Below are positions 1 through 64,000 of a DNA stretch of 64,000 nucleotides, piece after piece. The notes under the pieces were generated by a model, which saw only the letters and a list, made by a program, of their open reading frames with translations, was not told the origin of the DNA and ran no database searches. Source of the DNA: Sporosarcina sp. E16_8 (GTDB taxonomy: Bacteria > Bacillota > Bacilli > Bacillales_A > Planococcaceae); NCBI RefSeq assembly GCF_017347095.1, contig NZ_JADPRZ010000003.1, positions 124,001 through 188,000 on the forward strand, read 5' to 3'. The position numbers were made by a program, and so were the translations under genes. Within the stretch, counting starts at the first letter, position 1, and every line of letters starts with the position of its first letter.

Positions 1-504
1 TATTTTCCGTATGGCGTCGTCATCCAATATAATAAAATAATCTCCGAAAAGGGCTGCGATATCTAATCGTTTATCTTCTTTGAATCCCGGTACCGGTACG
101 CGTCCTTCTGTTATGATTTGCGCTTTTTTTGTGTTTTTATACGGACCGTTCCACATATCGAATTCTAGCGTATTCGCTACAACATTTCCGTATATCGCCG
201 GATCAATCGAAACGGGAATCCTTGTTGTCGATTGACTTTCGAGCGCCCACTTTTCCCCTACGCCATCCCAAACGTAAAGCGCGTATCGTCTACTTGACTC
301 GGCATAAACCTCGTCTAATTCCTCCCAAGAAAAACTGTTTGTGTCTGTGAGAAACAATTTAGATACACCTTCTTTCTCGAAGATCGCCCACGATTCCCAG
401 TCGTACCATGTATCTACTTCGAATTTTATATTTGCCCACGGTTGCGGTTTAACGTCCGTTAAACCAATGGGTTTATTACCGTAATTACCGTTAACATAAG
501 TCAT
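1..504 (-). CDS. phage tail/baseplate protein, partial (C-terminus off window)
   Basis: An open frame begins with ATG at 504 and runs off the left edge without a stop, giving the first 168 residues. It begins MTYVNGNYGNKPIGL and is acidic and aromatic-rich, with no motif I recognise. Its place directly downstream of the tail-tip genes and upstream of the unseen lysis end suggests a baseplate or receptor-binding component. The gap to the preceding gene is 1 nt, so it is co-transcribed. Function is inferred from position only. Confidence 0.75.
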   Translation of the reverse strand, partial: MTYVNGNYGNKPIGLTDVKPQPWANIKFEVDTWYDWESWAIFEKEGVSKLFLTDTNSFSWEELDEVYAESSRRYALYVWDGVGEKWALESQSTTRIPVSIDPAIYGNVVANTLEFDMWNGPYKNTKKAQIITEGRVPVPGFKEDKRLDIAALFGDYFIILDDDAIRKI

Positions 505-505
505 G

Positions 506-1528
506 TTATTCCCCCCCCGTTTCAAGTTCGTTTGGATTAATGACTCTTAATAGAGTTCTTTGTCTTAGGAAATTTTGACTACCGTCGAGAATATCTTTGT
601 GAGATTCTAATATATCCGACAAGGCAATTGATTCTACCCTGAAAGAACTATCAGAAACATCTTCCACCTCTATATATCCCCCGTCCTCAGTCCATGAGTA
701 TTTTTTATAGCCCGACCCCGCTTGCACTATCATGTTATTACTCTCTATATAGAGCGTGTTACCATTATGGAAATATAAAAATATATCCTCACCCTCGCGT
801 GTGATTATCCACGTGTCATATGCTCTAGGAGGAATGGATAAATATCGTTTAGGATAAAAATCTAATCTACCTTTGTTATCTTCCCACGTTCCGAATATAG
901 AGGGTTGATATAACGGCGAACCTCCAAATTCATTTATAACATGGCTGTTAGCTATAATGATCCTGTTTGGATAAAATTGAACGGGTTGATCGTCGCTGCC
1001 CCAATCCGGCGAATATTCGAAATCATAACCGCTGGTCCGTCTGTCCATATAACTAATTTCGTCGGATACATACTGTTGTCCTGACTCTTCTTGCGTAAGC
1101 AATCCGTTATAAAAAGTCAAAATATATTCACCTTCATGTGAAATCGTCCACGAATCAAATTCGCCCGGAATAGGTAGCGGGAAATAAGGACTTGCTTTAA
1201 ATTTAACAATTACCGGATCTCCGCCGCCTGGCACTTCCGGCACCCCTCCACCCTCTACGGATACAGCGGGACTTGTCATAAAGTAACCACCGGCAAACGC
1301 ATCAACTTGTACAGTGGTTCCTAGTGTGGATAATAAGTATAGATATTCCACATAACCATTAAGATTAAAAGTTCTCCCCATTTTTTTCGGGATTATTAAA
1401 CCGGGTTCTTCCGAATCGAAGTTCACCGACAATTCATTGTCCCCCATGTTGCTAATTGTGGCGATTGAAGAACTTAGCGGCACCTTCACCATTTCGCCCG
1501 CTTTTAATTCGCTGTGAAAATAGTTCAT
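506..1528 (-). CDS. phage baseplate/tail accessory protein with internal duplication
   Basis: 340-aa protein with a strong Shine-Dalgarno (AAGGAGG) ahead of ATG at 1528. I do not recognise a named family. Two segments resemble each other: around residue 125 (FDSWTISHEGEYILTFYNG) and around residue 238 (YDTWIITREGEDIFLYFHNG). Each is preceded by a proline-rich stretch, suggesting a duplicated beta-rich module, as is common in host-binding tail proteins. A glycine/proline linker (GGGVPEVPGGGD, about residue 93) separates an N-terminal domain of about 90 residues. It lies after the Tal-like gene, so a role in the tail tip or adsorption apparatus is inferred. Confidence 0.7.
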   Translation of the reverse strand: MNYFHSELKAGEMVKVPLSSSIATISNMGDNELSVNFDSEEPGLIIPKKMGRTFNLNGYVEYLYLLSTLGTTVQVDAFAGGYFMTSPAVSVEGGGVPEVPGGGDPVIVKFKASPYFPLPIPGEFDSWTISHEGEYILTFYNGLLTQEESGQQYVSDEISYMDRRTSGYDFEYSPDWGSDDQPVQFYPNRIIIANSHVINEFGGSPLYQPSIFGTWEDNKGRLDFYPKRYLSIPPRAYDTWIITREGEDIFLYFHNGNTLYIESNNMIVQAGSGYKKYSWTEDGGYIEVEDVSDSSFRVESIALSDILESHKDILDGSQNFLRQRTLLRVINPNELETGGE

Positions 1529-1549
1529 TTATTATTACCTCCTTCTATA

Positions 1550-2974
1550 TTAAGTTGCTAGATATTTAGGGTGCATCGGCATACGTTCACAAATTACTAA
1601 TTCACCATTTACGACGCTAACCATTTCCATTTTATACGGTATATAAGCAGCGGATTTTTCCGAATAATATGTGGACCCTGTTTGTGCTAGTAATTTTGGT
1701 TTTAATTTCTTTTCTACTTCGTCGTATATATCCAGTAAAAGCATAGGGCTATTTAAATAAGCGCTTAATTGTTGGGATCGCGCTTTCGTTAACCCGCTAT
1801 AAGACCATATTAATTCACCGGTTTCCGTATCTATGCAATGTAAATTCGGACCCGGTAGCCATGAATTATTAAACGTTATAACTAACATCTTTTTTTGCTT
1901 CTCTATGAACCGCAGGTCAAAAACAAAAGTACCTATCGGCAGCGACCATAAAACATTACCGTTAGGAGATACCTTTTTGAAAGCCCTAACATTTCCCGCA
2001 CCAACCCCGTACCAATAGACATTATTTTTACTGTCTATCGCTTGAATATCGCTCCAATGAACATGAGATTCATCATGTTTTAACTGAAAAGTATCACTAG
2101 CGCCATCGTGTCCACAAGTTATTATAGTACCGATAGTTTGGGATTGATTAACTAAATATACCCCGAATCTACCGCGCGTATTTTCGTGTTCTTCGTTTCG
2201 AGGTTTATCCAATAACTTCGTATATCCTTCAACATCCGTCCAAACGGCTAACGTTCGCGTACCGAATGGTCCTGTGACTTCCGTAATCCCCCCCGCATTG
2301 ACAGATCTTACCGCCCCATCTCCCGCGAATTGCCAGTCACCCCTCAACCGTCTGCTAGGCTCGCGCCGCATCCCCGAGCCGCGAACGTCAAATGTAGCCG
2401 CGTTAGAACCTAAGATAACGTCTGCTGTTATACCTTGACCGCTAGGCGTTACCTTGTATCTACACTTGGAAACCAATTTCGTAGAATTATGCTGATACCC
2501 CGCCTCTATAACTAAGTTTCCACTTTCGTCGAAATAGTCATTTGATCCAGTTGTATAATCCCGCGTTGTCGTAATTATGGTAAATGGGTTTTTGAGACTA
2601 ACATATTTTTCAGTCGCGGTCCCGTCTGGATTCAGCAACTTTTGGAAAACTGTATGAGAAATTGCCGTGCCACTGAAATCGCTTAAATAATAACTTACGA
2701 AATGCAGGCTATCTCCGACTATCGTAAAGGACGCCCGCGGATCTACTTCGCCATTACTTAACCTCATTTCCCCCGTTGCCTTTCTGATAATTAAAACTTG
2801 CGCCCCGCCATTAAATTTTCGGTTAATCATGTAATAATAGTTTTCCGTTTCAACTAACGGCACCGCTGTATAAGTTTCGATTTCTTTTCGTTCGGATAGA
2901 TATTCAATAACTCGGCTCGCACCGGAAACGCTTTTAATATCACTATTCCATTCGCTCGAATATTTATAAGTCAC
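1550..2974 (-). CDS. phage tail-tip protein with beta-propeller-like repeats
   Basis: 474-aa protein starting at GTG 2974 behind GAGGCGG. The C-terminal half contains repeats such as GNVLWSLPIG and LHCIDTETGELIWSYSG, the pattern of PQQ-type beta-propeller blades (residue followed by G-x-x-x-W). No signal peptide or transmembrane segment is visible. It is 3 nt from the Tal-like gene and belongs to the same late operon. The propeller assignment is by pattern only. It may form part of the baseplate or contact the cell surface; no enzymatic residues could be identified. Confidence 0.65.
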   Translation of the reverse strand: MTYKYSSEWNSDIKSVSGASRVIEYLSERKEIETYTAVPLVETENYYYMINRKFNGGAQVLIIRKATGEMRLSNGEVDPRASFTIVGDSLHFVSYYLSDFSGTAISHTVFQKLLNPDGTATEKYVSLKNPFTIITTTRDYTTGSNDYFDESGNLVIEAGYQHNSTKLVSKCRYKVTPSGQGITADVILGSNAATFDVRGSGMRREPSRRLRGDWQFAGDGAVRSVNAGGITEVTGPFGTRTLAVWTDVEGYTKLLDKPRNEEHENTRGRFGVYLVNQSQTIGTIITCGHDGASDTFQLKHDESHVHWSDIQAIDSKNNVYWYGVGAGNVRAFKKVSPNGNVLWSLPIGTFVFDLRFIEKQKKMLVITFNNSWLPGPNLHCIDTETGELIWSYSGLTKARSQQLSAYLNSPMLLLDIYDEVEKKLKPKLLAQTGSTYYSEKSAAYIPYKMEMVSVVNGELVICERMPMHPKYLAT

Positions 2975-2977
2975 GTA

Positions 2978-4237
2978 TTAAACCGCCTCACTTATTGCCT
3001 TATAACATACCGCCATGATATTAACTTTCAAAGCGGGTGCCGAACCCGTACCCCAATTGCCTAACGCCTTAACGCCTGTTACTTTTCCGCCTGTTTTGAT
3101 CTCTTCGAATACTACCGAAACTGACCGGGGGTTTACTGCTCCCACTAGCCCATATGTCGCGGATGATAAAGTATCATAGGGCGTACTAAACATAAACGTG
3201 GATGACTCGGACAAACTAGCTGATCCAAATTCGATGAAAAACCCTTTATAACCCTCATCTTTATCGTCATCAACTCCCGCGATGAGGTCCGCGTAAACTT
3301 CCACTTCCGATGCGCCTACGAATTCGACATCGATTAAAAACGGGAATTCATCACCTTCGTCCAAAGTAAACGCGACGTCCACGGTCGCGATTCCGACGAA
3401 ATCGACTTTTAACGATGACGGTCCGCCCGGTATTTCTTCATCCGGATCCTTTTCTTTTTCGTCCTCGTAATTAAAAAAGTCAAATACGACGCGCCCAATT
3501 TGCAGACGCGGCAACGCTTTACTCGCTGGATCTCGTTCAATGGAAATCACTCTTTGGACCGTGTTGATTTCGAGTTCCGGATCGCTTATCTGCACACTGT
3601 CGCCGATTTCAATTGATGCGAAACCGTCATAGTCATCTAACTCCGACAGGTCCACTACATCGATTTCATATGAACGTTGTCCATATATCCGATAATCAAC
3701 CTCCTCCGATACGTCTCGGATGTTAACGCCTAACGTGAATTCTAGTCCTCGATTTATTCCGCGTTGTTGAATTAGCGAAACTGTTTTATTGTCAAAGACA
3801 AGCTCCCCGCCGATGCCACGCGCGAGACCAATCAACGCCCCGCGTACTTTTTGTTCACTCGGTTTATATAATACGGATCCCGCAAATTCTACGACGCCTA
3901 TACTGAATCCCGTACCCTCCACTAGTAACTCCATGATACTCCGAGGGCTTGTTTCTATTTCTTCGAAATTGACGTCATGACGCAATAAGTCATAACTTAT
4001 ATGCTCGCATTCTACTTTGGCGTGGGGGAACGACGCGCGATTTTTCACGACTCGAGCAATGCGGAAATCTTGACCGTCCACAATCACCAGGTTAGGTCCT
4101 AACAAGTTGAAAGACTCGCGGAAAGTTTCAAATTGGAACGTATAAGGTCCATTGATTTCCTCATATATACTCGGTTCTTTATAATTCTTTATTGTCCCTA
4201 ATTCGTTCCGGAGATCGTTATAAACTTTCAGTTCCAA
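2978..4237 (-). CDS. tail-associated (Tal-like) baseplate hub protein
   Basis: 419-aa protein, TTG start at 4237 after GGGGGTG. The N-terminus (MELKVYNDLRNELG; INGPYTFQFE; GQDFRIARV; ECEHISYDLL) matches the general pattern of siphovirus Tal/gp27-like hub domains. These cap the tail tube and initiate injection. The first 250 residues form the hub. The remaining 170 residues are a beta-rich C-terminal domain after an acidic linker (EDEKEKDPDEE). No peptidase or lysozyme motif is visible in the C-terminal part, so host-wall digestion is not predicted. Position two genes after Dit fits the family order. Confidence 0.75.
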   Translation of the reverse strand: MELKVYNDLRNELGTIKNYKEPSIYEEINGPYTFQFETFRESFNLLGPNLVIVDGQDFRIARVVKNRASFPHAKVECEHISYDLLRHDVNFEEIETSPRSIMELLVEGTGFSIGVVEFAGSVLYKPSEQKVRGALIGLARGIGGELVFDNKTVSLIQQRGINRGLEFTLGVNIRDVSEEVDYRIYGQRSYEIDVVDLSELDDYDGFASIEIGDSVQISDPELEINTVQRVISIERDPASKALPRLQIGRVVFDFFNYEDEKEKDPDEEIPGGPSSLKVDFVGIATVDVAFTLDEGDEFPFLIDVEFVGASEVEVYADLIAGVDDDKDEGYKGFFIEFGSASLSESSTFMFSTPYDTLSSATYGLVGAVNPRSVSVVFEEIKTGGKVTGVKALGNWGTGSAPALKVNIMAVCYKAISEAV

Positions 4238-4250
4238 CGTCCACCCCCTC

Positions 4251-4628
4251 CTAATCTTGCGCTACTGTTAAATCACTTGCTCTAATCTGTATCAGACTAC
4301 CCTTTTTCACTTCGATAGATTGGTTCAATGCCTTGTAATAAAGCAAATTCCCTCCGGTTTTCGCATCCCGTAATCCGATGTGAGATACACGCCCCCATAC
4401 CTCTGTTGCCTTCGGGAATGATATCGCTCCTGTATTGGTACATAGCGTTCTACTTGCCGCGACAGTCGGAGCCGAGAAAGAAGACAATTGCCTTTCATAT
4501 GCCCCGCCGGAAACCTCCGTACCCAGGTCATTCTCGGTTGGATTAGATGTATATAGCGCGACATATACGGTTCCACCTAATAATGATGTTAGTATCTTCG
4601 ATTCTGCATACTTACTCATGTTTGACAT
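4251..4628 (-). CDS. small phage tail protein (tail-fibre-protein family)
   Basis: 125-aa protein with RBS GGAGGTG ahead of ATG 4628. The start MSKYAESKILTSLLGG and the segment VYVALYTSNPTENDLGTEV are typical of a short tail protein often annotated as phage tail fibre protein in siphoviruses of actinobacteria and firmicutes. It contains regularly spaced hydrophobic strands and no catalytic motif. It lies between Dit and Tal, and is probably a structural baseplate component. Exact role is unknown. Confidence 0.7.
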   Translation of the reverse strand: MSNMSKYAESKILTSLLGGTVYVALYTSNPTENDLGTEVSGGAYERQLSSFSAPTVAASRTLCTNTGAISFPKATEVWGRVSHIGLRDAKTGGNLLYYKALNQSIEVKKGSLIQIRASDLTVAQD

Positions 4629-5015
4629 TTATAGCACCTCCAATGGTGAACATCTAAATTTCACGGTAAACGTTCCATATCTCGCGATTCGTTCGATGTC
4701 TATAGTATTTATTACTTTGGCTTTATAAATAGCGGTCGGATCATCGTCGAATATTAACGGTTTCCAATCCGGAGCATATAACCACGCCGCCACACCTCGA
4801 CAGGCAGCATAAAATCCTAGTCCTTTTGGTTTTTCGAATAAGAAATCGACTTCAATTTCAATGTCGCGAAAAGAAGGATCCGGAATCAATATACTGCCCT
4901 GGTGATATGGTAATTCAATAAACTGATCTTGCGTTTCTCCCATTAAAGGGCGCCGGCTGTCCAATACCTCTAAATTCTTAGTTGTACATTTCACGCCATT
5001 AAAAGATAAAGTCAT
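4629..5015 (-). CDS. distal tail (Dit-like) protein, short form
   Basis: 128-aa protein overlapping the tape-measure stop by 4 nt (ATGA). The sequence FIELPYHQGSILIPDPSF followed by IEIEVDFLFEKPKGL and YKAKVINTIDIERIARYGTFTVKF follows the N-terminal Dit fold of Sipho_tail proteins, which forms the hexameric ring joining tail tube and baseplate. Typical Dit proteins are 250 residues or more. This one lacks the C-terminal galectin-like domain, so it is the minimal form. The overlap with the tape-measure gene implies translational coupling. Confidence 0.75.
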   Translation of the reverse strand: MTLSFNGVKCTTKNLEVLDSRRPLMGETQDQFIELPYHQGSILIPDPSFRDIEIEVDFLFEKPKGLGFYAACRGVAAWLYAPDWKPLIFDDDPTAIYKAKVINTIDIERIARYGTFTVKFRCSPLEVL

Positions 5016-8000
5016 CGACCGCGCCCCCTTTCGTGTCTTCGTTGCATAACCAACAATTCCCTGGCTATGCTCTTTATATCATTGTCGTCGCGTACTTCCA
5101 TGTTTTCTATGTGGAATCTATTTGAAATTGCACCCGGACCGGAATCGACCGCTGGCGCCTGTGATTGTATTACACCTCGTATAGCTGCGTTACTTTCCGG
5201 GGCTTCGAATGTAGGTCTTTCAGTCATTTTCGGAATGGCGGCGTTTGCCAAGTTTTTAGCGGACGCCTTTATAATAGATATCGTGTTGTCAATACCTACC
5301 GCCAAACCCTCACCGGTCCATACTCCAAGTTGCTCAAGTACGCGGGATGGGGAATTAATATCTAACACTTTTCTTATTGTCTCACTCACAGCTTTCGCCA
5401 TTGTTGTCGCTTGCTTTTTAAGTGCGCCCTCCATAGATGACAGACCATTAATAAGCCCTTGTCCGGCGTCCCTGCCTATCTGTTGCAGTGATTGCAACTC
5501 GTCGTCCGTCGCTTTCGTGACAGCTTTAATTTGCGCCACCCATTCAACCTGTAATACTTCCAGTTCTGTATTGGCGGCGGCGCGCATCGCTTCAATGCTT
5601 TTCTCCACATCTTCTTTCATTCCGGATAATTCTGATTCTGCTTGTTCTCTCGCTTGTTCGGTTTTCACTCTATACAACTCTGAATATCTTGATAGTTGAT
5701 CATCGGTCAATTCATTCAACGCGATAAGTTCCGGCAACGCCTTTGGACCCATTTCACGCAATTCTGCTAGTAAGGTTTCATCCGTCCCGCGCATAGAAAG
5801 TTTTCCGATTTCAGATTGCCACCTGGCAAAGCCGTCAACTTGGTTCGATAAATTAAGCAGTAAATCCGCGCCCGTTTTCTCCATTTTTATTTCAAACTCA
5901 TCAAATAAACCAGCGAAACCTAATAGTGATTCGTACTTATTTTTAAACGCGTCCGTGTAACCCTTCACTGCATCGGATGAGTTTTTGGTGTAGTCGTCAT
6001 CAATTTTCTGCGCCCGCTTGTTGAAGTCTTCATTTACCTTATTAACGCTGTCGTTAACTGCTTTTAATGCTTTTTGGTATTCTTTTTGAGCGGCTATCCG
6101 TGCTTTGCTGCCCTTTTTAAACTTGCCAATAGACTTTCTCCATATCTCGGATTCTTGCGTTAACGATAATTGATCCAGTGACTTTTTATCATCAATGCTT
6201 TGTTTGATGTTATCGAATTCCGCTTTGACGACTGCCTTTTTATCGGACTCGTCTTTTTTCATTGCGGCTGTATAGGAGTTTTGAGCCTTGGCGCGTTCCT
6301 TACTACCTTTTTTAAATGTGTTAATAGACTTTTTCCATATTGCCGCTTCTTCCGCGCTAGATAATCCAGTAGTTGCTTTTTTGTCCGCGATCTTACTAGA
6401 GACAGCGGTCATTGCCGCACTTACTGCGTCACGCTCAGCCTTTGCGGCTGCGGCAACTCGACGTTTGTTTTCAGCCGCTACTTTCTTGGCGGCTGCCACT
6501 TGCTTTTTGGCTGCCGACTCAGCACTTTTTGCCGCGCTTTTCGCTGTGCTTTTCGTCTTGTTCTTTGTTTTATCTTTAGCGCCCTTCGCTTGTTTCTTTG
6601 CGCTGCCATTCAATATTTTATCGATTTCTGCGTCAGCGTTTTTGGCTGTACTTATGATGCCTTTAGTGACTGATTTCATGGCTTTTTGGTTTGCGCCTTT
6701 TGTGGACGCGATACCGATAGCCATTCCCTCACCGGTGTTTTTACCGAAACCTTTCATCACTGTGGATGGTGACTTAATACCGAGTATTTTTCTTACCGTG
6801 CCTGTAATGGCATCAGTTACATTTTTAATGGCTTTTTTTACCGCGTTTACCATTGTGGTTATGCCATCTATTAAACCTTGAATGATGTCTTTACCGATTT
6901 GCACAAGGTCCACATCTTTTAGGTATCCTGTGATATTACTCCAAACCTTTTTCATGGTTCCCCAAATCGTTTCCCAGGCTCCTGCCCAATCACCTTGTAG
7001 AATCTTTAAAACCGTCTGAATAATCCCGAGAACTAAATCAATACCGGTTTTAACAATCGCTTTTATTAACCCCCAAGCAATCTTGACGATGCCGGAGATG
7101 ATCGGCCAAACGACCTGGAAAATACCTTTAATAATCCCCATGACCATCTCAATGTTGTTTTTAATGTAACCGAAATACATTTTGACAATGGCGAAAATAG
7201 CCTTGCCGTTTTCATCCCAAAAAACTTTGAATTGACCAAGTACACCTTTTCCGAATGAAACGACACTCGATAAAATTGTAGAAATGATGTCGTATACAAA
7301 GCCGAATGCTTGCTCTGTGCCTTTTTTCACCGCTTCCCAGGCTGCATTTACCCCGTCTCGGAACCATTCAACTTTGTTGTATGCGAGAATCACGACAGCG
7401 ACGATACCCGCTATTGCAGCGATAGCAATGGCGACAGGTCCTGTAAGCGCCGCGAATACAGGTCCCAAGAATGCAAGTTTAGCAGACATTAAGGCGATTA
7501 CACCGCCCGCGTTTGCGACAGCTAGGGAAACTGTGGCGAATACCCCAACAATGGATCCGATGGCGCTTATCAGTGTGCCTACTATAATAAGTATTGGACC
7601 GATTGCTGCCACTATTCCACCGATTACCATGATCATCTTTTGGGTGGCAGGACTCATTTCACTGAATTTCGTTGCCAATTCACTGATCTTTGTTGCAACA
7701 TCTGCCAATATCGGCAGAAGCATATCACCCATCTGCCCCAGTGTATTAACGATTGTTTCTTTTGCAATCGCCATTTTATCCTTTGTTGTATCGACCATAA
7801 TACCGAATGCTTTTTCTGTGGCTCCGGAAGAGTTTTGCATATCACCTAAAAACTCATCGAACTCCGCGCCGCCCTCGGCAGCTAGTATTAACGCCGCACC
7901 GCCGGATCTAACGTTTCCGAATAGGTCGGACAATTTCAATCCGCTTTTATCCGCTACGCCTTGCAGATATTTAAGAACTTCGCCGGTGTTATTCCCTTCC

Positions 8001-9454
8001 GCCTGGAGTTCGGAGAATGATTTACCTGTCCCAGCCCTTAGTATCTTGTCTACTTTTGAACCCGCTTTACCAAGTTCACCGAACATCGCTTTCATGCCGG
8101 TTCCGGCTTCTGCTGTCGCTACACCGTTTTTAGTAAGGACGGCATATCCCGCAGCTAACTGATCGAACCCCACGCCTTGCGATTGCGCAATAGGGATAAC
8201 CGCTCCCATAGACACCGCAAGTTCATCAACCGTGGTTTTACCTTTATTTTGAGTAGTGATTAACATATCGGAAATATTGGTGGCTTCGGTTGATTCGAGT
8301 TTGTAGGCGTTCAGTGCGGTCGTTAATACGTCCACGGCTTTTGATGTATCGGTAAATCCACCACCAGCCAATTTCATAGCTTTCTCGGTGAACTCAATCG
8401 CGTCAACTTGTGTTTGCCCGGCGGATAGTGACCCGTAAACGGATTCTGCAACCTCACCGAACGCGACGCCCATTTCCGACGACAGCGTACGAATATTGTT
8501 TTTGTAGTCGGTTAATTCCGATTCTGACCCTTCAAGCAGTGTGGACGTTTGCGCGAATGAGTTCTCTTGGTCTATCGCGACTTTCGCCATACCCGCACCC
8601 ACGGCAATGATTGGGGCAGTGATTTTTTTGGTCATGCCCTTACCGATGTCCGTCATCTTGTCGCCTACTTTACCAAGCGCCTCGGATGTCTTTTTCAATA
8701 CACTTTCTTGCTCGCGTAATTCGGATGCGGTAGCGTTTATTTCATTGGCAAGCTGTTGTTCGGCTGTACGGGCTTCAATTAATTGACGTTCATAATTATC
8801 AACTTCCGTCGAGTTCTCGCCGTACTGCGACTTCGCCTCTTCTAGTTGTTGTTCGTAATTCCTAACTGACTCACTAGCCGCATCATGCGATTGGTTCAAG
8901 TGTTCCAATTGCGCGGCAAGCTTTTCGCTTTCAGATGCATTTTCGCCCAGTTGCGCTTTCTGTAATTCGTATTCGGCAGTCAGTTTCTCGGATGAGTTTT
9001 TTAACTCTTCTTCCGTTGACTTCAATGAGTTTAGTTGTTCTTCCGCCTTGGCTGCCTCACTAGTGCGGGCTGCTTCTGCTTCCGCAACGCCTTGTAGACT
9101 GGCAGTTGTTTCTGTCATACTGTTTGCGATTTGTTGTTCAGCGATCCTCGTCCTATTTAGCTGATCTTCTAGTTTGCGGACCTCTTCTGAATTAGCGCCC
9201 CACGTCGCCTTTGCTCGTTCTAATTGCGCGGCTGTTTCCGAGGTTTTTTGTTTAGCTAATTCATATTGCTTACTTAATCCGCCTAGTTTTGTTTGTAGCT
9301 TTTCGGATTCGGTGCCGCTGTGTTTCATTTGCTCGGATTGCAGCTTCATTTCTTGGCGCAATCTTCCCGATTCTTTATTCATTTCGGAAATTGCTTTATT
9401 GAAATCTTTATTAAAGGCTTTAAAGGTCACTTTTGCTTCTGTATCTTTTGCCAT
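5012..9454 (-). CDS. tail tape measure protein
   Basis: 1480-aa protein, ATG 9454. Residues 1-260 are a long heptad-rich coiled coil with repeated LEQ/EEL patterns. Residues about 270-560 match the TP901-type tape-measure core (KKITAPIIAVGAGMAKVAID; TALNAYKLESTEATNISDML). Hydrophobic segments around 590-700 are typical of the membrane-inserting region. Two internal duplications are visible: the pair IKSPSTVMKGFGKNTGEG / INSPSRVLEQLGVWTGEG, and the pair AAIWKKSINTFKKGSKER / SEIWRKSIGKFKKGSKAR. The family sets tail length at about 0.15 nm per residue, which would give a tail near 220 nm. It follows the chaperone genes as expected. Confidence 0.95.
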   Translation of the reverse strand: MAKDTEAKVTFKAFNKDFNKAISEMNKESGRLRQEMKLQSEQMKHSGTESEKLQTKLGGLSKQYELAKQKTSETAAQLERAKATWGANSEEVRKLEDQLNRTRIAEQQIANSMTETTASLQGVAEAEAARTSEAAKAEEQLNSLKSTEEELKNSSEKLTAEYELQKAQLGENASESEKLAAQLEHLNQSHDAASESVRNYEQQLEEAKSQYGENSTEVDNYERQLIEARTAEQQLANEINATASELREQESVLKKTSEALGKVGDKMTDIGKGMTKKITAPIIAVGAGMAKVAIDQENSFAQTSTLLEGSESELTDYKNNIRTLSSEMGVAFGEVAESVYGSLSAGQTQVDAIEFTEKAMKLAGGGFTDTSKAVDVLTTALNAYKLESTEATNISDMLITTQNKGKTTVDELAVSMGAVIPIAQSQGVGFDQLAAGYAVLTKNGVATAEAGTGMKAMFGELGKAGSKVDKILRAGTGKSFSELQAEGNNTGEVLKYLQGVADKSGLKLSDLFGNVRSGGAALILAAEGGAEFDEFLGDMQNSSGATEKAFGIMVDTTKDKMAIAKETIVNTLGQMGDMLLPILADVATKISELATKFSEMSPATQKMIMVIGGIVAAIGPILIIVGTLISAIGSIVGVFATVSLAVANAGGVIALMSAKLAFLGPVFAALTGPVAIAIAAIAGIVAVVILAYNKVEWFRDGVNAAWEAVKKGTEQAFGFVYDIISTILSSVVSFGKGVLGQFKVFWDENGKAIFAIVKMYFGYIKNNIEMVMGIIKGIFQVVWPIISGIVKIAWGLIKAIVKTGIDLVLGIIQTVLKILQGDWAGAWETIWGTMKKVWSNITGYLKDVDLVQIGKDIIQGLIDGITTMVNAVKKAIKNVTDAITGTVRKILGIKSPSTVMKGFGKNTGEGMAIGIASTKGANQKAMKSVTKGIISTAKNADAEIDKILNGSAKKQAKGAKDKTKNKTKSTAKSAAKSAESAAKKQVAAAKKVAAENKRRVAAAAKAERDAVSAAMTAVSSKIADKKATTGLSSAEEAAIWKKSINTFKKGSKERAKAQNSYTAAMKKDESDKKAVVKAEFDNIKQSIDDKKSLDQLSLTQESEIWRKSIGKFKKGSKARIAAQKEYQKALKAVNDSVNKVNEDFNKRAQKIDDDYTKNSSDAVKGYTDAFKNKYESLLGFAGLFDEFEIKMEKTGADLLLNLSNQVDGFARWQSEIGKLSMRGTDETLLAELREMGPKALPELIALNELTDDQLSRYSELYRVKTEQAREQAESELSGMKEDVEKSIEAMRAAANTELEVLQVEWVAQIKAVTKATDDELQSLQQIGRDAGQGLINGLSSMEGALKKQATTMAKAVSETIRKVLDINSPSRVLEQLGVWTGEGLAVGIDNTISIIKASAKNLANAAIPKMTERPTFEAPESNAAIRGVIQSQAPAVDSGPGAISNRFHIENMEVRDDNDIKSIARELLVMQRRHERGRGR

Positions 9455-9458
9455 GCCC

Positions 9459-9640
9459 TCACCTCTCTTTCGGGTTGTTGCTCCATCCGTCGTAAGCTAA
9501 CTTCCCACTGTAAATGCGTTCTACGGATTCAATAGGGAAATGCCAAAAAACCTCCGAATCTATCCCGGCGGTTAGGCAGTACAATATATATAAATCTTCA
9601 ACGCATTCAATATTTAATTCGGGTGATTTTATTTTTTTTT
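9459..9640 (-). CDS. tail assembly chaperone, frameshift extension (gpT-like part of gpGT)
   Basis: The upstream chaperone ends in a run of nine A residues on the minus strand (9640-9632) directly before its TAA. A -1 slip there enters a second frame with no in-frame start of its own. That frame runs 57 further codons to TGA at 9461-9459, just before the tape-measure ATG. The translated extension includes LYCLTAGIDSEVFWHF and ERIYSGKLAYDGWS. This is the layout of lambda G/GT-type programmed frameshifting, in which the extended protein recruits tail tube subunits to the tape measure. The fusion would be about 207 aa. The frame was read base by base; the frameshift itself is an inference. Confidence 0.75.
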
Positions 9641-10081
9641 ACTTGCAGCCGTTCCGTTTTTTAGTCCTGCCGCAAAGTTGTTGCCGTCCTTTGTCATCGA
9701 GTCGCTGATCAATTGAATATACAAAGTGATTGTTTCCGAAAAGTCGCCATGATAAAGATCAATGAACTCGTCAAATGATAGACCGGAACTCTTATTTGCT
9801 CCGATAAATGCAAGATAAATCACTTGGATCATTTTAGTGTCATCGAAGTTTTCCAGTAGTTCTAAATCAGTCTCGTCACCGCTTGTCATTCTTTCGAAGT
9901 CTTGCAGCTTTGCCAATTCCCCGACTAAACTACCCTCGATGAGACCAAGATCACGACCGCGTTTCAATGCCGCGTTTGTCAAAAATGCTGGGTGCGTTTT
10001 TTCGTTTGTGTAAATCATTTCAAATTCGCCCTCGACCTCATGTGATACTGCCTCTTTTAACGTTACTTTTTGGATTTTCAT
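9629..10081 (-). CDS. tail assembly chaperone (gpG-like)
   Basis: 150-aa protein, ATG 10081, ending AASKKK on an A9 slippery run. The sequence TNAALKRGRDLGLIEGSLVGEL and MIQVIYLAFIGANKSSGLSFDE resembles small helical tail chaperones of gram-positive siphoviruses. Such proteins coat the tape measure during tail assembly. It sits between the tail tube gene and the tape measure, the invariant position for G/GT proteins. A rho-independent terminator lies upstream at 10112-10140, so its expression relative to the tube protein may be lowered. Confidence 0.8.
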   Translation of the reverse strand: MKIQKVTLKEAVSHEVEGEFEMIYTNEKTHPAFLTNAALKRGRDLGLIEGSLVGELAKLQDFERMTSGDETDLELLENFDDTKMIQVIYLAFIGANKSSGLSFDEFIDLYHGDFSETITLYIQLISDSMTKDGNNFAAGLKNGTAASKKK

Positions 10082-10111
10082 TATTCATTTCCCCCTAAGT
10101 TTAATTTTGCT

Positions 10112-10140
10112 AAAAAAAAAGCCCCATCACGCGGACAGGG
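10112..10140 (-). terminator. intrinsic terminator after the major tail protein gene
   Basis: On the minus strand CCCTGTC pairs with GATGGGG (two wobbles) around a CGCGT loop and is followed by nine T residues. It lies downstream of the major tail protein stop and upstream of the chaperone gene. This is a typical place for partial termination, which keeps tube protein more abundant than the chaperones. Confidence 0.75.
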
Positions 10141-10170
10141 ACAATTCTTTGTATCGTTATGAAGCTACTA

Positions 10171-10761
10171 TTAAGGCAGTAAAGATTTAACCAACTCTGT
10201 TGTAAATGCTGTATGCCATGACGTTGCAATTGCAACGTCCGCCTCTTCAATTTCCGTAACCATTGCCTCATAATAAAACTTGTTGTTAGGATCCACTAGT
10301 GCCGTGAATTCCATTTCCAGCAAAGCTACCTCGTCCTGCCCGTTTTCAACTTTAATCTGGAAACCGGAAGCGTTAGAAGAGTTAGGGAATGCGATTAGTT
10401 TAACAACGTCTTCGAATTCATCCACTACGTCAGCGGTAAAGATAAAACGTTTACCAAGTGATTCGGGACCGTATGCAAAGACGCCCGCTTTCAGCCCTTC
10501 GTTTGAAAGTCCGAAAATATCACGTGCAACGTCAACCGGAATATGTGCAGATACGCTCAAATTCATTTTAAGAGGGATAACAACTTTCTTCGCCTCTACA
10601 CCTTCACAGATTTTAACTAGTTCTTTTACCTCTGTCTCACCTTCGATAGAACCGACGCAACCGAACGAAGTACCCGCCCCCGCGACGTTGTTTTCAAAGA
10701 CCTGGATACTCGCATTCTTGATTGATACCGCGTCAAACTCGATAACTTTTGTAACTGCCAT
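10171..10761 (-). CDS. major tail tube protein
   Basis: 196-aa protein with AGGAGG ahead of ATG 10761. Sequences such as VIPLKMNLSVSAHIPVDVAR and EVALLEMEFTALVDPNNKFY are the beta-strand pattern of siphovirus tail tube proteins. It is followed by a terminator and the chaperone pair, and preceded by the gp10-like tail terminator gene, which is the standard order. It should polymerise as hexameric rings around the tape measure. The length is in the normal range. Identity rests on order and pattern. Confidence 0.85.
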   Translation of the reverse strand: MAVTKVIEFDAVSIKNASIQVFENNVAGAGTSFGCVGSIEGETEVKELVKICEGVEAKKVVIPLKMNLSVSAHIPVDVARDIFGLSNEGLKAGVFAYGPESLGKRFIFTADVVDEFEDVVKLIAFPNSSNASGFQIKVENGQDEVALLEMEFTALVDPNNKFYYEAMVTEIEEADVAIATSWHTAFTTELVKSLLP

Positions 10762-11178
10762 TTATAAAACCTCCTGTATGATTTGGGTTAGTTTCTCGCT
10801 CATTTTTTCGACGATGATGGGTGTCGCTGCGTCTAGTCCGCGTTGCATAAAATGATGCGCCGTCGGGTTGCTGCGTCCTCGTCCTTCGTCCGGAAATACA
10901 AGATAGCCATAACTACCCTTGTTACTTGCAGCGCCGCCTTTTGTTAACACTGTGAATTCAAGATTTCCCGTCCTACTCTTTGCCCAATTGCTGTTTTTCG
11001 AGTGGTTTTTATGGCGTTTGGATACTGGCAATAAATTCGTAATTTGCTCCGTGGCTATTCTAACGCCCTCGACGTGCAATACTTCATTAATCGCCTGTTC
11101 CGCTTTCCCTGGAATGAGTTTGATATTCCTTTCCAGCGCCTCAATTTCCTTGTAATCTATTTCAAATCTGACACCCAA
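10762..11178 (-). CDS. HK97 gp10-like head-tail/tail completion protein
   Basis: 138-aa protein directly abutting the tail tube gene. The segment INEVLHVEGVRIATEQITNLLPVSK, the later TGNLEFTVLTKGG and a C-terminal amphipathic helix (MSEKLTQIIQEVL) follow the HK97 gp10 family. Members complete the head or the tail end before joining. A small overlap (11162-11178) with the upstream gene suggests coupling. The family is known to be structural; the exact step cannot be told from sequence. Confidence 0.8.
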   Translation of the reverse strand: MGVRFEIDYKEIEALERNIKLIPGKAEQAINEVLHVEGVRIATEQITNLLPVSKRHKNHSKNSNWAKSRTGNLEFTVLTKGGAASNKGSYGYLVFPDEGRGRSNPTAHHFMQRGLDAATPIIVEKMSEKLTQIIQEVL

Positions 11179-11557
11179 TATTAATCCTCCTCACATAAGT
11201 AAGAATGACGCGATCAATAAAGCGGTCTGTATCTTTCTTTTGTAGACGTTGTTTTTCGGTGCGTTCAAGCGTCATGCCCTTAACTCCCGACAGCGCCATG
11301 ATAATATCCACTGTTTGCTCATCAATATCAGATCGATTTTCGGAATAATAATAAATGTGAATGGCTTGCGTCAAGCTTTTCATATCTTTCTCATTCTTCA
11401 TGCCGCTAGTTTCATAAACAAAACAATGGTAATCGATTAACCCTTTTTCCTCGTCTTCCGCTATCTCATCCTCAAATACAGGGATAGAGAAAGAGGACAG
11501 ACCGGCGTGTATATCGCTGATCTGCCCTCTCATATGCGTTTTTGTTTTACTCAACAA
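11162..11557 (-). CDS. tail terminator/completion protein
   Basis: I place the start at a TTG at 11557, since AGGAGG lies 6 nt before it and the longer upstream frame has no ribosome site. TTG at 11554 or ATG at 11533 are alternatives. This gives 131 aa. The body (KGLIDYHCFVYETSGMKN; LTQAIHIYYYSENRSDIDEQ; RFIDRVILTYVRRI) has the alternating pattern of small tail-terminator proteins found between head-closure and tail tube genes. It overlaps the preceding stop (TTGAGTAA), implying translational coupling. Confidence 0.7.
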   Translation of the reverse strand: MLSKTKTHMRGQISDIHAGLSSFSIPVFEDEIAEDEEKGLIDYHCFVYETSGMKNEKDMKSLTQAIHIYYYSENRSDIDEQTVDIIMALSGVKGMTLERTEKQRLQKKDTDRFIDRVILTYVRRINIGCQI

Positions 11558-11903
11558 CGCCCACCTCCTGCAAATAAAAATACAGACAACTTTTTTCGCG
11601 GTCGGGATCGACCTTGATAACATCAAATTCGATGCCATCTTTAACTACCTTTAATTTGCTGCGGTTAATCCCATGAAACGATGGCGGAAACAACGTCTTC
11701 AATTTATAGTCCAGTGTCGCACTCATAAATGACGCCAACTGATAGTCGGTATCACGACAGGATATTTCTTTATAAGCTAGTCTGCCGACCGCCTGAAAGG
11801 TTTCACCTATACGCTTACCTGTTTCGGTCCGCTTAGTTTCTTTGTAACCATAAGTAACAAACCCGTCATTGTATGTTTCACGGACCTGGTGATTCTTCGC
11901 CAT
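11547..11903 (-). CDS. head closure / head-tail joining protein
   Basis: 118-aa protein, ATG 11903. Sequence features are VTYGYKETKRTETGKRIG and a C-terminal strand EKSCLYFYLQEVGVV, consistent with head-tail joining proteins of the SPP1 gp16 / Phage_H_T_join type. These plug the portal after packaging. It overlaps both neighbours by about 10-25 nt, the usual packing of connector genes. Assignment is by position and size more than by strong motif. Confidence 0.65.
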   Translation of the reverse strand: MAKNHQVRETYNDGFVTYGYKETKRTETGKRIGETFQAVGRLAYKEISCRDTDYQLASFMSATLDYKLKTLFPPSFHGINRSKLKVVKDGIEFDVIKVDPDREKSCLYFYLQEVGVVE

Positions 11904-12177
11904 CCACAGTCACCACCTTGCCTAATGCGACATGTATGATAAGTCGTTTTAACTCATGACCAAAGTTGATTTCGAATTCGTCAGACGCGTTATTGTAGGA
12001 ATATCGACAACGTTCGAGTAACAAATCCTTTAACCACTCGTTTTTTTCGAAATTAAAAGCCGCGCCCGTCAACTCGACAAGGTACGACTTCGAACGTTCG
12101 ATAGTTTTCGATAGATCTGCATCTTCCTCGTTCCACGTAATCCGCAAACGACTTTTCAATTCGACGAGCAACGTCAT
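11878..12177 (-). CDS. head-tail connector protein (gp6-like)
   Basis: 99-aa helical protein, ATG 12177. It opens with LLVELKSRLRITWNEEDADL and continues with KSYLVELTGAAFNF and LLLERCRYSYNNASDEFE. This matches the gp6-like connector family pattern, in which N-terminal helices recognise an incoming DNA-packed head and form a ring on the portal. It overlaps the next gene and follows the capsid cluster, as expected for the first connector. Confidence 0.75.
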   Translation of the reverse strand: MTLLVELKSRLRITWNEEDADLSKTIERSKSYLVELTGAAFNFEKNEWLKDLLLERCRYSYNNASDEFEINFGHELKRLIIHVALGKVVTVDGEESPGP

Positions 12178-12380
12178 TCCGCATCACTCGACTTTTCAGA
12201 TTTTTTCTCCGGCTTAATCTCAGCACCGAGAAAAGGAACTTTCCAACGATTCTCCGCACTTTTTAAAAATTTCACGCGTTTAGCATCAGCCTTGAATCCT
12301 GCTTTCGGATAGGTTTCGCCAATATTGTACTTTGTTTTTTCATGTTCATTTGCGATAAACGTATTGATCACTGGATACAT
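12174..12380 (-). CDS. small capsid-associated hypothetical protein
   Basis: 68-aa protein. ATG 12380 is chosen because GGAGGTG stands 7 nt before it; a GTG two codons upstream is too close to the ribosome site. The C-terminus is lysine/glutamate-rich (EKKSEKSSD), the middle (NIGETYPKAGFKADAKRVKFL) has no known domain. Small charged proteins between capsid and connector genes can be head decoration or assembly factors, but nothing here proves that. It overlaps the connector start by 4 nt. Confidence 0.65.
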   Translation of the reverse strand: MYPVINTFIANEHEKTKYNIGETYPKAGFKADAKRVKFLKSAENRWKVPFLGAEIKPEKKSEKSSDAE

Positions 12381-12396
12381 ACACAATCACCTCCAA

Positions 12397-13581
12397 TTAG
12401 GGTGTAGGTGTTTCGGCTTCAACCCGAGTTAGTTTCATATTTTCAATATTGAACACAGTGAAAGAGTCTGCATCTAGCGGACGGCCATTAACGAGTTGTC
12501 GTACTAAGTACAGACGTTGGTCTTGGATCATTCGTAAGACATCCGTAGATTCCAGTTGCGCCTCTGCTCCGACACCCATAAAGTAATCTTTTGGCTTCCC
12601 GGCAATCATTGTATTGAGTGGTACTGCGGAAGACTGAACAACTTCTAGTCCTGGTACGGCGAAATTATCATAAGACCATGAACCGTCATCCTTCTGTTTT
12701 GCACCTAGAGCAAAGAATTTCGAAGCATAATCAAACGGATTAACAATAAGCGTCACACCCGTATATGGTCTAGTTCCATTTTTCGTAGTCGGCGCAAGGA
12801 TTTGACTGCCGATTGTCACAGGTGTGAAATCCGGTAGCGCAACTTTAGCTTTTTCGGGATATTCGCCACCAACGACAGCGCCATCAAGGTCGCGAGTCAT
12901 GCCGATTGGCTGTTTATTACCCGTTCCTACAACGATAACTTTTTCTAATTCAGACGCGATAATTTCCATTAGAAATGCACGGACGTAGCGATCTAACCAT
13001 TCTGGTCCAAGCTCAAACATTGCTTTACAAACGACTAGGAATCCCGAGAATTTGAACATGCCTTGGTCCACAGTTTTGAATCCGTGTCCAATCATTTCTT
13101 GAATGTCATCACACACGTCGCCCCAATACCCAGCAGTAGAACCTTCTTTGCGGGTTACCCATGCCGTCGTTGCACCTACACGCTGGAAATTAATGCGTGA
13201 AAGAAGTGGGTGCTCGATTGTCAAGTCCTCGAATACGCGGTCATACACAGTTGGTGGGACAAGTGCTGAAACGCCATCGAAAGATGTTACTTCGATTGCA
13301 GCATTATAAAATTTCTTTTCAGCAGTCGTAAGTGTGCGAACACCACGAGCTGTTAATGCTGCATCATCCCATTGTTCTTCGTTTGCGCGTTTCGCTTCAA
13401 GAATCGTTTCATTCATCATGTTTTGAAAATGGAGTGCGTTATTCTCATAGTTTTCCACGATTGCTTGTGCTACAAGTGTTGAATCGCCACTCTCAAAAAC
13501 TGCTTGCATTGCCGCGACTTGTTCTTCTTTTGTAGCAACCGGCATTTTGGGTGCTTTATCTAAATTTTTAATTCCTGTCAT
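12397..13581 (-). CDS. major capsid protein, HK97 fold
   Basis: 394 aa from ATG 13581 (AGGAGG 9 nt upstream). The N-terminal helical delta domain covers about 85 residues, followed by RTLTTAEKKFYNAAIEV and the segment VPPTVYDRVFEDLTIEHPLL typical of HK97-type capsids. The later LAPTTKNGTRPYTGVTLIVNP and a C-terminal strand with DADSFTVFNIENMKL complete the fold. It lies next to the ClpP-like protease gene, so the N-terminal part is probably cleaved during maturation. Family membership is clear from pattern and synteny. Confidence 0.9.
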   Translation of the reverse strand: MTGIKNLDKAPKMPVATKEEQVAAMQAVFESGDSTLVAQAIVENYENNALHFQNMMNETILEAKRANEEQWDDAALTARGVRTLTTAEKKFYNAAIEVTSFDGVSALVPPTVYDRVFEDLTIEHPLLSRINFQRVGATTAWVTRKEGSTAGYWGDVCDDIQEMIGHGFKTVDQGMFKFSGFLVVCKAMFELGPEWLDRYVRAFLMEIIASELEKVIVVGTGNKQPIGMTRDLDGAVVGGEYPEKAKVALPDFTPVTIGSQILAPTTKNGTRPYTGVTLIVNPFDYASKFFALGAKQKDDGSWSYDNFAVPGLEVVQSSAVPLNTMIAGKPKDYFMGVGAEAQLESTDVLRMIQDQRLYLVRQLVNGRPLDADSFTVFNIENMKLTRVEAETPTP

Positions 13582-13629
13582 TATCAATGACCTCCTGTTT
13601 TTTCACCAAATTAAAAACGCCTACTGGGA

Positions 13630-14361
13630 TCAGTCGCGTTTGAATTGGTTTAATATGTTTTTTGGTTGTTCGGGTGTTGACTGTGGATTAGGTTCGGTTT
13701 GTTTATTTCGGAATCGTGCAAGCACGCTATTTTTAAAGTCTTCGGGATCTGTTTGAACCGGCGCAATCGGCGCACCACCCACGCTGTCTGCTAGTCCAAA
13801 ATCAACCGCTTCGGACGCTGTGAACCACGTTTCATTGCTGACCATCGTTTCAATTTCGGGACGTTCTCCTTTAAAGCGCGTCATATAAATATCGATCAGC
13901 GATTGATTTAACTTGCCTAATACGACAGCTTCTTTTTCAAAGTCTTCTTTAAATCCCCACATTCCAGTCGATGCCTCATGAATCATTAGCATCCCTCCAA
14001 TATTAATGATAAGCACATCGGCTGCCATTGCGATGATTGAAGCTGCTGATGCTGCCCATCCGTCAATATATATAATGATTTTTGCGGAATGTGTTTTCAG
14101 TAAATTATAAATTGCGATTCCATCAAATGCGGAACCACCCGGACTATTCAAGCGCACAATGATTTCACTGGACGTGATATTTTTAAGTGCGTTTTCAACG
14201 TCGCCAGCTGTCGTAGATTCACCGAACCAAGATTCGCCAATTTCGCCATAGATAACGATAGTTGATTGAGTATTATCCGCATTCGTTTCAGCTTTGAATT
14301 GATGCGGGACGCTTACCTTTTCATCATACTTTTCATTTTTAAATCGTCGTTTCCTTGTCAT
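13630..14361 (-). CDS. prohead protease, ClpP-like serine peptidase
   Basis: 243 aa, ATG 14361 after GGGGGTG. Residues 30-205 follow the ClpP/S14 fold: EIIVRLNSPGGSAFDGIAIY, then GWAASAASIIAMAAD carrying the nucleophile serine, then MLMIHEASTGMWG carrying the histidine. This is the phage maturation protease that removes the capsid scaffolding domain. The C-terminal tail (KQTEPNPQSTPEQPKN) is disordered. It overlaps the portal stop by 4 nt, with the capsid gene 48 nt downstream, the classical portal-protease-capsid order. Confidence 0.9.
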   Translation of the reverse strand: MTRKRRFKNEKYDEKVSVPHQFKAETNADNTQSTIVIYGEIGESWFGESTTAGDVENALKNITSSEIIVRLNSPGGSAFDGIAIYNLLKTHSAKIIIYIDGWAASAASIIAMAADVLIINIGGMLMIHEASTGMWGFKEDFEKEAVVLGKLNQSLIDIYMTRFKGERPEIETMVSNETWFTASEAVDFGLADSVGGAPIAPVQTDPEDFKNSVLARFRNKQTEPNPQSTPEQPKNILNQFKRD

Positions 14362-15524
14362 TCATTTTCACCCCCTTTCAAATGAGTTTCAGCACCCACA
14401 CGCTCATAGTTCTTCGTGACAAATCGATAATCACCGTACTCTTCATCGATTGGTTCGCGACCAAGGATCTCTTGAATATCATTAATCGTGGCAGAACCGA
14501 TTGCGAACAGCTTATCTACAGCGGTTGCGACCTGTCCAATATCAATTACTTTGATTTTCGATGTATCGATTTTCAAATAAGTACGCTCAGTATATTCTTG
14601 TTTGGTATACATTTTCCGATTGAATTCATCCGCTATTAATTCTGCGGGTGGTCTAATAGCAAACATCAAAAAAGAATTCGTCTGCTTTTCAACGTCTGCA
14701 AGGTCGCCTTTTAATAAGCCCCGTGGGACGTGGAAAGCCATTGCCACAAAATTAAATATATCGTCAATCAGATTATTAATATCTCGGCTGTCAGTGGAAC
14801 CCATTGCAGAATTCGAATCGCTCATATCCTCGAACACATATCCGTCCTGGAGTTGAAATGCCGTGCCTTCTTTGTCGGGATCAAACCAGTTTTTTAATTG
14901 CCCCTCGAACATGGCGTCAACGGCTTCTTGCATTTCTTTCGTTTGTGCTCGTAGGAAGTCGCCTTTTATTAAAAGACGTTTGTTATTCTTGCGACGATAA
15001 TATGACATTGATGAGGCAAGCAATTTCCCATAAGACTCATACAAACCGTTTATAACCTTCAACAGGTTTCTATCTTTCACCCGAATGTGGATGACATCTT
15101 TTTCGTAAAATGTTTTATCCAACTGTAATTCGCCGACTTTAACTTTTTTATACATATTCGGCTTAAATGCATACTCCATCATTTCGAATTCATCTGCTAC
15201 ATATAACTGATCGTCTTGCATAATGATTAAGCATTCGGTGTCGTATACATATTTACGGACGACATCATGGAAAAATTCTGTAGCGCTTTGATTGACGTTC
15301 GGTTGCACGTTTAGCAGATAATACATTTCGCCACGAATCGGCTTTCCTTTTGAATAAGTTTGAATCTCGCAACCGGACAAAGCATTCGCGATTAAGTCCA
15401 CGCATGTTTCGACAGCTAATTGTTTATAGTAATACTCAACACTCAACACATAATGACAATTATCCAAGTTCAACGTATTAGTGTTTTTATTGAATATCGT
15501 CCGTGCCCAATCTACAAACCCCAA
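14358..15524 (-). CDS. portal protein
   Basis: 388 aa from TTG 15524, which follows AAAGGGGGTG by 4 nt. An upstream in-frame ATG would overlap terminase and has no ribosome site. The protein has the HK97 portal pattern: YYKQLAVETCVDLIANALSG near the start, EMYYLLNVQPNVNQSATEF, and FVAMAFHVPRGLLKGDLADVEKQ in the C-terminal half. It forms the dodecameric ring for DNA entry and exit. Located directly after the terminase large subunit, as usual. Confidence 0.9.
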   Translation of the reverse strand: MGFVDWARTIFNKNTNTLNLDNCHYVLSVEYYYKQLAVETCVDLIANALSGCEIQTYSKGKPIRGEMYYLLNVQPNVNQSATEFFHDVVRKYVYDTECLIIMQDDQLYVADEFEMMEYAFKPNMYKKVKVGELQLDKTFYEKDVIHIRVKDRNLLKVINGLYESYGKLLASSMSYYRRKNNKRLLIKGDFLRAQTKEMQEAVDAMFEGQLKNWFDPDKEGTAFQLQDGYVFEDMSDSNSAMGSTDSRDINNLIDDIFNFVAMAFHVPRGLLKGDLADVEKQTNSFLMFAIRPPAELIADEFNRKMYTKQEYTERTYLKIDTSKIKVIDIGQVATAVDKLFAIGSATINDIQEILGREPIDEEYGDYRFVTKNYERVGAETHLKGGENE

Positions 15525-15537
15525 ATTTTCACCCCCT

Positions 15538-17196
15538 TTAAAAACTGTATGATTTGAATATCTTAGCAACATTTTCGGGTGTTAGCGTTTGCGATTCTCT
15601 CAGTTCCAAATCAAATTGCAATGCATGAAGAAACGCGAAAAAGCCGTCCGTCTTACGTGTCTTCGGCTCAATTTTTTCATATGAAATATTTCCTTTGCCA
15701 TCTGGTTTGGCGTAGGTGTTATTGACATACCAGCGCATCATCATGTCATCGCCGAATACAATATTTTTGTAGGAAAACATTTCCTCAATGATCGGTTGTA
15801 ATTGCGTATGTGTCTTAGTTCCACTTCGCGCTATTTCTAACCTGAATCCAAATTCCTCAAACACTTCGCGCAAATGATTAATACGATATAAGTCACTAGT
15901 AATCTTTTTGATATTGTACAATTTAGATTGCTCCACAAACCATGCTGCGATAATTTCAGCCTTATTCGTTTCCTCATAGATGATCGTAACGAGCCCTTTT
16001 TCCACAGCTAATTCAATGTCTATTTTAAAATTTGTTAGCTGCAAGGAGCGGTGATTAATAAACGTGTGACCTTTCCAGTACCGCTTACCATCCTTTTTAA
16101 ATAGCAATCCGACACCCACAAAGTCGCGTGTATCCGCATAGTCAATACCACCGATGCAATCAGCACCCTTGAAATCGGGAAACGGTTGATTCGTCGCGAC
16201 AATCTTGTCCCAATCTGCAACGCCATCCTGTGACAGTTGAGATGGGATGTTCATACGCTTTGTCATAAATTCAATCCGTGCAGACGGCCGCTCTTTCATT
16301 CGATCATATTCAAGCACCATTTCCAGTTTCAAATCCGGCATATGTTCGATGGATGGATTAGCTTTTTCCCACATTCTCGAATCATGAACTTCCTCGGAAT
16401 CATCTAACCGACAAATAAACGGGAACATTCGAGAGTTTGGTAATTCGCCGTTCAGCACACGTTCAGCTTCTTCTTTCATCTGATCAAGAAAACCGTCACG
16501 TACATTACCATCAGTAGTCAGATAGATTCTTCGAGGACGGGGTACTTTACCGAGACCAGAAGTAAATACTTTGATATTGTCTTCCGTTTCGTATGCATGA
16601 ATTTCATCGAACACCACAACGCCTGGACGAAATCCATCTTTCGTTTTTGCGTTATTCGTGTAGTAACTGACTTCTGCTTTATTCTTGTAATGCCGAATAA
16701 GCTGCATCGTCTTGCGGAAATGCTTGCGGAAAATACCCCAATAATCTTCAAGTACATCTTTCAAATCGTTGAACGAGGTTTTCGCTTGACGCTCAGACGT
16801 TGCCACAATGTCTACGTTGTATCCTCGAATTTCTTGCTTGCCGATAAAATGAAACGCAAGACCTGCTAGAAATGCGTTCTTTCCTGCGCCACGTCCCATG
16901 TATAAAAGGAATTCATTAAATACTAATGATCCGTCCGTGTAAAATAATCCGAACATGCAAGCAATGACGAATTTTTGCCATTTGAAAAGCTCGAATGGAA
17001 AATACTTTTCGATGGATTCAATCGCCTCTTCTACAGCGAAATGATTAATTGTAATGTCGTCTTGGTTCAACTTACTTTTAACGAGTTCGATTAATTTATA
17101 GACATCTTCGCTCACGATTATTTCCCCACGACCAACAGCCGAGAAATAACCATGGATATATTTGTTGTATTTTAAATCAGTATGGATCATCTTCAT
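15538..17196 (-). CDS. terL: terminase large subunit
   Basis: 552 aa. The ATPase half shows Walker A MGRGAGKNAFLAGL near residue 105, Walker B GVVVFDEIHAYE near residue 195 and the coupling segment YLTTDGNVRDG. The nuclease half starts at IGGIDYADTRDF and contains a later acidic cluster around FGDDMMMRW. This is the DNA packaging motor and headful/cos cleavage enzyme. It overlaps the small subunit by 20 nt. The family is the HK97-like/phage terminase type that cuts cos sites when paired with P27 small subunits and HNH proteins. Confidence 0.95.
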   Translation of the reverse strand: MKMIHTDLKYNKYIHGYFSAVGRGEIIVSEDVYKLIELVKSKLNQDDITINHFAVEEAIESIEKYFPFELFKWQKFVIACMFGLFYTDGSLVFNEFLLYMGRGAGKNAFLAGLAFHFIGKQEIRGYNVDIVATSERQAKTSFNDLKDVLEDYWGIFRKHFRKTMQLIRHYKNKAEVSYYTNNAKTKDGFRPGVVVFDEIHAYETEDNIKVFTSGLGKVPRPRRIYLTTDGNVRDGFLDQMKEEAERVLNGELPNSRMFPFICRLDDSEEVHDSRMWEKANPSIEHMPDLKLEMVLEYDRMKERPSARIEFMTKRMNIPSQLSQDGVADWDKIVATNQPFPDFKGADCIGGIDYADTRDFVGVGLLFKKDGKRYWKGHTFINHRSLQLTNFKIDIELAVEKGLVTIIYEETNKAEIIAAWFVEQSKLYNIKKITSDLYRINHLREVFEEFGFRLEIARSGTKTHTQLQPIIEEMFSYKNIVFGDDMMMRWYVNNTYAKPDGKGNISYEKIEPKTRKTDGFFAFLHALQFDLELRESQTLTPENVAKIFKSYSF

Positions 17197-17485
17197 CAGC
17201 TACTTGTCTTACCGGTTTCAGTCCCAATTCCGAAATCAACCTCAACATTTGATTATTCGTTTTTGCATATTCCGGAATGGACGGATTAATTTTAAGTCCT
17301 GTACTTGTCATTGTTTTAGCACCATTACTTTTAAAATCATCTTCAAGCGCTTTGGCCATATCCCACATAATTAAATATTTGTCCACCAAATCCACAAAAT
17401 GATCTCCGGATACTCCGTCAATATTCAATTGTTCAAGTAATCCTTTTTTGATTTTATTACGCAAAACCGATACTTCGTTACTCAA
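17177..17485 (-). CDS. terS: terminase small subunit, P27 family
   Basis: 102 aa, TTG 17485 after AAAGGGGGGAGG. The helical sequence GDHFVDLVDKYLIMWDMAKAL and the motif KTMTSTGLKINPSIPEYAK match P27-type small subunits. These bind the packaging site and load TerL. The C-terminus is acidic (ADEDDPY). It precedes TerL with overlap and follows the HNH gene, the arrangement known from HK97-like cos phages. Confidence 0.85.
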   Translation of the reverse strand: MSNEVSVLRNKIKKGLLEQLNIDGVSGDHFVDLVDKYLIMWDMAKALEDDFKSNGAKTMTSTGLKINPSIPEYAKTNNQMLRLISELGLKPVRQVADEDDPY

Positions 17486-17603
17486 TTTCCTCCCCCCTTT
17501 TTAACTTCCATTTATTTACTTTCTTTTACACGTGAGGAATCCCAAAAATATATTTTTTCTTGACCTCCACTCGTTGAAGGTCCCTCCAAGTAAAAGTTAA
17601 AAC

Positions 17604-17624
17604 TTTTGACCCGGGGGGTATGTT
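17604..17624. other. candidate cos/packaging site
   Basis: Between the HNH and small-terminase genes, the plus strand has an unusual G/C block (CCCGGGGGGT) in an otherwise AT-leaning 150-bp spacer. Cos sites of HNH-containing gram-positive siphoviruses lie just upstream of terS and are often G/C-rich with single-stranded extensions. I cannot define the cleavage positions. The placement is inference. Confidence 0.4.
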
Positions 17625-17632
17625 GTGACGAG

Positions 17633-17953
17633 TCACCATCGTTCTACGTTCATGAATTTCTTTTCCACCACATCTTTCAATCGTTCGTGCGCATCGTTGT
17701 GACAAGGGATGCACAGGCTTTGTAAGTTGTTTAGTTTTAACGACAAATGTGGATGAGTCTTGACCTCTTTTAAATGATGAACGTTTTGGACTCGCTTGTA
17801 TCGCCCTTTACTTTTGCACACCTGGCACTCATAGTTGTCACGACGTCTTGCCTGTTCACGGACCGCAAACCACTCTTTCGACTTATAAAACTTCATGAGT
17901 TTGTCCTGTCGAATGAAGTTAATTAATTCAGTTTCACGTTTGTCCGTAATCAT
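17633..17953 (-). CDS. HNH endonuclease
   Basis: 106 aa, ATG 17953. Zinc-binding CQVCKSKG and CIPCHNDAH frame the HNH core VHHLKEVKTHPHL, with the final N...H in LNNLQSLCIPCHNDAHE. It resembles HK97 gp74-type nucleases that work with terminase in cos cleavage and packaging. Its position directly before terS supports this. The start overlaps the stop of the preceding tiny gene (AAATGA). Confidence 0.9.
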   Translation of the reverse strand: MITDKRETELINFIRQDKLMKFYKSKEWFAVREQARRRDNYECQVCKSKGRYKRVQNVHHLKEVKTHPHLSLKLNNLQSLCIPCHNDAHERLKDVVEKKFMNVERW

Positions 17954-18045
17954 TTTGTGTACCTATTGATTGCCCAATATAGTAGAAGAAGCGGGATTGT
18001 CACACACACGGTCATTATCAATCCGACTACTATCATGTCATCCAC
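17950..18045 (-). CDS. putative 31-aa single-pass membrane peptide
   Basis: An open frame from GTG 18045 encodes VDDMIVVGLIMTVCVT plus IPLLLLYWAINRYTK: one hydrophobic helix with a basic C-terminus. Its stop overlaps the HNH start by 4 nt, consistent with translational coupling, and it overlaps the preceding 57-aa gene by 13 nt. No clear ribosome site is visible, so it may be untranslated. Function unknown. Confidence 0.4.
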   Translation of the reverse strand: MDDMIVVGLIMTVCVTIPLLLLYWAINRYTK

Positions 18046-18206
18046 GTCATGATTAGTTTCTTACCTACACCACAGCAACCAACAGCAACCTTAGTGATAG
18101 TGACGCTCCACCCACGGCGTTCGTATTCTGCAATTAGTTCAGCTTCTGTCGATTCGGTTAATGTAATTACCTCGGTGTTCTCTTGTGGTGAATCTGCTTT
18201 TACCAT
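18033..18206 (-). CDS. hypothetical 57-aa phage protein
   Basis: ATG 18206 follows GGAGGG with 6-nt spacing. The peptide reads MVKADSPQENTEVITLTEST then EAELIAEYERRGWSVTITKV, ending with VGCCGVGKKLIMTWMT. The N-terminal half is acidic and helical; the C-terminal half carries adjacent cysteines. I do not recognise it. It is the first gene of the HNH-terminase run on the minus strand and would be co-transcribed with the packaging genes. Confidence 0.65.
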   Translation of the reverse strand: MVKADSPQENTEVITLTESTEAELIAEYERRGWSVTITKVAVGCCGVGKKLIMTWMT

Positions 18207-18336
18207 CTTCATCCCTCCAATTGATGTAGCTACATAACGGAGTAGCTAACCGAGATAGAATCACGCATCCTTTCTTGTGTTAGATATTTTTGAATCAGTT
18301 AGCAAGAAGGACCACCACCTTTTATATAGGTTTATT

Positions 18337-18430
18337 ATTTACAATCAATAGCACGCATCACACCTTAGATACTGAGTTAGCAATTGCTACTCAATCGACG
18401 GTATTTTGATGCGCACTATTCAATGTAAAT
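18337..18430. repeat. large imperfect inverted repeat with inner palindrome
   Basis: Arms at 18337-18360 and 18407-18430 are complementary at 20 of 24 positions. Between them, 18374-18392 is a near-perfect palindrome centred on TAGCAATTGCTA. The RNA on either strand could fold into a long branched hairpin. It lies in a 270-bp non-coding stretch upstream of the packaging genes. It may be a regulatory RNA, protein-binding site or late promoter control element; the stretch 18207-18476 holds no convincing gene. Confidence 0.6.
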
Positions 18431-18436
18431 GCATAT

Positions 18437-18463
18437 AAAAAAAGCCCACTCGATTGAGTAGAC
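18437..18463 (-). terminator. intrinsic terminator
   Basis: On the minus strand CTACTC pairs with GAGTGG across an AATC loop, followed by GC and seven T residues. It ends the transcript coming from the accessory genes before the packaging operon. Confidence 0.75.
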
Positions 18464-18476
18464 TTTTCATCATTAA

Positions 18477-18569
18477 CTATTCATCTTCTTCTGAATCAAT
18501 TGGCATTTTAATTGGTGTCGCTTCTTACATTCCTGCAGCAAACCCTTTGGATATTGGTTTGTTTGTCAT
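18477..18569 (-). pseudogene. tiny phage ORF interrupted by an in-frame stop
   Basis: ATG 18569 preceded by AAAGGTGGTGG starts MTNKPISKGFAAGM, then TAA at 18527-18525. The same frame resumes immediately as EATPIKMPIDSEEDE up to TAG at 18479-18477. Read through, it would be a 30-residue acidic peptide with a basic N-terminus. The good ribosome site and continued frame suggest a recently broken small gene, though a bare 14-aa peptide or stop readthrough is possible. A terminator follows directly. Confidence 0.4.
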
Positions 18570-18601
18570 GAGGCTATTACCACCACCTTTTATGTAATAG
18601 A

Positions 18602-18623
18602 AAAAACACCTCAGTGAGAGGTG
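18602..18623 (-). terminator. intrinsic terminator of the RexAB-like operon
   Basis: Minus-strand CACCTC and GAGGTG pair across TCACT and are followed by six T residues. It lies within 25 nt of the stop of the four-helix membrane protein gene. Confidence 0.85.
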
Positions 18624-18625
18624 CT

Positions 18626-19201
18626 TCATTCCTGTTTTTTATCAGATATTAACACATAGTACAATACTTTGAGATTCCTTATGGATATGGTGATTGTAAT
18701 CATAAGTATAAAATACCAAACACTTAGCATAGTAATTGTGTAAATACTAGCTTTAACACATTCATTTATACCTATTACAGGGAGTATTATAATCGATAGC
18801 AAACTTATAAAAATAGAAAAGAACTGAAATACTATTGATGCGCAGAAAAAGATCATCATTACATCAAACTTCTTTGATTCTGGTAATTGATCACTTTGCT
18901 CGTCTCTTAACATCCTGATTATTTCAGAATTAGATGTAGCTAAAACTGAAATACTGGCAATACTAAATCCAGCAAGAATTGACAAGAAGGTTAATGCCGT
19001 ATTGTTTAGGCTGATCAAGTTTGTTATAATCTCACCCAGCATAAGTTCCTTGCGAAACAAGTAGTATGCTATAGCAATCGCTAGCAAAGAAGGTACACCA
19101 ATGTCGACTATTTTCTCAGATTTTGTCGCCGCTTTATTATATCCCCAAAACATCGAAAACGGAAAATTATTAGCTTCCCAAAATTTCCGTAAACTTTTCA
19201 C
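18626..19201 (-). CDS. four-helix membrane protein, RexB/KwaA-like effector candidate
   Basis: 191 aa from GTG 19201 (GGGAGGG 10 nt upstream). Four hydrophobic segments are visible: about residues 32-50 (VDIGVPSLLAIAIAYYLF), 66-90 (NNTALTFLSILAGFSIASIS), 113-140 and 152-178. There is no catalytic motif, and the loops are short and charged. It is the second gene of a two-gene operon, 5 nt after the 309-aa gene, and is followed by its own terminator. A soluble sensor plus a small four-pass membrane partner is the architecture of lambda RexA-RexB and of Kiwa. The function as a membrane-depolarising effector is an inference. The operon is AT-rich relative to the structural genes, suggesting independent acquisition. 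Confidence 0.7.
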   Translation of the reverse strand: MKSLRKFWEANNFPFSMFWGYNKAATKSEKIVDIGVPSLLAIAIAYYLFRKELMLGEIITNLISLNNTALTFLSILAGFSIASISVLATSNSEIIRMLRDEQSDQLPESKKFDVMMIFFCASIVFQFFSIFISLLSIIILPVIGINECVKASIYTITMLSVWYFILMITITISIRNLKVLYYVLISDKKQE

Positions 19202-19206
19202 AAAAT

Positions 19207-20136
19207 TTATACCCTCCCTAAAATTTCTCTTTTTAAGATTAGATCTGAAAGCGCTGAATAGGTATCGTCTTTTAATGCGTTGTTATTATCATCAAACTTC
19301 ATAGTAAGTTCATGCTTTTCCGATAATTTACTGATGTATATCGTTTTAAATTCATCCCCGTCCTTCCCCCTGACCTTGATGTTGTTTATTCCTTTTATTG
19401 GTTTAATCGACCCGCGTGGTACTATGTTCTCCACAAATTGGTTCAATCCTCCGAGCTTATCTCTTTTATACTTGGCTAGCCATTCTATTTTCACATAGTT
19501 TGCTTCGAATTCTCTTGCCGATTTTCTTGCAGCTGAGATTATTTCATTTTCATATCCAGCATCTTTTTCTGCAGCTATCTCGACTTCGAGACTAGTTACA
19601 TTTATAGCTGAAATCTCATCAATAAAATCTTTCTTTAGGAGAGTGGATATTCCAAGGCTAAAGTAATTTTTCCTTTTCATTAGGTTTTCCCCAATTATAT
19701 TTAAATACTCAGAAACCCTATTCCTATTAACTTTTACATCTCCTTGCAATAGCAATAGTCCATCCTTTTTCCTCAAAGCGAAATAGACATGCTTATCTTC
19801 TCCTTCTCTTTTTTTCTTATTATTCTTTCTAGTTTTCATTGTATCCACATTTCTTAGATCTCCAACTCGACCGTATTCACCTGTCACAAACCGGCCCGCA
19901 AGGTAGATTTCCTTTTTTTCGCCGACCTGAAATTCAGTTACGTCCTCTACAGCAAGAAACCAATTAGATCCATAATTTTGCTTAATATCTGCTAAATCTT
20001 CAACCATACATCTCATAAAAATTTCTTTTAAAGATTCATAATCCAAAAAATACTGGTACTCATCTTTTCCTTTAACTTTTACAATCCTAGTAAATTCTAG
20101 TTCATATGCGTAAAAATTCTTTGTTTTTGTCACCAT
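19207..20136 (-). CDS. RexA-like / DUF4868-like soluble protein, sensor candidate
   Basis: 309 aa, ATG 20136 after AAAGGGG. It starts NFYAYELEF, similar to the FYATY start of lambda RexA. The centre VYFALRKKDGLLLLQGDVKV is followed by SEYLNIIGENLMKRKNYFSL, resembling in order the RexA segments FLFVEGDTIGFARTVFG and LTDFLIGKGMSL. Near the C-terminus, GKDGDEFKTIYISKLSEKHE and NNNALKDDTYSALSDLIL parallel RexA AKDEAGDILTEHYLSEKGH and NAEIAEEMAYCYARMKSDIL. A lysine-rich loop (KTRKNNKKKREGEDK, near residue 105) could bind nucleic acid. With its membrane partner it would be a prophage-encoded abortive-infection module. The alignment is by eye and unverified; DUF4868 (KwaB) is an alternative family. 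Confidence 0.55.
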   Translation of the reverse strand: MVTKTKNFYAYELEFTRIVKVKGKDEYQYFLDYESLKEIFMRCMVEDLADIKQNYGSNWFLAVEDVTEFQVGEKKEIYLAGRFVTGEYGRVGDLRNVDTMKTRKNNKKKREGEDKHVYFALRKKDGLLLLQGDVKVNRNRVSEYLNIIGENLMKRKNYFSLGISTLLKKDFIDEISAINVTSLEVEIAAEKDAGYENEIISAARKSAREFEANYVKIEWLAKYKRDKLGGLNQFVENIVPRGSIKPIKGINNIKVRGKDGDEFKTIYISKLSEKHELTMKFDDNNNALKDDTYSALSDLILKREILGRV

Positions 20137-20518
20137 TTTAATTTCCCCTTTAACTGTATGAATTTACTGACTCTATCATACATTAACTAGGGGACTAGGT
20201 ATATCAAATGGACTAAAAAGAACACTAGTTCCGTTAATATTATATCATTTTTTCGACAATATCAAACAAAAATAACCGGCAAGTTTTAAAGGGGACTAAA
20301 AAACTCACCGGTTATATCTGATAAAATACACCCGCACAATTGACCGCGTTAGCAGCATACTTGAGTGTGTATATAAGAGGGGAAATGAGTGAGTATCGAG
20401 AAAGGCTCCAATGGCTGTAGTCGCCTGTTTTCTTTTCATCTCACAATACAATTATCGCACGTCTATCACCAAATGCTCTGCCATAATCCTGCCAAAATAC
20501 TGCCATATTATTTTAAGC
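20137..20518 (-). promoter_or_regulatory. intergenic region with terminator and AT-rich leader
   Basis: This 380-bp gap separates the HEPN gene from the RexA-like gene. On the minus strand it contains a strong terminator (next entry). Closer to 20136 it has short repeats of ACTAGG/GGACTA (20185-20225) that could be an operator. The part 20320-20470 has a 44-codon open frame (MKRKQATTAIGAFLDTHS...) without a ribosome site and is probably non-coding or a remnant. Confidence 0.5.
20265..20316 (-). terminator. intrinsic terminator upstream of the RexA-like gene
   Basis: Minus-strand ATAACCGG-TG-AGTTTT pairs with AAAACT-TG-CCGGTTAT around a 13-nt loop and is followed by TTTTTG. The stem of 14 pairs has a two-base internal bulge. 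It isolates the two-gene operon from transcription entering from the HEPN gene. Confidence 0.75.
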
Positions 20519-21781
20519 TTATATAATATTTTCAAGAGGGTCTATTCCGAGTCTAAGACAAATTGCAATATATTCACTTTTTTTTGTCGAGTTTTCACTG
20601 AAATATTTATTTAAAGCAATCCTAAGCTTATTTGGAAATGGAGACGCTTGAAAGATTCTTTGGATAGATTGCACTATATTATCACTTAAATCTATAATAT
20701 CTAAATGTCCTATTATAGATTTAATGGAACCGTTACCAAAGTTAAAATCATTTAATAGAGGACTTTCATCCGCATAAATTAAAGATTCGTACATTCTAAA
20801 ATATCCATGCCGAAGTAAATGCCCACACTCAATTTCTGTAGGGATAGCATCAGTATTATTATTAATGAAATGTATTATAGCTTCCTCTTTTTCTGTTCCC
20901 AAGTATCCATTCAATATCAAACTCGTGAATATACTAAGTTTTCCGGGAGTGCTTTTGTTTAACTTAACTCTCCATAAATTTCTTATTCCGGTAGTGTCAG
21001 AATGATAGAATGTAGAAACCTTTTCCGGATACTCTGCAAGGAAATAAAGTTCTAATTGTTCATATCCTTTAATGAATTCGATTAATTTTCTACTAATAAC
21101 TGTGTTCAAGTTTATTATTTCATTCAAAAATGCCATTGCCCTTCCTTCATCAGCTGGATATATAAAACTACTCTTTGCAAACATACTATTTAGTTCAGTA
21201 ATAAACTCATCAATGCTATCCTCTTGAATGGCACTTGGAATCTCCCTAATTAAATACATAAAATCGGCATCGTCTCTAGTGTAATTCAAATCAAAATGTC
21301 TCTTTATTTTTTTTGTTAACGAATCCTTACTACCTTCCACAACAAATTTTGTCAAATTAGAAATTAGAAAAAACCAAAAAGCTTCAACGTGTGAAGCTTT
21401 AATGATGTTTGGTTTAGAATGCGCGCAGTCATTTCTTCGATATCTCCAATAAATAGCTTGTTGCCGTATATCATCTGAAATATTAAATATTTTTTTATTG
21501 TCATCTCTCTTCTTAATAGCCTCATTGACTGCTGTGTCCCAGGCTTCCTCTTTCCTCAAATCTCTCTTTATACTTTCCCAAACTTGCTCTTGGTAATAAT
21601 CAGGTCTTTCTGCATTCAAAATTCTTTCTTTAATAATTTGTTGAAAGCCTAAAAAAGAAAATAGTAATGCCGCTTTATATGCTGATGCTTTATAACAAGT
21701 AATACTTTCCTCAAATAGATTTTTATTTTCTATATTAAGTGACTGTAAATCTTCTATCCAATCCTCGATTGGTAATCTCAT
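20519..21781 (-). CDS. HEPN-domain protein, candidate abortive-infection ribonuclease
   Basis: 420 aa, ATG 21781 after AAAAAGGGAGGG. Residues 15-165 are all-helical, beginning with a paired helix (FEESITCYKASAYKAALLFS). They contain R116-N117-D-C-A-H121 in YWRYRRNDCAH, the R-x4-H catalytic motif of HEPN ribonucleases. The remaining 250 residues are helical with no domain I recognise and may sense infection. No partner nucleotidyltransferase or antitoxin is adjacent, so it is probably a stand-alone Abi-type effector rather than a toxin-antitoxin. AT-rich composition and position in the cargo segment between late regulator and packaging genes fit a moron. Function is inference. Confidence 0.65.
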   Translation of the reverse strand: MRLPIEDWIEDLQSLNIENKNLFEESITCYKASAYKAALLFSFLGFQQIIKERILNAERPDYYQEQVWESIKRDLRKEEAWDTAVNEAIKKRDDNKKIFNISDDIRQQAIYWRYRRNDCAHSKPNIIKASHVEAFWFFLISNLTKFVVEGSKDSLTKKIKRHFDLNYTRDDADFMYLIREIPSAIQEDSIDEFITELNSMFAKSSFIYPADEGRAMAFLNEIINLNTVISRKLIEFIKGYEQLELYFLAEYPEKVSTFYHSDTTGIRNLWRVKLNKSTPGKLSIFTSLILNGYLGTEKEEAIIHFINNNTDAIPTEIECGHLLRHGYFRMYESLIYADESPLLNDFNFGNGSIKSIIGHLDIIDLSDNIVQSIQRIFQASPFPNKLRIALNKYFSENSTKKSEYIAICLRLGIDPLENII

Positions 21782-21857
21782 ATTAAACCCTCCCTTTTTA
21801 ATTACAACAATAATACTATACTTTTACAATTCCACCTAAACTACAGACAACTAAGTT

Positions 21858-22157
21858 TTATAACCATCCACGACCAGTAGATCTTCGGGAATTCCTTTTG
21901 AACATCTTCTGGGCCATCTCATGCATTTCATCTACAGGCTTCGAACGTATCAAATCCGATACATCTTTACTGATTATTTTTCGTTCACCCACCTTATATC
22001 CCTTTTCATTCAGTTCAACCGCAGCCTTTGTAACACTCTCCAACTCTACATATAGCTTGATGGCTGTTCCCTCAAACGTTTCTGGTACATATTCCTCAAC
22101 CCTCTTAATGTAATTAGTCAACGCTTCAATTTCCTTTTTAGCTTCATCGATGGTCAT
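21858..22157 (-). CDS. hypothetical coiled-coil phage protein
   Basis: 99 aa. ATG 22157 is chosen because GGGAGG stands 8 nt upstream; the ATG two codons earlier is only 2 nt from it. It begins MTIDEAKKEIEALTNYIKRV and has a charged heptad pattern, a middle LYVELESVTKAAVELNEKGYKVG, and a basic end (KRNSRRSTGRGW). Such proteins occur downstream of the late regulator in Bacillales phages. No function is known. A promoter-like TATTATAGT lies just upstream. Confidence 0.65.
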   Translation of the reverse strand: MTIDEAKKEIEALTNYIKRVEEYVPETFEGTAIKLYVELESVTKAAVELNEKGYKVGERKIISKDVSDLIRSKPVDEMHEMAQKMFKRNSRRSTGRGWL

Positions 22158-22191
22158 TTCCATATCCTCCCTTTACTCTCCTTTGGATGTA

Positions 22192-22299
22192 CTATAATAC
22201 ATAGACTGTTGCGTTCGGCATTTCCTGTAATCCCTTATTCTTTAAGGCTCTAAGTGCTTTTTTGATTATCAATGTAACATAGGCATATTTATGTGCCAT
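22192..22299 (-). CDS. possible 35-aa peptide
   Basis: An open frame from ATG 22299 reads MAHKYAYVTLIIKKALRALK then NKGLQEMPNATVYVL. Codon usage looks coding-like and the peptide is amphipathic. There is no Shine-Dalgarno sequence, so it may be the remnant of a larger gene. It fills the 160-bp gap after the tyrosine recombinase gene. Confidence 0.3.
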   Translation of the reverse strand: MAHKYAYVTLIIKKALRALKNKGLQEMPNATVYVL

Positions 22300-22319
22300 A
22301 TAGTCTAAAAAAGAATGGA

Positions 22320-22862
22320 TCAGTAATCAAAGTTTCTGATTGCCTTATCCATAATATCTTGATTTATCCCTATATATCGCTTTGTTACCTCTTCTGATGA
22401 GTGACTATATAACTCTTGTAAGAGCGCTATATTCTTCGTCCGTTCATAGAAATGGTATCCAAACGTCTTCCGCATTGAGTGTGTCCCTATGCGACTTAAT
22501 CCGCACTCTTCGCCCGCTGCACGAATAACACGATAGGCTGTCGTCCTGCTGATAGGTTTATTCACGCCTTTTCTAGACTTAAATAAATAATCCTCATCGT
22601 CCAGGTCCGCTATAAAGGGTTTGAGCTCTTTACGCAATTTAGGGCTGATAAGGATTTCTTTTTTCTTCAAGGTTTTCTTTTCGACCAATAATAGTCTTTC
22701 ACCTAAGACGTCTTTTTTCTTGATTGGTAGCATATCAGAAATCCGCAATGTCGAGTAAATTCCAAAGACAAACAACATGTGATTACGCGCGTTCGTTCTT
22801 TTTAGATAACTTTTCATTTCTTCAATTTTTTCGATATCCCGAATTGGTTCAACGAATTTCAT
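22320..22862 (-). CDS. small tyrosine recombinase (catalytic domain only)
   Basis: 180 aa, ATG 22862 after AGGAGGTG. It contains the tyrosine recombinase set: arginine in YSTLRISDML (about residue 38), HSMR with a following H in HSMRKTFGYH (about 128), H in ELYSHSSEEV and tyrosine in KRYIGI near 164. The N-terminal core-binding domain is missing, as in other short phage recombinases that sit beside late regulators. Integration is already served by the serine integrase, so a role in genome resolution or gene control is more likely. It overlaps the upstream ArpU-like gene by 4 nt, so they are coupled. Confidence 0.85.
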   Translation of the reverse strand: MKFVEPIRDIEKIEEMKSYLKRTNARNHMLFVFGIYSTLRISDMLPIKKKDVLGERLLLVEKKTLKKKEILISPKLRKELKPFIADLDDEDYLFKSRKGVNKPISRTTAYRVIRAAGEECGLSRIGTHSMRKTFGYHFYERTKNIALLQELYSHSSEEVTKRYIGINQDIMDKAIRNFDY

Positions 22863-23305
22863 TGTACTGGCACCTCCTCCTTATATACTTCCACTTTGAG
22901 AGCAAAGGCCAATTTGTAGAAAGCGCGTGATTTCAAACGGAAATAATTACGTTCAGACATATTCAGCTCGGCGTACGTTTGATAATCATACAATTCCTCC
23001 GCTTCTAAATAACGTTGCACAATTATTGCCCGCTCATCCCTTGGTAACCGATTTACTGCACGTGCAAACCAATCGATAAATCGATTCCGTTCACGTTCAT
23101 AGTCCACATTTGCAATAGCTGCTGATTCTGTCGATGAACCTGGTAGCCCACCTGTATTAAGAACTAGTGTGTAAGCGGCTGTAATGGATGGTAGTCTATC
23201 TAAATTTGTTTGGAGTAGGTACATTCTGTATTTTTCCAGCAACGATTCCACGGTTTCCCTTGTCGATTTACGGTCAATCTCCGGTAAAATGAATTGCATT
23301 TGCAT
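22859..23305 (-). CDS. ArpU-type late transcription regulator
   Basis: 148 aa. ATG 23305 is preferred because GGGAGG lies 8 nt upstream. It has the ArpU/RinA layout: an N-terminal segment (TRETVESLLEKYRMYL), the middle TAAYTLVLNTGGLPGSS, and a C-terminal sigma-region-4-like helix-turn-helix (LPRDERAIIVQRYL; YQTYAELNMSERNYFRLK). Proteins of this family activate late genes of phages in Bacillales, Enterococcus and Staphylococcus. It sits at the early/late boundary, directly after a strong terminator, as expected for a switch gene. Confidence 0.85.
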   Translation of the reverse strand: MQMQFILPEIDRKSTRETVESLLEKYRMYLLQTNLDRLPSITAAYTLVLNTGGLPGSSTESAAIANVDYERERNRFIDWFARAVNRLPRDERAIIVQRYLEAEELYDYQTYAELNMSERNYFRLKSRAFYKLAFALKVEVYKEEVPVQ

Positions 23306-23324
23306 ATACATTTCCTCCCTTTTA

Positions 23325-23380
23325 GATAAAATAAAAAGGACGCCAAACGACACGCAGTAATTGCGTATCGTTCGACGTCC
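23325..23380 (-). terminator. strong intrinsic terminator before the ArpU-like gene
   Basis: On the minus strand GGACG-(TC)-GAACGATACGC and GCGTGTCGTTTGGCGTCC fold into a stem of about 17 pairs around an AATTACT loop, followed by TTTTTATTTTAT. It separates the small genes 23445-23781 from the late regulator. The regulator therefore needs its own promoter or read-through. Confidence 0.85.
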
Positions 23381-23444
23381 TCAGGCTTTCCGGTCTTGGA
23401 CTTATTCTGTTACATTCATCATACCATGTTTTTATGTAACATGA

Positions 23445-23645
23445 CTATATTAGATATTCTCCGACTAATTTCACTTTATGTGCTTTACCTTTCGCAGTTT
23501 GAATCGTGGTCTCGCCGTGCTGTGGGAGCTGTATAAGCTTAATAGTTCCGCTCACTCCGTCAAGCACGATGATTTTCACTTTACCCGTTTCGAGATCGGC
23601 AAATTCATTCGTTTTATGCGTATAATCTACGATATCAACATGCAT
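23445..23645 (-). CDS. XtrA/YqaO-like small phage protein
   Basis: 66 aa. ATG 23645 is chosen because AGAGGTG lies 5 nt upstream. The end LIQLPQHGETTIQTAKGKAHKVKLV matches the motif LP-HGET-I-T--GK--RV of the PBSX XtrA / YqaO family, which lies close to the ArpU-like gene in defective prophages of Bacillus. Function is unknown. Confidence 0.7.
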   Translation of the reverse strand: MHVDIVDYTHKTNEFADLETGKVKIIVLDGVSGTIKLIQLPQHGETTIQTAKGKAHKVKLVGEYLI

Positions 23646-23649
23646 TAAC

Positions 23650-23781
23650 TCACCTCTTTCCCCAATTTCGCTCATATTCTTTTTCTAGTTTATCATCATC
23701 CATTTTTTCTAACGCTTCCCGATTCCACATCGTCCACATTAGCAGCCACTCAATCATCGAACTGCGTTGGTCCTCAGTCAT
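23650..23781 (-). CDS. small hypothetical phage protein
   Basis: 43 aa from ATG 23781, or 47 aa from an ATG at 23793. It reads MTEDQRSSMIEWLLMWTMWN then REALEKMDDDKLEKEYERNW. The tryptophan-rich helix followed by an acidic helix is typical of tiny proteins near the early/late junction. Its stop is 4 nt from the start of the XtrA-like gene, so they form one transcription unit. Not recognised. Confidence 0.55.
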   Translation of the reverse strand: MTEDQRSSMIEWLLMWTMWNREALEKMDDDKLEKEYERNWGKR

Positions 23782-23849
23782 TAATATTCCCATCCCTCAT
23801 GATAGCTGTTTTATTATTCTTGATGTCGATTTATGTCGAACGAATGGGA

Positions 23850-23878
23850 TTGATAATTTAATATTTTCAGATTATAAT
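23850..23878 (+). promoter_or_regulatory. sigma-A promoter, near-consensus
   Basis: TTGATA (23850-23855), a 17-nt spacer and TATAAT (23873-23878). It drives the plus strand, against the surrounding minus-strand genes, into a short unit that ends at a terminator about 180 nt downstream. Confidence 0.8.
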
Positions 23879-23950
23879 AAAGGTGGATATAGAGTAGACC
23901 CTATGGACCTAATCAACCCAAATAATCACGGGTCGCAGAAAGTGATTAAT

Positions 23951-24049
23951 ATGCAAATCAACATTACTATTACAGTAAAAGTTGACCCGCGCGCGATTAA
24001 CATTCTCGTCGCGGTAGGCTCCATAGCCGCAAAACTGCTCGGTCTCTGA
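23951..24049 (+). CDS. putative 32-aa hydrophobic peptide in a short plus-strand unit
   Basis: ATG 23951 starts MQINITITVKVDPRAINILV then AVGSIAAKLLGL, an amphipathic to hydrophobic peptide. The same frame is open from ATG 23903 (48 aa), but neither start has a strong ribosome site. The stop codon lies within the terminator stem. The unit has its own consensus promoter and terminator. It could be a type I toxin-like peptide, a short regulatory RNA, or both. I do not recognise the family. Confidence 0.45.
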   Translation: MQINITITVKVDPRAINILVAVGSIAAKLLGL

Positions 24050-24063
24050 CCGGGCTTTTTGTT
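24037..24063 (+). terminator. intrinsic terminator of the short plus-strand unit
   Basis: GCTCGGTC pairs with GACCGGGC around TCT and is followed by five T residues, G and TTT. It overlaps the stop codon of the 32-aa peptide. Confidence 0.85.
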
Positions 24064-24094
24064 TATTGCTACCCCGTACGAATGAGGTGATTAC

Positions 24095-24310
24095 ATGACA
24101 GAAAAACCAAGGCTTGTTGTTAAGAGTGAAAATGAAACCGGTTTAAATACTCACTTCTTGGATACTAAAACAAAGGAAGTAATAACCAGAGGAGATCTCG
24201 CAAAACGAATCAATAAGGGTGAATATCCTGATTACCACGTTGCAAAAGTCAGTGGTAGAAATATCATTAAATCCAACCCTGATGGTAATAAGAAAAATAA
24301 CTTAGACTAA
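24095..24310 (+). CDS. DUF3892-like small protein
   Basis: 71 aa, ATG 24095 after GAGGTG. The pattern NTHFLDTKTKEVITRGDLAK, IKKGEY-type spacing (INKGEYPDYHV), VSGRNIIKSNPDG and the NNLD end match DUF3892-type proteins common in Bacillales. No activity is known for the family. It is plus strand, next to the short unit at 23.9-24.06 kb and against the direction of the replication genes, so it belongs to the cargo. A separate promoter was not identified. Confidence 0.65.
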   Translation: MTEKPRLVVKSENETGLNTHFLDTKTKEVITRGDLAKRINKGEYPDYHVAKVSGRNIIKSNPDGNKKNNLD

Positions 24311-24442
24311 AATACGTATTGGGGTAGCAATAATATTTTCAATATCCGTAACCCTGCTTCACATGAAATCTCGCATTTTTCTCCATGTAGATTGGTTTAT
24401 TTTGATTTAATTAGTCACGCCGTATGGTCGAACTGCGTACTA

Positions 24443-24628
24443 CTAATTCTTCTTTTTATAGACATCAATGCGTTTTACAGCTTGCTCACCATGCGTTCCA
24501 GTTTCAATTTGAGAGCCGGACATACCTACTGGATAACCTCTACTCATGAGGAAATCGAAAACTTCTTTCGCTATTGCTTCGTTGTGGCAATAAATAATAT
24601 ACTCCATGTTTGAAAACTGTACTTCCAT
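24443..24628 (-). CDS. hypothetical small protein
   Basis: 61 aa from ATG 24628, 7 nt after AAAGGAG. It reads MEVQFSNMEYIIYCHNEAIA then KEVFDFLMSRGYPVGMSGSQ, an alpha/beta pattern of a small single-domain protein. Upstream, the sequence AGAAAGG is repeated three times in tandem (24635-24657), giving three Shine-Dalgarno-like cores. No family recognised. It is the only minus-strand gene between two plus-strand cargo genes. Confidence 0.55.
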   Translation of the reverse strand: MEVQFSNMEYIIYCHNEAIAKEVFDFLMSRGYPVGMSGSQIETGTHGEQAVKRIDVYKKKN

Positions 24629-24760
24629 TTCCATTCTCCTTTCTCCTTTCTCCTTTCTACCACATATTTTGTGTCACCCGTGACTCAGTTTGGTCGAAAT
24701 GCGCAGCTATGATATTACTTTTTCAAACTCTGGTATACTATCCAAAAAGGGGATGAAATT

Positions 24761-25567
24761 ATGGATCCAATTACAATCGGAACAGCAATCGGCACTTCAT
24801 TAATTACAAGTTTCGCTACTAAGGGAGACAGTGAGCCAATCAAAACACTTAACGATATTTGGTATCTCGCATTTGGGAGAATGCAGTTATTTGCTGATAA
24901 AAAACGTGCCAAAAATAAGACTTTTTTAGACGTATATCAAAATGAGTTGGTACAAGAAATATCTGCTATACCAGAAGAAAACTTAATTGAACCACCTCTG
25001 AGTATTGTTGGTCCCGCATTAAATTCAGCTCAGTATTATATTGAAGAGGAAGTACTTCGAAAGATGTTTTCTAAAATCATTTCTTCTTCAATGGATAATA
25101 GGAAAAGTTCACGGGCGCATCATGCTTTTGTCGAGATTATAAAGCAACTTTCTCCATTAGATGCTAGTAACTTAAAAGTCTTCCAACATAGAAATAAGCT
25201 ACCCATTGTAAACTATGGAATTAACATAGGGTTTAATGGAAATGTTATATTTCATCCCCATGTCTTTATACACAACCAAGACTGTAACGATTCAGATGCT
25301 ATTGCGAGTTCATTGATAAATTTACAGCGATTAGGTCTTATCAATATTGAGTATTCAAAGGGTTTTCTTGACGAAGAATTATACAAAGACTTTGATAGTC
25401 ATGAATTATTGGATAAAATCTCCAAAATGATTGATTCCGATGAGTTTTCCGAGAACGCCGAACTGTTACGCGATGTAATTAATCTCGAGCATGTCAGTAC
25501 TAGGATTGAAAAAGGCACAGTTGAAGTAACTCCGTTAGGCAAGGATTTTATATTTACCTGCCTATGA
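24761..25567 (+). CDS. DUF4393 / Abi-alpha family protein, candidate phage-resistance factor
   Basis: 268 aa, ATG 24761 after AAAAGGGGATG. The central region follows the DUF4393/Abi-alpha pattern: IPEENLIEPPLSIVGPALNS, then EEVLRKMFSKIISSSMDN, then HHAFVEIIKQLSPLDASNLK. The N-terminus (MDPITIGTAIGTSLITSF) is mildly hydrophobic. Its C-terminal half includes a winged-helix-like LINLQRLGLINIEYS and ends in VEVTPLGKDFIFTCL. The family is named for abortive infection, mechanism unknown. It is alone on the plus strand, with a TATACT -10 element at 24732. The stop overlaps the convergent gene at 25562 by 6 nt. Confidence 0.75.
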   Translation: MDPITIGTAIGTSLITSFATKGDSEPIKTLNDIWYLAFGRMQLFADKKRAKNKTFLDVYQNELVQEISAIPEENLIEPPLSIVGPALNSAQYYIEEEVLRKMFSKIISSSMDNRKSSRAHHAFVEIIKQLSPLDASNLKVFQHRNKLPIVNYGINIGFNGNVIFHPHVFIHNQDCNDSDAIASSLINLQRLGLINIEYSKGFLDEELYKDFDSHELLDKISKMIDSDEFSENAELLRDVINLEHVSTRIEKGTVEVTPLGKDFIFTCL

Positions 25568-25732
25568 GCGGATGTTTTTTATTGCACGTAACGTTTCAAT
25601 TTTAACTTGTTCAATTTCTCGTATAAAATGCTCGTCCGTTTTTTCTAGTTCATCCATAAAGTTATCAAACAATCGATGAGTAATAATTATGACTGTAATG
25701 GTAGAAAAAATAACGCTTACTATTACAGTCAT
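25562..25732 (-). CDS. small membrane-anchored phage protein
   Basis: 56 aa from ATG 25732: MTVIVSVIFSTITVIIITHR is a transmembrane segment, followed by LFDNFMDELEKTDEHFIREI and a charged helical tail. The only good ribosome site (GGAGGTGACAGG) serves a 5-codon frame METIN whose TAG abuts this ATG (TAGATG), so translation would be by re-initiation. Function unknown. Confidence 0.6.
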   Translation of the reverse strand: MTVIVSVIFSTITVIIITHRLFDNFMDELEKTDEHFIREIEQVKIETLRAIKNIRS

Positions 25733-25800
25733 CTAGTTAATTGTTTCCATCCTGTCACCTCCAATAACTTCGCAGTTTGTTTCAACGCATCACTACAAAA

Positions 25801-26010
25801 TCAATTCACCGCGGAATAACTATCAATCGAATACGAATTACCGCACTTCTGACAATACAAACTGGAATGTTGTGAATCTCCGTCAAAGATTCTTAACGGC
25901 TTTTTAAAAGGCGTACCATCACTTTTTATTTTATAAATCCGTTCTTGCAATCTGAATTCCGCATAGGTCAATTCCGTTCCGCATTCACATTTAGGGACCC
26001 CGTAAACCAT
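25801..26010 (-). CDS. zinc-ribbon phage protein
   Basis: 69 aa, ATG 26010 after GGGGAGGGTG. Two cysteine pairs, CEC near residue 8 and CQKC near residue 54 (LYCQKCGNSYSIDSY), should bind zinc. The middle (RIYKIKSDGTPFKKPLRIF) is basic. Small zinc-ribbon proteins are common in early regions of gram-positive phages. Function unknown. Confidence 0.7.
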   Translation of the reverse strand: MVYGVPKCECGTELTYAEFRLQERIYKIKSDGTPFKKPLRIFDGDSQHSSLYCQKCGNSYSIDSYSAVN

Positions 26011-26047
26011 TCCATCACCCTCCCCTGTTTAGGCTGGTGTTCATCAC

Positions 26048-26176
26048 TCATTTCGTAACCACCTTCCATCCCCGTTTTTTCATCCAAGTCAATTCCGCGT
26101 TCCCGAATTGATCATACAGCCATGCCCTTTGGATCCCTTCCAAGCGTGTCAAGAGTCGATACGGTTTATCGTTCAT
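26048..26176 (-). CDS. small hypothetical phage protein
   Basis: 42 aa, ATG 26176 after GGGAGGGCA. It reads MNDKPYRLLTRLEGIQRAWL then YDQFGNAELTWMKKRGWKVV. Basic and aromatic, with no recognised domain. It is part of the row of tiny genes downstream of the helicase loader. Confidence 0.6.
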   Translation of the reverse strand: MNDKPYRLLTRLEGIQRAWLYDQFGNAELTWMKKRGWKVVTK

Positions 26177-26217
26177 TGCCCTCCCTCATTTCCGTTTAGT
26201 CGTCATCCTGACATTGC

Positions 26218-26385
26218 CTAGCATCGTTCTTCCTGCCAGTTACGTTCGTAATTCACTTCGGGTAAGATAAATATCGGGAAATAGCAACTACATTCGTAAC
26301 ACGCTTTAATTTCAAGCTGTTCGTTGCCTTCCACTTGATTGTGGACTTCCATAATTTCTTTTGATTTGCAATTAGGGCATCTCAT
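26218..26385 (-). CDS. small zinc-finger-like phage protein
   Basis: 55 aa from ATG 26385 with AAAGGAG upstream. MRCPNCKSKE near the N-terminus and CYECSC in the middle give two cysteine clusters that could bind zinc. The sequence ends VNYERNWQEERC. Early-gene position; function unknown. Confidence 0.65.
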   Translation of the reverse strand: MRCPNCKSKEIMEVHNQVEGNEQLEIKACYECSCYFPIFILPEVNYERNWQEERC

Positions 26386-26422
26386 AGTACACGCTCCTTT
26401 TAAAGCGAATAATCACTGGTAT

Positions 26423-26566
26423 TCATTCGTTCACTGCGCGTTTAACCGCTAGTAGACTACGCAATGAGTAATAGTCCATTTCATACAACGACTCACCATT
26501 CCGTCCACTAGAGACCTTCAACGCAACCAATTGGTCGATGATGTATTTCTTTTCTACTCGTTTCAT
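26423..26566 (-). CDS. small hypothetical phage protein
   Basis: 47 aa, ATG 26566: MKRVEKKYIIDQLVALKVSS then GRNGESLYEMDYYSLRSLLA. Two short helices with a basic N-terminus, similar in layout to Fur-regulated-like or small Gp49-type phage proteins but not identifiable. Its start overlaps the stop of the next upstream gene by 4 nt. Confidence 0.6.
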   Translation of the reverse strand: MKRVEKKYIIDQLVALKVSSGRNGESLYEMDYYSLRSLLAVKRAVNE

Positions 26567-26715
26567 ACCGTTTGCCCCTTTCGATTTGCCCAATAGCGTT
26601 CTGCCATTCGGATTTTCACTTCAAGTTCGTTCATTTCGCGTTTTAGCTTGTCCGCGTCATAAGGTTTAGTTGATTGGACGAGGTAAAGTCCTGGCCCTTG
26701 AATCCAATTAGGCAT
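26563..26715 (-). CDS. small hypothetical phage protein
   Basis: 50 aa from ATG 26715, with GGGAGG 8 nt upstream. It starts MPNWIQGPGLYLVQSTKPYD and continues as a charged coiled-coil helix (LKREMNELEVKIRMAERYW). It is immediately downstream of the helicase loader and overlaps the next gene. Unknown function. Confidence 0.6.
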   Translation of the reverse strand: MPNWIQGPGLYLVQSTKPYDADKLKREMNELEVKIRMAERYWANRKGQTV

Positions 26716-26739
26716 ATTTATTGCCTCCCAGTAGTAGTA

Positions 26740-27672
26740 TTATCGGAACAGCAATTTTTCCAATTCCGCATTTTCGCTATCCGCTTCATCGTCACGCACA
26801 GGTTCTTCCGGCATGTATATTTCCAGTGCCATTTTTTTGATACGCTTATTAACACGACCGCCCGGATAAATCCTTTCCAACTCGTCAATTGTCACGTTTG
26901 ACGTAAAGATTGTCGGTTTCCTATGTTCTAGCCGAAAATCGGTAATGTCGTAAAATATACCTTCATCAAAAACGGTTGCTTCCTTTATTGCCAAATCATC
27001 AATTACTAACAATTCAACGTTACGGAAAGTTTTGATGATGTCACTTCTTGTCGTTTCCGATGTTTTGTTCATAGTATTATGAATTTGAGTGATTAAATCG
27101 CCTGACTTAATAAAGGCGATATCAATTCCATACGTTTTCACAAGTGCATTTGCGATACTGGATGCCAGCCTTGTCTTACCGGACCCCTTGACTTTGCTAT
27201 ACAGATACAAGCCCTTTCCTTGCTTTTTCATAGCTTCGTAGTTAGTAACGTAATTTCCAGCTGCTTTTTTCGCCATCGCCGCTATTCCTTGATTTTCTTT
27301 CGACTTAAATTTATTAACATCATAGGACCTTACTGTTGCGTCACTAAATATCGGAGGAATGCCGGACAAGTCTAACTTTTTATCAACCTCACGTTGCTTT
27401 ACCAGTTGTTCATAGCAATCACAATGGGCTAACCATTCTCCTTTTATCCAGTTGCCTTCCTCGTCTTGTTCATCCTTCTTGTTTAGACGAGACCAATCTT
27501 TAAACCACAACCATCCTTTTCCGTCACATTTCTTATACGGACATAGTTCAGACGGGATCGTCATTATCTCGATCGGATTGGATGCCAGCGATTCTCTTAC
27601 GTCGTTCATTCGTTTCGCTAATACGGGATTGTCTTTCATCATGCTTTGGATCACTTCGCTCAGAGGCTTCAC
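26740..27672 (-). CDS. DnaC/DnaI-type helicase loader
   Basis: I place the start at GTG 27672, as AAGGAGGG lies 7 nt upstream within a longer frame that begins at 27693. The 310-aa protein has an N-terminal zinc-binding part (CPYKKCDGKGW; HCDCYEQL). The AAA+ domain starts near residue 150: Walker A SKVKGSGKTRLASSI, Walker B VELLVIDDLAIKE, sensor TIFTSNVTIDELE, arginine finger region GGRVNKRIKKM. It loads the host or phage replicative helicase together with the preceding replisome organizer. The start lies inside that gene in another frame, so expression is coupled. Confidence 0.9.
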   Translation of the reverse strand: MKPLSEVIQSMMKDNPVLAKRMNDVRESLASNPIEIMTIPSELCPYKKCDGKGWLWFKDWSRLNKKDEQDEEGNWIKGEWLAHCDCYEQLVKQREVDKKLDLSGIPPIFSDATVRSYDVNKFKSKENQGIAAMAKKAAGNYVTNYEAMKKQGKGLYLYSKVKGSGKTRLASSIANALVKTYGIDIAFIKSGDLITQIHNTMNKTSETTRSDIIKTFRNVELLVIDDLAIKEATVFDEGIFYDITDFRLEHRKPTIFTSNVTIDELERIYPGGRVNKRIKKMALEIYMPEEPVRDDEADSENAELEKLLFR

Positions 27673-28465
27673 TGCTTGTCCCTCCTTTTTCATTTAAGTA
27701 GGATTCGAATTTTGTGCCAAATAAAGTTTCTGGTCGAAGATAACCCGACATCTTTGAATCAGTAAGCCACTGGGATGTTTTAATGTCGATAACCTTCTGA
27801 AAGTCATCAACTGTGAAACCTTCATTCAAGCGAGCTTTGATAAGTCCTTGCGTCTTCTTTCCGGATGCTCTGTAACTTGTTTTTGCTCTCTCGTTCAGAT
27901 AACTAATAATTTCTTCGAAAGGAAGAGAAGGAGCGTCAGCGACAATTACTTTCTTTTTCTCTTCTTCTCTTTCTTTCTCTAGTTCTATATCTAGTTCTAT
28001 ATCTAGTTCTAATTCTAGTTCTGTAGAGTCATGTGACGTCACGCTAACGTCATCGCTATTACTCAATAGAAGGTTTTCGTTTTTCTTGCGTTCCCTGAAC
28101 TTGCGATTTCGCTCTGCATTAAGAAGTTTCGCACGTTCCATACCCTCTATATTCTGATGTGATTCCCAATTGCTAATCTTTACTTTTCCATCATCTTTAT
28201 AAATCATGCCGTAGCGTTCAAATGTGGAAATCGCTAACCGAACAGTGTTCAATGGACGATTGAAAATAGTAGCCATTTCCTCTGTATTCATAGGAATATT
28301 CTCTGTCAACATGATGTAACCTCCTGCATTCGCACGTCCTGCATGAGTTAGTAGCTTTACCCAAATGACAATCAATGTGTCGGCATCGGGTAATGCTTCA
28401 ATTAATTTGATTTTTTCATTATCAAACATATCTGTTTTCAATTTAATCCATGTGATTTCACTCAA
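27548..28465 (-). CDS. phage replisome organizer
   Basis: 305 aa, TTG 28465 after AAAGGAG. Residues 1-120 are the winged-helix replisome organizer N-domain (ITWIKLKTDMFDNEKIKLIE; AISTFERYGMIYKDDGKVKI). Residues about 150-170 are an acidic repeat ELELELDIELDIELEKE made by four 12-bp DNA repeats. Residues 185-265 follow the phage conserved C-domain (IISYLNERAKTSYRASGKKT; LIKARLNEGFTVDDF). The protein binds the phage origin and recruits the helicase loader. The origin probably lies in the gene itself at the repeats. Confidence 0.85.
   Translation of the reverse strand: MSEITWIKLKTDMFDNEKIKLIEALPDADTLIVIWVKLLTHAGRANAGGYIMLTENIPMNTEEMATIFNRPLNTVRLAISTFERYGMIYKDDGKVKISNWESHQNIEGMERAKLLNAERNRKFRERKKNENLLLSNSDDVSVTSHDSTELELELDIELDIELEKEREEEKKKVIVADAPSLPFEEIISYLNERAKTSYRASGKKTQGLIKARLNEGFTVDDFQKVIDIKTSQWLTDSKMSGYLRPETLFGTKFESYLNEKGGTSSEASERSDPKHDERQSRISETNERRKRIAGIQSDRDNDDPV
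27979..28026. repeat. four 12-bp direct repeats, candidate replication origin iterons
   Basis: CTAGTTCTATAT occurs twice exactly, followed by CTAGTTCTAATT and CTAGTTCTGTAG, without gaps. They lie in the middle of the replisome organizer gene. A 10-bp palindrome GTGACGTCAC follows at 28033-28042. In many gram-positive phages the initiator binds iterons within its own gene, so this is a candidate phage origin. Confidence 0.6.
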
Positions 28466-28547
28466 ATTAGGAACTCCTTTCCGACTTGCATTACTAGGTG
28501 CTCTTATATAAAGTGATAGTAAGTATATTTAAAGAGCCCCACCAAAC

Positions 28548-28572
28548 TCGCTGCTCTAACAGCGGGTTTTTT
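28548..28572 (+). terminator. terminator-like hairpin, plus orientation
   Basis: CTCGCTG and CAGCGGG pair around CTCTAA and are followed by six T residues on the plus strand. It lies in a minus-strand operon between the clamp-like and replisome organizer genes, so it would stop only antisense transcripts. Confidence 0.45.
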
Positions 28573-28584
28573 CAATTTTTCACG

Positions 28585-29229
28585 TCAATAAGTCCTAACA
28601 GGAAGGATCAATGTCCGTACCGCTTTGTCATCGTCCATGATTATCGGTTTCACCGGACCACGGAAGTGGAATGTTAATTGCTCTGAATTTAGCTTCGCGT
28701 GTGCTTCCAGTGCGTCCCTCATGTATTCAACCTGGAATGAAGTAGCCTCCATGTCCGGCTTTTGATAAACCTCGTGTGGTAATTGAATAATGAATTTGTG
28801 GACAGACAACTCGATTTCAACGTGATTTTCTTTAAAACACATTTTCGCGATACCCCTACGTTCCTTCATAATTCGCATCGTTTGATTCATCGACCTGAAC
28901 AACTGCAACCACAATTTAATGTGCTCTTTCGACAAAACAATAGATTCTGTGTATTCTTCGAGACCGCTTAATTTATCCGTATCCGGGTAATGTCCTTTTG
29001 CGAAAGTAAAGTTTTTAGGGTCTACTAAGAACTCTTCTTTAAACCCATGAATATTTCTGATGTGAATCAATCTGTGACTGTCTGTAGCCACGATATCGCC
29101 GGCAACTGTATGTTGTGCAAAAAGCAAGACGGGACGACTATGTTGTGTGCTCACCCATTTCTTAACGACATCCATTGCCACCCCGTATAAATCGCCATGA
29201 ACGAATTCTAAACTGCTAACTTTCCCCAT
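28585..29229 (-). CDS. phage sliding-clamp-like protein (DnaN-related)
   Basis: 214 aa, ATG 29229 after GAAGGAGG. VATDSHRLIHIRNIHG corresponds to the TDSHRLA signature of bacterial beta clamps. The C-terminal LNSEQLTFHFRGPVKPIIMD followed by TLILPVRTY matches the clamp domain 3 ending (..IMPVR). It is about half the length of DnaN (about 378 aa), so it may have two clamp domains and assemble with more subunits, or act as a decoy binding clamp partners. It sits upstream of the replication initiator genes. Homology by eye. Confidence 0.6.
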   Translation of the reverse strand: MGKVSSLEFVHGDLYGVAMDVVKKWVSTQHSRPVLLFAQHTVAGDIVATDSHRLIHIRNIHGFKEEFLVDPKNFTFAKGHYPDTDKLSGLEEYTESIVLSKEHIKLWLQLFRSMNQTMRIMKERRGIAKMCFKENHVEIELSVHKFIIQLPHEVYQKPDMEATSFQVEYMRDALEAHAKLNSEQLTFHFRGPVKPIIMDDDKAVRTLILPVRTY

Positions 29230-29253
29230 GAAAATTCCTCCTTCAATTCTTTT

Positions 29254-29922
29254 TTATGAAATTTGTTTCGGAATCCAAGCATCTACGTAGTAAATAGCTG
29301 ACTGGAGATCTTGATGCTTAACGTCTTTGTACGAAGTGACACCGAAACGGTCTTTAATTTCGCGATATAATTCACTAAACAAGCGTTTTCGAGCATCTAA
29401 ATCTTTTTCAACTGCATATATTCTTGCGCCAACCGCTCTCTGCAATCTCCGTTGTTCCCCATGATCTAAAGTTATTTTATTTTCGACCATGCTTCGAATT
29501 TCGGAGACATCTTCTTTCACCTGTTCCAACTCCTCAGAAGTTTCTAGGCTTAATCGCATCGATGCTTTTAATTGTTCAGCAGCGCTTAAAATCTTAGGCG
29601 CATTTAATGTTTTCTCCATTTCTCCGAAGCGACTCACATATGCAGCGGTAAAAAGGACACCTTTTTCGCCAGTCATCTTGTTTGCGACCATATCGCACCC
29701 GGCCCGAGTGAGTAAAAAGCAGGGGCGTAGTTGATTCCTGACATCGTAATATGTGCTTTCAACAAAGAATTTCTCAGTCCCGTAATCTCGGGGCTGAAGG
29801 ATTTCTAAATACTTCCTAATATCAGCAAGTAAATGGTCGTGTCTTTTATCTACCATTTCAGCGACATCTCGACTATCGGCGACTAGTTGACCATGAATAG
29901 ATACCACTTTTAATTCATTCAT
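29254..29922 (-). CDS. Rha-type antirepressor with ORF6C domain
   Basis: 222 aa, ATG 29922. Residues 1-110 follow the Rha pattern: VADSRDVAEMVDKRHDHLLA, CFLLTRAGCDMVANKMTGEK, then TAAYVSRFGEME. Residues 115-222 are ORF6C-like: KITLDHGEQRRLQRAVGARI and HQDLQSAIYYVDAW. Such proteins are DNA-binding early regulators or antirepressors in lambdoid and gram-positive phages. Its start overlaps the upstream stop by 4 nt. Confidence 0.85.
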   Translation of the reverse strand: MNELKVVSIHGQLVADSRDVAEMVDKRHDHLLADIRKYLEILQPRDYGTEKFFVESTYYDVRNQLRPCFLLTRAGCDMVANKMTGEKGVLFTAAYVSRFGEMEKTLNAPKILSAAEQLKASMRLSLETSEELEQVKEDVSEIRSMVENKITLDHGEQRRLQRAVGARIYAVEKDLDARKRLFSELYREIKDRFGVTSYKDVKHQDLQSAIYYVDAWIPKQIS

Positions 29923-30287
29923 CCCTCAACCACCTGCACTTTCCGCTGAATATACTCCCACTGGTCTGGAATGGTTGTTTTTAAATCGGCGATTTCGGCA
30001 ACTGACATCACTGCAATGAATTCCACTCCACCGATTTCCGCTTTTAATTCGTAAGGATAATCAGGGCTATCATCAACTTCAATATCGAACTCCATGAATT
30101 CTATTAAAAAAGTGATAGATTCCAAATGCACGTGTGATTTGTTTGCGTTCACACTGACACCGATTACATCCCGTTCAGAATCATCCAAGATTGATTCTAG
30201 TTGCTGCACCAGTGTTGAAATTTCATATAATGATAATGCAGCAACCTCAGCACGTTTTTTCCCACTCAACCCTTTGATATTATTCAT
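29919..30287 (-). CDS. hypothetical early phage protein
   Basis: 122 aa from ATG 30287, 9 nt after GAGAGGTGG. A longer frame upstream lacks a ribosome site. It begins MNNIKGLSGKKRAEVAALSL and includes YEISTLVQQLESILDDSERD, then a beta-rich half (IEVDDSPDYPYELKAEIGG; EFIAVMSVAEIADLKT). No family recognised. It is translationally coupled to the Rha gene. Confidence 0.6.
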   Translation of the reverse strand: MNNIKGLSGKKRAEVAALSLYEISTLVQQLESILDDSERDVIGVSVNANKSHVHLESITFLIEFMEFDIEVDDSPDYPYELKAEIGGVEFIAVMSVAEIADLKTTIPDQWEYIQRKVQVVEG

Positions 30288-30310
30288 TTCATTTCCACCT
30301 CTCATTTTGA

Positions 30311-30391
30311 TTACTTTCGTGAAGCAAAGTACAGTAGTACCAATTTCTGCTCCAGTGATAGATTGTTCCAAGCTTTTATCTTGATGGACAT
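30311..30391 (-). CDS. putative 26-aa peptide
   Basis: ATG 30391 after AAAGGATGTG starts MSIKIKAWNNLSLEQKLVLL followed by YFASRK. A short amphipathic helical peptide in the early operon, between the Cro-proximal gene and the 122-aa gene. Translation is plausible but unproven. Confidence 0.4.
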   Translation of the reverse strand: MSIKIKAWNNLSLEQKLVLLYFASRK

Positions 30392-30408
30392 TGAGAATCA
30401 CATCCTTT

Positions 30409-30561
30409 CTAAGCGCTCAATACTTCCAGTGCTTCGTTTACTTCCGCCCACAACACGCGTAACGGCTTCGTACCTTCTCCCCAAGCTCTTAATATGCCAA
30501 GCGCTATTTCCGGTTTGTCCACTGCTAGCTCAGCCAATTTAACTGGTAGATAAGCATTCAT
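30409..30561 (-). CDS. small hypothetical early phage protein
   Basis: 50 aa from ATG 30561 (AAAGGA 10 nt upstream): MNAYLPVKLAELAVDKPEIA then LGILRAWGEGTKPLRVLWAE. The frame is open further upstream to 30693, so a GTG or longer start is possible; that part would overlap the Cro gene. Helical, no domain recognised. Second gene of the early operon after Cro. Confidence 0.5.
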   Translation of the reverse strand: MNAYLPVKLAELAVDKPEIALGILRAWGEGTKPLRVLWAEVNEALEVLSA

Positions 30562-30610
30562 CTTAATTAAATCCTTTGGTATAACCACGACAGACAGCCC
30601 CTCGCAATAT

Positions 30611-30850
30611 TTATAAAGTGGCACAATGTTCTTCTGGACTACAGAAATTCTGTAGTTGACCTGCAAAAAAAATGATGCTATCAAATGAAACATTTACATT
30701 TTGCGCAAATCTATAACCTTGATCCATCCGGAATACCCGACGATATTTTTCGTATTGAATGTACGTTTTCTCAGACATCCTCATACATTTAGCCATCTCA
30801 ATTTGAGTTAAGCCCGTAAGGATTCTTGCTTGTTCTAAAGTGTATTTCAT
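30611..30850 (-). CDS. Cro-like XRE-family regulator
   Basis: 79 aa, ATG 30850 after AAGGAGGTGAG. Residues 5-60 form an XRE helix-turn-helix: LEQARILTGLTQIEMAKCMR followed by MSEKTYIQYEKYRRVF. The C-terminus is short and lacks a dimerisation domain. It is divergent from the CI-like repressor, so it is the lytic regulator that starts the early operon. Its promoter carries an operator in the spacer. Confidence 0.8.
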   Translation of the reverse strand: MKYTLEQARILTGLTQIEMAKCMRMSEKTYIQYEKYRRVFRMDQGYRFAQNVNVSFDSIIFFAGQLQNFCSPEEHCATL

Positions 30851-30873
30851 TCCCGCTCACCTCCTTGTATTGA

Positions 30874-30902
30874 ATATTACTACAGATTAAATGTAGTTTC
30901 AA
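30874..30902 (-). promoter_or_regulatory. early (cro) promoter with operator in spacer
   Basis: On the minus strand TTGAAA (30902-30897), a 17-nt spacer and TAATAT (30879-30874). The spacer is exactly the inverted repeat CTACA-N7-TGTAG. A repressor bound there would occlude RNA polymerase. Confidence 0.8.
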
Positions 30903-30987
30903 GTCGAAAGTACAGATAATATGTAGAATAAACAATAAATGATTATAAAGTTTCATAAATACTGTACCTTTCTACAGTATTACTGTA
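30880..30987. promoter_or_regulatory. repressor/Cro operator cluster
   Basis: Four inverted repeats share TACAG/CTGTA half-sites. They are 30880-30896 (CTACA-N7-TGTAG), 30910-30926 (GTACA-N7-TGTAG), 30961-30978 (ACTGTA-N6-TACAGT) and 30973-30987 (TACAGT-ATT-ACTGTA). The last two share a half-site. They fill the 163-bp intergenic switch between cro and the repressor gene. Confidence 0.8.
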
Positions 30988-31013
30988 CAATAAAACAAAG
31001 GAGGTGCTAAAGT

Positions 31014-31628
31014 TTGAGTGTAGGTCAAAAGATTAGGACGCTTAGAAAAAATAAACAGTTAACACAAGTGGAACTTGCGAAGATACTAAACCTTGCTCCT
31101 ACTGCTGTTTCAGCTTGGGAGCGCAATGCTAATAAGCCAATGATGGATAAAATTGTAATGATGTCAGAGTTGTTTGAGGTACCAGTTACTCATTTCTTTG
31201 ATTTAAAGGATGGGTTATCCAACATAATAGAGGTATCGCAACGAACTGTTCGTATTCCGGTACTTGGTGAGATCGCTTGCGGTGACCCTATCCTTGTGGA
31301 AGCGAATTATGAAGATTACCGCACAGTATTAGAAGAAAACCTTCCAGCAGGAGATTTAGTATATCTTCAAGCGAAAGGTGATTCGATGCATCCGACGATA
31401 CCAAATGGCTCAATGGTATTGATACGAATTCAAGAAGAAGTGGAAAATGGCGAAATAGCAGCTGTAACATTTAATCTAAATGCTTATGCCACACTGAAGA
31501 GAGTTAAAAAGCAAAATGGCATAATTATATTGATGCCAGATAATCCATCACACGAACCAATCGTTGTTACAAGAGAAAATCCAGTAAGAATAATTGGAAA
31601 AGCGATTAGGTCCGAACAAACACTTTAA
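31014..31628 (+). CDS. CI-like repressor with S24 (LexA-type) peptidase domain
   Basis: 204 aa, TTG 31014 after AAAGGAGGTG. Residues 5-60 are an XRE helix-turn-helix (QKIRTLRKNKQLTQVELAKI; APTAVSAWERN). Residues 80-204 are the S24 self-cleavage domain: cleavage site in GEIACGDP (Cys89-Gly90), nucleophile Ser124 in KGDSMHPT, and Lys162 in ATLKRV. It keeps the prophage silent and should be cleaved after DNA damage through RecA. The scissile pair is Cys-Gly instead of the commoner Ala-Gly, as in several Bacillales repressors. Confidence 0.9.
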   Translation: MSVGQKIRTLRKNKQLTQVELAKILNLAPTAVSAWERNANKPMMDKIVMMSELFEVPVTHFFDLKDGLSNIIEVSQRTVRIPVLGEIACGDPILVEANYEDYRTVLEENLPAGDLVYLQAKGDSMHPTIPNGSMVLIRIQEEVENGEIAAVTFNLNAYATLKRVKKQNGIIILMPDNPSHEPIVVTRENPVRIIGKAIRSEQTL

Positions 31629-31648
31629 TTCCAACCGGTTGCAATTAA

Positions 31649-31691
31649 AAAGAAAAGAGCAGTTCCTCATTCGGAATACTGCTCTTTTCTT
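31649..31691. terminator. bidirectional terminator between repressor and integrase
   Basis: AAGAAAAGAGCAGT and ACTGCTCTTTTCTT flank TCC-TCATTC-GGA and form a stem of about 17 pairs with a one-base bulge. It separates the repressor gene from the integrase. Confidence 0.8.
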
Positions 31692-31710
31692 ATAGAAAGG
31701 AATATGCAGA

Positions 31711-33555
31711 ATGTACAACGTTCTCAGAGTGGCTATCTATATCCGCGTATCATCCAAGATGCAAGAGGGTAATTTTAGTTTGAGCGCCCAAACGCACGAA
31801 TTAACTAAGTACTCAAACGCCCAGGGCTGGGAAATAGTCGACGTTTACAAAGATGCCGATAGTGGAACTAAACTTGATAAAGATGGACTGGAAGCGATGT
31901 TAGACGCCATAGAAGAGGGATTAGTGGACATAGTGCTATGCATCGAACAAGATCGCCTTTCACGCCTGGACACAGTCAAATGGGAATACCTTAAAAGCGT
32001 ACTTCGAGATAACGATGTTAAAATAGCTGAGCCGGGCAGTATTGTGGATTTAACTAATATAGATGACGAATTCGTATCTGATATTAAAAATCTGGTAGCG
32101 CAACGGTCGCGAAAAGACATGTTACGAAAAATGGCGCGCGGAATAAGACAGCGAACTCGCGAAGGCAAAGTTTGGGGTCCTCAACCTGAGGAATACCACT
32201 ACGATAAAGCGACCGGATTATTGAATATTAATGAGAAAAGGGCCTGGATAATACCGTTCATTGACGGAAAGTACCTAACAGAAGAATTGAACCCTACTGC
32301 CATCGCAAGGGAGTTAAATAAAAGATGTAAAACCGCCGAAGGCAAAGAGTGGACTGATTCCCAAGTTGTCGATAAATTAAAACGCAAAGCGTATCACGGA
32401 GACTTTGAACGAAAATTTAAAGCTGAAACGATTACCGTGCCGAATATTTATCCGAAATTAAGAACGGAAGAAACTTTTAACCGGATACAAGCCGAGATCG
32501 AAAGAAGGTATAATTGGAAGCCCGCAGCACCTCATATACTGCGAGGTATAGATATTAATTGTGCAAATTGTAGAAATGCCTTAACCATCAGTAAGTCTAC
32601 TGCCTCCGACAATAGTGGTAATCAGGAGTACATCACATACACATTAGAACACTCAGGTTATTGGAAGCAGAAGGACAAATGCAGCAGCAAGCCCTTCATT
32701 AATGTAAAACGAATCCAGCACAATTTGAAAGTTGCTGTGAAGGATATTCTTACAGACCCAGAAAAAGCGAAGCTCTATATAGATTCCGGGTTTGATGCTG
32801 ACGAAGTTTCTAAATTAAGCAAAGAAATCAAGAGACTCGAAGCTCAAAAGCAAGCAGTCCAAGAAAAAACAGACCGCTTACTGGATCTGTACCTCGACGG
32901 AAAATGGTCGAAAGAACGACTTGATGGCAACCGTGTAAAATTAGCCTCCCAGCTCGCTTATTTAGAAACGGATTTAAAGGATCTGCAACAGAAACGTAAA
33001 TTAATTCAAAAAAACCAACTTAATTATGATTCTGTGTCAGAGTTTCTTGCTGTGGCCGAGCGCTTTGAGGATTTGTTAGATGTGGAAGACCAGCAACGTT
33101 TATTAGGTAGCCTATTCCCTTCGGCGACCTTAGATGTCGAAAAAGAGTTAGTGACCTTACACGCCTATCTGCCGCAAGAAGTAACCGTAGATATAAAAAT
33201 TAGGATTGATACGACTCAAGAGATGAGAGACCGGGAGACGTTTGAACGGTCCAAGATTCGACATGACCGAGCGCAAAAGCATTTGAACAAACATCGAGGA
33301 TTAACTATGAAGGATTTAGGTTTGGCGGTTGGCCATCAACCATTTATTTTAAAGCAAGACCAGGAACGTTTCGGACCATTCAAACATTTGGCTCGTCATT
33401 GGAGCAGTCCGGAATTAAGACAAGAAAGAGTTAATGCGATAAAGAAAGAATTGGCGATAAACCCAAAAGCGAGTCTGAGAAAACTCGCAGAAGATACGGG
33501 GATATATCGAAAAATGATTAGTAAATTGATAGAGGAAGAGAGCTTGAGACCTTGA
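31711..33555 (+). CDS. int: large serine integrase
   Basis: 614 aa. The resolvase domain starts YIRVSSKMQEGNFSLSAQ with catalytic Ser14, then IEQDRLSR and RKMARGIRQRTREGK. The recombinase domain (GPQPEEYHYDKATGLL; NPTAIARELN) is followed by a zinc-ribbon INCANCRNAL and KDKCSS, and a coiled coil near residues 370-450. An extra C-terminal helix-turn-helix (PKASLRKLAEDTGIYRKMIS) is seen. This is the recombinase that integrates and, with a directionality factor, excises the prophage. It ends about 70 nt from the junction with comGA, the usual place for the attachment site. Confidence 0.95.
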   Translation: MYNVLRVAIYIRVSSKMQEGNFSLSAQTHELTKYSNAQGWEIVDVYKDADSGTKLDKDGLEAMLDAIEEGLVDIVLCIEQDRLSRLDTVKWEYLKSVLRDNDVKIAEPGSIVDLTNIDDEFVSDIKNLVAQRSRKDMLRKMARGIRQRTREGKVWGPQPEEYHYDKATGLLNINEKRAWIIPFIDGKYLTEELNPTAIARELNKRCKTAEGKEWTDSQVVDKLKRKAYHGDFERKFKAETITVPNIYPKLRTEETFNRIQAEIERRYNWKPAAPHILRGIDINCANCRNALTISKSTASDNSGNQEYITYTLEHSGYWKQKDKCSSKPFINVKRIQHNLKVAVKDILTDPEKAKLYIDSGFDADEVSKLSKEIKRLEAQKQAVQEKTDRLLDLYLDGKWSKERLDGNRVKLASQLAYLETDLKDLQQKRKLIQKNQLNYDSVSEFLAVAERFEDLLDVEDQQRLLGSLFPSATLDVEKELVTLHAYLPQEVTVDIKIRIDTTQEMRDRETFERSKIRHDRAQKHLNKHRGLTMKDLGLAVGHQPFILKQDQERFGPFKHLARHWSSPELRQERVNAIKKELAINPKASLRKLAEDTGIYRKMISKLIEEESLRP

Positions 33556-33650
33556 TAAAGGTACCTTTATGCCTTGGTGGATAAACTAACGTATTAACAT
33601 GCTTTTATTCCTCGGCATACTACGCAATGTGCTGTTAAAGAGTAGATAGT
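33556..33650. other. prophage-chromosome junction (attL or attR) inside comGA
   Basis: ComGA homology on the minus strand stops around 33630-33650, just after its Walker A motif. The integrase gene ends at 33555, so the crossover lies in this interval. The core cannot be fixed without the other prophage end. Serine integrases use short att sites with a 2-nt core. Confidence 0.7.
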
Positions 33651-34121
33651 GGTCGTCTTCCCGCATCCAGTTGGACCGGTCAGTATAATTAATCCTTGCG
33701 GCTCTGATACAGCCTGGCGTAATTTATCGGCCCACTCTTTTTCAATGCATAATTCATCAATTGAAACGATTTGGTCATGCCTTTGCAATCGTATAACAAC
33801 ACTTTCTTTCATTTGAATCGAAGGGATTGTTGAAACTCGGAAAGAATAATTCTCACCTTGTATCTGTTTATGAAAAGAACCACTTTGGGGTTTACGCTTA
33901 TCGCTAATATCGAGTGAGGATAGGAATTTGTAAAATGAAATCATGCGGCCCGCCAACTGTGGGGGAAGAATACCGGACCGGTCCAGCCTTGAATCTTTTT
34001 TGAACGACACATCATATCCTTCCTTCATAGGAACGAGATGAATGTCAGTCGCTTCGTACTTAATTGCTTTCTCTAAAAGTTGAAAACTTTTCTTCTCAAC
34101 AACGTTTTCATTGTTAATCAT
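33594..34121 (-). pseudogene. comGA: comGA, interrupted by the prophage
   Basis: ATG 34121 after GAGGGGTG. 175 residues are present of about 350 expected. The sequence has the traffic ATPase N-terminal domain (AIKYEATDIHLVPMKEGYD; FRVSTIPSIQMKESVVIRLQ) and Walker A TGPTGCGKTTTIY at residues 148-160. About residue 163 it runs into prophage DNA and ends TAHCVVCRGIKAC. ComGA powers assembly of the competence pseudopilus for DNA uptake. The rest of comGA and comGB-GG must lie beyond the other end of the prophage. Loss of Walker B and the C-terminal domain makes the product inactive. Excision would restore the gene. Confidence 0.9.
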
Positions 34122-34138
34122 TGAACACCCCTCTATCT

Positions 34139-34221
34139 TTAAGGTTGGATGAAACCCAATCCAACCCAGTTGGATGAAACCCAATCCATCCGAGGCGGAT
34201 GATCTGTATCCGCCTTTTTTA
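34139..34221. repeat. tandem 23-bp repeats and hairpin in the comGA leader
   Basis: On the plus strand TTGGATGAAACCCAATCCA occurs at 34145 and 34170. Each copy can form a hairpin (TTGGAT/ATCCAA). A third hairpin GGCGGAT-N7-ATCCGCC at 34194-34214 is followed by six T residues on the plus strand. They lie in the 5' leader of comGA and may influence its expression. Confidence 0.5.
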
Positions 34222-34420
34222 TCGGATAAACCGTAATTCATCCTTGGGCACAGTATACGACTTGCAAACACGTATTGGAATACTTTCCCTCAAAGCCGAA
34301 TTGTGTATCCCTAGAAAGGGAACCATACTTGAAATTTGCCCCGCTTTTCGACAGCAAATATCATTTTTCGTGACAATCACCCTTATACACGTGTTTGTCA
34401 CAATGAAAGAACGATTGGAG
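34222..34420. promoter_or_regulatory. intergenic region upstream of comGA
   Basis: About 200 bp with no supportable gene between the comGA leader and the yqgY promoter. The competence promoter should be here on the minus strand. AAAA/TTTT tracts (about 34330-34370) are suggestive of a ComK box but too degenerate to call. Confidence 0.3.
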
Positions 34421-34450
34421 TTTACATCTGCTGTCGTTATCCCTTATAAT
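34421..34450 (+). promoter_or_regulatory. sigma-A promoter of the yqgY-like gene
   Basis: TTTACA (34421-34426), 18-nt spacer, TATAAT (34445-34450). It precedes the DUF2626 gene by 45 nt. Confidence 0.7.
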
Positions 34451-34494
34451 GAATGGGAGCTTATTGTAATGTTTTATTAAGGAGGGACGCACAC

Positions 34495-34737
34495 ATGGAT
34501 AACATGTTCAAGTTGATGGGCTTCTGGACAGGCATATTCGCAGTTATGTTTTATATGGGAGACATGCTGCCAGCCGCACTTCTTTTTGTTGCGAACACTG
34601 GGTTCTTCCTGCTACTCGGATATTTGAACCTGACAGAGCGGATGTACATGTACTTATTCGGAGCATATCTGATGATATTTATGGTCGGATTCAGCTACTA
34701 CACAACGTTTATACACGTACCAGGCGCTGGCCACTAA
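34495..34737 (+). CDS. yqgY: DUF2626 membrane protein (YqgY-like)
   Basis: 80 aa, ATG 34495 after AAGGAGGG. It begins MDNMFKLMGFWTGIFAVMFY, and three hydrophobic segments are visible. The family is a small integral membrane protein of unknown function conserved in Bacillales. In Bacillus subtilis yqgY lies between comGA and yqgX, as it does here. Confidence 0.85.
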   Translation: MDNMFKLMGFWTGIFAVMFYMGDMLPAALLFVANTGFFLLLGYLNLTERMYMYLFGAYLMIFMVGFSYYTTFIHVPGAGH

Positions 34738-34751
34738 AAGAAAAGTACATA

Positions 34752-34786
34752 CAAAAAAACAGCCTTTTTTATTGGCTGTTTTTTTG
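34752..34786. terminator. intrinsic terminator, bidirectional
   Basis: AACAGCC and GGCTGTT pair around TTTTTTATT, with A-runs before and T-runs after. It serves yqgY and the convergent yqgX gene. Confidence 0.8.
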
Positions 34787-34804
34787 TTTCATCTATTATA
34801 TCGC

Positions 34805-35443
34805 TCAAAATCCATTCAAAAATGGATTCGAATCTTTTTCCTCTTCTGGAGTTGTCGCAGGTCCATGACCGGGATAGATGATAAAATCATCATCGAGAGA
34901 AAGTAACTTATCATGGATAGACGTCAGCAGAACCCCCGTATTCCCACCCGGCAGATCCGTCCTTCCGACTCCCTGTTGGAAAAGCGTATCGCCTACAATG
35001 GCAAAACGAGATGGTCCAAAGATATACGAAACACTTCCTGGAGAATGACCCGGCGTATGCCTCACTTCAAACTCAAATGGACCTACAGTCATCATTCCCT
35101 CATGGCTGATAAGCTTGTCGGCTTTTCTAGTGCGGACGTCAGGTAATCCCGGATACTTGGCAGAGCCGTTTAATCTAGGATCTGACAGCCACCCTTGCTC
35201 CTCTTCATGGATGTAGACCGGAATCGCATAACGGTCCCTTATACTGTCGACAGCCCCAATATGATCAAAATGCGCATGCGTCAATAAAATCGCGACAGGT
35301 GTCAACTCTTTACTTTTCACTTTATTAATAAGACGTCCACTTTCTTCACCCGGATCCATGATTAGACAATTCCCTGATTCGTCACTGATGATGTAACAGT
35401 TTGTCTGAATTGGCCCGAGCGGATATGTATTAACTTTTAACAT
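34805..35443 (-). CDS. yqgX: metallo-beta-lactamase fold hydrolase (YqgX-like, glyoxalase II family)
   Basis: 212 aa. ATG 35443 is chosen for AGGAGGTG 8 nt upstream. The metal-binding motif LTHAHFDHIGA is near residue 55, with H in RHTPGHSPGSVSY, D in FAIVGDTLFQ and H in IYPGHGP. It fits MBL-fold thioesterase/glyoxalase II enzymes, which hydrolyse thioesters such as S-lactoyl conjugates. The exact substrate is not evident. Position beside yqgY supports the name. Confidence 0.9.
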   Translation of the reverse strand: MLKVNTYPLGPIQTNCYIISDESGNCLIMDPGEESGRLINKVKSKELTPVAILLTHAHFDHIGAVDSIRDRYAIPVYIHEEEQGWLSDPRLNGSAKYPGLPDVRTRKADKLISHEGMMTVGPFEFEVRHTPGHSPGSVSYIFGPSRFAIVGDTLFQQGVGRTDLPGGNTGVLLTSIHDKLLSLDDDFIIYPGHGPATTPEEEKDSNPFLNGF

Positions 35444-35656
35444 AGTCGGCACCTCCTGTATCTTATATTACGCAATGCGAAATACGATTTCAAACAATCG
35501 TCACTATTATCACTCGACAAATTTGATTGCAAACAGTACAATAGAAGAGGAATTGCGCTAAATCGGACTTGCACATTATGTGCTGACTTCTGTATTGCTC
35601 ACAACAGAACGCGGGCGAATTCAGCAGAACTTCCTATTGAAAGGAGTGTCTTCCCT

Positions 35657-35833
35657 ATGAACTTATTGATGATTATTTTTGGACTCATTGCAATTTTAGC
35701 GGTGGTCGGTACTGTCCAAGCATTCAAAGAACGTAACGTTTTAAGTATTCTGTTCAATCTTGGAGCTGCAGTCGTTTTTGGAGGCTTCACAATTGCTACA
35801 CTTGTTTTCCAAGGATTCCCACCAACTCTATAA
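35657..35833 (+). CDS. yqgW: DUF2759 membrane protein (YqgW-like)
   Basis: 58 aa, ATG 35657 after AAAGGAG. MNLLMIIFGLIAILAVVGTV is a transmembrane segment, followed by QAFKERNVLSILFNLGAAVV and a second one. It is conserved in Bacillales next to yqgX; function unknown. Confidence 0.8.
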   Translation: MNLLMIIFGLIAILAVVGTVQAFKERNVLSILFNLGAAVVFGGFTIATLVFQGFPPTL

Positions 35834-35862
35834 TCGAGAAAGTGTAAGTCTAAACTTGGACA

Positions 35863-35905
35863 ATAAAAAACATCCTTTGTGTAATACACAAAGGATGTTT
35901 TTTTC
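35863..35905. terminator. strong bidirectional terminator
   Basis: AACATCCTTTGTGT and ACACAAAGGATGTT flank AAT, giving 14 pairs, followed by T-runs on both strands. Confidence 0.9.
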
Positions 35906-36006
35906 CCTGGAGTTAATAAATTCTTGGGCTTTATGTAGCTTGTAACAAGATGGTTGTACAGGCTAGTTCCAACCGCTAGCTATTTGTCTCATCACAGGGG
36001 TTATTT

Positions 36007-37104
36007 TCACTCAGGAAACGTTAACCATGTCGTCTCCGTCTTCTTTTTTATATCAATCAATTTTTCCGCGGAGTAACCAGTTAAACACTTTTGCCCTGAC
36101 GGTGAACACCGAAGAACCCCCGCTGCAATATCATCAGCTACAACGTCTTGACGACCTTCTCTTACGCGAATAAGTCGAAATGGCGATTGTAGTTCGTCGA
36201 GTTGCCCGCCCTTGTCAGGAGCAGGCAGGAATACGGTCTCATTTGAACCCCATTCAATTTCTGGTATAACCCATTCCGAATAATTACTAATGACTGGCAT
36301 CGTCCATTCCGATTGAATCAAACCATCCCTACTTAGGATGGCGTAGTGCGCATCCTTGTCCTCATTTATTCGTACAGCGAGTAAAGTATCTTTATATGTA
36401 TCAAAATAAACAACACCGCTTATATCTAGCTGTCCCCATTTCCCAGTCAGAATTTCAAATGTATGTATCTCCCCACCATCAAGCACGTGGCCATCCACAA
36501 ATCCTATAGCAATTTTATCCATGCCTAGCCATTTCGGAAAAGGATCTTCGATCGCCAGCAAATCCAAACTCTCTTTTTTTCCATTATACATAAATAAATC
36601 AAACGTCCAATCTTGATGAAAAGCCGTGAAAAGAATAAGAGAAGGGTCGATATCGTTCCATTCAATCTCCAGTTCAGTAGAGGCAACTAAAACCTCATGT
36701 TTTACCGTACCATCCATAGTCACTATTTTAATCCTTGCAGATGTAGACTTGTCGCTTGTATGTAGTAATAGATAATTTTTTGAAGGGTGAATCAGGACAT
36801 CGATGATCATAGAGTCATCTTCATATAACGTATCCGTTTGACCTGTGTCAAAATCAAAACTATTCACTTGATAAAGCCCATCTTCCTTTTCAACGTAGAT
36901 AACTTTTGACTCAGATAACCAGTTCGCAACGAAATGGAACTTCGCAGGATCAGCAACTAACGATTTACTAATTTCCTCTTTAATAAGTTCACTATTTCCT
37001 GGTTGTTCATTGGCTGTTAGACCCTCGGCAATCTCATTCGTCTTCTCTGAACAGCCTGCTATTAACAGGACTGCTGCACAATAGATGAACACTCTTCTTC
37101 TCAC
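36007..37104 (-). CDS. yqgU: lipoprotein, YqgU-like
   Basis: 365 aa with a lipoprotein signal peptide MRRRVFIYCAAVLLIAGCSE (lipobox LIAGC). After the lipidated cysteine there is an acidic linker and a beta-rich domain with repeated strands (LLLHTSDKSTSARIKIVTMD; WTFDLFMYNGKKES), like a propeller. Gene order beside LTA synthase fits B. subtilis yqgU. It should be anchored on the outer face of the membrane. Function unknown. Confidence 0.8.
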   Translation of the reverse strand: MRRRVFIYCAAVLLIAGCSEKTNEIAEGLTANEQPGNSELIKEEISKSLVADPAKFHFVANWLSESKVIYVEKEDGLYQVNSFDFDTGQTDTLYEDDSMIIDVLIHPSKNYLLLHTSDKSTSARIKIVTMDGTVKHEVLVASTELEIEWNDIDPSLILFTAFHQDWTFDLFMYNGKKESLDLLAIEDPFPKWLGMDKIAIGFVDGHVLDGGEIHTFEILTGKWGQLDISGVVYFDTYKDTLLAVRINEDKDAHYAILSRDGLIQSEWTMPVISNYSEWVIPEIEWGSNETVFLPAPDKGGQLDELQSPFRLIRVREGRQDVVADDIAAGVLRCSPSGQKCLTGYSAEKLIDIKKKTETTWLTFPE

Positions 37105-37130
37105 CGCGCCTCCCCCTTTCCCTATTTAAA

Positions 37131-37168
37131 CTAAAAAAAGGCTGCACGGAAAGTTCCGTGCAGAACCT
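37131..37168 (-). terminator. intrinsic terminator of the LTA synthase gene
   Basis: Minus-strand CTGCACGGAA and TTCCGTGCAG pair around CT and are followed by CC and seven T residues. It lies just after the stop of the LTA synthase gene. Confidence 0.85.
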
Positions 37169-37170
37169 TA

Positions 37171-39069
37171 TCATTCTTTACTTTTACTGTTTATTTCCGG
37201 TGATTGTTCCTGTTCTTCCTTGAATCTGAGCAAATCTCCATTAATGATCATATCGGAGTAATTTAGCTCAGTAGCGGCACGTTCTATAAACGGCTCACAT
37301 TCAGCTTTATCAGTTTCTTCACCAGTTTCACTATCGTAACAGACCTCTTGCGCGTAAACATTTTTATCAGTTACAAAACGCCCATCACGGAAAATAGTAA
37401 ACGGTTCATGATCAGGTGAGAAAATATCCGAACCAAGATACATATCGTCTTTTGTTTCAAGTCCCATTAGATGAAGAATAGTAGGCTTCAAGTCGATTTG
37501 TCCTGAAACTTCATCAATTGTCTTCCCTTTCCCGTAACCTGGAATGTGGATGTACAACGGAACCCTTTGTAATTTCGCATTATCATAAGGCGTTATTTCT
37601 TTATCTAAATACATACCCATTGCCTTGTTATGATTCTCGGAGATACCATAATGGTCTCCGTACATAACAATGATTGAATTATCATACAATCCGCTTGCTT
37701 TCAAGTCTTCGAAAAGAACTTTGATTGCCTCATCCATATAGCGTACTGTTTGGAAATACTTGTTCAACGTATTTGAATTTGATGTATATTCAGGAATAAG
37801 TTTATCTTCTTCATCTAAATCAAATGGGTGATGGTTAGTTAATGTAATCAATCGAGAATAGAATGGCTGTGGCATTTCTTTCATCAACTCTACCGATTGG
37901 TCAATGAACGGGATATCTTTCATGCCCCAGTTAACCGCTTCTCCTTCACCGATTGTGTAACTTTCGATATCGTAAAACTTATCGATACCTAGGGCACCAT
38001 ACATGATATCGCGGTTCCAAAAACTTCGGTTATTTGCGTGCATTACATTCGTGAAATAGTCATTCTCACCTAGCTGAGCTGCCATCGATTGGTAAGTGTT
38101 TCCACTATGTGTGAAAAATACAGCACTCCCATTTCTCGGATACAGCGAGTTTTCAAGAATAAATTCAGAATCCGACGTCTTCCCTAACCCAGTGTTGTGA
38201 TAAAACTCTGGGAAATAGAACGTATCTGGATCCTTCGATAATTCATTCAAAAACGGTGTAATGACCTGTCCATCCATTTCCTCATTAATAACGAACGATT
38301 GCAAGGATTCTAGTGATATCGCAATGATATTACGCCCTTTCGCAACTCCATACATCTCAGGATTGGGAGCTGCGTAGTTCGCATTGATATAGTTACCCAC
38401 TTCTACTAATTCACTGCCATCCGCAAGCGCACGCTGGGCATGAGATTTGGATTGAATGAACAAATCATAAATGTGGTAATTATATGTTCCGATATTTTTC
38501 ACAAGAAGTTCTCTATCAAAACTGCGTGTTAATAGTTGTGGTCTTTCCATTTCCGCCAAACCAAGGTTCACCATCATAACCGCAGCAGTCATGACGAAGT
38601 AAAGTTTACGTCCGATTTTATTTCGTTGTCCAACTTCATCATTCTTAGGTATAAATCGGATTGCTAAATAGATAATGAGCACATCTATGAAAAAGAATAT
38701 GTCCGTAATATGCAAATTGGCAGTAACTGAAGATGATAGATCTCCGAAATTACTTGTTTGGAACAAGACTGGCACGGTAATAAAATCATTGAAAAACCTG
38801 TAAAACACTGCGTTACTAAACATAATAATTGAAGTCATTATACTTACCGTTAGTATATAAAAATTACGTCTTTTAGTACTCTTGAAGAATAGCGCAATAC
38901 CATAAACGAATAAAAGGAAACTAAGAGGATTCAGAAATAGAATGAATTCCTGCATTATATTATCGATTTTCATACTGAAACTTGTAAGATAACCGAAATA
39001 TGTTGTCAACCAAGTCGCCACTATTGCTACTACGAGTACGGAATGTTTTGACCTTATTATTTTGTTCAT
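37171..39069 (-). CDS. yqgS: lipoteichoic acid synthase family protein (YqgS-like)
   Basis: 632 aa from ATG 39069, 8 nt after AAAGGAAG. Five transmembrane segments in residues 10-190 are followed by a short linker and an extracellular sulfatase-fold domain. The nucleophile threonine lies in NTGLGKTSDSEFIL, with metal ligands in IISLESLQ and IVMYGDHYGISE. The enzyme transfers glycerol phosphate from phosphatidylglycerol to a growing lipoteichoic acid chain. This is one of several paralogues (YqgS, YfnI, LtaS) in Bacillales. Confidence 0.9.
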   Translation of the reverse strand: MNKIIRSKHSVLVVAIVATWLTTYFGYLTSFSMKIDNIMQEFILFLNPLSFLLFVYGIALFFKSTKRRNFYILTVSIMTSIIMFSNAVFYRFFNDFITVPVLFQTSNFGDLSSSVTANLHITDIFFFIDVLIIYLAIRFIPKNDEVGQRNKIGRKLYFVMTAAVMMVNLGLAEMERPQLLTRSFDRELLVKNIGTYNYHIYDLFIQSKSHAQRALADGSELVEVGNYINANYAAPNPEMYGVAKGRNIIAISLESLQSFVINEEMDGQVITPFLNELSKDPDTFYFPEFYHNTGLGKTSDSEFILENSLYPRNGSAVFFTHSGNTYQSMAAQLGENDYFTNVMHANNRSFWNRDIMYGALGIDKFYDIESYTIGEGEAVNWGMKDIPFIDQSVELMKEMPQPFYSRLITLTNHHPFDLDEEDKLIPEYTSNSNTLNKYFQTVRYMDEAIKVLFEDLKASGLYDNSIIVMYGDHYGISENHNKAMGMYLDKEITPYDNAKLQRVPLYIHIPGYGKGKTIDEVSGQIDLKPTILHLMGLETKDDMYLGSDIFSPDHEPFTIFRDGRFVTDKNVYAQEVCYDSETGEETDKAECEPFIERAATELNYSDMIINGDLLRFKEEQEQSPEINSKSKE

Positions 39070-39209
39070 TCCATCTCTTCCTTTCGAAAATAGATTCACA
39101 TAAAATAACGTTCAAACTAAATCTTACTACATAATAGACGGAGTAGCTGAAGATAAGTTTCACAAATTACCAAAATAAGTCCAAATGTACAATGATATTA
39201 AGTCTATCC

Positions 39210-39398
39210 TTATAGTTTTGCTGTTTCACTACGCAAAATTAGCACCGCTATCAAATAGTCTTCCTTCATCAGCAGTCCATTGTCATAAAGATCTTTCACT
39301 TCTGATTGCACCATATCGATATCGTCTTTTCGATTTCCCGTATAGACATAAATTCCGAAACGTCTCAGCAATTGGAGGACACCTAGATAGTCTTTCAT
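39210..39398 (-). CDS. yqgQ: DUF910 family protein (YqgQ-like)
   Basis: 62 aa, ATG 39398. MKDYLGVLQLLRRFGIYVYT and VQSEVKDLYDNGLLMKEDYL are typical of YqgQ. It overlaps the 5-FCL gene by 4 nt. In Bacillus yqgQ is followed by glucokinase glcK; here glcK is absent and LTA synthase comes next. Confidence 0.85.
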   Translation of the reverse strand: MKDYLGVLQLLRRFGIYVYTGNRKDDIDMVQSEVKDLYDNGLLMKEDYLIAVLILRSETAKL

Positions 39399-39958
39399 TT
39401 ACAAGTAATCTCTTTTTCTTCAGTAACTATTTTGTTGACAGGAATATCGTGACCTTCAACAGGTATCCTATGACTCGTTTGGACTGCAAATGCTAACGAC
39501 AATGTAGAACCGTTGTAATCTGACATGTAACGGTCATAATACCCTCCACCGAAACCAATTCTGTATCCTTCGTCCGAAAAGACCACACCAGGTACGATTT
39601 GCAAATCAATTTCATTTTTCTCAACCGACAGTGTTTCATCGACTATCGGCTCAAAAAGACCCATATAGACCCTTTCCAAACTATCATATGTTGTAATAAG
39701 TCGAAAATCCATCTTGCGGGTTGCATGGATGCATTTAGGTACAGCAATTCGTTTTCCAGCTGCCCAAGCCGCTTCGATAAGCGGGCGTGTGTCCACTTCG
39801 GGGTAACGAGAAATCGTTACCCCGATTGTATCCGCACTTCGAAATTCATCTGATGCAAGCACCTTGTCTGTAATCACCAAAGATTTTATTAGATGTTCAG
39901 TTCGTTTTATATTATTCAATGCGCCAAACACTTGATTCTTCAAAATCTCTTTACTCAT
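39395..39958 (-). CDS. yqgN: 5-formyltetrahydrofolate cyclo-ligase (YqgN-like)
   Basis: 187 aa, ATG 39958. The motif IGVTISRYPEVDTRPLIEAA and the nucleotide site GVVFSDEGYRIGFGGGYYDR identify the family. It uses ATP to convert 5-formyl-THF to 5,10-methenyl-THF, keeping the folate pool usable. It is first in a two-gene operon with yqgQ. The N-terminus (SKEILKNQVFGALNNIKRTE) is typical. Confidence 0.9.
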   Translation of the reverse strand: MSKEILKNQVFGALNNIKRTEHLIKSLVITDKVLASDEFRSADTIGVTISRYPEVDTRPLIEAAWAAGKRIAVPKCIHATRKMDFRLITTYDSLERVYMGLFEPIVDETLSVEKNEIDLQIVPGVVFSDEGYRIGFGGGYYDRYMSDYNGSTLSLAFAVQTSHRIPVEGHDIPVNKIVTEEKEITCK

Positions 39959-39980
39959 CTAGCATCCCCCGTTCTGAAAT

Positions 39981-40013
39981 GAAAAAACCAAAACCGGTGA
40001 AGGTTTTGGCCTG
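39981..40013 (-). terminator. intrinsic terminator of rpmG
   Basis: Minus-strand CCAAAACC and GGTTTTGG pair around TTCACC and are followed by six T residues. Confidence 0.85.
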
Positions 40014-40018
40014 AGCGA

Positions 40019-40168
40019 TTATTTCGTTTCACGGTGCAAAGTTTGTTTCTTTTCACGTGAGCAATATTTTTTCATTTCAATCCGTTCTGGATTGTTACGT
40101 TTGTTTTTCTTTGAAATATAGTTGCGCTCACCGCATTCTGTGCAAGCAAGTGTAACATTTACGCGCAT
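40019..40168 (-). CDS. rpmG: 50S ribosomal protein L33
   Basis: 49 aa, ATG 40168 after [27 protein letters not shown] followed by [20 protein letters not shown] is the L33 consensus. It has CTEC and one further cysteine; the fourth zinc ligand seems missing. The longer frame upstream of this ATG is not expected to be translated. Confidence 0.95.
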
Positions 40169-40279
40169 TGTTGGTCCCTCCCACTCATCAAGAATGTAAA
40201 GTTTTATATGAGCATAATTTATACGACCTATCAAGTATACCACATTAAAAGAAGATGTCCACTAGAATAACCGGAATTT

Positions 40280-40299
40280 CCATAACAACTTTCTTATGG
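40280..40299. promoter_or_regulatory. inverted repeat in the promoter of the membrane-protein pair
   Basis: CCATAA and TTATGG are separated by 8 nt and overlap a weak promoter (TTTCCA, 17 nt, TAAAAT) upstream of the gene at 40339. It may be an operator. Confidence 0.45.
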
Positions 40300-40338
40300 T
40301 AAAATAGTAGCAAAATGATTCACTAGAGGAGTGGTAAA

Positions 40339-40701
40339 ATGGACATCACAATAATCCTACTTATTATTGGACTCATATGTACAATAACATCGTTTTTCCT
40401 CGGTAATTCTTCATCCAATTACGCCGATGAATTAGAACAGGTTTCAATTAGTATTCATCAGGAAACGAATGGGTTAAAGAAAAGATTGAAAGCAATTGAG
40501 GAAGAGTTAATGATTGGTATCGGACCGCTAGCTACAAGCGGCAAAACGCAAACAACAGTAAAACCTGTTCATGTAATCATTGTCAACCAAATTCTGTCGT
40601 TGCATTCCCAAGGTTATTCTATCAGTGATATTGCTGTACGTTCCTCCTTAACATACGACGATGTAATCGCAGTGTTACAATCGAAAGGCGTGGCTACATG
40701 A
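40339..40701 (+). CDS. membrane-anchored hypothetical with C-terminal helix-turn-helix-like segment
   Basis: 120 aa, ATG 40339 after GAGGAG. Residues 3-23 (ITIILLIIGLICTITSFFLG) are one transmembrane segment. A coiled coil follows (LEQVSISIHQETNGLKKRLK). The C-terminus, HVIIVNQILSLHSQGYSISD then IAVRSSLTYDDVIAVLQSKG, looks like a helix-turn-helix. It may correspond to a B. subtilis yqz gene in the same neighbourhood, but I cannot confirm this. It overlaps the next gene by 4 nt. Confidence 0.75.
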   Translation: MDITIILLIIGLICTITSFFLGNSSSNYADELEQVSISIHQETNGLKKRLKAIEEELMIGIGPLATSGKTQTTVKPVHVIIVNQILSLHSQGYSISDIAVRSSLTYDDVIAVLQSKGVAT

Positions 40702-41189
40702 TGCGGGACATCTTACGGGCTGTCGGGATTGGCTGTTTCCTTGCCGCAGGAATCCTTTATTTCACCATTGATAGCAAGGTTCCTTCGGACGTAGACTCGC
40801 AAGAATTGCAGGCTAATGTTGAAATACTCCAAAGTGAACTTGCTAAAACGAAAGAGCTATTAGCAACTGCACAGACTACATCTTTAGTTAAAGAAAATCC
40901 TCCAAAAGCAGATATTGAGAAAGCCGGCGGAAAGGAAGATGACGTGGCCGAAAGTAACCCCTCTACCGAAGCAATCCATAAAACTATGTTAACGATTGAA
41001 AACGGTTCGAATTCGACAGTCGTCTCAGCAAACCTAGAGAGATTGGCTATTATCGAGAACGCGACCATCTTCGAGTCATATCTTGAGGATAATAACCTGG
41101 CTGGTAAAATACAAATCGGTGAACACCAAGTCGATTCTTCAATGAGTTTCAAAGATATTGCCAAAGAAATCACGACAATAAAAAAGTAG
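40698..41189 (+). CDS. MltG N-terminal-domain-like membrane protein
   Basis: 163 aa, ATG 40698. Residues 5-24 (ILRAVGIGCFLAAGILYFTI) anchor it. The C-terminal part LTIENGSNSTVVSANLERLA then IIENATIFESYLEDNNLAGK resembles the LysM-like N-domain of the endolytic transglycosylase MltG/YceG. No catalytic domain is present. A coiled coil with charged linker lies between. It forms an operon with the gene at 40339 and may bind peptidoglycan or act as a regulator. Confidence 0.75.
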   Translation: MMRDILRAVGIGCFLAAGILYFTIDSKVPSDVDSQELQANVEILQSELAKTKELLATAQTTSLVKENPPKADIEKAGGKEDDVAESNPSTEAIHKTMLTIENGSNSTVVSANLERLAIIENATIFESYLEDNNLAGKIQIGEHQVDSSMSFKDIAKEITTIKK

Positions 41190-41220
41190 GAAAACCAAAT
41201 GGTTTTCCTACTTTTTTAAT
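41184..41220. terminator. bidirectional intrinsic terminator
   Basis: AAAAGTAGGAAAACC and GGTTTTCCTACTTTT flank AAAT. It serves the convergent genes ending at 41189 and 41216. Confidence 0.9.
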
Positions 41221-43363
41221 TGGACTCTACTTTAGGTGCCTGTATAATTGGCTGTTTACCCGCTGTAGAAGTTTCTTCTTTAGCCCTTTTTTCTTTCAGT
41301 TTAAAATATTCATCTACAGCTTGTGCCGCAATTTGATTGTTTGCATATGTGTAGCCACGCGGAACTGTGGAGATATTAGGTATCACAACCGCATAAGCTA
41401 TTTCTGGGTTTTCATATGGTGCAAAACCCACATGTGATAGATTGATTGTCGGTTTTCCAGAGCTAAATGCCTGCGCTGTCCCCGTTTTCCCAGCTCCATC
41501 ATAGTCTTTTCCGGCAAAAAAATTCGGGGCCGTTCCTTTAGGCGCGGAATACACGTAGTGCATTCCACGCTTCACTTGATCAATTTCCGCATCTGTATTT
41601 TGGATTCTGTTTAAGACATTTACCTCTGTTTCTTGGATAAGAGATCCAAGAATTTTACCATCCTCAGAGGGTTCGCGAATTTCTTTTAATACTTTCGGAG
41701 CCACACGATAACCACCATTTGCAATTGTCGAGACATATTGAGCAAGTTGAAGTGTCGTATAGGTATCATATTGTCCGATGGATAAATCCAATAAAATACC
41801 TATTGAATTACTATCGCCAATTAGACCGCCTGACTCTCCCGGTAAGTCAATGCCGGTTTTTGTTCCAAGTCCGAAAGACGCAAATGATTGTCGGAATGTA
41901 TCGAATGCATTTTTTCTAACACGTGCCGAGTCTTCAGAGCCTTTGTTAGAATTCGCCAAGGCCAATGCAATACGAAACATATATACGTTCGACGACCTAC
42001 CGATTGCTTCAATATCAGTTACAGCAACCCTGGAGTTTTGATTAAACAGTGATCTTTTTGTAATACCACCGATTCTAATTGGTTCATCTATCTTGGTTTC
42101 GCCAATACGTACCACATTTTTCTGATACCCCGTTAGAAGCGTCGCCATCTTAACTGTTGATCCTGCCTCATGAAGTGCAGTGAACGTCCCAAATGCATAG
42201 TCCCAAATTTCGACCTTGCCTGTTTCTGGATTCGTAACAACTTGTTTGCCTACAAGGGAAAGAACCTCACCGTTATTCGGATTCATCATGACCAGGAAAG
42301 CTCTGTCCAATTCTCCGGTATTTGGTTTTCTTTTTAATTCCAACAATTTATCTGTAACAATATTTTCAAGTGTCTGTTGCAGTTCGCTATCAATCGTAAG
42401 AATAAGATCCTTGCCAGGCTCACCTTCTCGAATTGTTTTCGTTTCTATAACACGTCCACTGCGATCTTTAATATTCTTAACAATTGTTTTTTGCCCTTTT
42501 AACAAATCCTCATAATATTGCTCAATATAACTCTTTCCAACACGGTCATTTCTTGAATAGTCCCGCGCCAAGAAATAATTCTTGCGAGAATTTGGAATAC
42601 CTTCAATAGGGCTCGTGGTTGTCCCTAGAATCGTGTTGTCTGATTTCCTCACACGTTCCCAATCTGTCGTTGTATCCACGCCTGGTAACTCTCCTAGACG
42701 TTCAGATACAGTTGCGAATTCCTCGTCTGTCACATTTCCACTTTTCACTATTTGTGGGGAGTATGCATAGCCCGACATCATTTCTCTGTAAATCGCAAGT
42801 ACTTCTAGCTCCTCTTCCGTGAATGAATTAATTTCTTCTTCCGTAATTCGTTCTCGTGTAAGCCTATTAATCTCACGCTGTAAATCCGTCCTTGAAAGCG
42901 TACTATCCTTTTCAAGTGCCTCTTGTTCCTTTATAGAAACCTTTTTCGACGCTGCCTCTAAATTCTTTAAAATCCAAAAGTCCCTCTTATCCCCAGTAGT
43001 AATCCTTTTTGTTTCTTGTTCAATCAAGATCGCAAGTTGCTCAGCGACATTTAGCATATCTGCTGAAGTCGTCGACGTCATTTTCGTATATGTAATGGCG
43101 TTTTTCGGATCGTTATCAACAAGGACAAGCCCCATGCGGTCAAATATTCTTCCCCTTGGCACGCTTGTATTGACAGGGATTTCTTCCGTTCTTTCTAATG
43201 CACGGGAATAATCTTCACCTTTGACAATTTGTAAATAACCAAGACGAAAAATCAGTAATGAAAATAAGACAAAGATTGAAAAGAATAGGAAGTTCATCCG
43301 GAATACGATATGTTTCCGTTGGCGTATTTTAGCTTGATCCGCCTTACGCATCTGTTTTTTCAT
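41216..43363 (-). CDS. pbpA: class B penicillin-binding protein (PbpA/PBP2-like)
   Basis: 715 aa. A transmembrane anchor lies at residues 22-46, followed by the class B dimerisation domain (VNTSVPRGRIFDRMGLVLVD). The transpeptidase domain shows SxxK in GSTVKMATLL near residue 400, SxN in RSSNVYMF and KTG in GAGKTGTAQAF. The enzyme crosslinks peptidoglycan at the outer face of the membrane. In Bacillus the gene lies upstream of sodA, as here. An N-terminal basic stretch (KKQMRKADQAKIRQRK) precedes the anchor. Confidence 0.9.
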   Translation of the reverse strand: MKKQMRKADQAKIRQRKHIVFRMNFLFFSIFVLFSLLIFRLGYLQIVKGEDYSRALERTEEIPVNTSVPRGRIFDRMGLVLVDNDPKNAITYTKMTSTTSADMLNVAEQLAILIEQETKRITTGDKRDFWILKNLEAASKKVSIKEQEALEKDSTLSRTDLQREINRLTRERITEEEINSFTEEELEVLAIYREMMSGYAYSPQIVKSGNVTDEEFATVSERLGELPGVDTTTDWERVRKSDNTILGTTTSPIEGIPNSRKNYFLARDYSRNDRVGKSYIEQYYEDLLKGQKTIVKNIKDRSGRVIETKTIREGEPGKDLILTIDSELQQTLENIVTDKLLELKRKPNTGELDRAFLVMMNPNNGEVLSLVGKQVVTNPETGKVEIWDYAFGTFTALHEAGSTVKMATLLTGYQKNVVRIGETKIDEPIRIGGITKRSLFNQNSRVAVTDIEAIGRSSNVYMFRIALALANSNKGSEDSARVRKNAFDTFRQSFASFGLGTKTGIDLPGESGGLIGDSNSIGILLDLSIGQYDTYTTLQLAQYVSTIANGGYRVAPKVLKEIREPSEDGKILGSLIQETEVNVLNRIQNTDAEIDQVKRGMHYVYSAPKGTAPNFFAGKDYDGAGKTGTAQAFSSGKPTINLSHVGFAPYENPEIAYAVVIPNISTVPRGYTYANNQIAAQAVDEYFKLKEKRAKEETSTAGKQPIIQAPKVESN

Positions 43364-43414
43364 AATGTCCCCCCTACTTCGTTAATCATTTTGAATTATA
43401 GCATTCAAAATAGG

Positions 43415-43452
43415 AAAAGCACACATCTTGACGAACAAGATGCGTGCTTGGT
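43415..43452 (-). terminator. intrinsic terminator of sodA
   Basis: Minus-strand GCACGCATCTTG and CAAGATGTGTGC pair around TTCGT and are followed by TTTTCC. Confidence 0.8.
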
Positions 43453-43475
43453 TCCTTCTAAATGAAGATAAAAAT

Positions 43476-44078
43476 TTATTTGCCGAAACGTTTTGCAACT
43501 TCGTCCCAATTAACAAGATTCCAGAATGCTGAAATATAGTCAGGGCGACGGTTTTGATAGTTTAGATAGTAGGCATGCTCCCAAACGTCAAGCCCTAGAA
43601 GAGGCGTTTTGCCTTCCATGATTGGTGAGTCCTGGTTTGGAGTAGACATAATTTCAAGTTCTCCACCGTTCAGTACAAGCCAAGCCCATCCTGATCCGAA
43701 ACGAGTTGCGCCCGCTTTTGCGAATTCTTCTTTGAATACATCAAAGCTACCGAACTTGTTGTCGATTGCTTCAGCTAGTGCGCCTGACGGATTTCCGCCA
43801 CCATCTGCTGATAGAAGTTCCCAGAATAATGAGTGGTTTGCGTGACCGCCGCCGTTGTTACGGACAGCCGCACGTTTGCCTTCAGGTACTGCATCTAGGT
43901 TCGCAATAAGATCTTCGATAGATTTGTTTAGAAGTTCTTCGTTTCCTTCAAGAGCGTTATTCAGGTTCGTCACATATGCATTATGGTGTTTAGTGTGATG
44001 AATCGTCATCGTTTCTTTGTCAATATGCGGTTCAAGTGCATCGTAAGCGTAAGGTAGTTCTGGTAATTTGTAAGTCAT
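43476..44078 (-). CDS. sodA: superoxide dismutase, Mn/Fe family
   Basis: 200 aa from ATG 44078 (GGAGGAATGG upstream); the longer frame has no ribosome site. Ligands are in [10 protein letters not shown] (His), HSLFWELL (His) and DVWEHAYY (Asp, His). [10 protein letters not shown] and GSGWAWLVL are typical for Mn/Fe SOD. It removes superoxide in the cytoplasm. It is monocistronic, with a terminator at 43415. Confidence 0.95.
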
Positions 44079-44176
44079 TTGTCCATTCCTCCTCAAGAAA
44101 TTCATAAATATGCTACCTTTCAACATTATCAAAATTATGAATAACGTTCAAATAAAATGGACTATTTTGGAACGTT

Positions 44177-44659
44177 TCATTTGATAAAGAAAATAAAGAC
44201 AGTAATCATCACAGTCATGACAAGTCCTTTTGTGACAACTGACGTGAGAAATCCGACGAGAGAACCCATGCCTGTCTTTATGGCTTGCTTCACTCCAGAC
44301 CGTGATACGGCAAGTTCCGCGATAACAGCACCTAAAAATGGTCCCACTAAAATACCGGCAACCGGAATGACGAAAGGACCGATAAGAAGTCCTATCGTGC
44401 TCCCCCACATGCCCGCCTTAGAACCTCCAAACTTTTTCACGCCAACGAGATTCGACAGCGTGTCTGCACCGAACAACAAAATAACGAACAGTACCTGAAT
44501 AACCCAAAACCAAACAGTCATCCCATCAAATGTATTGATGAATCCATATAGAAGGAAACCTCCTGCGATGAAGAGAGCTGATGGAATGATTGGATAGATG
44601 AGTCCCGCAAAAGCAATAATGAACATGACAATTGCAATTATCCAACCTAAAAACTCCAT
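44177..44659 (-). CDS. yqgC: DUF456 membrane protein (YqgC-like)
   Basis: 160 aa, ATG 44659. Glycine-rich repeated hydrophobic segments (IPSALFIAGGFLLYGFI; GPFVIPVAGILVGPFLGAVI) give about five transmembrane segments. It is the YqgC/DUF456 family, located beside sodA in Bacillus. Function unknown. Confidence 0.85.
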   Translation of the reverse strand: MEFLGWIIAIVMFIIAFAGLIYPIIPSALFIAGGFLLYGFINTFDGMTVWFWVIQVLFVILLFGADTLSNLVGVKKFGGSKAGMWGSTIGLLIGPFVIPVAGILVGPFLGAVIAELAVSRSGVKQAIKTGMGSLVGFLTSVVTKGLVMTVMITVFIFFIK

Positions 44660-44683
44660 AAAACCATCCCCCTATATGAATCA

Positions 44684-46315
44684 TTATGCCCGATTGCCAA
44701 GTATTGCTTCTGCGATATTCACAGCATGGTCACCGACACGCTCCAGGTTAGAAACGATATCAACAAACACCATGCCCGATTGCGCGGTACAACGGCCTTC
44801 ATTAAGTCTTAAAATATGATTCTTTCTGAATTTCCGTTCCATTTTATCAATGAGAACTTCTTTTTCAGCAACTGTTCTTGCCATCTCCATATCATTGTGA
44901 TTGAGTGAGTCCACAGCTTTCTGAACGGTTTCAATCGTGAGTGTGAACATTTCCGTCAAATCATTCATCGCATCGTCCGTCAATTTCACACGGTTGACAT
45001 CGCGGAAATCAATGAGTTCGACGATGTTTTCAAAATGATCACCAATCCGTTCTATATCACGGACCGTATCCATCAGCATAAAGTGACGTGTGGATTCTAT
45101 CGGCGAAATACTGACCGTTGTGATTTCAACAAGATAGTCCGTAATTTTACGGTCTAGGTTATTGATGGCATCTTCAATCTGATAAGCGGTCTCCGCATGT
45201 TTTTTATTGCCAGTTTTCAAGTATTCGAAAGACTCCTGTAATCCCCGAACACTGAATTCACCCATGCGAATAATTTCTTCTTTCGCTTGTCCGATTGCAA
45301 CAGCAGGTGATTGTTCTATAAAGTGCCTGTCCAGATGTTTTGGCTTATATTCTATTAAAACATCTTCCCCAGGGATCATTTTAGTAACCAACCAAGCCCA
45401 TGCTCCAATTAACGGGAACTGGATAATTGTATTGGCAATGTTGAACGATCCGTGCGCAAAAGCAATTTGCATTTTATTTTCAAGGGCCAACACCCCTGAT
45501 ATCCACTCAACATATGCAGTGAATGGAATAAGAAGTAGCATAAAGATTACCGTTCCGACAATATTAAATAAGACATGCGTTGCCGCAGCTCGTTTCGCCG
45601 CTACCGATGCACCGATTGAAGCAAGTATAGCTGTAATCGTCGTTCCAATATTATCTCCGAACAGAATGGGCAGAGCTCCATTGAGATCAATAAGGTTTTC
45701 TGCATAAAGCCCCTGCATAATACCAACTGTCGCACTTGAACTTTGAACAATCAATGTAAATACTGTTCCGACAACAACGCCAAGCATTGGTTGATCGCTC
45801 ATCGATATCATCATATCAGTGAATGCATCTAATGAGCGTAGTGGCTTCATCCCTCCGCTCATTAATTCAAGTCCTAGGAAAAGTCCACCGAAACCAAAAA
45901 TGACCTCCCCCATGTTTTTCACTGAACTCTTTTTAATGAAAAAGATCAAAAACGCTCCAACTGCCATAATTGGAAGTGCATAAGCTCCTACATCTAATCC
46001 GATGATAAAAGCAGTAACAGTCGTTCCGATATTGGCTCCCATTATGACGCCAATCGCTTGACGAAGCGTCATGAAGCCAGCACTTACAAGCCCTACTGTA
46101 ATAACAGTCGTCCCTGAGCTCGATTGAATCAAGACTGTAACGATAATTCCGACCAACACACCCAGGAACGGATTCGTCGTGAATCGGTCAAGGATTGCGC
46201 GGAGCCTGTCCCCCGCCGCTTTTTGAAGGCCATCTCCCATATACTTTATAGAGAACAAGAATATTCCGAGTCCGCCAAAAAACTGGAACAGTATTTCCTG
46301 CCAGTTTACCTCCAT
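44684..46315 (-). CDS. Na/Pi cotransporter family protein with PhoU-like domain
   Basis: 543 aa from ATG 46315; a longer frame begins at 46333. The membrane part has two repeats containing QSSSGTT and QSSSATVG, and ANIGTTVTAFI, typical of Na/Pi-II cotransporters. Residues 345-543 are a PhoU-like helical domain (REFSVRGLQESFEYLK-type: MGEFSVRGLQESFEYLKTGN; ERIGDHFENIVELI). It probably exports or imports phosphate. A PhoP-like box lies upstream at 46402. In B. subtilis the homologue is YqeW or NptA. Confidence 0.85.
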   Translation of the reverse strand: MEVNWQEILFQFFGGLGIFLFSIKYMGDGLQKAAGDRLRAILDRFTTNPFLGVLVGIIVTVLIQSSSGTTVITVGLVSAGFMTLRQAIGVIMGANIGTTVTAFIIGLDVGAYALPIMAVGAFLIFFIKKSSVKNMGEVIFGFGGLFLGLELMSGGMKPLRSLDAFTDMMISMSDQPMLGVVVGTVFTLIVQSSSATVGIMQGLYAENLIDLNGALPILFGDNIGTTITAILASIGASVAAKRAAATHVLFNIVGTVIFMLLLIPFTAYVEWISGVLALENKMQIAFAHGSFNIANTIIQFPLIGAWAWLVTKMIPGEDVLIEYKPKHLDRHFIEQSPAVAIGQAKEEIIRMGEFSVRGLQESFEYLKTGNKKHAETAYQIEDAINNLDRKITDYLVEITTVSISPIESTRHFMLMDTVRDIERIGDHFENIVELIDFRDVNRVKLTDDAMNDLTEMFTLTIETVQKAVDSLNHNDMEMARTVAEKEVLIDKMERKFRKNHILRLNEGRCTAQSGMVFVDIVSNLERVGDHAVNIAEAILGNRA

Positions 46316-46401
46316 TACGCAGTCAACCTCCATTTTACTTTATGTATTGCATCTTATTATGGGGATAGCCGCCCCCACTTGTAAATAGAACTAGCCGAAT
46401 C

Positions 46402-46429
46402 TTTACATTCCCTTTACAATTGGTTTACG
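46402..46429 (+). promoter_or_regulatory. candidate PhoP box, three direct repeats
   Basis: TTTACA (46402-46407), TTTACA (46413-46418) and TTTACG (46424-46429) are spaced every 11 bp. This fits the TTWACA-N5 repeats bound by PhoP in Bacillus. It lies between the Na/Pi transporter (minus) and yqgB (plus). Which promoter it controls is not certain. Confidence 0.6.
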
Positions 46430-46513
46430 AAATGTCATCATTCTGTCGAAATTAGTTGCGCGCACAATTGCGTCGTTAAATGATAGACTGATTTAGATGG
46501 AGGAGGTTTTAAA

Positions 46514-47017
46514 GTGAAGTTCCACCAACTAGCCAAAGCAGCAATCCATGAACCGAAAAAATTAGCCGCATTTCGCCTTTTACCCATTGGCAAAGTGTTT
46601 CGCTACGTCTTCATTTTCGTTGCGTTGTTCACATTGCTATCATTCACTCGTTATATAGTAGGAGACGCAACCCTCTTCGAGTCTTCGCCAGAACTGCTCG
46701 AACACGGAGAAACAATCGGTGGTCTGATTTATCCGATCGCATTTCTTCTGCAACTCGTTATCAGTACATCTTATATCTTCATTCGAATCAGTCTTTTTGG
46801 TTACGTGGGAATCCTACTGTTAAAACTGATGAAAAGACGTGGAGAATACCGTCATATGTGGAGAACTTCCGCTATTGCGATTACTATCCCTATTCTTCTG
46901 ACCATTGGACTTGATTTCTTTCCAGCAATGAAAAACGCTAGTACAGGCATTACATCCCTTATCCACTTTGCTTATATTGCGGCTGCAGCTAAGTACTATC
47001 CAAGAATACCTCGATGA
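46514..47017 (+). CDS. yqgB: DUF1189 membrane protein (YqgB-like)
   Basis: 167 aa, GTG or ATG region at 46514 after GGAGGAGG. Three to four transmembrane segments are visible (VFRYVFIFVALFTLLSFTRY; LIYPIAFLLQLVISTSYIF). It carries the DUF1189 pattern of Bacillales. In B. subtilis yqgB is near sodA-yqgA-yqfZ; function unknown. Confidence 0.8.
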   Translation: MKFHQLAKAAIHEPKKLAAFRLLPIGKVFRYVFIFVALFTLLSFTRYIVGDATLFESSPELLEHGETIGGLIYPIAFLLQLVISTSYIFIRISLFGYVGILLLKLMKRRGEYRHMWRTSAIAITIPILLTIGLDFFPAMKNASTGITSLIHFAYIAAAAKYYPRIPR

Positions 47018-47062
47018 ATACTTCCCCTTTTCGTGCATATAGTGGCGAAAGGGGGAATTTCC

Positions 47063-47401
47063 ATGAGAATACTACTACTCGCAGCCTTATTATTCGTAAC
47101 CGTTCATTTCATCCGACTCGATTTAATGGAAGGCACAATCCCGCTTGCTTCTTTTGCTCAAGAACAGCCTACATGTGAAGAAGAACAAGTGAAGACGATA
47201 CCTGTCACAACAGTTGATGGAGATACTATTGAAACACTGTTCGCACTGTATCCCGATCCCGAATCTAGCTTCATTGATAGATTGTCTTCATTCTATTCGC
47301 TGAACCCACATCTTCAAAATCAACAGATTATCGGAGGCGAGAAAATCGTACTTCCGCTTACCCTTTTGCAAACTGAAAAATGCATAGAGTCTAATCGATA
47401 A
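47063..47401 (+). CDS. yqfZ: exported YqfZ-like protein with LysM-like domain
   Basis: 112 aa from ATG 47063 (GGGGGAATTTCC upstream). The N-terminus MRILLLAALLFVTVHFIRLD is an uncleaved signal anchor or signal peptide. The C-terminal part GDTIETLFALYPDPESSFID followed by NPHLQNQQIIGGEKIVLPL has the order of a LysM module. In B. subtilis yqfZ precedes ispG as here. It should be exported and might bind peptidoglycan. Two cysteines (residues about 43 and 107) may pair. Confidence 0.75.
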   Translation: MRILLLAALLFVTVHFIRLDLMEGTIPLASFAQEQPTCEEEQVKTIPVTTVDGDTIETLFALYPDPESSFIDRLSSFYSLNPHLQNQQIIGGEKIVLPLTLLQTEKCIESNR

Positions 47402-47484
47402 GGGTTGTCCCTTGTCTTTTTGCTATGAAGATTGCTAAAATAGTTATAGTTATGAGGCTAAGGCCGACTAAGGAGCGAATATAA

Positions 47485-48609
47485 ATGAATGCTATGATAA
47501 ACAGAAAAAACACACGTCCTGTCCGAGTTGGTAACCTAACAATCGGCGGAAGTAACGAACTTTTCATCCAAAGTATGACAACGACTAAGACACATGACGT
47601 CGAAGCAACGGTCGCAGAAATCTTGCGCCTAGAAGATGCCGGATGCCAAATTGTCCGTGTTGCGTGTCCAGATGAGCGCGCTGCCTATTCCATTGGTGAA
47701 ATCAAAAAGCGTATCAATATCCCTCTTGTTGTCGATATCCATTTCGACTATAAACTGGCTTTGATCGCTATTGAACAAGGGGCAGACAAAATTCGGATTA
47801 ACCCTGGTAATATAGGAAGACAGGCGAAAGTCGAAGCTGTCGTCAATGCAGCGAAAGCAAAAGGCATTCCGATTCGAATTGGTGTCAACGCTGGCTCACT
47901 TGAGAAAAAAATTCTTGAAAAATACGGCTATCCGACTGCCGACGGAATGGTAGAGAGTGCTCTGCATCACATTAAAATATTGGAAGACCTCGATTTTCAT
48001 GACATCATCGTGTCATTGAAAGCTTCCGATGTAAATTTAGCAGTCGAAGCGTATCAAAAAGCCGCGGCAGCATTCGATTATCCATTACACCTCGGCATTA
48101 CAGAGTCTGGGACATTGTTTTCAGGGTCTATTAAGAGCTCGGCAGGTCTCGGCACCCTTTTATCAGCAGGCATCGGCAACACGATGCGCGTATCTCTGAG
48201 TGCTGATCCTGTCCAAGAAGTTAAAGTGGCACGCGAGTTACTGAAAATATTCGCCCTTTCTTCTAACGCAGCTACACTCATTTCTTGTCCAACATGCGGA
48301 CGGATTGAAATTGACCTTATTACGATTGCAAATGAAATCGAAGAATATATTTCACATATTAAAGCCCCACTAAAAGTTGCGGTGCTCGGCTGCGCGGTCA
48401 ACGGTCCCGGCGAAGCACGTGAAGCGGATATCGGAATTGCAGGCGCACGTGGCGAAGGTCTTCTCTTCATGAAAGGGAAAACTGTTCGCAAAGTACCGGA
48501 AGCAACGATGGTTGAAGAGTTAAAAATCGAAATCGACAAACTTGCGGAAGAATATTTCGAAAAGAAAAGACAAGAAGAACTTCTCCTGCAGGGTGAGACA
48601 GCGGAATGA
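47485..48609 (+). CDS. ispG: 4-hydroxy-3-methylbut-2-enyl diphosphate synthase IspG
   Basis: 374 aa, ATG 47485 after AAGGAGCG. It converts methylerythritol cyclodiphosphate to HMBPP, an iron-sulfur enzyme of the MEP pathway. Iron-sulfur ligands are in SCPTCGR near residue 267 and [19 protein letters not shown] near 305. The TIM-barrel start ([18 protein letters not shown]) is typical. The C-terminus overlaps the next gene by 4 nt. Confidence 0.97.
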
Positions 48610-49193
48610 GAAACCTCCGCTTCGGCATCGACATTGACGGTACAGTAACATGCCCCACTTCTCTATTGCCGCACATCAATGAGCAATTCGGGTGCAATCT
48701 TGTCCTTGATGATATTAAAGAATACGACTTAACAAAAGCATTTATGGTAGATGAAAAGGCCTTCTACGAGTGGTATAGAAGTGCGGAGGCGCATATTTAC
48801 AAATCTTCTCCCGCACAACAATATGCAAAAGAAACATTAACCAACTGGCAAACACAGTTTGAACTGTATTACATTTCTGCACGTGGCCATCATGTCTATA
48901 ACTCCACACTAGACTGGTTCAAACAACAGGAAATCCCATATGATCATATCGAACTTGTCGGAAGTCATTATAAAATTGAAACGGCGAAAAAGTTCGGTGT
49001 TCATGCATTCTTTGAAGACAAGCATGACAACGCGGTTGAAATCCATGAAGAACTCAACATTCCTGTCATACTATTTGACACACCCTATAACCGGAAACCG
49101 ATTCCTAAAGGCGTCATTCGTGTCTACGATTGGCAAGAAGCGAATAATTTGATCAAAAATTTATTTCCTATAGAAGAACCTTCATTTAACTAA
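48606..49193 (+). CDS. yqfW: HAD-family nucleotidase (YqfW-like)
   Basis: 195 aa, ATG 48606. The HAD motif I is [14 protein letters not shown]; motif II is [10 protein letters not shown]; the end [10 protein letters not shown] is motif IV. These are typical of YqfW/5'-nucleotidase-like phosphatases (NT5C type). It should dephosphorylate small substrates; nucleotides are likely but not certain. It is in an operon with ispG. Confidence 0.85.
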
Positions 49194-49455
49194 GAATAGC
49201 GGAATACGTCTAAAAGGAACGCAGCTTAAGTAGCGCCAGCAAAGGAAGGCTACAAGGAGGGATGTAGTTCAATCCCTCCCCACTGCATGACCTACATCCT
49301 CAAGACCCGCGACAGGCATAAGTCGATCCAGTGACGTGGTGCTTCTTGCCACTTAGCTGGATAGCCTTCGAGGAGAACCTTCAGCCTAAGTAGAGGCAAT
49401 GTTGAGTGGGCCTCCGAGCGGCTGACGCATTGAACTAAACACTATTCTAAGTCAA
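49194..49455. repeat. intergenic region with palindromic repeat, copy 1
   Basis: About 260 bp without a gene. At 49257-49292 a palindrome-bearing element (GGAGGGAT...ATCCCTCC-like) matches, inverted, the element at 55983-56018 (34 of 36 bases). At 49433-49461 a second stretch (CTAAACAC-TATTCTA-GTC) resembles 55816-55846. Another hairpin, TCCAGTGACGTGGTGC-CTTCTTG-GCCACTTAGCTGGA, lies at 49329-49364. These look like dispersed non-coding repeats of the host. Confidence 0.55.
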
Positions 49456-49499
49456 AAAACGGTGTGAAACTCTTATGATAGAGTTCCACACCGTTTTTC
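49456..49499. terminator. bidirectional terminator between yqfW and zur
   Basis: AAAAACGGTGTG-AAACTC and GAGTT-CCACACCGTTTTT form a long stem with a short mismatch, around TTATGATA. It serves both convergent genes. Confidence 0.85.
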
Positions 49500-49914
49500 A
49501 TTTTTCCACGCATAGTGGACATTTTCCGTAGATTTCGAATTTATGTCCTTCCACTTCATAGTCCGGTAAATTGACAGTAATCATTTCCATTGGACAATGT
49601 GGAATGCTGCGCGTCTTGCCACATGCTGTACAGATGAAATGATGGTGGTGGACGCCGGGATCACACTGCATCCGGAAATTGCGTTCCCCGTTCAAATCAG
49701 TTTCTTCCAGAATGCCGAGTTCAGAAAACGTCGTCAAGTTTCGATAAATTGTATCGAAACTTATTCCCGGATTATCGTCTGCCATGAAATTCTTTACTTC
49801 AAGAGCTGTTAAATACCGGTCTTTATTCGAAAAAAACTGTAAAATTGTATCTCTATTTTTCGTCCGTTTAAATTGATTTTCCTGAAGAATCCGCCATGCC
49901 TCATCGAGTGTCAT
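49498..49914 (-). CDS. zur: Fur-family regulator, Zur
   Basis: 138 aa, ATG 49914. Residues 15-75 are the winged helix (TALEVKNFMADDNPGISFDTIY). Metal sites include HHHHFICTACGK, PHCPMEM and CPLC near the C-terminus. The zinc-binding cysteine pairs are intact. It directly overlaps znuB/znuC genes, so it is most likely the zinc uptake regulator Zur rather than Fur or PerR. It should repress the operon under zinc sufficiency. Confidence 0.9.
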   Translation of the reverse strand: MTLDEAWRILQENQFKRTKNRDTILQFFSNKDRYLTALEVKNFMADDNPGISFDTIYRNLTTFSELGILEETDLNGERNFRMQCDPGVHHHHFICTACGKTRSIPHCPMEMITVNLPDYEVEGHKFEIYGKCPLCVEK

Positions 49915-50777
49915 ACCAACTCCCCCTTCACTATACGAGCATTACGTCCGCCCTGTATTTTCTTCCAAGCGAGCACCACTAACAAAATAACTATCGATGT
50001 GATGACAATCGTTCCTCCCGGAGCAATATCCATATGATAGGCAGAAACAAGCCCAATGATAACTGCTAACTCGCCAAAGATAATAGAATAGATCATTGCA
50101 CTCTTAAAACTCTTCGCAAGTTGGATAGCTGCCGCTACCGGAATCGTCATAAGTGACGACACAAGCAAAATACCGACAATCCGCATAGATGCCCCAATGA
50201 CAAGCGCTACAATGATCATGAACACCATCTGGATATAGCGCGAATTAATTCCAGAAACTTTAGCATACTCCGCGTCGAATGACAAGGCAAATAGTTCTTT
50301 ATAGAGAAATCGGATATAGGCGATAACAATGATTGCAATGACGATAACCACTAAAAGATCCTGTCTGCTAACCGCTGACACCGAGCCGAATAAATAGCCA
50401 ATCAGATCAGAGCCGAAGCCTTCCGATAAGGAGATGAAAATAGCACCAAGGCCAATGCCTGCCGACAAAATAACCGGAATTGCAAGTTCTTCATAATGAC
50501 GATATGCCCCCCGCAACTTTTCAATCAGCAGTGACCCGCCTACAGCGGATGCAATCCCAAGGTAAACTGGGTTCAGCGCAGCAAAGAAGAGTACTTGCTG
50601 GCTTAAATAGAGGCTTCCAGCGATTCCGGCAAGTGCAACATGACTGAGCGCATCTGCGATAAGAGAAAGACGTCTGACGACGATAAACAAGCCTAGTAAA
50701 GGTGCTATGATACCGATGATTAAGCCGGAAAGAAATGCATTTTGCAGAAACTCATACGATAAAATATCATTAATCAT
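49911..50777 (-). CDS. znuB: zinc ABC transporter permease ZnuB-like
   Basis: 288 aa, ATG 50777. Eight or nine transmembrane segments; the ABC-3 family permease motif lies in the region LIADALSHVALAGIAG. It forms a transporter with the ATPase at 50774 and is followed by zur, overlapping both by 4 nt. The substrate-binding protein is not in this window. Confidence 0.85.
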   Translation of the reverse strand: MINDILSYEFLQNAFLSGLIIGIIAPLLGLFIVVRRLSLIADALSHVALAGIAGSLYLSQQVLFFAALNPVYLGIASAVGGSLLIEKLRGAYRHYEELAIPVILSAGIGLGAIFISLSEGFGSDLIGYLFGSVSAVSRQDLLVVIVIAIIVIAYIRFLYKELFALSFDAEYAKVSGINSRYIQMVFMIIVALVIGASMRIVGILLVSSLMTIPVAAAIQLAKSFKSAMIYSIIFGELAVIIGLVSAYHMDIAPGGTIVITSIVILLVVLAWKKIQGGRNARIVKGELV

Positions 50778-51544
50778 TGTTCCACCTCATCCTTGTGCTG
50801 GTGGACGCGGCGAACAGGGTGTCCATACCATCTAGAAACGTCATCATCTTCCATCTTTTTATAATCAGATTGTTTACCGTGAAAATGAATCGTTCGGTTC
50901 AAACAAGCCACATGGGTTGCTAGATCAGTAACGAGGTCAATTTCATGTGTTACAAGCAAGATTGCAATTCCATGCTCACGATTTAATGTATTCAGCATAG
51001 AATAAAACGACGCGACATTTTGCTGGTCAATACCAACTGTCGGTTCATCCATAATAAGTAGTTCTGGTTCTCCTGCAAGTGCTCTTGCTATGAACACACG
51101 CTGCTGCTGGCCACCAGAGAGCTCCCCCATATTCCGTTTTGCGAAACTGTCCATACCGACGATGCTAAGCGCTTCCAGCGTTCGCTGCTCATCTTTTTTC
51201 GAAAAGCTTTTGAACATTCCTACTTTCCTAGTCAATCCGCTCCGTACAACTTCAAGAACGGTTGCTGGGAAACCCGAGTTAAACGCATTGGATTTCTGTG
51301 AAACATAGCCAATTCGTTCCCGATGCTTAAATGATTCTATATCCGAACCAAAAAGTTTTACCGAGCCACTGGTTGGTTGTAAGAGACCAAGAATAATATT
51401 GATGAGTGTTGATTTACCAGAACCATTCGGCCCTATTAGTGCCCAAAACTCACCCTCTCCTACCTCGAGAGAAATATGATCAAGGGCGATTGACTGTTCA
51501 TATTTGAAACTTACATCGTCCAATTGAATAAGATTAGTTGTCAT
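50774..51544 (-). CDS. znuC: zinc ABC transporter ATP-binding protein ZnuC-like
   Basis: 256 aa, ATG 51544. Walker A GPNGSGKSTLIN near residue 38, signature LSGGQQQRV near residue 142, Walker B LLIMDEPTVGID, and the H-loop LLVTHEID. It is the first gene of the znuC-znuB-zur operon. A Zur-like box lies 20 bp upstream. Confidence 0.9.
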   Translation of the reverse strand: MTTNLIQLDDVSFKYEQSIALDHISLEVGEGEFWALIGPNGSGKSTLINIILGLLQPTSGSVKLFGSDIESFKHRERIGYVSQKSNAFNSGFPATVLEVVRSGLTRKVGMFKSFSKKDEQRTLEALSIVGMDSFAKRNMGELSGGQQQRVFIARALAGEPELLIMDEPTVGIDQQNVASFYSMLNTLNREHGIAILLVTHEIDLVTDLATHVACLNRTIHFHGKQSDYKKMEDDDVSRWYGHPVRRVHQHKDEVEQ

Positions 51545-51562
51545 TTTACTATCCTTTCCTTG

Positions 51563-51583
51563 AAACAGGAATCATTCCGATTC
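51563..51583. promoter_or_regulatory. candidate Zur box
   Basis: GGAATCATTCC (51568-51578) is an 11-bp perfect palindrome. The flanks AAA and GATT fit the Bacillus Zur consensus (AAATCGTAATNATTACGATTT) at about 15 of 20 positions. It lies 19 bp before the znuC start, which suggests autorepression of the operon. Confidence 0.55.
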
Positions 51584-51646
51584 ACTCGTCAAATTATAAA
51601 CCATGACACGAGTGGATACAACCATTTAAGAAAGAGGGAATTATCA

Positions 51647-51895
51647 GTGGATTTCGCGCAACTAGTGAATGAAGTCAAATCGAAAAGCGATGATGAAGCG
51701 ATAATCATTGCCAAGCAATACGGAATTGACTTTTCAAAAACAGAAATAAGAGCACTACGTCCATTGCTTGATGAAATTTCTTTCCATTGGCTTTTTACGG
51801 GTATTCCTGAAACCTTTATCACTAAAATCCGTGGAGCTATTGGTGATAAAAAAACTGACGTCCTTTTCAAGAAGTATTTAGACTCCATTAAATAA
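51647..51895 (+). CDS. yqfT: DUF2624 family protein (YqfT-like)
   Basis: 82 aa from GTG 51647 with AGAGGG 8 nt upstream; a longer upstream frame is unlikely. VDFAQLVNEVKSKSDDEAII then AKQYGIDFSKTEIRALRPLL is a helical pair matching YqfT. B. subtilis yqfT lies between the zur/yqfU genes and nfo, as here. Function unknown. Confidence 0.75.
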   Translation: MDFAQLVNEVKSKSDDEAIIIAKQYGIDFSKTEIRALRPLLDEISFHWLFTGIPETFITKIRGAIGDKKTDVLFKKYLDSIK

Positions 51896-51925
51896 GAACT
51901 CGTAAGCGCCTGTTTACGTAAAAAT

Positions 51926-51963
51926 CCCGCCTGCACATATACCTTGCAGGCGGGATTTCCTTA
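51926..51963. terminator. bidirectional terminator between yqfT and nfo
   Basis: AAATCCCGCCTGCA and TGCAGGCGGGATTT flank CATATACCT. It stands between convergent genes. Confidence 0.9.
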
Positions 51964-52869
51964 TTAAATTCTTAACAGATCAATCTTTTCCGGTTGAAAA
52001 GATTTTGCTTTAAACATTTCTATTTCAAATTTATAAGGTGCCGATTTCTTCTTTGGATCCAAACCTACAAAAGGTGTTTCAAGTATTTTAGGAATCGATT
52101 GGAATGCCTCATGATGAACAATATAAGAAAGTGGTTCAAAGCCGATATGACCGAAACCTATATTCTCATGGCGGTCCTTCATTGCACCGCGCTCATTCTT
52201 ACTATCATTGACATGAATAACAGATATTCTGTCCATTCCCACAATTTTATCGAACTCGTTTAGTACACCTTCAAAATCACCGACTATATCATAGCCCGCA
52301 TCATGAACGTGACAAGTATCGAAACAAACCGATAAACGTTCGTTATGTGTGACACCGTCGATAATTGCCGCAATTTCATCAAAGTTACGACCGCATTCAG
52401 TCCCTTTCCCTGCCATCGTTTCGAGAGCAATGCGAACTGGATAGTCCTGGGAAAGCACTTCATTTAGTCCTTCGATGATTTTTGCAATTCCTAGATCAAC
52501 ACCCGCGCCAACATGTGCGCCTGGATGAAGTACAATCTGGTCAATGCCAAGTGCAGCTGTGCGTTCAATCTCACTTTGCAGAAAGTCGACACCAAGTCTG
52601 AATGTCTCAGGCTTAAACGTATTAGCAATGTTAATAATATACGGTGCATGGACGACGATATTCGACTGTCCATTGTCCTCCATATTCAAATGGCCTGCTG
52701 CTATATTCAGTTCCTCAATCGGCTTCCTCCGTGTGTTCTGGGGTGCGCCGGTATAAATCATGAATGTAGTTGCTCCGTAACTTGCAGCTTCCTCACTTGA
52801 GCCTAGCAGCATTTTGCTGCCGCTCATCGAAACGTGGGAGCCAAGCAATAATGGCTTATCATTTGTCAT
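51964..52869 (-). CDS. nfo: endonuclease IV
   Basis: 301 aa, ATG 52869. Metal ligands and signature segments [25 protein letters not shown] and [20 protein letters not shown] identify Nfo. It cuts AP sites during base excision repair. It overlaps the cshB stop by 4 nt. The length is normal. Confidence 0.95.
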
Positions 52870-54161
52870 TTTTTACGTTTCAGTCTCCTTTCTCTCTTTT
52901 TAAAGCTCTCTACCTGCTGAGCCATTTTCTTTTTGTAGCCTGGTTTTACTTTTGACGGTTTTGGAACGAATGAAATTGCTTTACGGTCAATATCATCTAC
53001 TTCTTTTACTCGATTTCGTCTTGAATGGCGCTCTTTTACTTCAACCCACTCACCATTTTTCACTTCTTCATGGACAAAAGGAATACCCATCTTTTCAATT
53101 CTGACTACTTTATCGTCTTCAGAAGGCTCATACAATGTAATTGCCGTTCCCTTAAGCCCAGCACGTGCAGTACGTCCCACGCGGTGAATGAAAAATTCAA
53201 GGTCATCTGGAAGTTCGAAGTTAATAACGTGACTGACACCTGGAATATCAATTCCGCGTGCTGCAAGGTCTGTCGCTACGATATATTGGAATTCTAGATC
53301 ACGGACTTGTTTCATCATCCGTGTTCGCTCACGCGGTGTTAAATCTCCGTGAATTCTTCCGACTTTAAAGCCGCTTTCTGCAAGGAAAGTTGCAAGTCCT
53401 TCAGCATTTTGTCTTGTATTCATAAAGATGATTGCCAAATAAGGATTGATACCTTCCATTACTTGCAACAACTTTTTCTTTTTACTCATACTGCGAACAG
53501 GAACAAGGGAATAGTGCATCCCTTCCGTCAATGGTCTACGTTCACCAATTTTCACATGAACAGGTGATTCCATGTATTTAGTTAGGAATGGTTTTAGCTT
53601 TTCCGGAATCGTCGCTGAAAATACGTACATTTCAAGTTTAGCAGGCATTTTTGCTGCGAACTTATCGATATCTTCGATAAAGCCCATGTCGAATGCTAGA
53701 TCCGCTTCATCTATCACCAAAATTTTCGCGGTATGAATAACAAGTGCCCCATTTTCGGACATATCGCTAATTCGTCCTGGTGTTCCAACAATAATATGTG
53801 GATTCGATTTTAATTTCCCGATAGACCGTTGCTTGTCCGTACCACCTATGAGCAGTGAACTTCGCACATCTGTGCCTTCTGTCATCTTCGCAAGTTCATT
53901 GTACAGTTGCGTCGCCAACTCTCTTGTCGGAGCTGTGATAACCGCTTGCAGTTCATCAACAGCTGCATCAGTACGTTGTAAAATCGGTATAAGGAAACTG
54001 TGAGATTTACCCGTTCCTGTATGTGCTTGTCCGATTGCATTCGTACCTTTCAGGATAAGCGGTATGATTTCCTTTTGGATCGGTGTCGGATTTTCAAAGC
54101 CGAGCCTCCCGATTGCTTCCCGTAAAAACGGTTTAAATTGATAGTCTGTAAATTTAGACAT
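52866..54161 (-). CDS. cshB: DEAD-box RNA helicase CshB
   Basis: 431 aa from ATG 54161 (TTAGGAGG upstream). Helicase motifs: Q-motif region [17 protein letters not shown], motif [12 protein letters not shown], Ia [29 protein letters not shown], and motif [12 protein letters not shown]. The basic C-terminal tail ends RRLKRKK. The gene neighbours nfo, as cshB/yqfR in Bacillus. It unwinds structured RNA, mainly under cold conditions. Confidence 0.93.
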
Positions 54162-54273
54162 TTGTAACCCTCCTAATGTACACCTATTATAACACGATTT
54201 CGTTCCGCCGTATGCGATTTTCGCATAGTATACTATGTGAAAGTCCATTCTGATTAATTGAAAGGAGATAATT

Positions 54274-54753
54274 ATGAGATATGAATCCTTTTATCCATTC
54301 GCGCGACAACAGCCGCCACCGGCTTCCATGGGACAAATGAACTTCGGACCTCCTCCTCAAATGGAGCAATTGCAGGCACCTATGCACCCATTCATGAATG
54401 GTCCACAGAATAATCCATTAGGTGCTCCAATGAATGGCCCGCAAAACAATCCACAAGGCGGGCCTATGGGTGGTCAAGGAGAGCAGCCAATTCCATCAAA
54501 AATGGAATCGTATATGCAAACGGCAAACCAATTCTTAAACACGGCCCAGCAATTCGCACCCATGGTCCAACAATTCGCGCCAATGGTTCAAAACTTGCCT
54601 GCAATGTGGCGATTGTACAAAGGCTTTCAATCACTTCCAGTAGCCGGTGCCGCTAGTTTACCAGTAGGCGGAGGGATAGGAGCCGCACGGTCGGTTGCTA
54701 ATGTTGCATCTGGCCTATCAGCCCCTCGCATCTTCCAGCCACCCATTCGATAA
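54274..54753 (+). CDS. yqfQ: YqfQ/VrrA-like repeat protein
   Basis: 159 aa, ATG 54274 after GAAAGGAG. The N-terminal 75 residues are proline/glutamine/asparagine-rich with repeats of NGPQNN and GPMGG. The rest is a conserved helical region (YMQTANQFLNTAQQFAPMVQ). This matches VrrA/YqfQ, a variable-repeat spore-related or surface protein between cshB and ispH. Confidence 0.8.
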   Translation: MRYESFYPFARQQPPPASMGQMNFGPPPQMEQLQAPMHPFMNGPQNNPLGAPMNGPQNNPQGGPMGGQGEQPIPSKMESYMQTANQFLNTAQQFAPMVQQFAPMVQNLPAMWRLYKGFQSLPVAGAASLPVGGGIGAARSVANVASGLSAPRIFQPPIR

Positions 54754-54817
54754 TTTTGAATCCGCCGTCCAACTCCGTTATAATAGATGATAGATCCTAT
54801 TAGAGGAGTGAAAAGGC

Positions 54818-55795
54818 ATGAAAGTATTAAAGATTACCCCTAGAGGTTATTGCTACGGGGTTGTCGATGCAATGATCATCGCTAGAAATGCGGCACTCGA
54901 CAAAACATTGCCGAGACCCATTTATATATTGGGAATGATTGTCCATAACAAACATGTAACAGATGCGTTTGAAGAAGATGGCATCATTACAATTGATGGC
55001 GAAAATCGTCTAGAGATTCTTGAAAAAGTTGAAACGGGCACAGTTATCTTCACAGCACATGGTGTTTCACCTGAAGTGCGGGAACTTGCGAAACGAAAAG
55101 GTCTTGTATCGATTGACGCAACATGTCCCGATGTAACTGTAACCCACGACCTGATTGGGGAAAAGACTGCAGAAGGCTACGACATTATTTACATTGGGAA
55201 AAAACATCATCCAGAGCCAGAAGGTGCAATCGGCGTAGCTCCTAACGCAGTACATTTGATAGAAACGATTGAGGATGTCGAAAAACTCACCGTACAGAAT
55301 GCTAAACTGCTCGTCACAAACCAAACTACAATGAGCCAATGGGATGTTGTTCACATTATGGACGCTCTCAAACTGAAATATCCACATATCGAAGTTCATA
55401 AGGAAATTTGCCTTGCCACTCAAGTAAGGCAGGAAGCAGTCGCACAACAAGCAGGAGAATCAGACCTTCTTATCGTCGTAGGTGATCCGAAGAGTAACAA
55501 CTCGAACCGCCTGACACAAGTATCTGTCGAAATCGCCAACACTCCATCGTACCGGATTTCGGATGTTTCCGAACTGGACGTCAAGTGGTTGGAAGGTATC
55601 GAAACTGTATCTGTCACGGCGGGTGCTTCGACACCAACATTGATCGTCCGTGAAGTGGTTGCATTCCTAGAGAAGTTTAATCCAGAAGATCCTTCTACAC
55701 ATCTTCCAGAGCGGAAATTCCTTTTGGAAAAAATCCTGCCGAAGATTAAAAACCCTACACCTGTGGAACGAATTGAACCCTATACAACCACTTGA
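54818..55795 (+). CDS. ispH: 4-hydroxy-3-methylbut-2-enyl diphosphate reductase IspH
   Basis: 325 aa, ATG 54818 after AGAGGAG. The cysteines for the iron-sulfur cluster are in [19 protein letters not shown] and HKEICLATQ. Segment [10 protein letters not shown]-like ([13 protein letters not shown]) and GASTPTLIV are typical. It makes IPP and DMAPP in the last MEP step, complementing ispG in the same window. A terminator follows. Confidence 0.95.
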
Positions 55796-55861
55796 GAATA
55801 ACTTAAGACGCCTGGAGCTAAACATTGTTCTGGGTCGAAAAACATATTCTTATCTTTTATA

Positions 55862-55896
55862 TGAACCAGCCTCTCATTATAGAGGCTGGTTTTTTC
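55862..55896. terminator. intrinsic terminator after ispH
   Basis: AACCAGCCTCT and AGAGGCTGGTT pair around CATTAT and are followed by six T residues. Confidence 0.85.
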
Positions 55897-56117
55897 GTCA
55901 AATAGGAAATTATAAATTCTCGTAATGTAGATAAGTTGTAACGTAAAGATTTTACACCTAGCTTCTGGTCCCATACGACGTGAGTCATGCAGTGGGGAGG
56001 GATTGAATTTCATCCCTCCTTATTGCGACAGGATGTCGCAATCCTAATTTACCTTTCTCCGTCACTTCAGAATTGTAGGAACTGAACAGGCGCTTGCGCT
56101 TTTGTTCTCATAAGTCA
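55897..56117. repeat. intergenic region with palindromic repeat, copy 2
   Basis: A GGAGGGATTGAATTTCATCCCTCC-type hairpin element at 55983-56018 is the inverted relative of the one at 49257-49292. Near 56085 AACAGGCGCTTGCG resembles, inverted, CGTAAGCGCCTGTT at 51899-51913. No gene is supported here. Confidence 0.55.
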
Positions 56118-57236
56118 TCAAATAAAAGTAAACGGTTCCGTGATGATTTCCGATTCGATAAACGACACATTATAGCCGGCCTGCGCGCAAGCTGCCTGCA
56201 TATAGTCCGCAACACCTTGAATCATAACCTTCTCAATGTTGTGACCCGGGTCGATGATAGCAATCCCCATTGCTTGTGCATCATGGGCAACGTGGTAATA
56301 CAAATCACCTGTTACTAGAACATCCGCTCCACTTCGTTTAGCAGACCCTATATATTTATTACCATCTCCGCCTAACACCGCAACTTTTTGAATCTCCTTG
56401 TCTGGATCGCCAACAAATCGAAGCGCTGGAACATCGAAAGTTTCTTTTACAAGTTCAGCGAATTGTCCAAGTGTCGTCTTTTCCCGAAGTTTCCCAATAC
56501 GGCCTAGACCATATTCGTTTGACTGTTGCTCAAGTGCAACTATATCAAACGCAGGCTCCTCGTATGGATGGGCTTTTAGCATCGCTTTTATCACCTTACT
56601 GCGAATAGGTCCCGGGAGAATCACTTCGATTTTTATCTCTTCAACTTCCTCACCTTTGCCGACTTCACCTATAAACGGCTCAGCTCCCTCAACGGGCGTG
56701 AAACGCCCGATACCTGATGTGCTAAAACTGCATCCGACGTAATCGCCAATTGCACCAGCGCCAGCTATATCTAGCGCTTGTCTAACTTCATCCGCATGTG
56801 TTAAAGGGCTGAATACAATCAGTTTATATAGCGGCTCAGAATACGTCGACTCAACTATTTCCGTGTCAACTAAACCTAGTTTTTCAGCGAGCATATCATT
56901 CACGCCACCCGGAGCAACGTCAAGGTTTGTATGTGCCGCATAGACAGCAATATCATTTTTAATGCATTTTTCGATCATGCTCCCTTGCGGCGTGTCCGTC
57001 AATAGACTTTTCAATGGTCTAAAAATTGGCGGATGGTGCGCGATGATAAGGTTGGCACCATATCGGATTGCCTCATCAATCACCTCTTCATTTACATCCA
57101 ATGTAACAAGCACATTTTCTACAGTTTGATTCAATTGCCCGATATGAAGTCCGACTGGATCACCATCCATTGCAAAACGTTTTGGAGACCACTTTTCAAA
57201 TAGCGTAATAATTTCATGGCCATTCACTATTTTCAC
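56118..57236 (-). CDS. yqfO: NIF3 family protein with YqfO insertion (GTP cyclohydrolase I type 2)
   Basis: 372 aa, ATG 57236. The NIF3 fold carries metal ligands in ANLIIAHHPPIF and AAHTNLDVA. The insertion of residues about 145-245 (YKLIVFSPLTHADEVRQALD) is the CutA-like domain of long Bacillus YqfO. The enzyme class is GTP cyclohydrolase I type 2/NIF3 family, biochemical role debated. It overlaps trmK by 4 nt. Confidence 0.9.
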   Translation of the reverse strand: MKIVNGHEIITLFEKWSPKRFAMDGDPVGLHIGQLNQTVENVLVTLDVNEEVIDEAIRYGANLIIAHHPPIFRPLKSLLTDTPQGSMIEKCIKNDIAVYAAHTNLDVAPGGVNDMLAEKLGLVDTEIVESTYSEPLYKLIVFSPLTHADEVRQALDIAGAGAIGDYVGCSFSTSGIGRFTPVEGAEPFIGEVGKGEEVEEIKIEVILPGPIRSKVIKAMLKAHPYEEPAFDIVALEQQSNEYGLGRIGKLREKTTLGQFAELVKETFDVPALRFVGDPDKEIQKVAVLGGDGNKYIGSAKRSGADVLVTGDLYYHVAHDAQAMGIAIIDPGHNIEKVMIQGVADYMQAACAQAGYNVSFIESEIITEPFTFI

Positions 57237-57931
57237 GTTGCCAACACCTTTCCAACTAACTCAATATGACGTGTCAACTGTTCTTTTTTCGTTATTATTG
57301 CAGCTGTTTCAGTTGTTTTTCCAAGAGAATCAAGTACCCGATTCCATTCCGACAATTCACTTTCCCACTTTTCAATGAATACCTCGTTTTTTGCAGTTAA
57401 CAACAAAGGTCCCGCCATCAATTCCAGTTCGCCATACGATGCTTGTCCTTTTTCCATCACGATAATCTCATATATTTTGCCGTCTTCTTTCAAAATTTGT
57501 TCATTTATTATTACCCACGCGTTTGAAATGGCCCATTCACGGATTGCCCTTGAATAGATATTCGGTTGCGTAATGATTCGCTTCACTTGAGATAGACGCT
57601 CTTTGCCACTTTCCAAAATAGTCGCGATAAGCGGTCCGCCCATCCCCGCGATCGTCACCGTATCGACAGCATCATTATCTTCAATAGCAAACAAACCATC
57701 TGCCATACGTACAGTAATTACCTCTGAAAAACCTTCACGGCGTACATTTTTAACCGCAGATTCATAAGGCCCTTTGGCTACTTCTCCTGCAATTGCCTTC
57801 TCTACTTTTTTTGTACGGATGAGGAAACATGGCAAATAAGCGTGGTCACTGCCGATATCTGCAACGACTGCACCCTCGTCAACGAAAGAAGCAACTGTCT
57901 TTAATCTGTTAGATAATCGTTCGGAATTCAA
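57233..57931 (-). CDS. trmK: tRNA (adenine-N1)-methyltransferase TrmK
   Basis: 232 aa from TTG 57931 behind AAAGGCGGCG; the longer upstream frame is less likely. SAM-binding motif VADIGSDHAYLP is near residue 22, then VTIAGMGGPLIATIL and KRIITQPNIYSRAIREWA. TrmK methylates A22 of tRNA. It is coupled to yqfO, as in B. subtilis. Confidence 0.93.
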   Translation of the reverse strand: MNSERLSNRLKTVASFVDEGAVVADIGSDHAYLPCFLIRTKKVEKAIAGEVAKGPYESAVKNVRREGFSEVITVRMADGLFAIEDNDAVDTVTIAGMGGPLIATILESGKERLSQVKRIITQPNIYSRAIREWAISNAWVIINEQILKEDGKIYEIIVMEKGQASYGELELMAGPLLLTAKNEVFIEKWESELSEWNRVLDSLGKTTETAAIITKKEQLTRHIELVGKVLAT

Positions 57932-58154
57932 TTTAACGCCGCCTTTCAATACTTTAATTATATTGGATTTTGTCTTATTTTGCACTTTACACTATATATG
58001 TTGAAATAAAGAAACCCATTCATTTCGCTACGGCGCAAGGGAATGGCACCTTCGCTTTGTTTATATAAGTACCCAATTGCTCAACTTAGAAAATAGAAAA
58101 AGCCATCAGTCGACAGAAATGCTCTGTTAACTGACAGCTCTTCCTAATTGCGGA

Positions 58155-58523
58155 TTATTTAAGTGATAAAATATAGTCTGCCATAGCATCTAACTCGGCA
58201 TCATCTTTAACGAGTCCTGCTGGCATTCCGCCACCAGCACCATTTAAAATGATACCTTTAATTTCATCCTTAGATAGAGTAGTTCCAGCTAATGCTGGTC
58301 CCATTCCGCCCGTAAGGTCTCCACCGTGACAGCCTATACATTTCCCTTGAGCAACTGCTTCAGCATCAAATTCCGCAGAACTTGGAGCTTCTTCAGTTTT
58401 TCCCTCTTCGCCTTGTTCAGCGATTTCATTTTTCTGTTCAAGCCCATAAAGGGACATGAAGAAAATAAGACCGATTCCAAGCGCAAAAATAAGGATATAA
58501 GGAATTATTGGATTTTTACCCAT
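58155..58523 (-). CDS. cccA: cytochrome c-550, membrane-anchored
   Basis: 122 aa, ATG 58523. An N-terminal transmembrane anchor (YILIFALGIGLIFFMSLYGL) is followed by an acidic linker. The cytochrome domain has the heme motif CIGCH and a methionine ligand likely in GAGGGMPAGLV. It is held on the outer face and passes electrons. In B. subtilis cccA is near trmK and sigA, as here. A perfect inverted repeat lies upstream. Confidence 0.92.
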   Translation of the reverse strand: MGKNPIIPYILIFALGIGLIFFMSLYGLEQKNEIAEQGEEGKTEEAPSSAEFDAEAVAQGKCIGCHGGDLTGGMGPALAGTTLSKDEIKGIILNGAGGGMPAGLVKDDAELDAMADYILSLK

Positions 58524-58560
58524 TGAATTACCCTCCTTTATCAGGATCTATTCTGTAATG

Positions 58561-58592
58561 AATACAGTACACAACTATTATTGTACTGTATT
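58561..58592. promoter_or_regulatory. perfect 11-bp inverted repeat upstream of cccA
   Basis: AATACAGTACA (58561-58571) and TGTACTGTATT (58582-58592) are separated by 10 nt. It overlaps the likely cccA promoter. The half-sites (ACAGTA/TACTGT) resemble those of the prophage operators. It could bind a host regulator, unidentified. Confidence 0.6.
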
Positions 58593-58694
58593 CAATGGGA
58601 AACTGAAAGAGTTATCGATGATCTTTTCGGTGTTTGTGACAATTTCGACAAACATTTTATTGTTAGCTCGCTACAGGTGTACACATTTTTTTCT

Positions 58695-59837
58695 TTAACA
58701 CCCAATTAGTCTGGCAATGACCATTCTTTGGACTTCCGAAGTCCCTTCTCCAATTTCAAGAAGCTTGGCATCCCTCATATAGCGTTCGACTTCATATTCT
58801 TTCATATAGCCATATCCACCATGAATCTGAATTGCTTCACTTGCTACTTCCATAGCAATTTCCGATGCATATAGTTTACACATGGAAGCTTCTTTTGAGA
58901 ATGGACGCCCTTGATCTTTCAGCCACGCTGCTTTATGGACCATATTGCGCGCAAGCTCAATTTTCATCGCCATATCCGCCAGCTTAAATTGTGTTATTTG
59001 GAATTCAGAAAGCGTTTTACCGAATTGCTTCCGTTCTTTAGAGTAGCGGAGTGCACGGTCAAATGCCGCCTGAGCGATTCCTACCGCCATAGCACCGATT
59101 CCGATACGCCCACCGTCTAACGTTACTAGGAACTGTCTGAAACCGTTACCTTGAGTCCCTAGCAGGTTCTCTTTCGGTACGCGAACGTTGTCAAGCACGA
59201 GTTCTGTTGTATTAGAAGCATTAAGGCCCATTTTTTCATAGTTATCAATAACCGTGAAGCCTTCTGCATCAGTCGGTACGATAATTGCACTGACTTCTTT
59301 CTTTCCGCCTTCAGTCCCAGTGATAGCGGTAATTGCAAGGTGCTTGGCATAGCTCGCATTTGTGATAAACACTTTAGAACCGTTGATGACGTAATCGTTC
59401 CCATCTACTTTTGCTGTCGTTTGCGTTCCCCCCGCATCCGAACCCGCATTCGATTCTGTCAATCCAAACGCTCCAAACGATTCCCCAGTACAAATTGGCG
59501 TCAAATACGTATGTTTCTGTTCTTCAGTGCCAAATAGGTTAAGCGGTGCTCCCCCCAATGAAATATGCGCCGAATATGTAATTCCCGTTGACGCACATGC
59601 ACGGCTCAGTTCTTCCGTAACAATTGCGAAACTTATTGTGTCGGCTCCTCCGCCCCCATATTCCTCGGAAAACGGTAAACCCATCATTCCCATTTCGGAT
59701 AGCTGTTTAAACACCTCTACTGGAAACTCTTTTGTCCGGTCGCGGTCGATTGCACCTGGTGCAACAACTTCATCTGCGAATTCCCTAATCATTTTTTTAA
59801 TCATCTGTTGTTCTTCAGTCAAATCGAAATTCAACAT
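58695..59837 (-). CDS. acyl-CoA dehydrogenase
   Basis: 380 aa from ATG 59837 (AAGGGG upstream); an ATG two codons earlier is also possible. Motifs: FAFGLTES-type segment FGAFGLTESNAGSDAGGT, EGFTVIDNYEKMGLNASNT, KQFGKTLSEFQ, and the catalytic glutamate region YEVERYMRDAKLLEIGEGTS. It is a flavin enzyme that introduces a 2,3 double bond into acyl-CoAs. It lies between cccA and sigA, not its usual place in Bacillus, suggesting local rearrangement. A cre site precedes it. Confidence 0.93.
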   Translation of the reverse strand: MLNFDLTEEQQMIKKMIREFADEVVAPGAIDRDRTKEFPVEVFKQLSEMGMMGLPFSEEYGGGGADTISFAIVTEELSRACASTGITYSAHISLGGAPLNLFGTEEQKHTYLTPICTGESFGAFGLTESNAGSDAGGTQTTAKVDGNDYVINGSKVFITNASYAKHLAITAITGTEGGKKEVSAIIVPTDAEGFTVIDNYEKMGLNASNTTELVLDNVRVPKENLLGTQGNGFRQFLVTLDGGRIGIGAMAVGIAQAAFDRALRYSKERKQFGKTLSEFQITQFKLADMAMKIELARNMVHKAAWLKDQGRPFSKEASMCKLYASEIAMEVASEAIQIHGGYGYMKEYEVERYMRDAKLLEIGEGTSEVQRMVIARLIGC

Positions 59838-59852
59838 CTTCATCCCCTTTGT

Positions 59853-59866
59853 TGTGAACGCTTACA
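59853..59866 (-). promoter_or_regulatory. cre (CcpA) operator
   Basis: The minus strand TGTAAGCGTTCACA matches TGWAANCGNTNWCA at all fixed positions. It lies 16 bp upstream of the acyl-CoA dehydrogenase start. CcpA repression in glucose would fit fatty acid degradation control. Confidence 0.8.
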
Positions 59867-59926
59867 ATTTCAATTATAACGAATTGTCTATCGTTTTCAC
59901 AACTATTATTAAAAGAATAGGAGAAT

Positions 59927-60478
59927 TCAGAACGAAACAAATAGAAATACGATGATTAATAGTAGTCCTGCCGAACCTGAGATTGTGAAATACTGCAATT
60001 TAAGCATGCGTCCTGCAAATAGCCAGAGCGCACAGTTCAATATAAGTAATCCGATTAGTAACATTGTGTGTCCTTCGAAGAAGATGACCCATAACTTTAA
60101 TGACATTAACAGCAACATCAATGAGGCCAATATGTATAAAACAGGTGCAACACCAATTTTAATAATCGATTTACTTATCGTCAATAAGAGAAATAAGAAC
60201 GAAACAACAGCCGCCAAGGTGATTGTCAATTCTGGGTATTGGACAAACACAAACATGGCCCCACTAACAATTACCGCTAGTATAGAAAACATACTAATAA
60301 TCCGATTCAATTTCTTTTTTTCCTTGACAAGAATCGCCTCGGTAGACTTCACTACCTTTTCATCCCCCCCCTGGGTATAGAGAGTGATAAGGAAATCACA
60401 GTAATGCTCAGGCAACAATTTATTCTGTTTCCAATATTTTATTTCCGAAATAATCATCCGTTTTCGCTGTGGATTCAT
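59927..60478 (-). CDS. multi-pass membrane protein of unknown function
   Basis: 183 aa from ATG 60478. After an N-terminal helical cytoplasmic region (RMIISEIKYWKQNKLLPEHY), residues 58-180 contain about five hydrophobic segments (FSILAVIVSGAMFVFVQYPE; VLYILASLMLLLMSLKLWVI). No motif is recognised. It lies between the acyl-CoA dehydrogenase and sigA. Confidence 0.75.
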   Translation of the reverse strand: MNPQRKRMIISEIKYWKQNKLLPEHYCDFLITLYTQGGDEKVVKSTEAILVKEKKKLNRIISMFSILAVIVSGAMFVFVQYPELTITLAAVVSFLFLLLTISKSIIKIGVAPVLYILASLMLLLMSLKLWVIFFEGHTMLLIGLLILNCALWLFAGRMLKLQYFTISGSAGLLLIIVFLFVSF

Positions 60479-60551
60479 AAGCAATAATCACTCCTTGAAA
60501 AGTGTAAGGTAAATCAGAGAGCGCCAATTAACAGCTCAGTTTTTTAACAGG

Positions 60552-60590
60552 GAAAAAAGCATCGGCACAAATTATGCCGATGCCTTTTTT
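60552..60590 (-). terminator. intrinsic terminator of the dnaG-sigA operon
   Basis: On the minus strand GCATCGGCA and TGCCGATGC flank TAATTTG and are followed by six T residues. It begins just after the sigA stop. Confidence 0.85.
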
Positions 60591-61707
60591 ATTCAAGAAA
60601 GTCTTTTAGTCGTTTACTTCTAGATGGGTGGCGTAGTTTGCGTAATGCTTTTGCCTCGATTTGACGAATTCGTTCACGGGTAACGCCGAATACTTTACCT
60701 ACTTCTTCAAGCGTTCTTGTACGACCATCATCCAGACCAAATCGTAGACGAAGTACGTTTTCTTCTCTGTCTGTCAACGTATCGAGTACGTCTTCTAATT
60801 GTTCTTTCAATAACTCATACGCTGCATGATCAGATGGTGATTGAGCCTCGGAGTCTTCTATGAAATCCCCTAGATGAGAATCGTCTTCTTCCCCAATTGG
60901 CGTTTCGAGTGAAACAGGCTCTTGTGCGATTTTCAGGATTTCACGTACTTTCTCAGCAGTTAAATCCATCTCTTCTCCAATTTCTTCTGGAGAAGGTTCA
61001 CGACCAAGATCCTGTAGCAATTGACGCTGAACACGGATCAATTTATTGATGGTTTCGACCATATGAACAGGAATCCGAATTGTACGGGCTTGGTCCGCGA
61101 TTGCACGAGTGATTGCCTGACGTATCCACCACGTTGCGTACGTACTGAATTTGAAGCCTTTCGTATGATCGAATTTCTCGACTGCCTTAATGAGCCCCAT
61201 GTTCCCTTCCTGAATTAAGTCAAGGAACAGCATGCCACGTCCAACATACCGTTTTGCAATACTAACGACTAGACGCAAGTTGGCTTCTGCAAGCCGCTTT
61301 TTCGCCTCTTCATCGCCATCCAAAATACGAATTGCAAGTTCAACTTCCTCCGCACCTGTCAGTAAATCAACACGACCAATTTCTTTCAAGTACATTCTCA
61401 CCGGATCGTTGATTTTAACACCTGGCGGGACACTGAGGTCATTTAAATCGAACTTTTCTTCTGCTACTACTTTGCCCTCATCGCCGGCTTCTTCATCGGC
61501 TTTGCGATCCATTTCAATTCCTTGTACTTCAATCAAATCAAGGAATTCTTCGAACTGTTCAGGTTCCATTTCAAATACAGATAACTTTTCAGTTACCTCA
61601 TCGAGCGTAAGTTCACCTGTTTTCTTTCCGGCCTCCAACAGGTTTGCCTTCACTTCTTCAACAGTCATTTCAATTTCCATATCTTCTGCTTGCTCTTTTT
61701 TACTCAT
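60589..61707 (-). CDS. sigA: primary sigma factor SigA
   Basis: 372 aa from ATG 61707 (TAGGAGG upstream). Region 2 is [20 protein letters not shown] followed by [20 protein letters not shown]; region 4 is [20 protein letters not shown]. The N-terminal acidic region 1.1 ([20 protein letters not shown]) is typical. It directs RNA polymerase to housekeeping promoters. It follows dnaG by 34 nt, forming the macromolecular synthesis operon. Confidence 0.98.
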
Positions 61708-61741
61708 CTTACCCGTTCCTCCTAAGTACACCGGAAGACGA

Positions 61742-63556
61742 CTACAACGTCGTCAATGATTTCCGGAGCTGTATAATTTCCCTGGCCAGCTCCAGCGCCC
61801 GGGTATGATCATTTATTTTTTCTGCTTCTTTCGATTCATGAATCTTTGCATGGATTGTCAAACTAACTTTATATTTTTCAAGGTGACTGATACAATCAGC
61901 AATTTCTTCCGCTGCGTGTTCAGGATCCCTTTCCACCATTGCAGATTCTAAGACGATTTTCCTAAGTTCTCGGTCTTCCAACGATTCCGCAAACCTGTGA
62001 AAATCAGGTATTCCATGTTGTTCATAAAACCCCGCGAGCCGAATGAAGATGGCAACATAGTCTTCTCGAACAAATAAGTTTTGCTTGTCCAATCGTATTC
62101 GATCAAACAATTCCCCATCACTTAGCAGGTGAAAGAGCAACAATCGCTCTGCACGCTCTGTACCCGTCTTCTTTCTGATTGGAACAGCAGGTTGGGGACG
62201 CATAGCTTCCCCATGCTTCGGTTCTGCTTTTGCTTTCTTCGCATGATTACCGGCCATTTTTATAAACTGCTGATTAATGGCTTCGATTGACACACCCGTC
62301 ACTGTTGAAAGCTGCCGAAAATAAAGATCCCGCTCTACTGGCGATGAACGTTTCGCTAATTCTTCCAATACTTCATGGATATATTGCAACACATCGTTTT
62401 CATAAGATAAGTTCTTTGATCGCTTCGCATATGCCATTATGAATGACATGTATGAATGGGGATTACCGATAACCTTTTCGCGAAATGCATCACCGCCGTG
62501 CTCTGTGATGTAATCGTCGGGGTCCATCTTTCCAGGCAACAACGCGATTTTAACATCCAACCCTTTTTGAGTGGCCATGTCTGCGAATCGTTTTGCTGCT
62601 TCCCATCCAGCATTATCTCCGTCACAGCAAATGATAAGATCTTTAGCAATTCTTTTTAATTTCAGTAAATGTGTATCTGATAAAGATGTGCCCATTACAG
62701 CAACACTATTCACCACACCCGCACGATCAGCCGTTATCGTGTCCATAAATCCTTCAAACAGTATTACTTTACCCGTTTTCCGGACGTTAAGACGTGCATT
62801 GTGAAAATTGTACAGAATATGACTTTTTTCGAATATCGGGGTTTCAGGACTATTTAGGTATTTAGCTTCCTGTTTTGAACTGGAAAGTATTCTTCCAGAG
62901 AATGCTACAACGTTTCCATTGTCGTCATGAAGCGGGAACATGATACGTGCTCGAAATCTGTCAAAATAGCCTGTACCATCGTCTTTCATGATGCAAAGTC
63001 CAGCTCGTTCCATATCCCTCATATCGAAACTCTTTCGCTTTAGGAGACTCGATAGCGCTTCATTATCATTAAGCGACCACCCGATTCCATATTTTTCGAT
63101 ACTCTCTCTTGTAAACCCTCTTTTTTCAAGATATTCGAGTGCCTCTTCACCTTCTACAGTATTCAAGAGTAGATGACTATAAAAGTTTGCAGCAAGTGCA
63201 TGCGCTTCAATCATAGATTTAAATTCGTTGTGCGGCTTTACTCCAGACCCCTCACTCACTGCGGCATCGATTTCAATACCTGTTCGTTCAGCGAGTTTTA
63301 CAACCGCTTCGGTGAAGGGACTATTTTCAATATCCATAATGAAGGTAATTGCATTTCCACTAGCGCCACAACCGAAACAATGAAAGAGTTGTTTATCTTC
63401 GGTAACAGAGAATGAAGGTGAGCTCTCATCGTGAAACGGGCAAAGCCCAAACCAGTTCTTCCCTCTTTTTGTAAGTTGCACATATTCTCCAATTAAATCT
63501 ACAATATCAGTCTTTGATCGGACGGCTTCTATAGTCTCTTCTGGTATTCTCGTCAT
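61742..63556 (-). CDS. dnaG: DNA primase DnaG
   Basis: 604 aa, ATG 63556. The zinc-binding domain [19 protein letters not shown] with HCFGCG lies at residues 38-65. The catalytic TOPRIM domain is near residues 250-340 ([40 protein letters not shown]). The C-terminal helicase-binding domain begins around residue 450. It synthesises RNA primers at the replication fork. Confidence 0.97.
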
Positions 63557-63717
63557 CCTGTCACCAACCACTCTATCATGATTAAATTCGAGATAGTATT
63601 CAAAAATCCTTCATTTTCGACAAATTATTTTCGATTATGCTCGGAATCTTTCATACTACACTAAAAGCAAAGCTTTATCTCCATATAAACCTCATATTCA
63701 ATATTTTTTCTTCATCC

Positions 63718-63756
63718 GCAAAAGAAGAACCAACCCGTAGTAGCGGTCGGTCCTTC
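63718..63756 (-). terminator. intrinsic terminator after the yqfL-like gene
   Basis: Minus-strand GAAGGACCGACC and GGTTGGTTCTTC pair (two wobbles) around GCTACTACG and are followed by TTTTGC. It isolates the dnaG gene from the preceding gene. The rest of 63572-63823 is AT-rich and holds only a short CCGTTAA/TTAACGG hairpin. Confidence 0.75.
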
Positions 63757-63823
63757 TACATCCCTGTTTCTTCGTTTTAAATAGCCGTTAACCTCGAGAT
63801 TAACGGTATTTACCACTTCCTGC

Positions 63824-64000
63824 TTAAGGATGACGATTCGTAATTTCACTTAATATAACATTTGCCGTTTCCTCTACGGCCCTGTTTGTTACATCGATAA
63901 CATTGCAACCGATTTTCGAGACGACATTATTAAAATGCGTAATTTCGGCTTCAATCCGTTCAACTCGCGCATAATTTGCATCATCTTTTAAACCAAGTGC
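63824..64000 (-). CDS. yqfL: pyruvate, phosphate dikinase regulatory protein (YqfL-like), partial C-terminus
   Basis: The last 58 residues before TAA at 63826-63824 are visible; the gene continues beyond the right edge. ALGLKDDANYARVERIEAEI then KIGCNVIDVTNRAVEETANV is the C-terminal signature of the bifunctional kinase/pyrophosphorylase family. In B. subtilis yqfL lies beside dnaG, as here. Confidence 0.9.
   Translation of the reverse strand, partial: ALGLKDDANYARVERIEAEITHFNNVVSKIGCNVIDVTNRAVEETANVILSEITNRHP

What the first reader, a model, noticed from the sequence alone, without database searches (positions are those of the whole stretch)
33556..34121. Prophage insertion directly after the Walker A motif of comGA
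ComGA continues to TGPTGCGKTTTIYSL and is then replaced by prophage sequence ending TAHCVVCRGIKAC. The serine integrase gene lies next to the junction. This is comparable to Listeria comK and to com-gene prophages in streptococci and lactococci, where excision may control competence. The P-loop region is well conserved at the DNA level, so it makes a stable phage target.
Basis: partly seen in the sequence, partly recalled or inferred. Interest (0 to 1): 0.72.

Follow-up and report, generated by a model that had tools for sequence, protein, structure and literature searches.

The report
Prophage splitting competence ATPase gene comGA
A 39-kb bacterial virus has inserted itself, cleanly and in a way that could be undone, into the gene for the motor that its host would need to take up DNA; this adds a well-mapped case to a known habit of phages rather than a new kind of system.

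Summary
comGA is cut in two by a 39,373-bp prophage. The 5' part is in the window (34121 down to 33622, minus strand); the 3' part lies left of the window on the same contig (from C3:118250 downward), followed by comGB-comGF. TAHCV is ComGA's own sequence: 13 of 19 relatives read it there. The break is 11 codons after the Walker A GKT, at codon 167, with a 2-bp core GT. Joining the flanks gives an uninterrupted 335-aa ComGA. The reconstructed attP is a palindrome centred on that core (23 of 30; reached by none of 39,293 other centres) and resembles the candidate attP of a metagenomic phage whose integrase is 73% identical. No second comGA was found. ComK-family and ComEC genes are present. comGA prophages are already published for Staphylococcus pseudintermedius, and relatives of this integrase hit comGC. 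The claim that P-loop DNA is unusually conserved is not supported. Excision-controlled competence is possible but untested. New member of a known kind.

The parts
33622..34121 (-). comGA 5' part, 500 nt including the GT core, start ATG at 34121 to the first two bases of codon 167
   Evidence: NCBIfam NF041000 ComGA profile positions 2-152 matched by residues 14-166, E 8.7e-43 (below the whole-protein cut-off, as expected for a half gene); 96% identical to the closest uninterrupted orthologues
33597..33621 (-). phage-derived end of the truncated ComGA frame: third base of codon 167 plus VCRGIKAC; stop codon at 33594-33596
   Evidence: comparison with uninterrupted relatives; sequence
33622..33623 (.). 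crossover core AC (GT in comGA sense), junction on the integrase side
   Evidence: identity block between the two junctions and the relatives' empty site; palindrome centre
31711..33555 (+). large serine integrase, 614 aa; 66 bp lie between its stop codon and the core
   Evidence: Pfam PF00239 and PF07508; phrog_95; distance
31014..31628 (+). CI-like repressor
   Evidence: phrog_4, E 9.4e-40; 67% identical counterpart before the integrase of phage contig L137
29254..29922 (-). anti-repressor
   Evidence: phrog_373, E 2e-49
26740..27693 (-). DnaC-like helicase loader
   Evidence: phrog_50, E 2.2e-49
15538..17196 (-). terminase large subunit
   Evidence: phrog_9, E 2.6e-129
14358..15572 (-). portal protein
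   Evidence: phrog_12, E 5.5e-51
13630..14361 (-). head maturation protease
   Evidence: phrog_94, E 4.9e-76
12397..13587 (-). major head protein
   Evidence: phrog_10, E 6.1e-36
10171..10761 (-). major tail protein
   Evidence: phrog_117, E 1.3e-15
5012..9454 (-). tail tape measure protein
   Evidence: phrog_1272, E 2e-182
1..33623 (.). the part of the 39,373-bp prophage that lies inside the window; it runs on left of the window to C3:118249-118250, where the comGA 3' part, comGB, comGC, comGD, a 99-aa ORF in the comGE position and comGF follow
   Evidence: endolysin and holin left of the window

Best explanation
A temperate tailed phage integrated by its own large serine integrase into comGA of a Sporosarcina-group host, at codon 167, using a 2-bp GT core. 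Shown by sequence: both gene halves, both junctions, the palindromic attP, an in-frame empty site, and head, packaging, tail, lysis, replication and repressor genes. Inferred: the cell makes at most a 175-residue ComGA stub that lacks the second half of the ATPase, and comGB onward is separated from the sequences upstream of comGA by 39 kb of phage, so the competence pilus is not assembled and the lysogen cannot be transformed. Precise excision by the integrase with a directionality factor would rebuild comGA without a scar. The most likely reason why such insertions recur is that blocking transformation protects the prophage from being replaced by homologous recombination (the hypothesis of PMC4774983); this step is not tested here.
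For: Second comGA half in the same orientation 39.4 kb away on one 279,626-bp contig. Flanks joined at GT give one open frame, 335 aa from the ATG at 34121, matching relatives. attP symmetry 23 of 30 at the core, reached at none of 39,293 other prophage centres. A 41.8-kb phage contig (L083) with a 73% identical integrase carries, just after it, a candidate attP with the same ...TACT-AC-AGTAA core; repressor and two small ORFs precede the integrase in the same order, and a gene beyond the candidate attP has a weak match to the other end of our prophage. A ComGA frame of at least 298 aa spans the matched N-half in 66 of 67 other genomes of the genus; in the 67th (G212) only a weak hit was found (counted by eye). 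Late genes have the expected PHROGs hits. ComK family (3 hits) and ComEC (767-aa frame) are present. Integrase relatives insert in comGC, another gene of this operon.
Against: No expression, transformation or excision data. Natural competence of this host is unknown, and no ComK-box-like AAAA-N5-TTTT lies within 600 bp upstream of comGA here. A separate PilB-like and PilT-like pair exists and might in principle supply an ATPase. In the same integrase family the nearest host-located relatives lie beside an mrfA-like helicase and not in a com gene, so an anti-competence purpose is not a constant of the family. Target labels on the integrase tree are no more clustered than in shuffles.
Confidence: 0.88

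Rival explanations
1. Neutral accident: the integrase happens to recognise a sequence in comGA, and loss of competence is a tolerated side effect with no selective benefit to the phage.
For: The closest host-located relatives of the integrase sit beside an mrfA-like helicase. Of 68 genomes of the genus the insertion was seen only in this one, G212 being unresolved.
Against: Within one integrase family two genes of the same operon, comGA and comGC, are hit, and comGC needs two changes on the tree (separate gains, or a gain and a loss). A distant serine integrase (28% identical) sits in comGA at another position in G248. These com-gene hits were not compared with a random expectation.
Confidence: 0.3
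2. Active lysogeny: the prophage excises without lysis when the host needs competence, rebuilds comGA, and reintegrates, so it is a genetic switch of the kind described for Listeria comK (as told in PMC7029219, passage read).
For: Excision would be scarless and in frame; repressor, anti-repressor and integrase frames are open; both comGA halves show no stop or frameshift, and syn:nonsyn counts are in the range of those among intact orthologues.
Against: Scarless repair is a property of any precise serine-integrase insertion. Constraint on both halves may only reflect the time before insertion. No attB or attP form in the assembly. The phage carries genes for ordinary virion production and lysis. 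No directionality factor was identified.
Confidence: 0.1
3. Assembly artefact or dead prophage remnant.
For: Draft assembly of 138 contigs.
Against: Both junctions lie inside one contig; the core, the attP palindrome and the related phage's candidate attP agree; 19 of 20 sampled phage frames match phage families.
Confidence: 0.02

Closest known systems
Prophage SpST71A in comGA of Staphylococcus pseudintermedius ST71 (PMC7029219; passages read, abstract in part), also phiAI14-Pro1 (PMC8297860; passages read)
   Same: A prophage (about 44 kb for SpST71A) lies in comGA; SpST71A splits it in the middle (509 + 479 bp; here 500 + 508 nt) and is proposed to abolish competence.
   Different: Different host, a pathogen; its integrase and exact codon could not be compared here; no att core is given in the passages read.
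comYC/comGC prophages of streptococci, lactococci and Macrococcus (PMC4774983, PMC6008420; passages read)
   Same: Prophage in the comG (comY) operon. Relatives of the present integrase (about 37-43% identical) insert near the start of comGC; the Macrococcus phiMC1 att CATTTCAATTAAAGT resembles the junction of L066.
   Different: Target is the pilin gene comGC, not the ATPase gene comGA.
Listeria comK prophages with A118-type integrase (PMC4774983 and PMC7029219 passages; A118 record)
   Same: Serine-integrase prophage in a competence gene, restored by excision (as told in those passages).
   Different: Target is the regulator comK; the A118 integrase is 24% identical over 80% of ours and lies outside the family on the tree.

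Membership tests
Serine-integrase prophage | Large serine integrase: Resolvase catalytic domain plus Recombinase domain | tested here: met
   PF00239 E 3.1e-22 and PF07508 E 1e-10
Serine-integrase prophage | Short att sites with a 2-bp core and symmetric attP | tested here: met
   GT core; attP palindrome 23 of 30 centred on it
Serine-integrase prophage | Integrase recombines attP x attB; a directionality factor allows excision | not testable with these tools
   needs an assay; no directionality factor was identified
Competence-gene-disrupting prophage | A com gene is split and both halves flank the element | tested here: met
Competence-gene-disrupting prophage | No other intact copy of the gene | tested here: met
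   the other two strong hits score best as GspE/PilB and PilT, not ComGA; one further weak hit, E 1.5e-4, was not examined
Competence-gene-disrupting prophage | Lysogen is not transformable | not testable with these tools
   needs a transformation assay
Active lysogeny switch | Regulated excision without lysis that restores the gene | not testable with these tools
   in-frame restoration shown in silico only; no attB or attP in the assembly

The most novel reading that the evidence does not exclude
One family of phage serine integrases has repeatedly evolved new att specificities that land in different genes of the same comG operon (comGA here, comGC on what may be two separate branches), which would mean selection on phages to reach the competence pilus itself, with this prophage acting as a reversible off-switch for DNA uptake.
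Probability: 0.2. Interest if true: 0.55.

Novelty: new member of a known kind. Interest (0 to 1): 0.3.

Why it matters
It gives an att-mapped comGA prophage outside staphylococci, with a defined crossover core, a reconstructed attP, a metagenomic phage relative and empty-site relatives 96% identical over the N-half. That makes the idea that phages attack transformation testable outside pathogens. The integrase family, whose members target comGA, comGC and other genes, would suit a study of how serine integrases change target.

Tried and rejected
Considered and dropped: that TAHCV is phage sequence; that the P-loop is exceptionally conserved DNA; that a second comGA exists. G259 has a 185-aa ComGA frame, but tblastn runs through it as one piece and the rest of the operon follows, so it is likely a point lesion and not an insertion. 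ComGA as query found no viral contig carrying comGA pieces, and in the phage collection gave 39 records, all under 60% identity, not followed up. A wider search by order returned 261 genomes, as many as by family, so it added no breadth. A paper search for Sporosarcina, prophage and comG found none. A recollection that Brochothrix phage NF5 uses comGA could not be checked (one search found one unrelated paper) and is not used. The exact codon of SpST71A was not compared because no S. pseudintermedius comGA was fetched. An idea that the phage replaces the last codons of the mrfA-like helicase was dropped: in the five loci tested, the helicase aligns to residue 756 or 758 of the 758-residue S. 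luteola one.

Rows left out of the integrase tree: L087, L088, L093, L094, L096, L098 and L100 (taken for near copies from their scores, not measured); the broken or split integrases of G181, G175, G211, G221; and all hits under about 38% identity except three chosen as outgroup (A118, DCC1738, G248). Labels comGC for L063, L064, L066, L089 and L092 rest on junction sequence and neighbouring genes read by eye; L065 rests on a ComGC match from residue 3 beside the integrase. The label tests on that tree are weak: comGC alone is as clustered in 126 of 500 shuffles, and all labels together in 200 of 200.

Full report
What is there. The window is C3:124001-188000 of a 4.38-Mb draft genome in 138 contigs. 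A ComGA reading frame on the minus strand starts at ATG 34121 and closes at 33594. Its residues 14-166 match positions 2-152 of the 267-position ComGA profile NF041000. The rest of ComGA (profile positions 161-266) lies left of the window in the same orientation, in an ORF at C3:118229-117741, followed by comGB, comGC, comGD (55 bits, below its cut-off of 70), a 99-aa ORF in the comGE position that matched no profile, and comGF. A shikimate-kinase-like ORF comes next; that name is recalled and was not searched.

Exact junctions. Orthologues in the closest relatives (96% identical over the N-half) read IYSLTAHCVNHLERHVITLEDPVEN without a break. Against them, one junction reads ...CACATTGC-GT-AGTATGCC and the other ...GGCTTACT-GT-CAATCATC, so GT is the block shared by both (AC on the plus strand, window 33622-33623 and C3:118249-118250). 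Core to core the element is 39,373 bp. Joining the flanks at GT gives one frame, 335 aa from the ATG, 500 + 508 nt.

Independent support for the core. attP rebuilt from the two ends is a near-palindrome centred on AC, 23 of 30 arm positions; shifts of 1 to 6 bases give 5 to 14, and none of 39,293 other centres in the prophage reaches 23 (highest 20). A 41.8-kb viral contig (L083) carries an integrase 73% identical, with ...CTTACT-AC-AGTAAAG... just after its stop codon, 75% identical to our attP over 64 nt and 19 of 30 palindromic (2 of 11,759 centres of that locus, itself included, reach 19). Two small ORFs, the repressor and the integrase stand in the same order in both, and a gene beyond the candidate attP has a 69-aa match (39%) to the other end of our prophage; no other match was found in the 17.8 kb compared. 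That this contig is an unintegrated phage using the same host site is inferred.

The element. Terminase, portal, head protease, major head and tail proteins, tape measure, endolysin, holin, helicase loader, CI-like repressor and anti-repressor were found among 20 sampled proteins, 19 of which match a PHROGs family. It also carries a second, tyrosine-type recombinase (window 22320-22862) and an Abi-alpha gene (24761-25567).

How it most likely works. The integrase recombined attP with the comGA site. The lysogen keeps a ComGA stub without the second half of the ATPase, and comGB onward are cut off from the sequences upstream of comGA. A terminator-like hairpin near the phage end points toward the comGA 3' part (1 found against 0.8 expected, so weak). 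Loss of transformation is inferred from what ComGA does in other bacteria, not measured. ComK-family genes (three hits) and ComEC (767-aa frame) remain. The syn:nonsyn changes of the two comGA halves against G202 (18:7 and 48:9) lie near those between two intact relatives (27:6 and 42:12), and neither half has a stop or frameshift; this fits a recent insertion.

How common. In the 67 other genomes of the genus, 66 have a ComGA frame of at least 298 aa that spans the matched N-half and P-loop, and the last (G212) gave only a weak hit (read by eye; the row table is cut, so the wider family was not fully counted). In the family, G248 carries a second, independent comGA split: residues 3-247 stand beside a 28%-identical serine integrase, and residues 244-333 followed by comGB-comGF lie about 40 kb away. 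Integrases related to ours (about 37-43% identical) sit at comGC in G048, G163, G077 and G043, and in Bacillus haynesii and probably Listeria portnoyi. The nearest host-located relatives are in five genomes of the genus: whole in G176, broken in G181, G175 and G211, split over two contigs in G221 (pieces 49-73% identical). In four of the five the end of an mrfA-like helicase lies within about 35 bp of the integrase, in G175 2.3 kb away (MrfA Zn-binding domain tested in S. luteola only). The genus is called Sporosarcina by inference: contigs of G176 and G221 match named Sporosarcina records in length or position. The tree places ours with L083 (100/100) and then S. luteola (95/99); comGC needs at least two changes, but label clustering is not beyond shuffles.

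What is known. comGA prophages are published in S. pseudintermedius (PMC7029219, PMC8297860), comYC/comGC ones in streptococci, lactococci and Macrococcus (PMC4774983, PMC6008420), comFA and comK ones too (PMC4774983); for all of these I read passages found by term and not the whole text. PMC3948429 was also looked at (passages) and has no such insertion in them. The paper searches were made; no listed title or abstract beginning describes a Sporosarcina comGA prophage, but only openly licensed papers are held and the lists are capped.

Verdict. A real, cleanly mapped prophage in comGA; a new member of a known kind. The switch reading is open.

Noticed in passing
window 22320-22862: The prophage carries a second recombinase gene of the tyrosine type (PF00589, phrog_216) far from the att site; its role is unclear.
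   Followed up: partly
window 24761-25567: Abi_alpha (PF14337) gene on the plus strand inside the prophage, also matching PADLOC candidate PDC-S47: a possible phage-borne defence gene.
   Followed up: partly
window 18626-21781: Three prophage ORFs (191, 309 and 420 aa) with no Pfam or PADLOC match, between an HNH endonuclease gene and the tyrosine recombinase gene.
   Followed up: partly
G000:C67:6628-7074, C38:18394-18828, C45:25147-25566: Three ComK-family hits in one genome; B. subtilis is the only one of 14 control genomes with any.
   Followed up: no
G000:C6:94760-96786 (L001, L002): A separate PilB-like and PilT-like pair, suggesting a type IV pilus besides the competence pilus.
   Followed up: partly
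G248:C1:2273537-2313780 (L058, L160): Independent comGA split by about 40 kb with a distant serine integrase, at a different position in the gene, with comGB-comGF after the far half.
   Followed up: yes
L059 7833-10134; L049, L055, L057: Relatives of the integrase lie within about 35 bp of the end of an mrfA-like helicase in four genomes of the genus, some of them broken.
   Followed up: partly
window 34122-34721: No AAAA-N5-TTTT ComK-box-like site in the 600 bp upstream of comGA; 9 of 19 relatives also had none in the 660 nt taken.
   Followed up: partly
G259:C15 (L028): ComGA frame of only 185 aa although the gene aligns as one piece, so competence may be lost there by a point lesion.
   Followed up: partly
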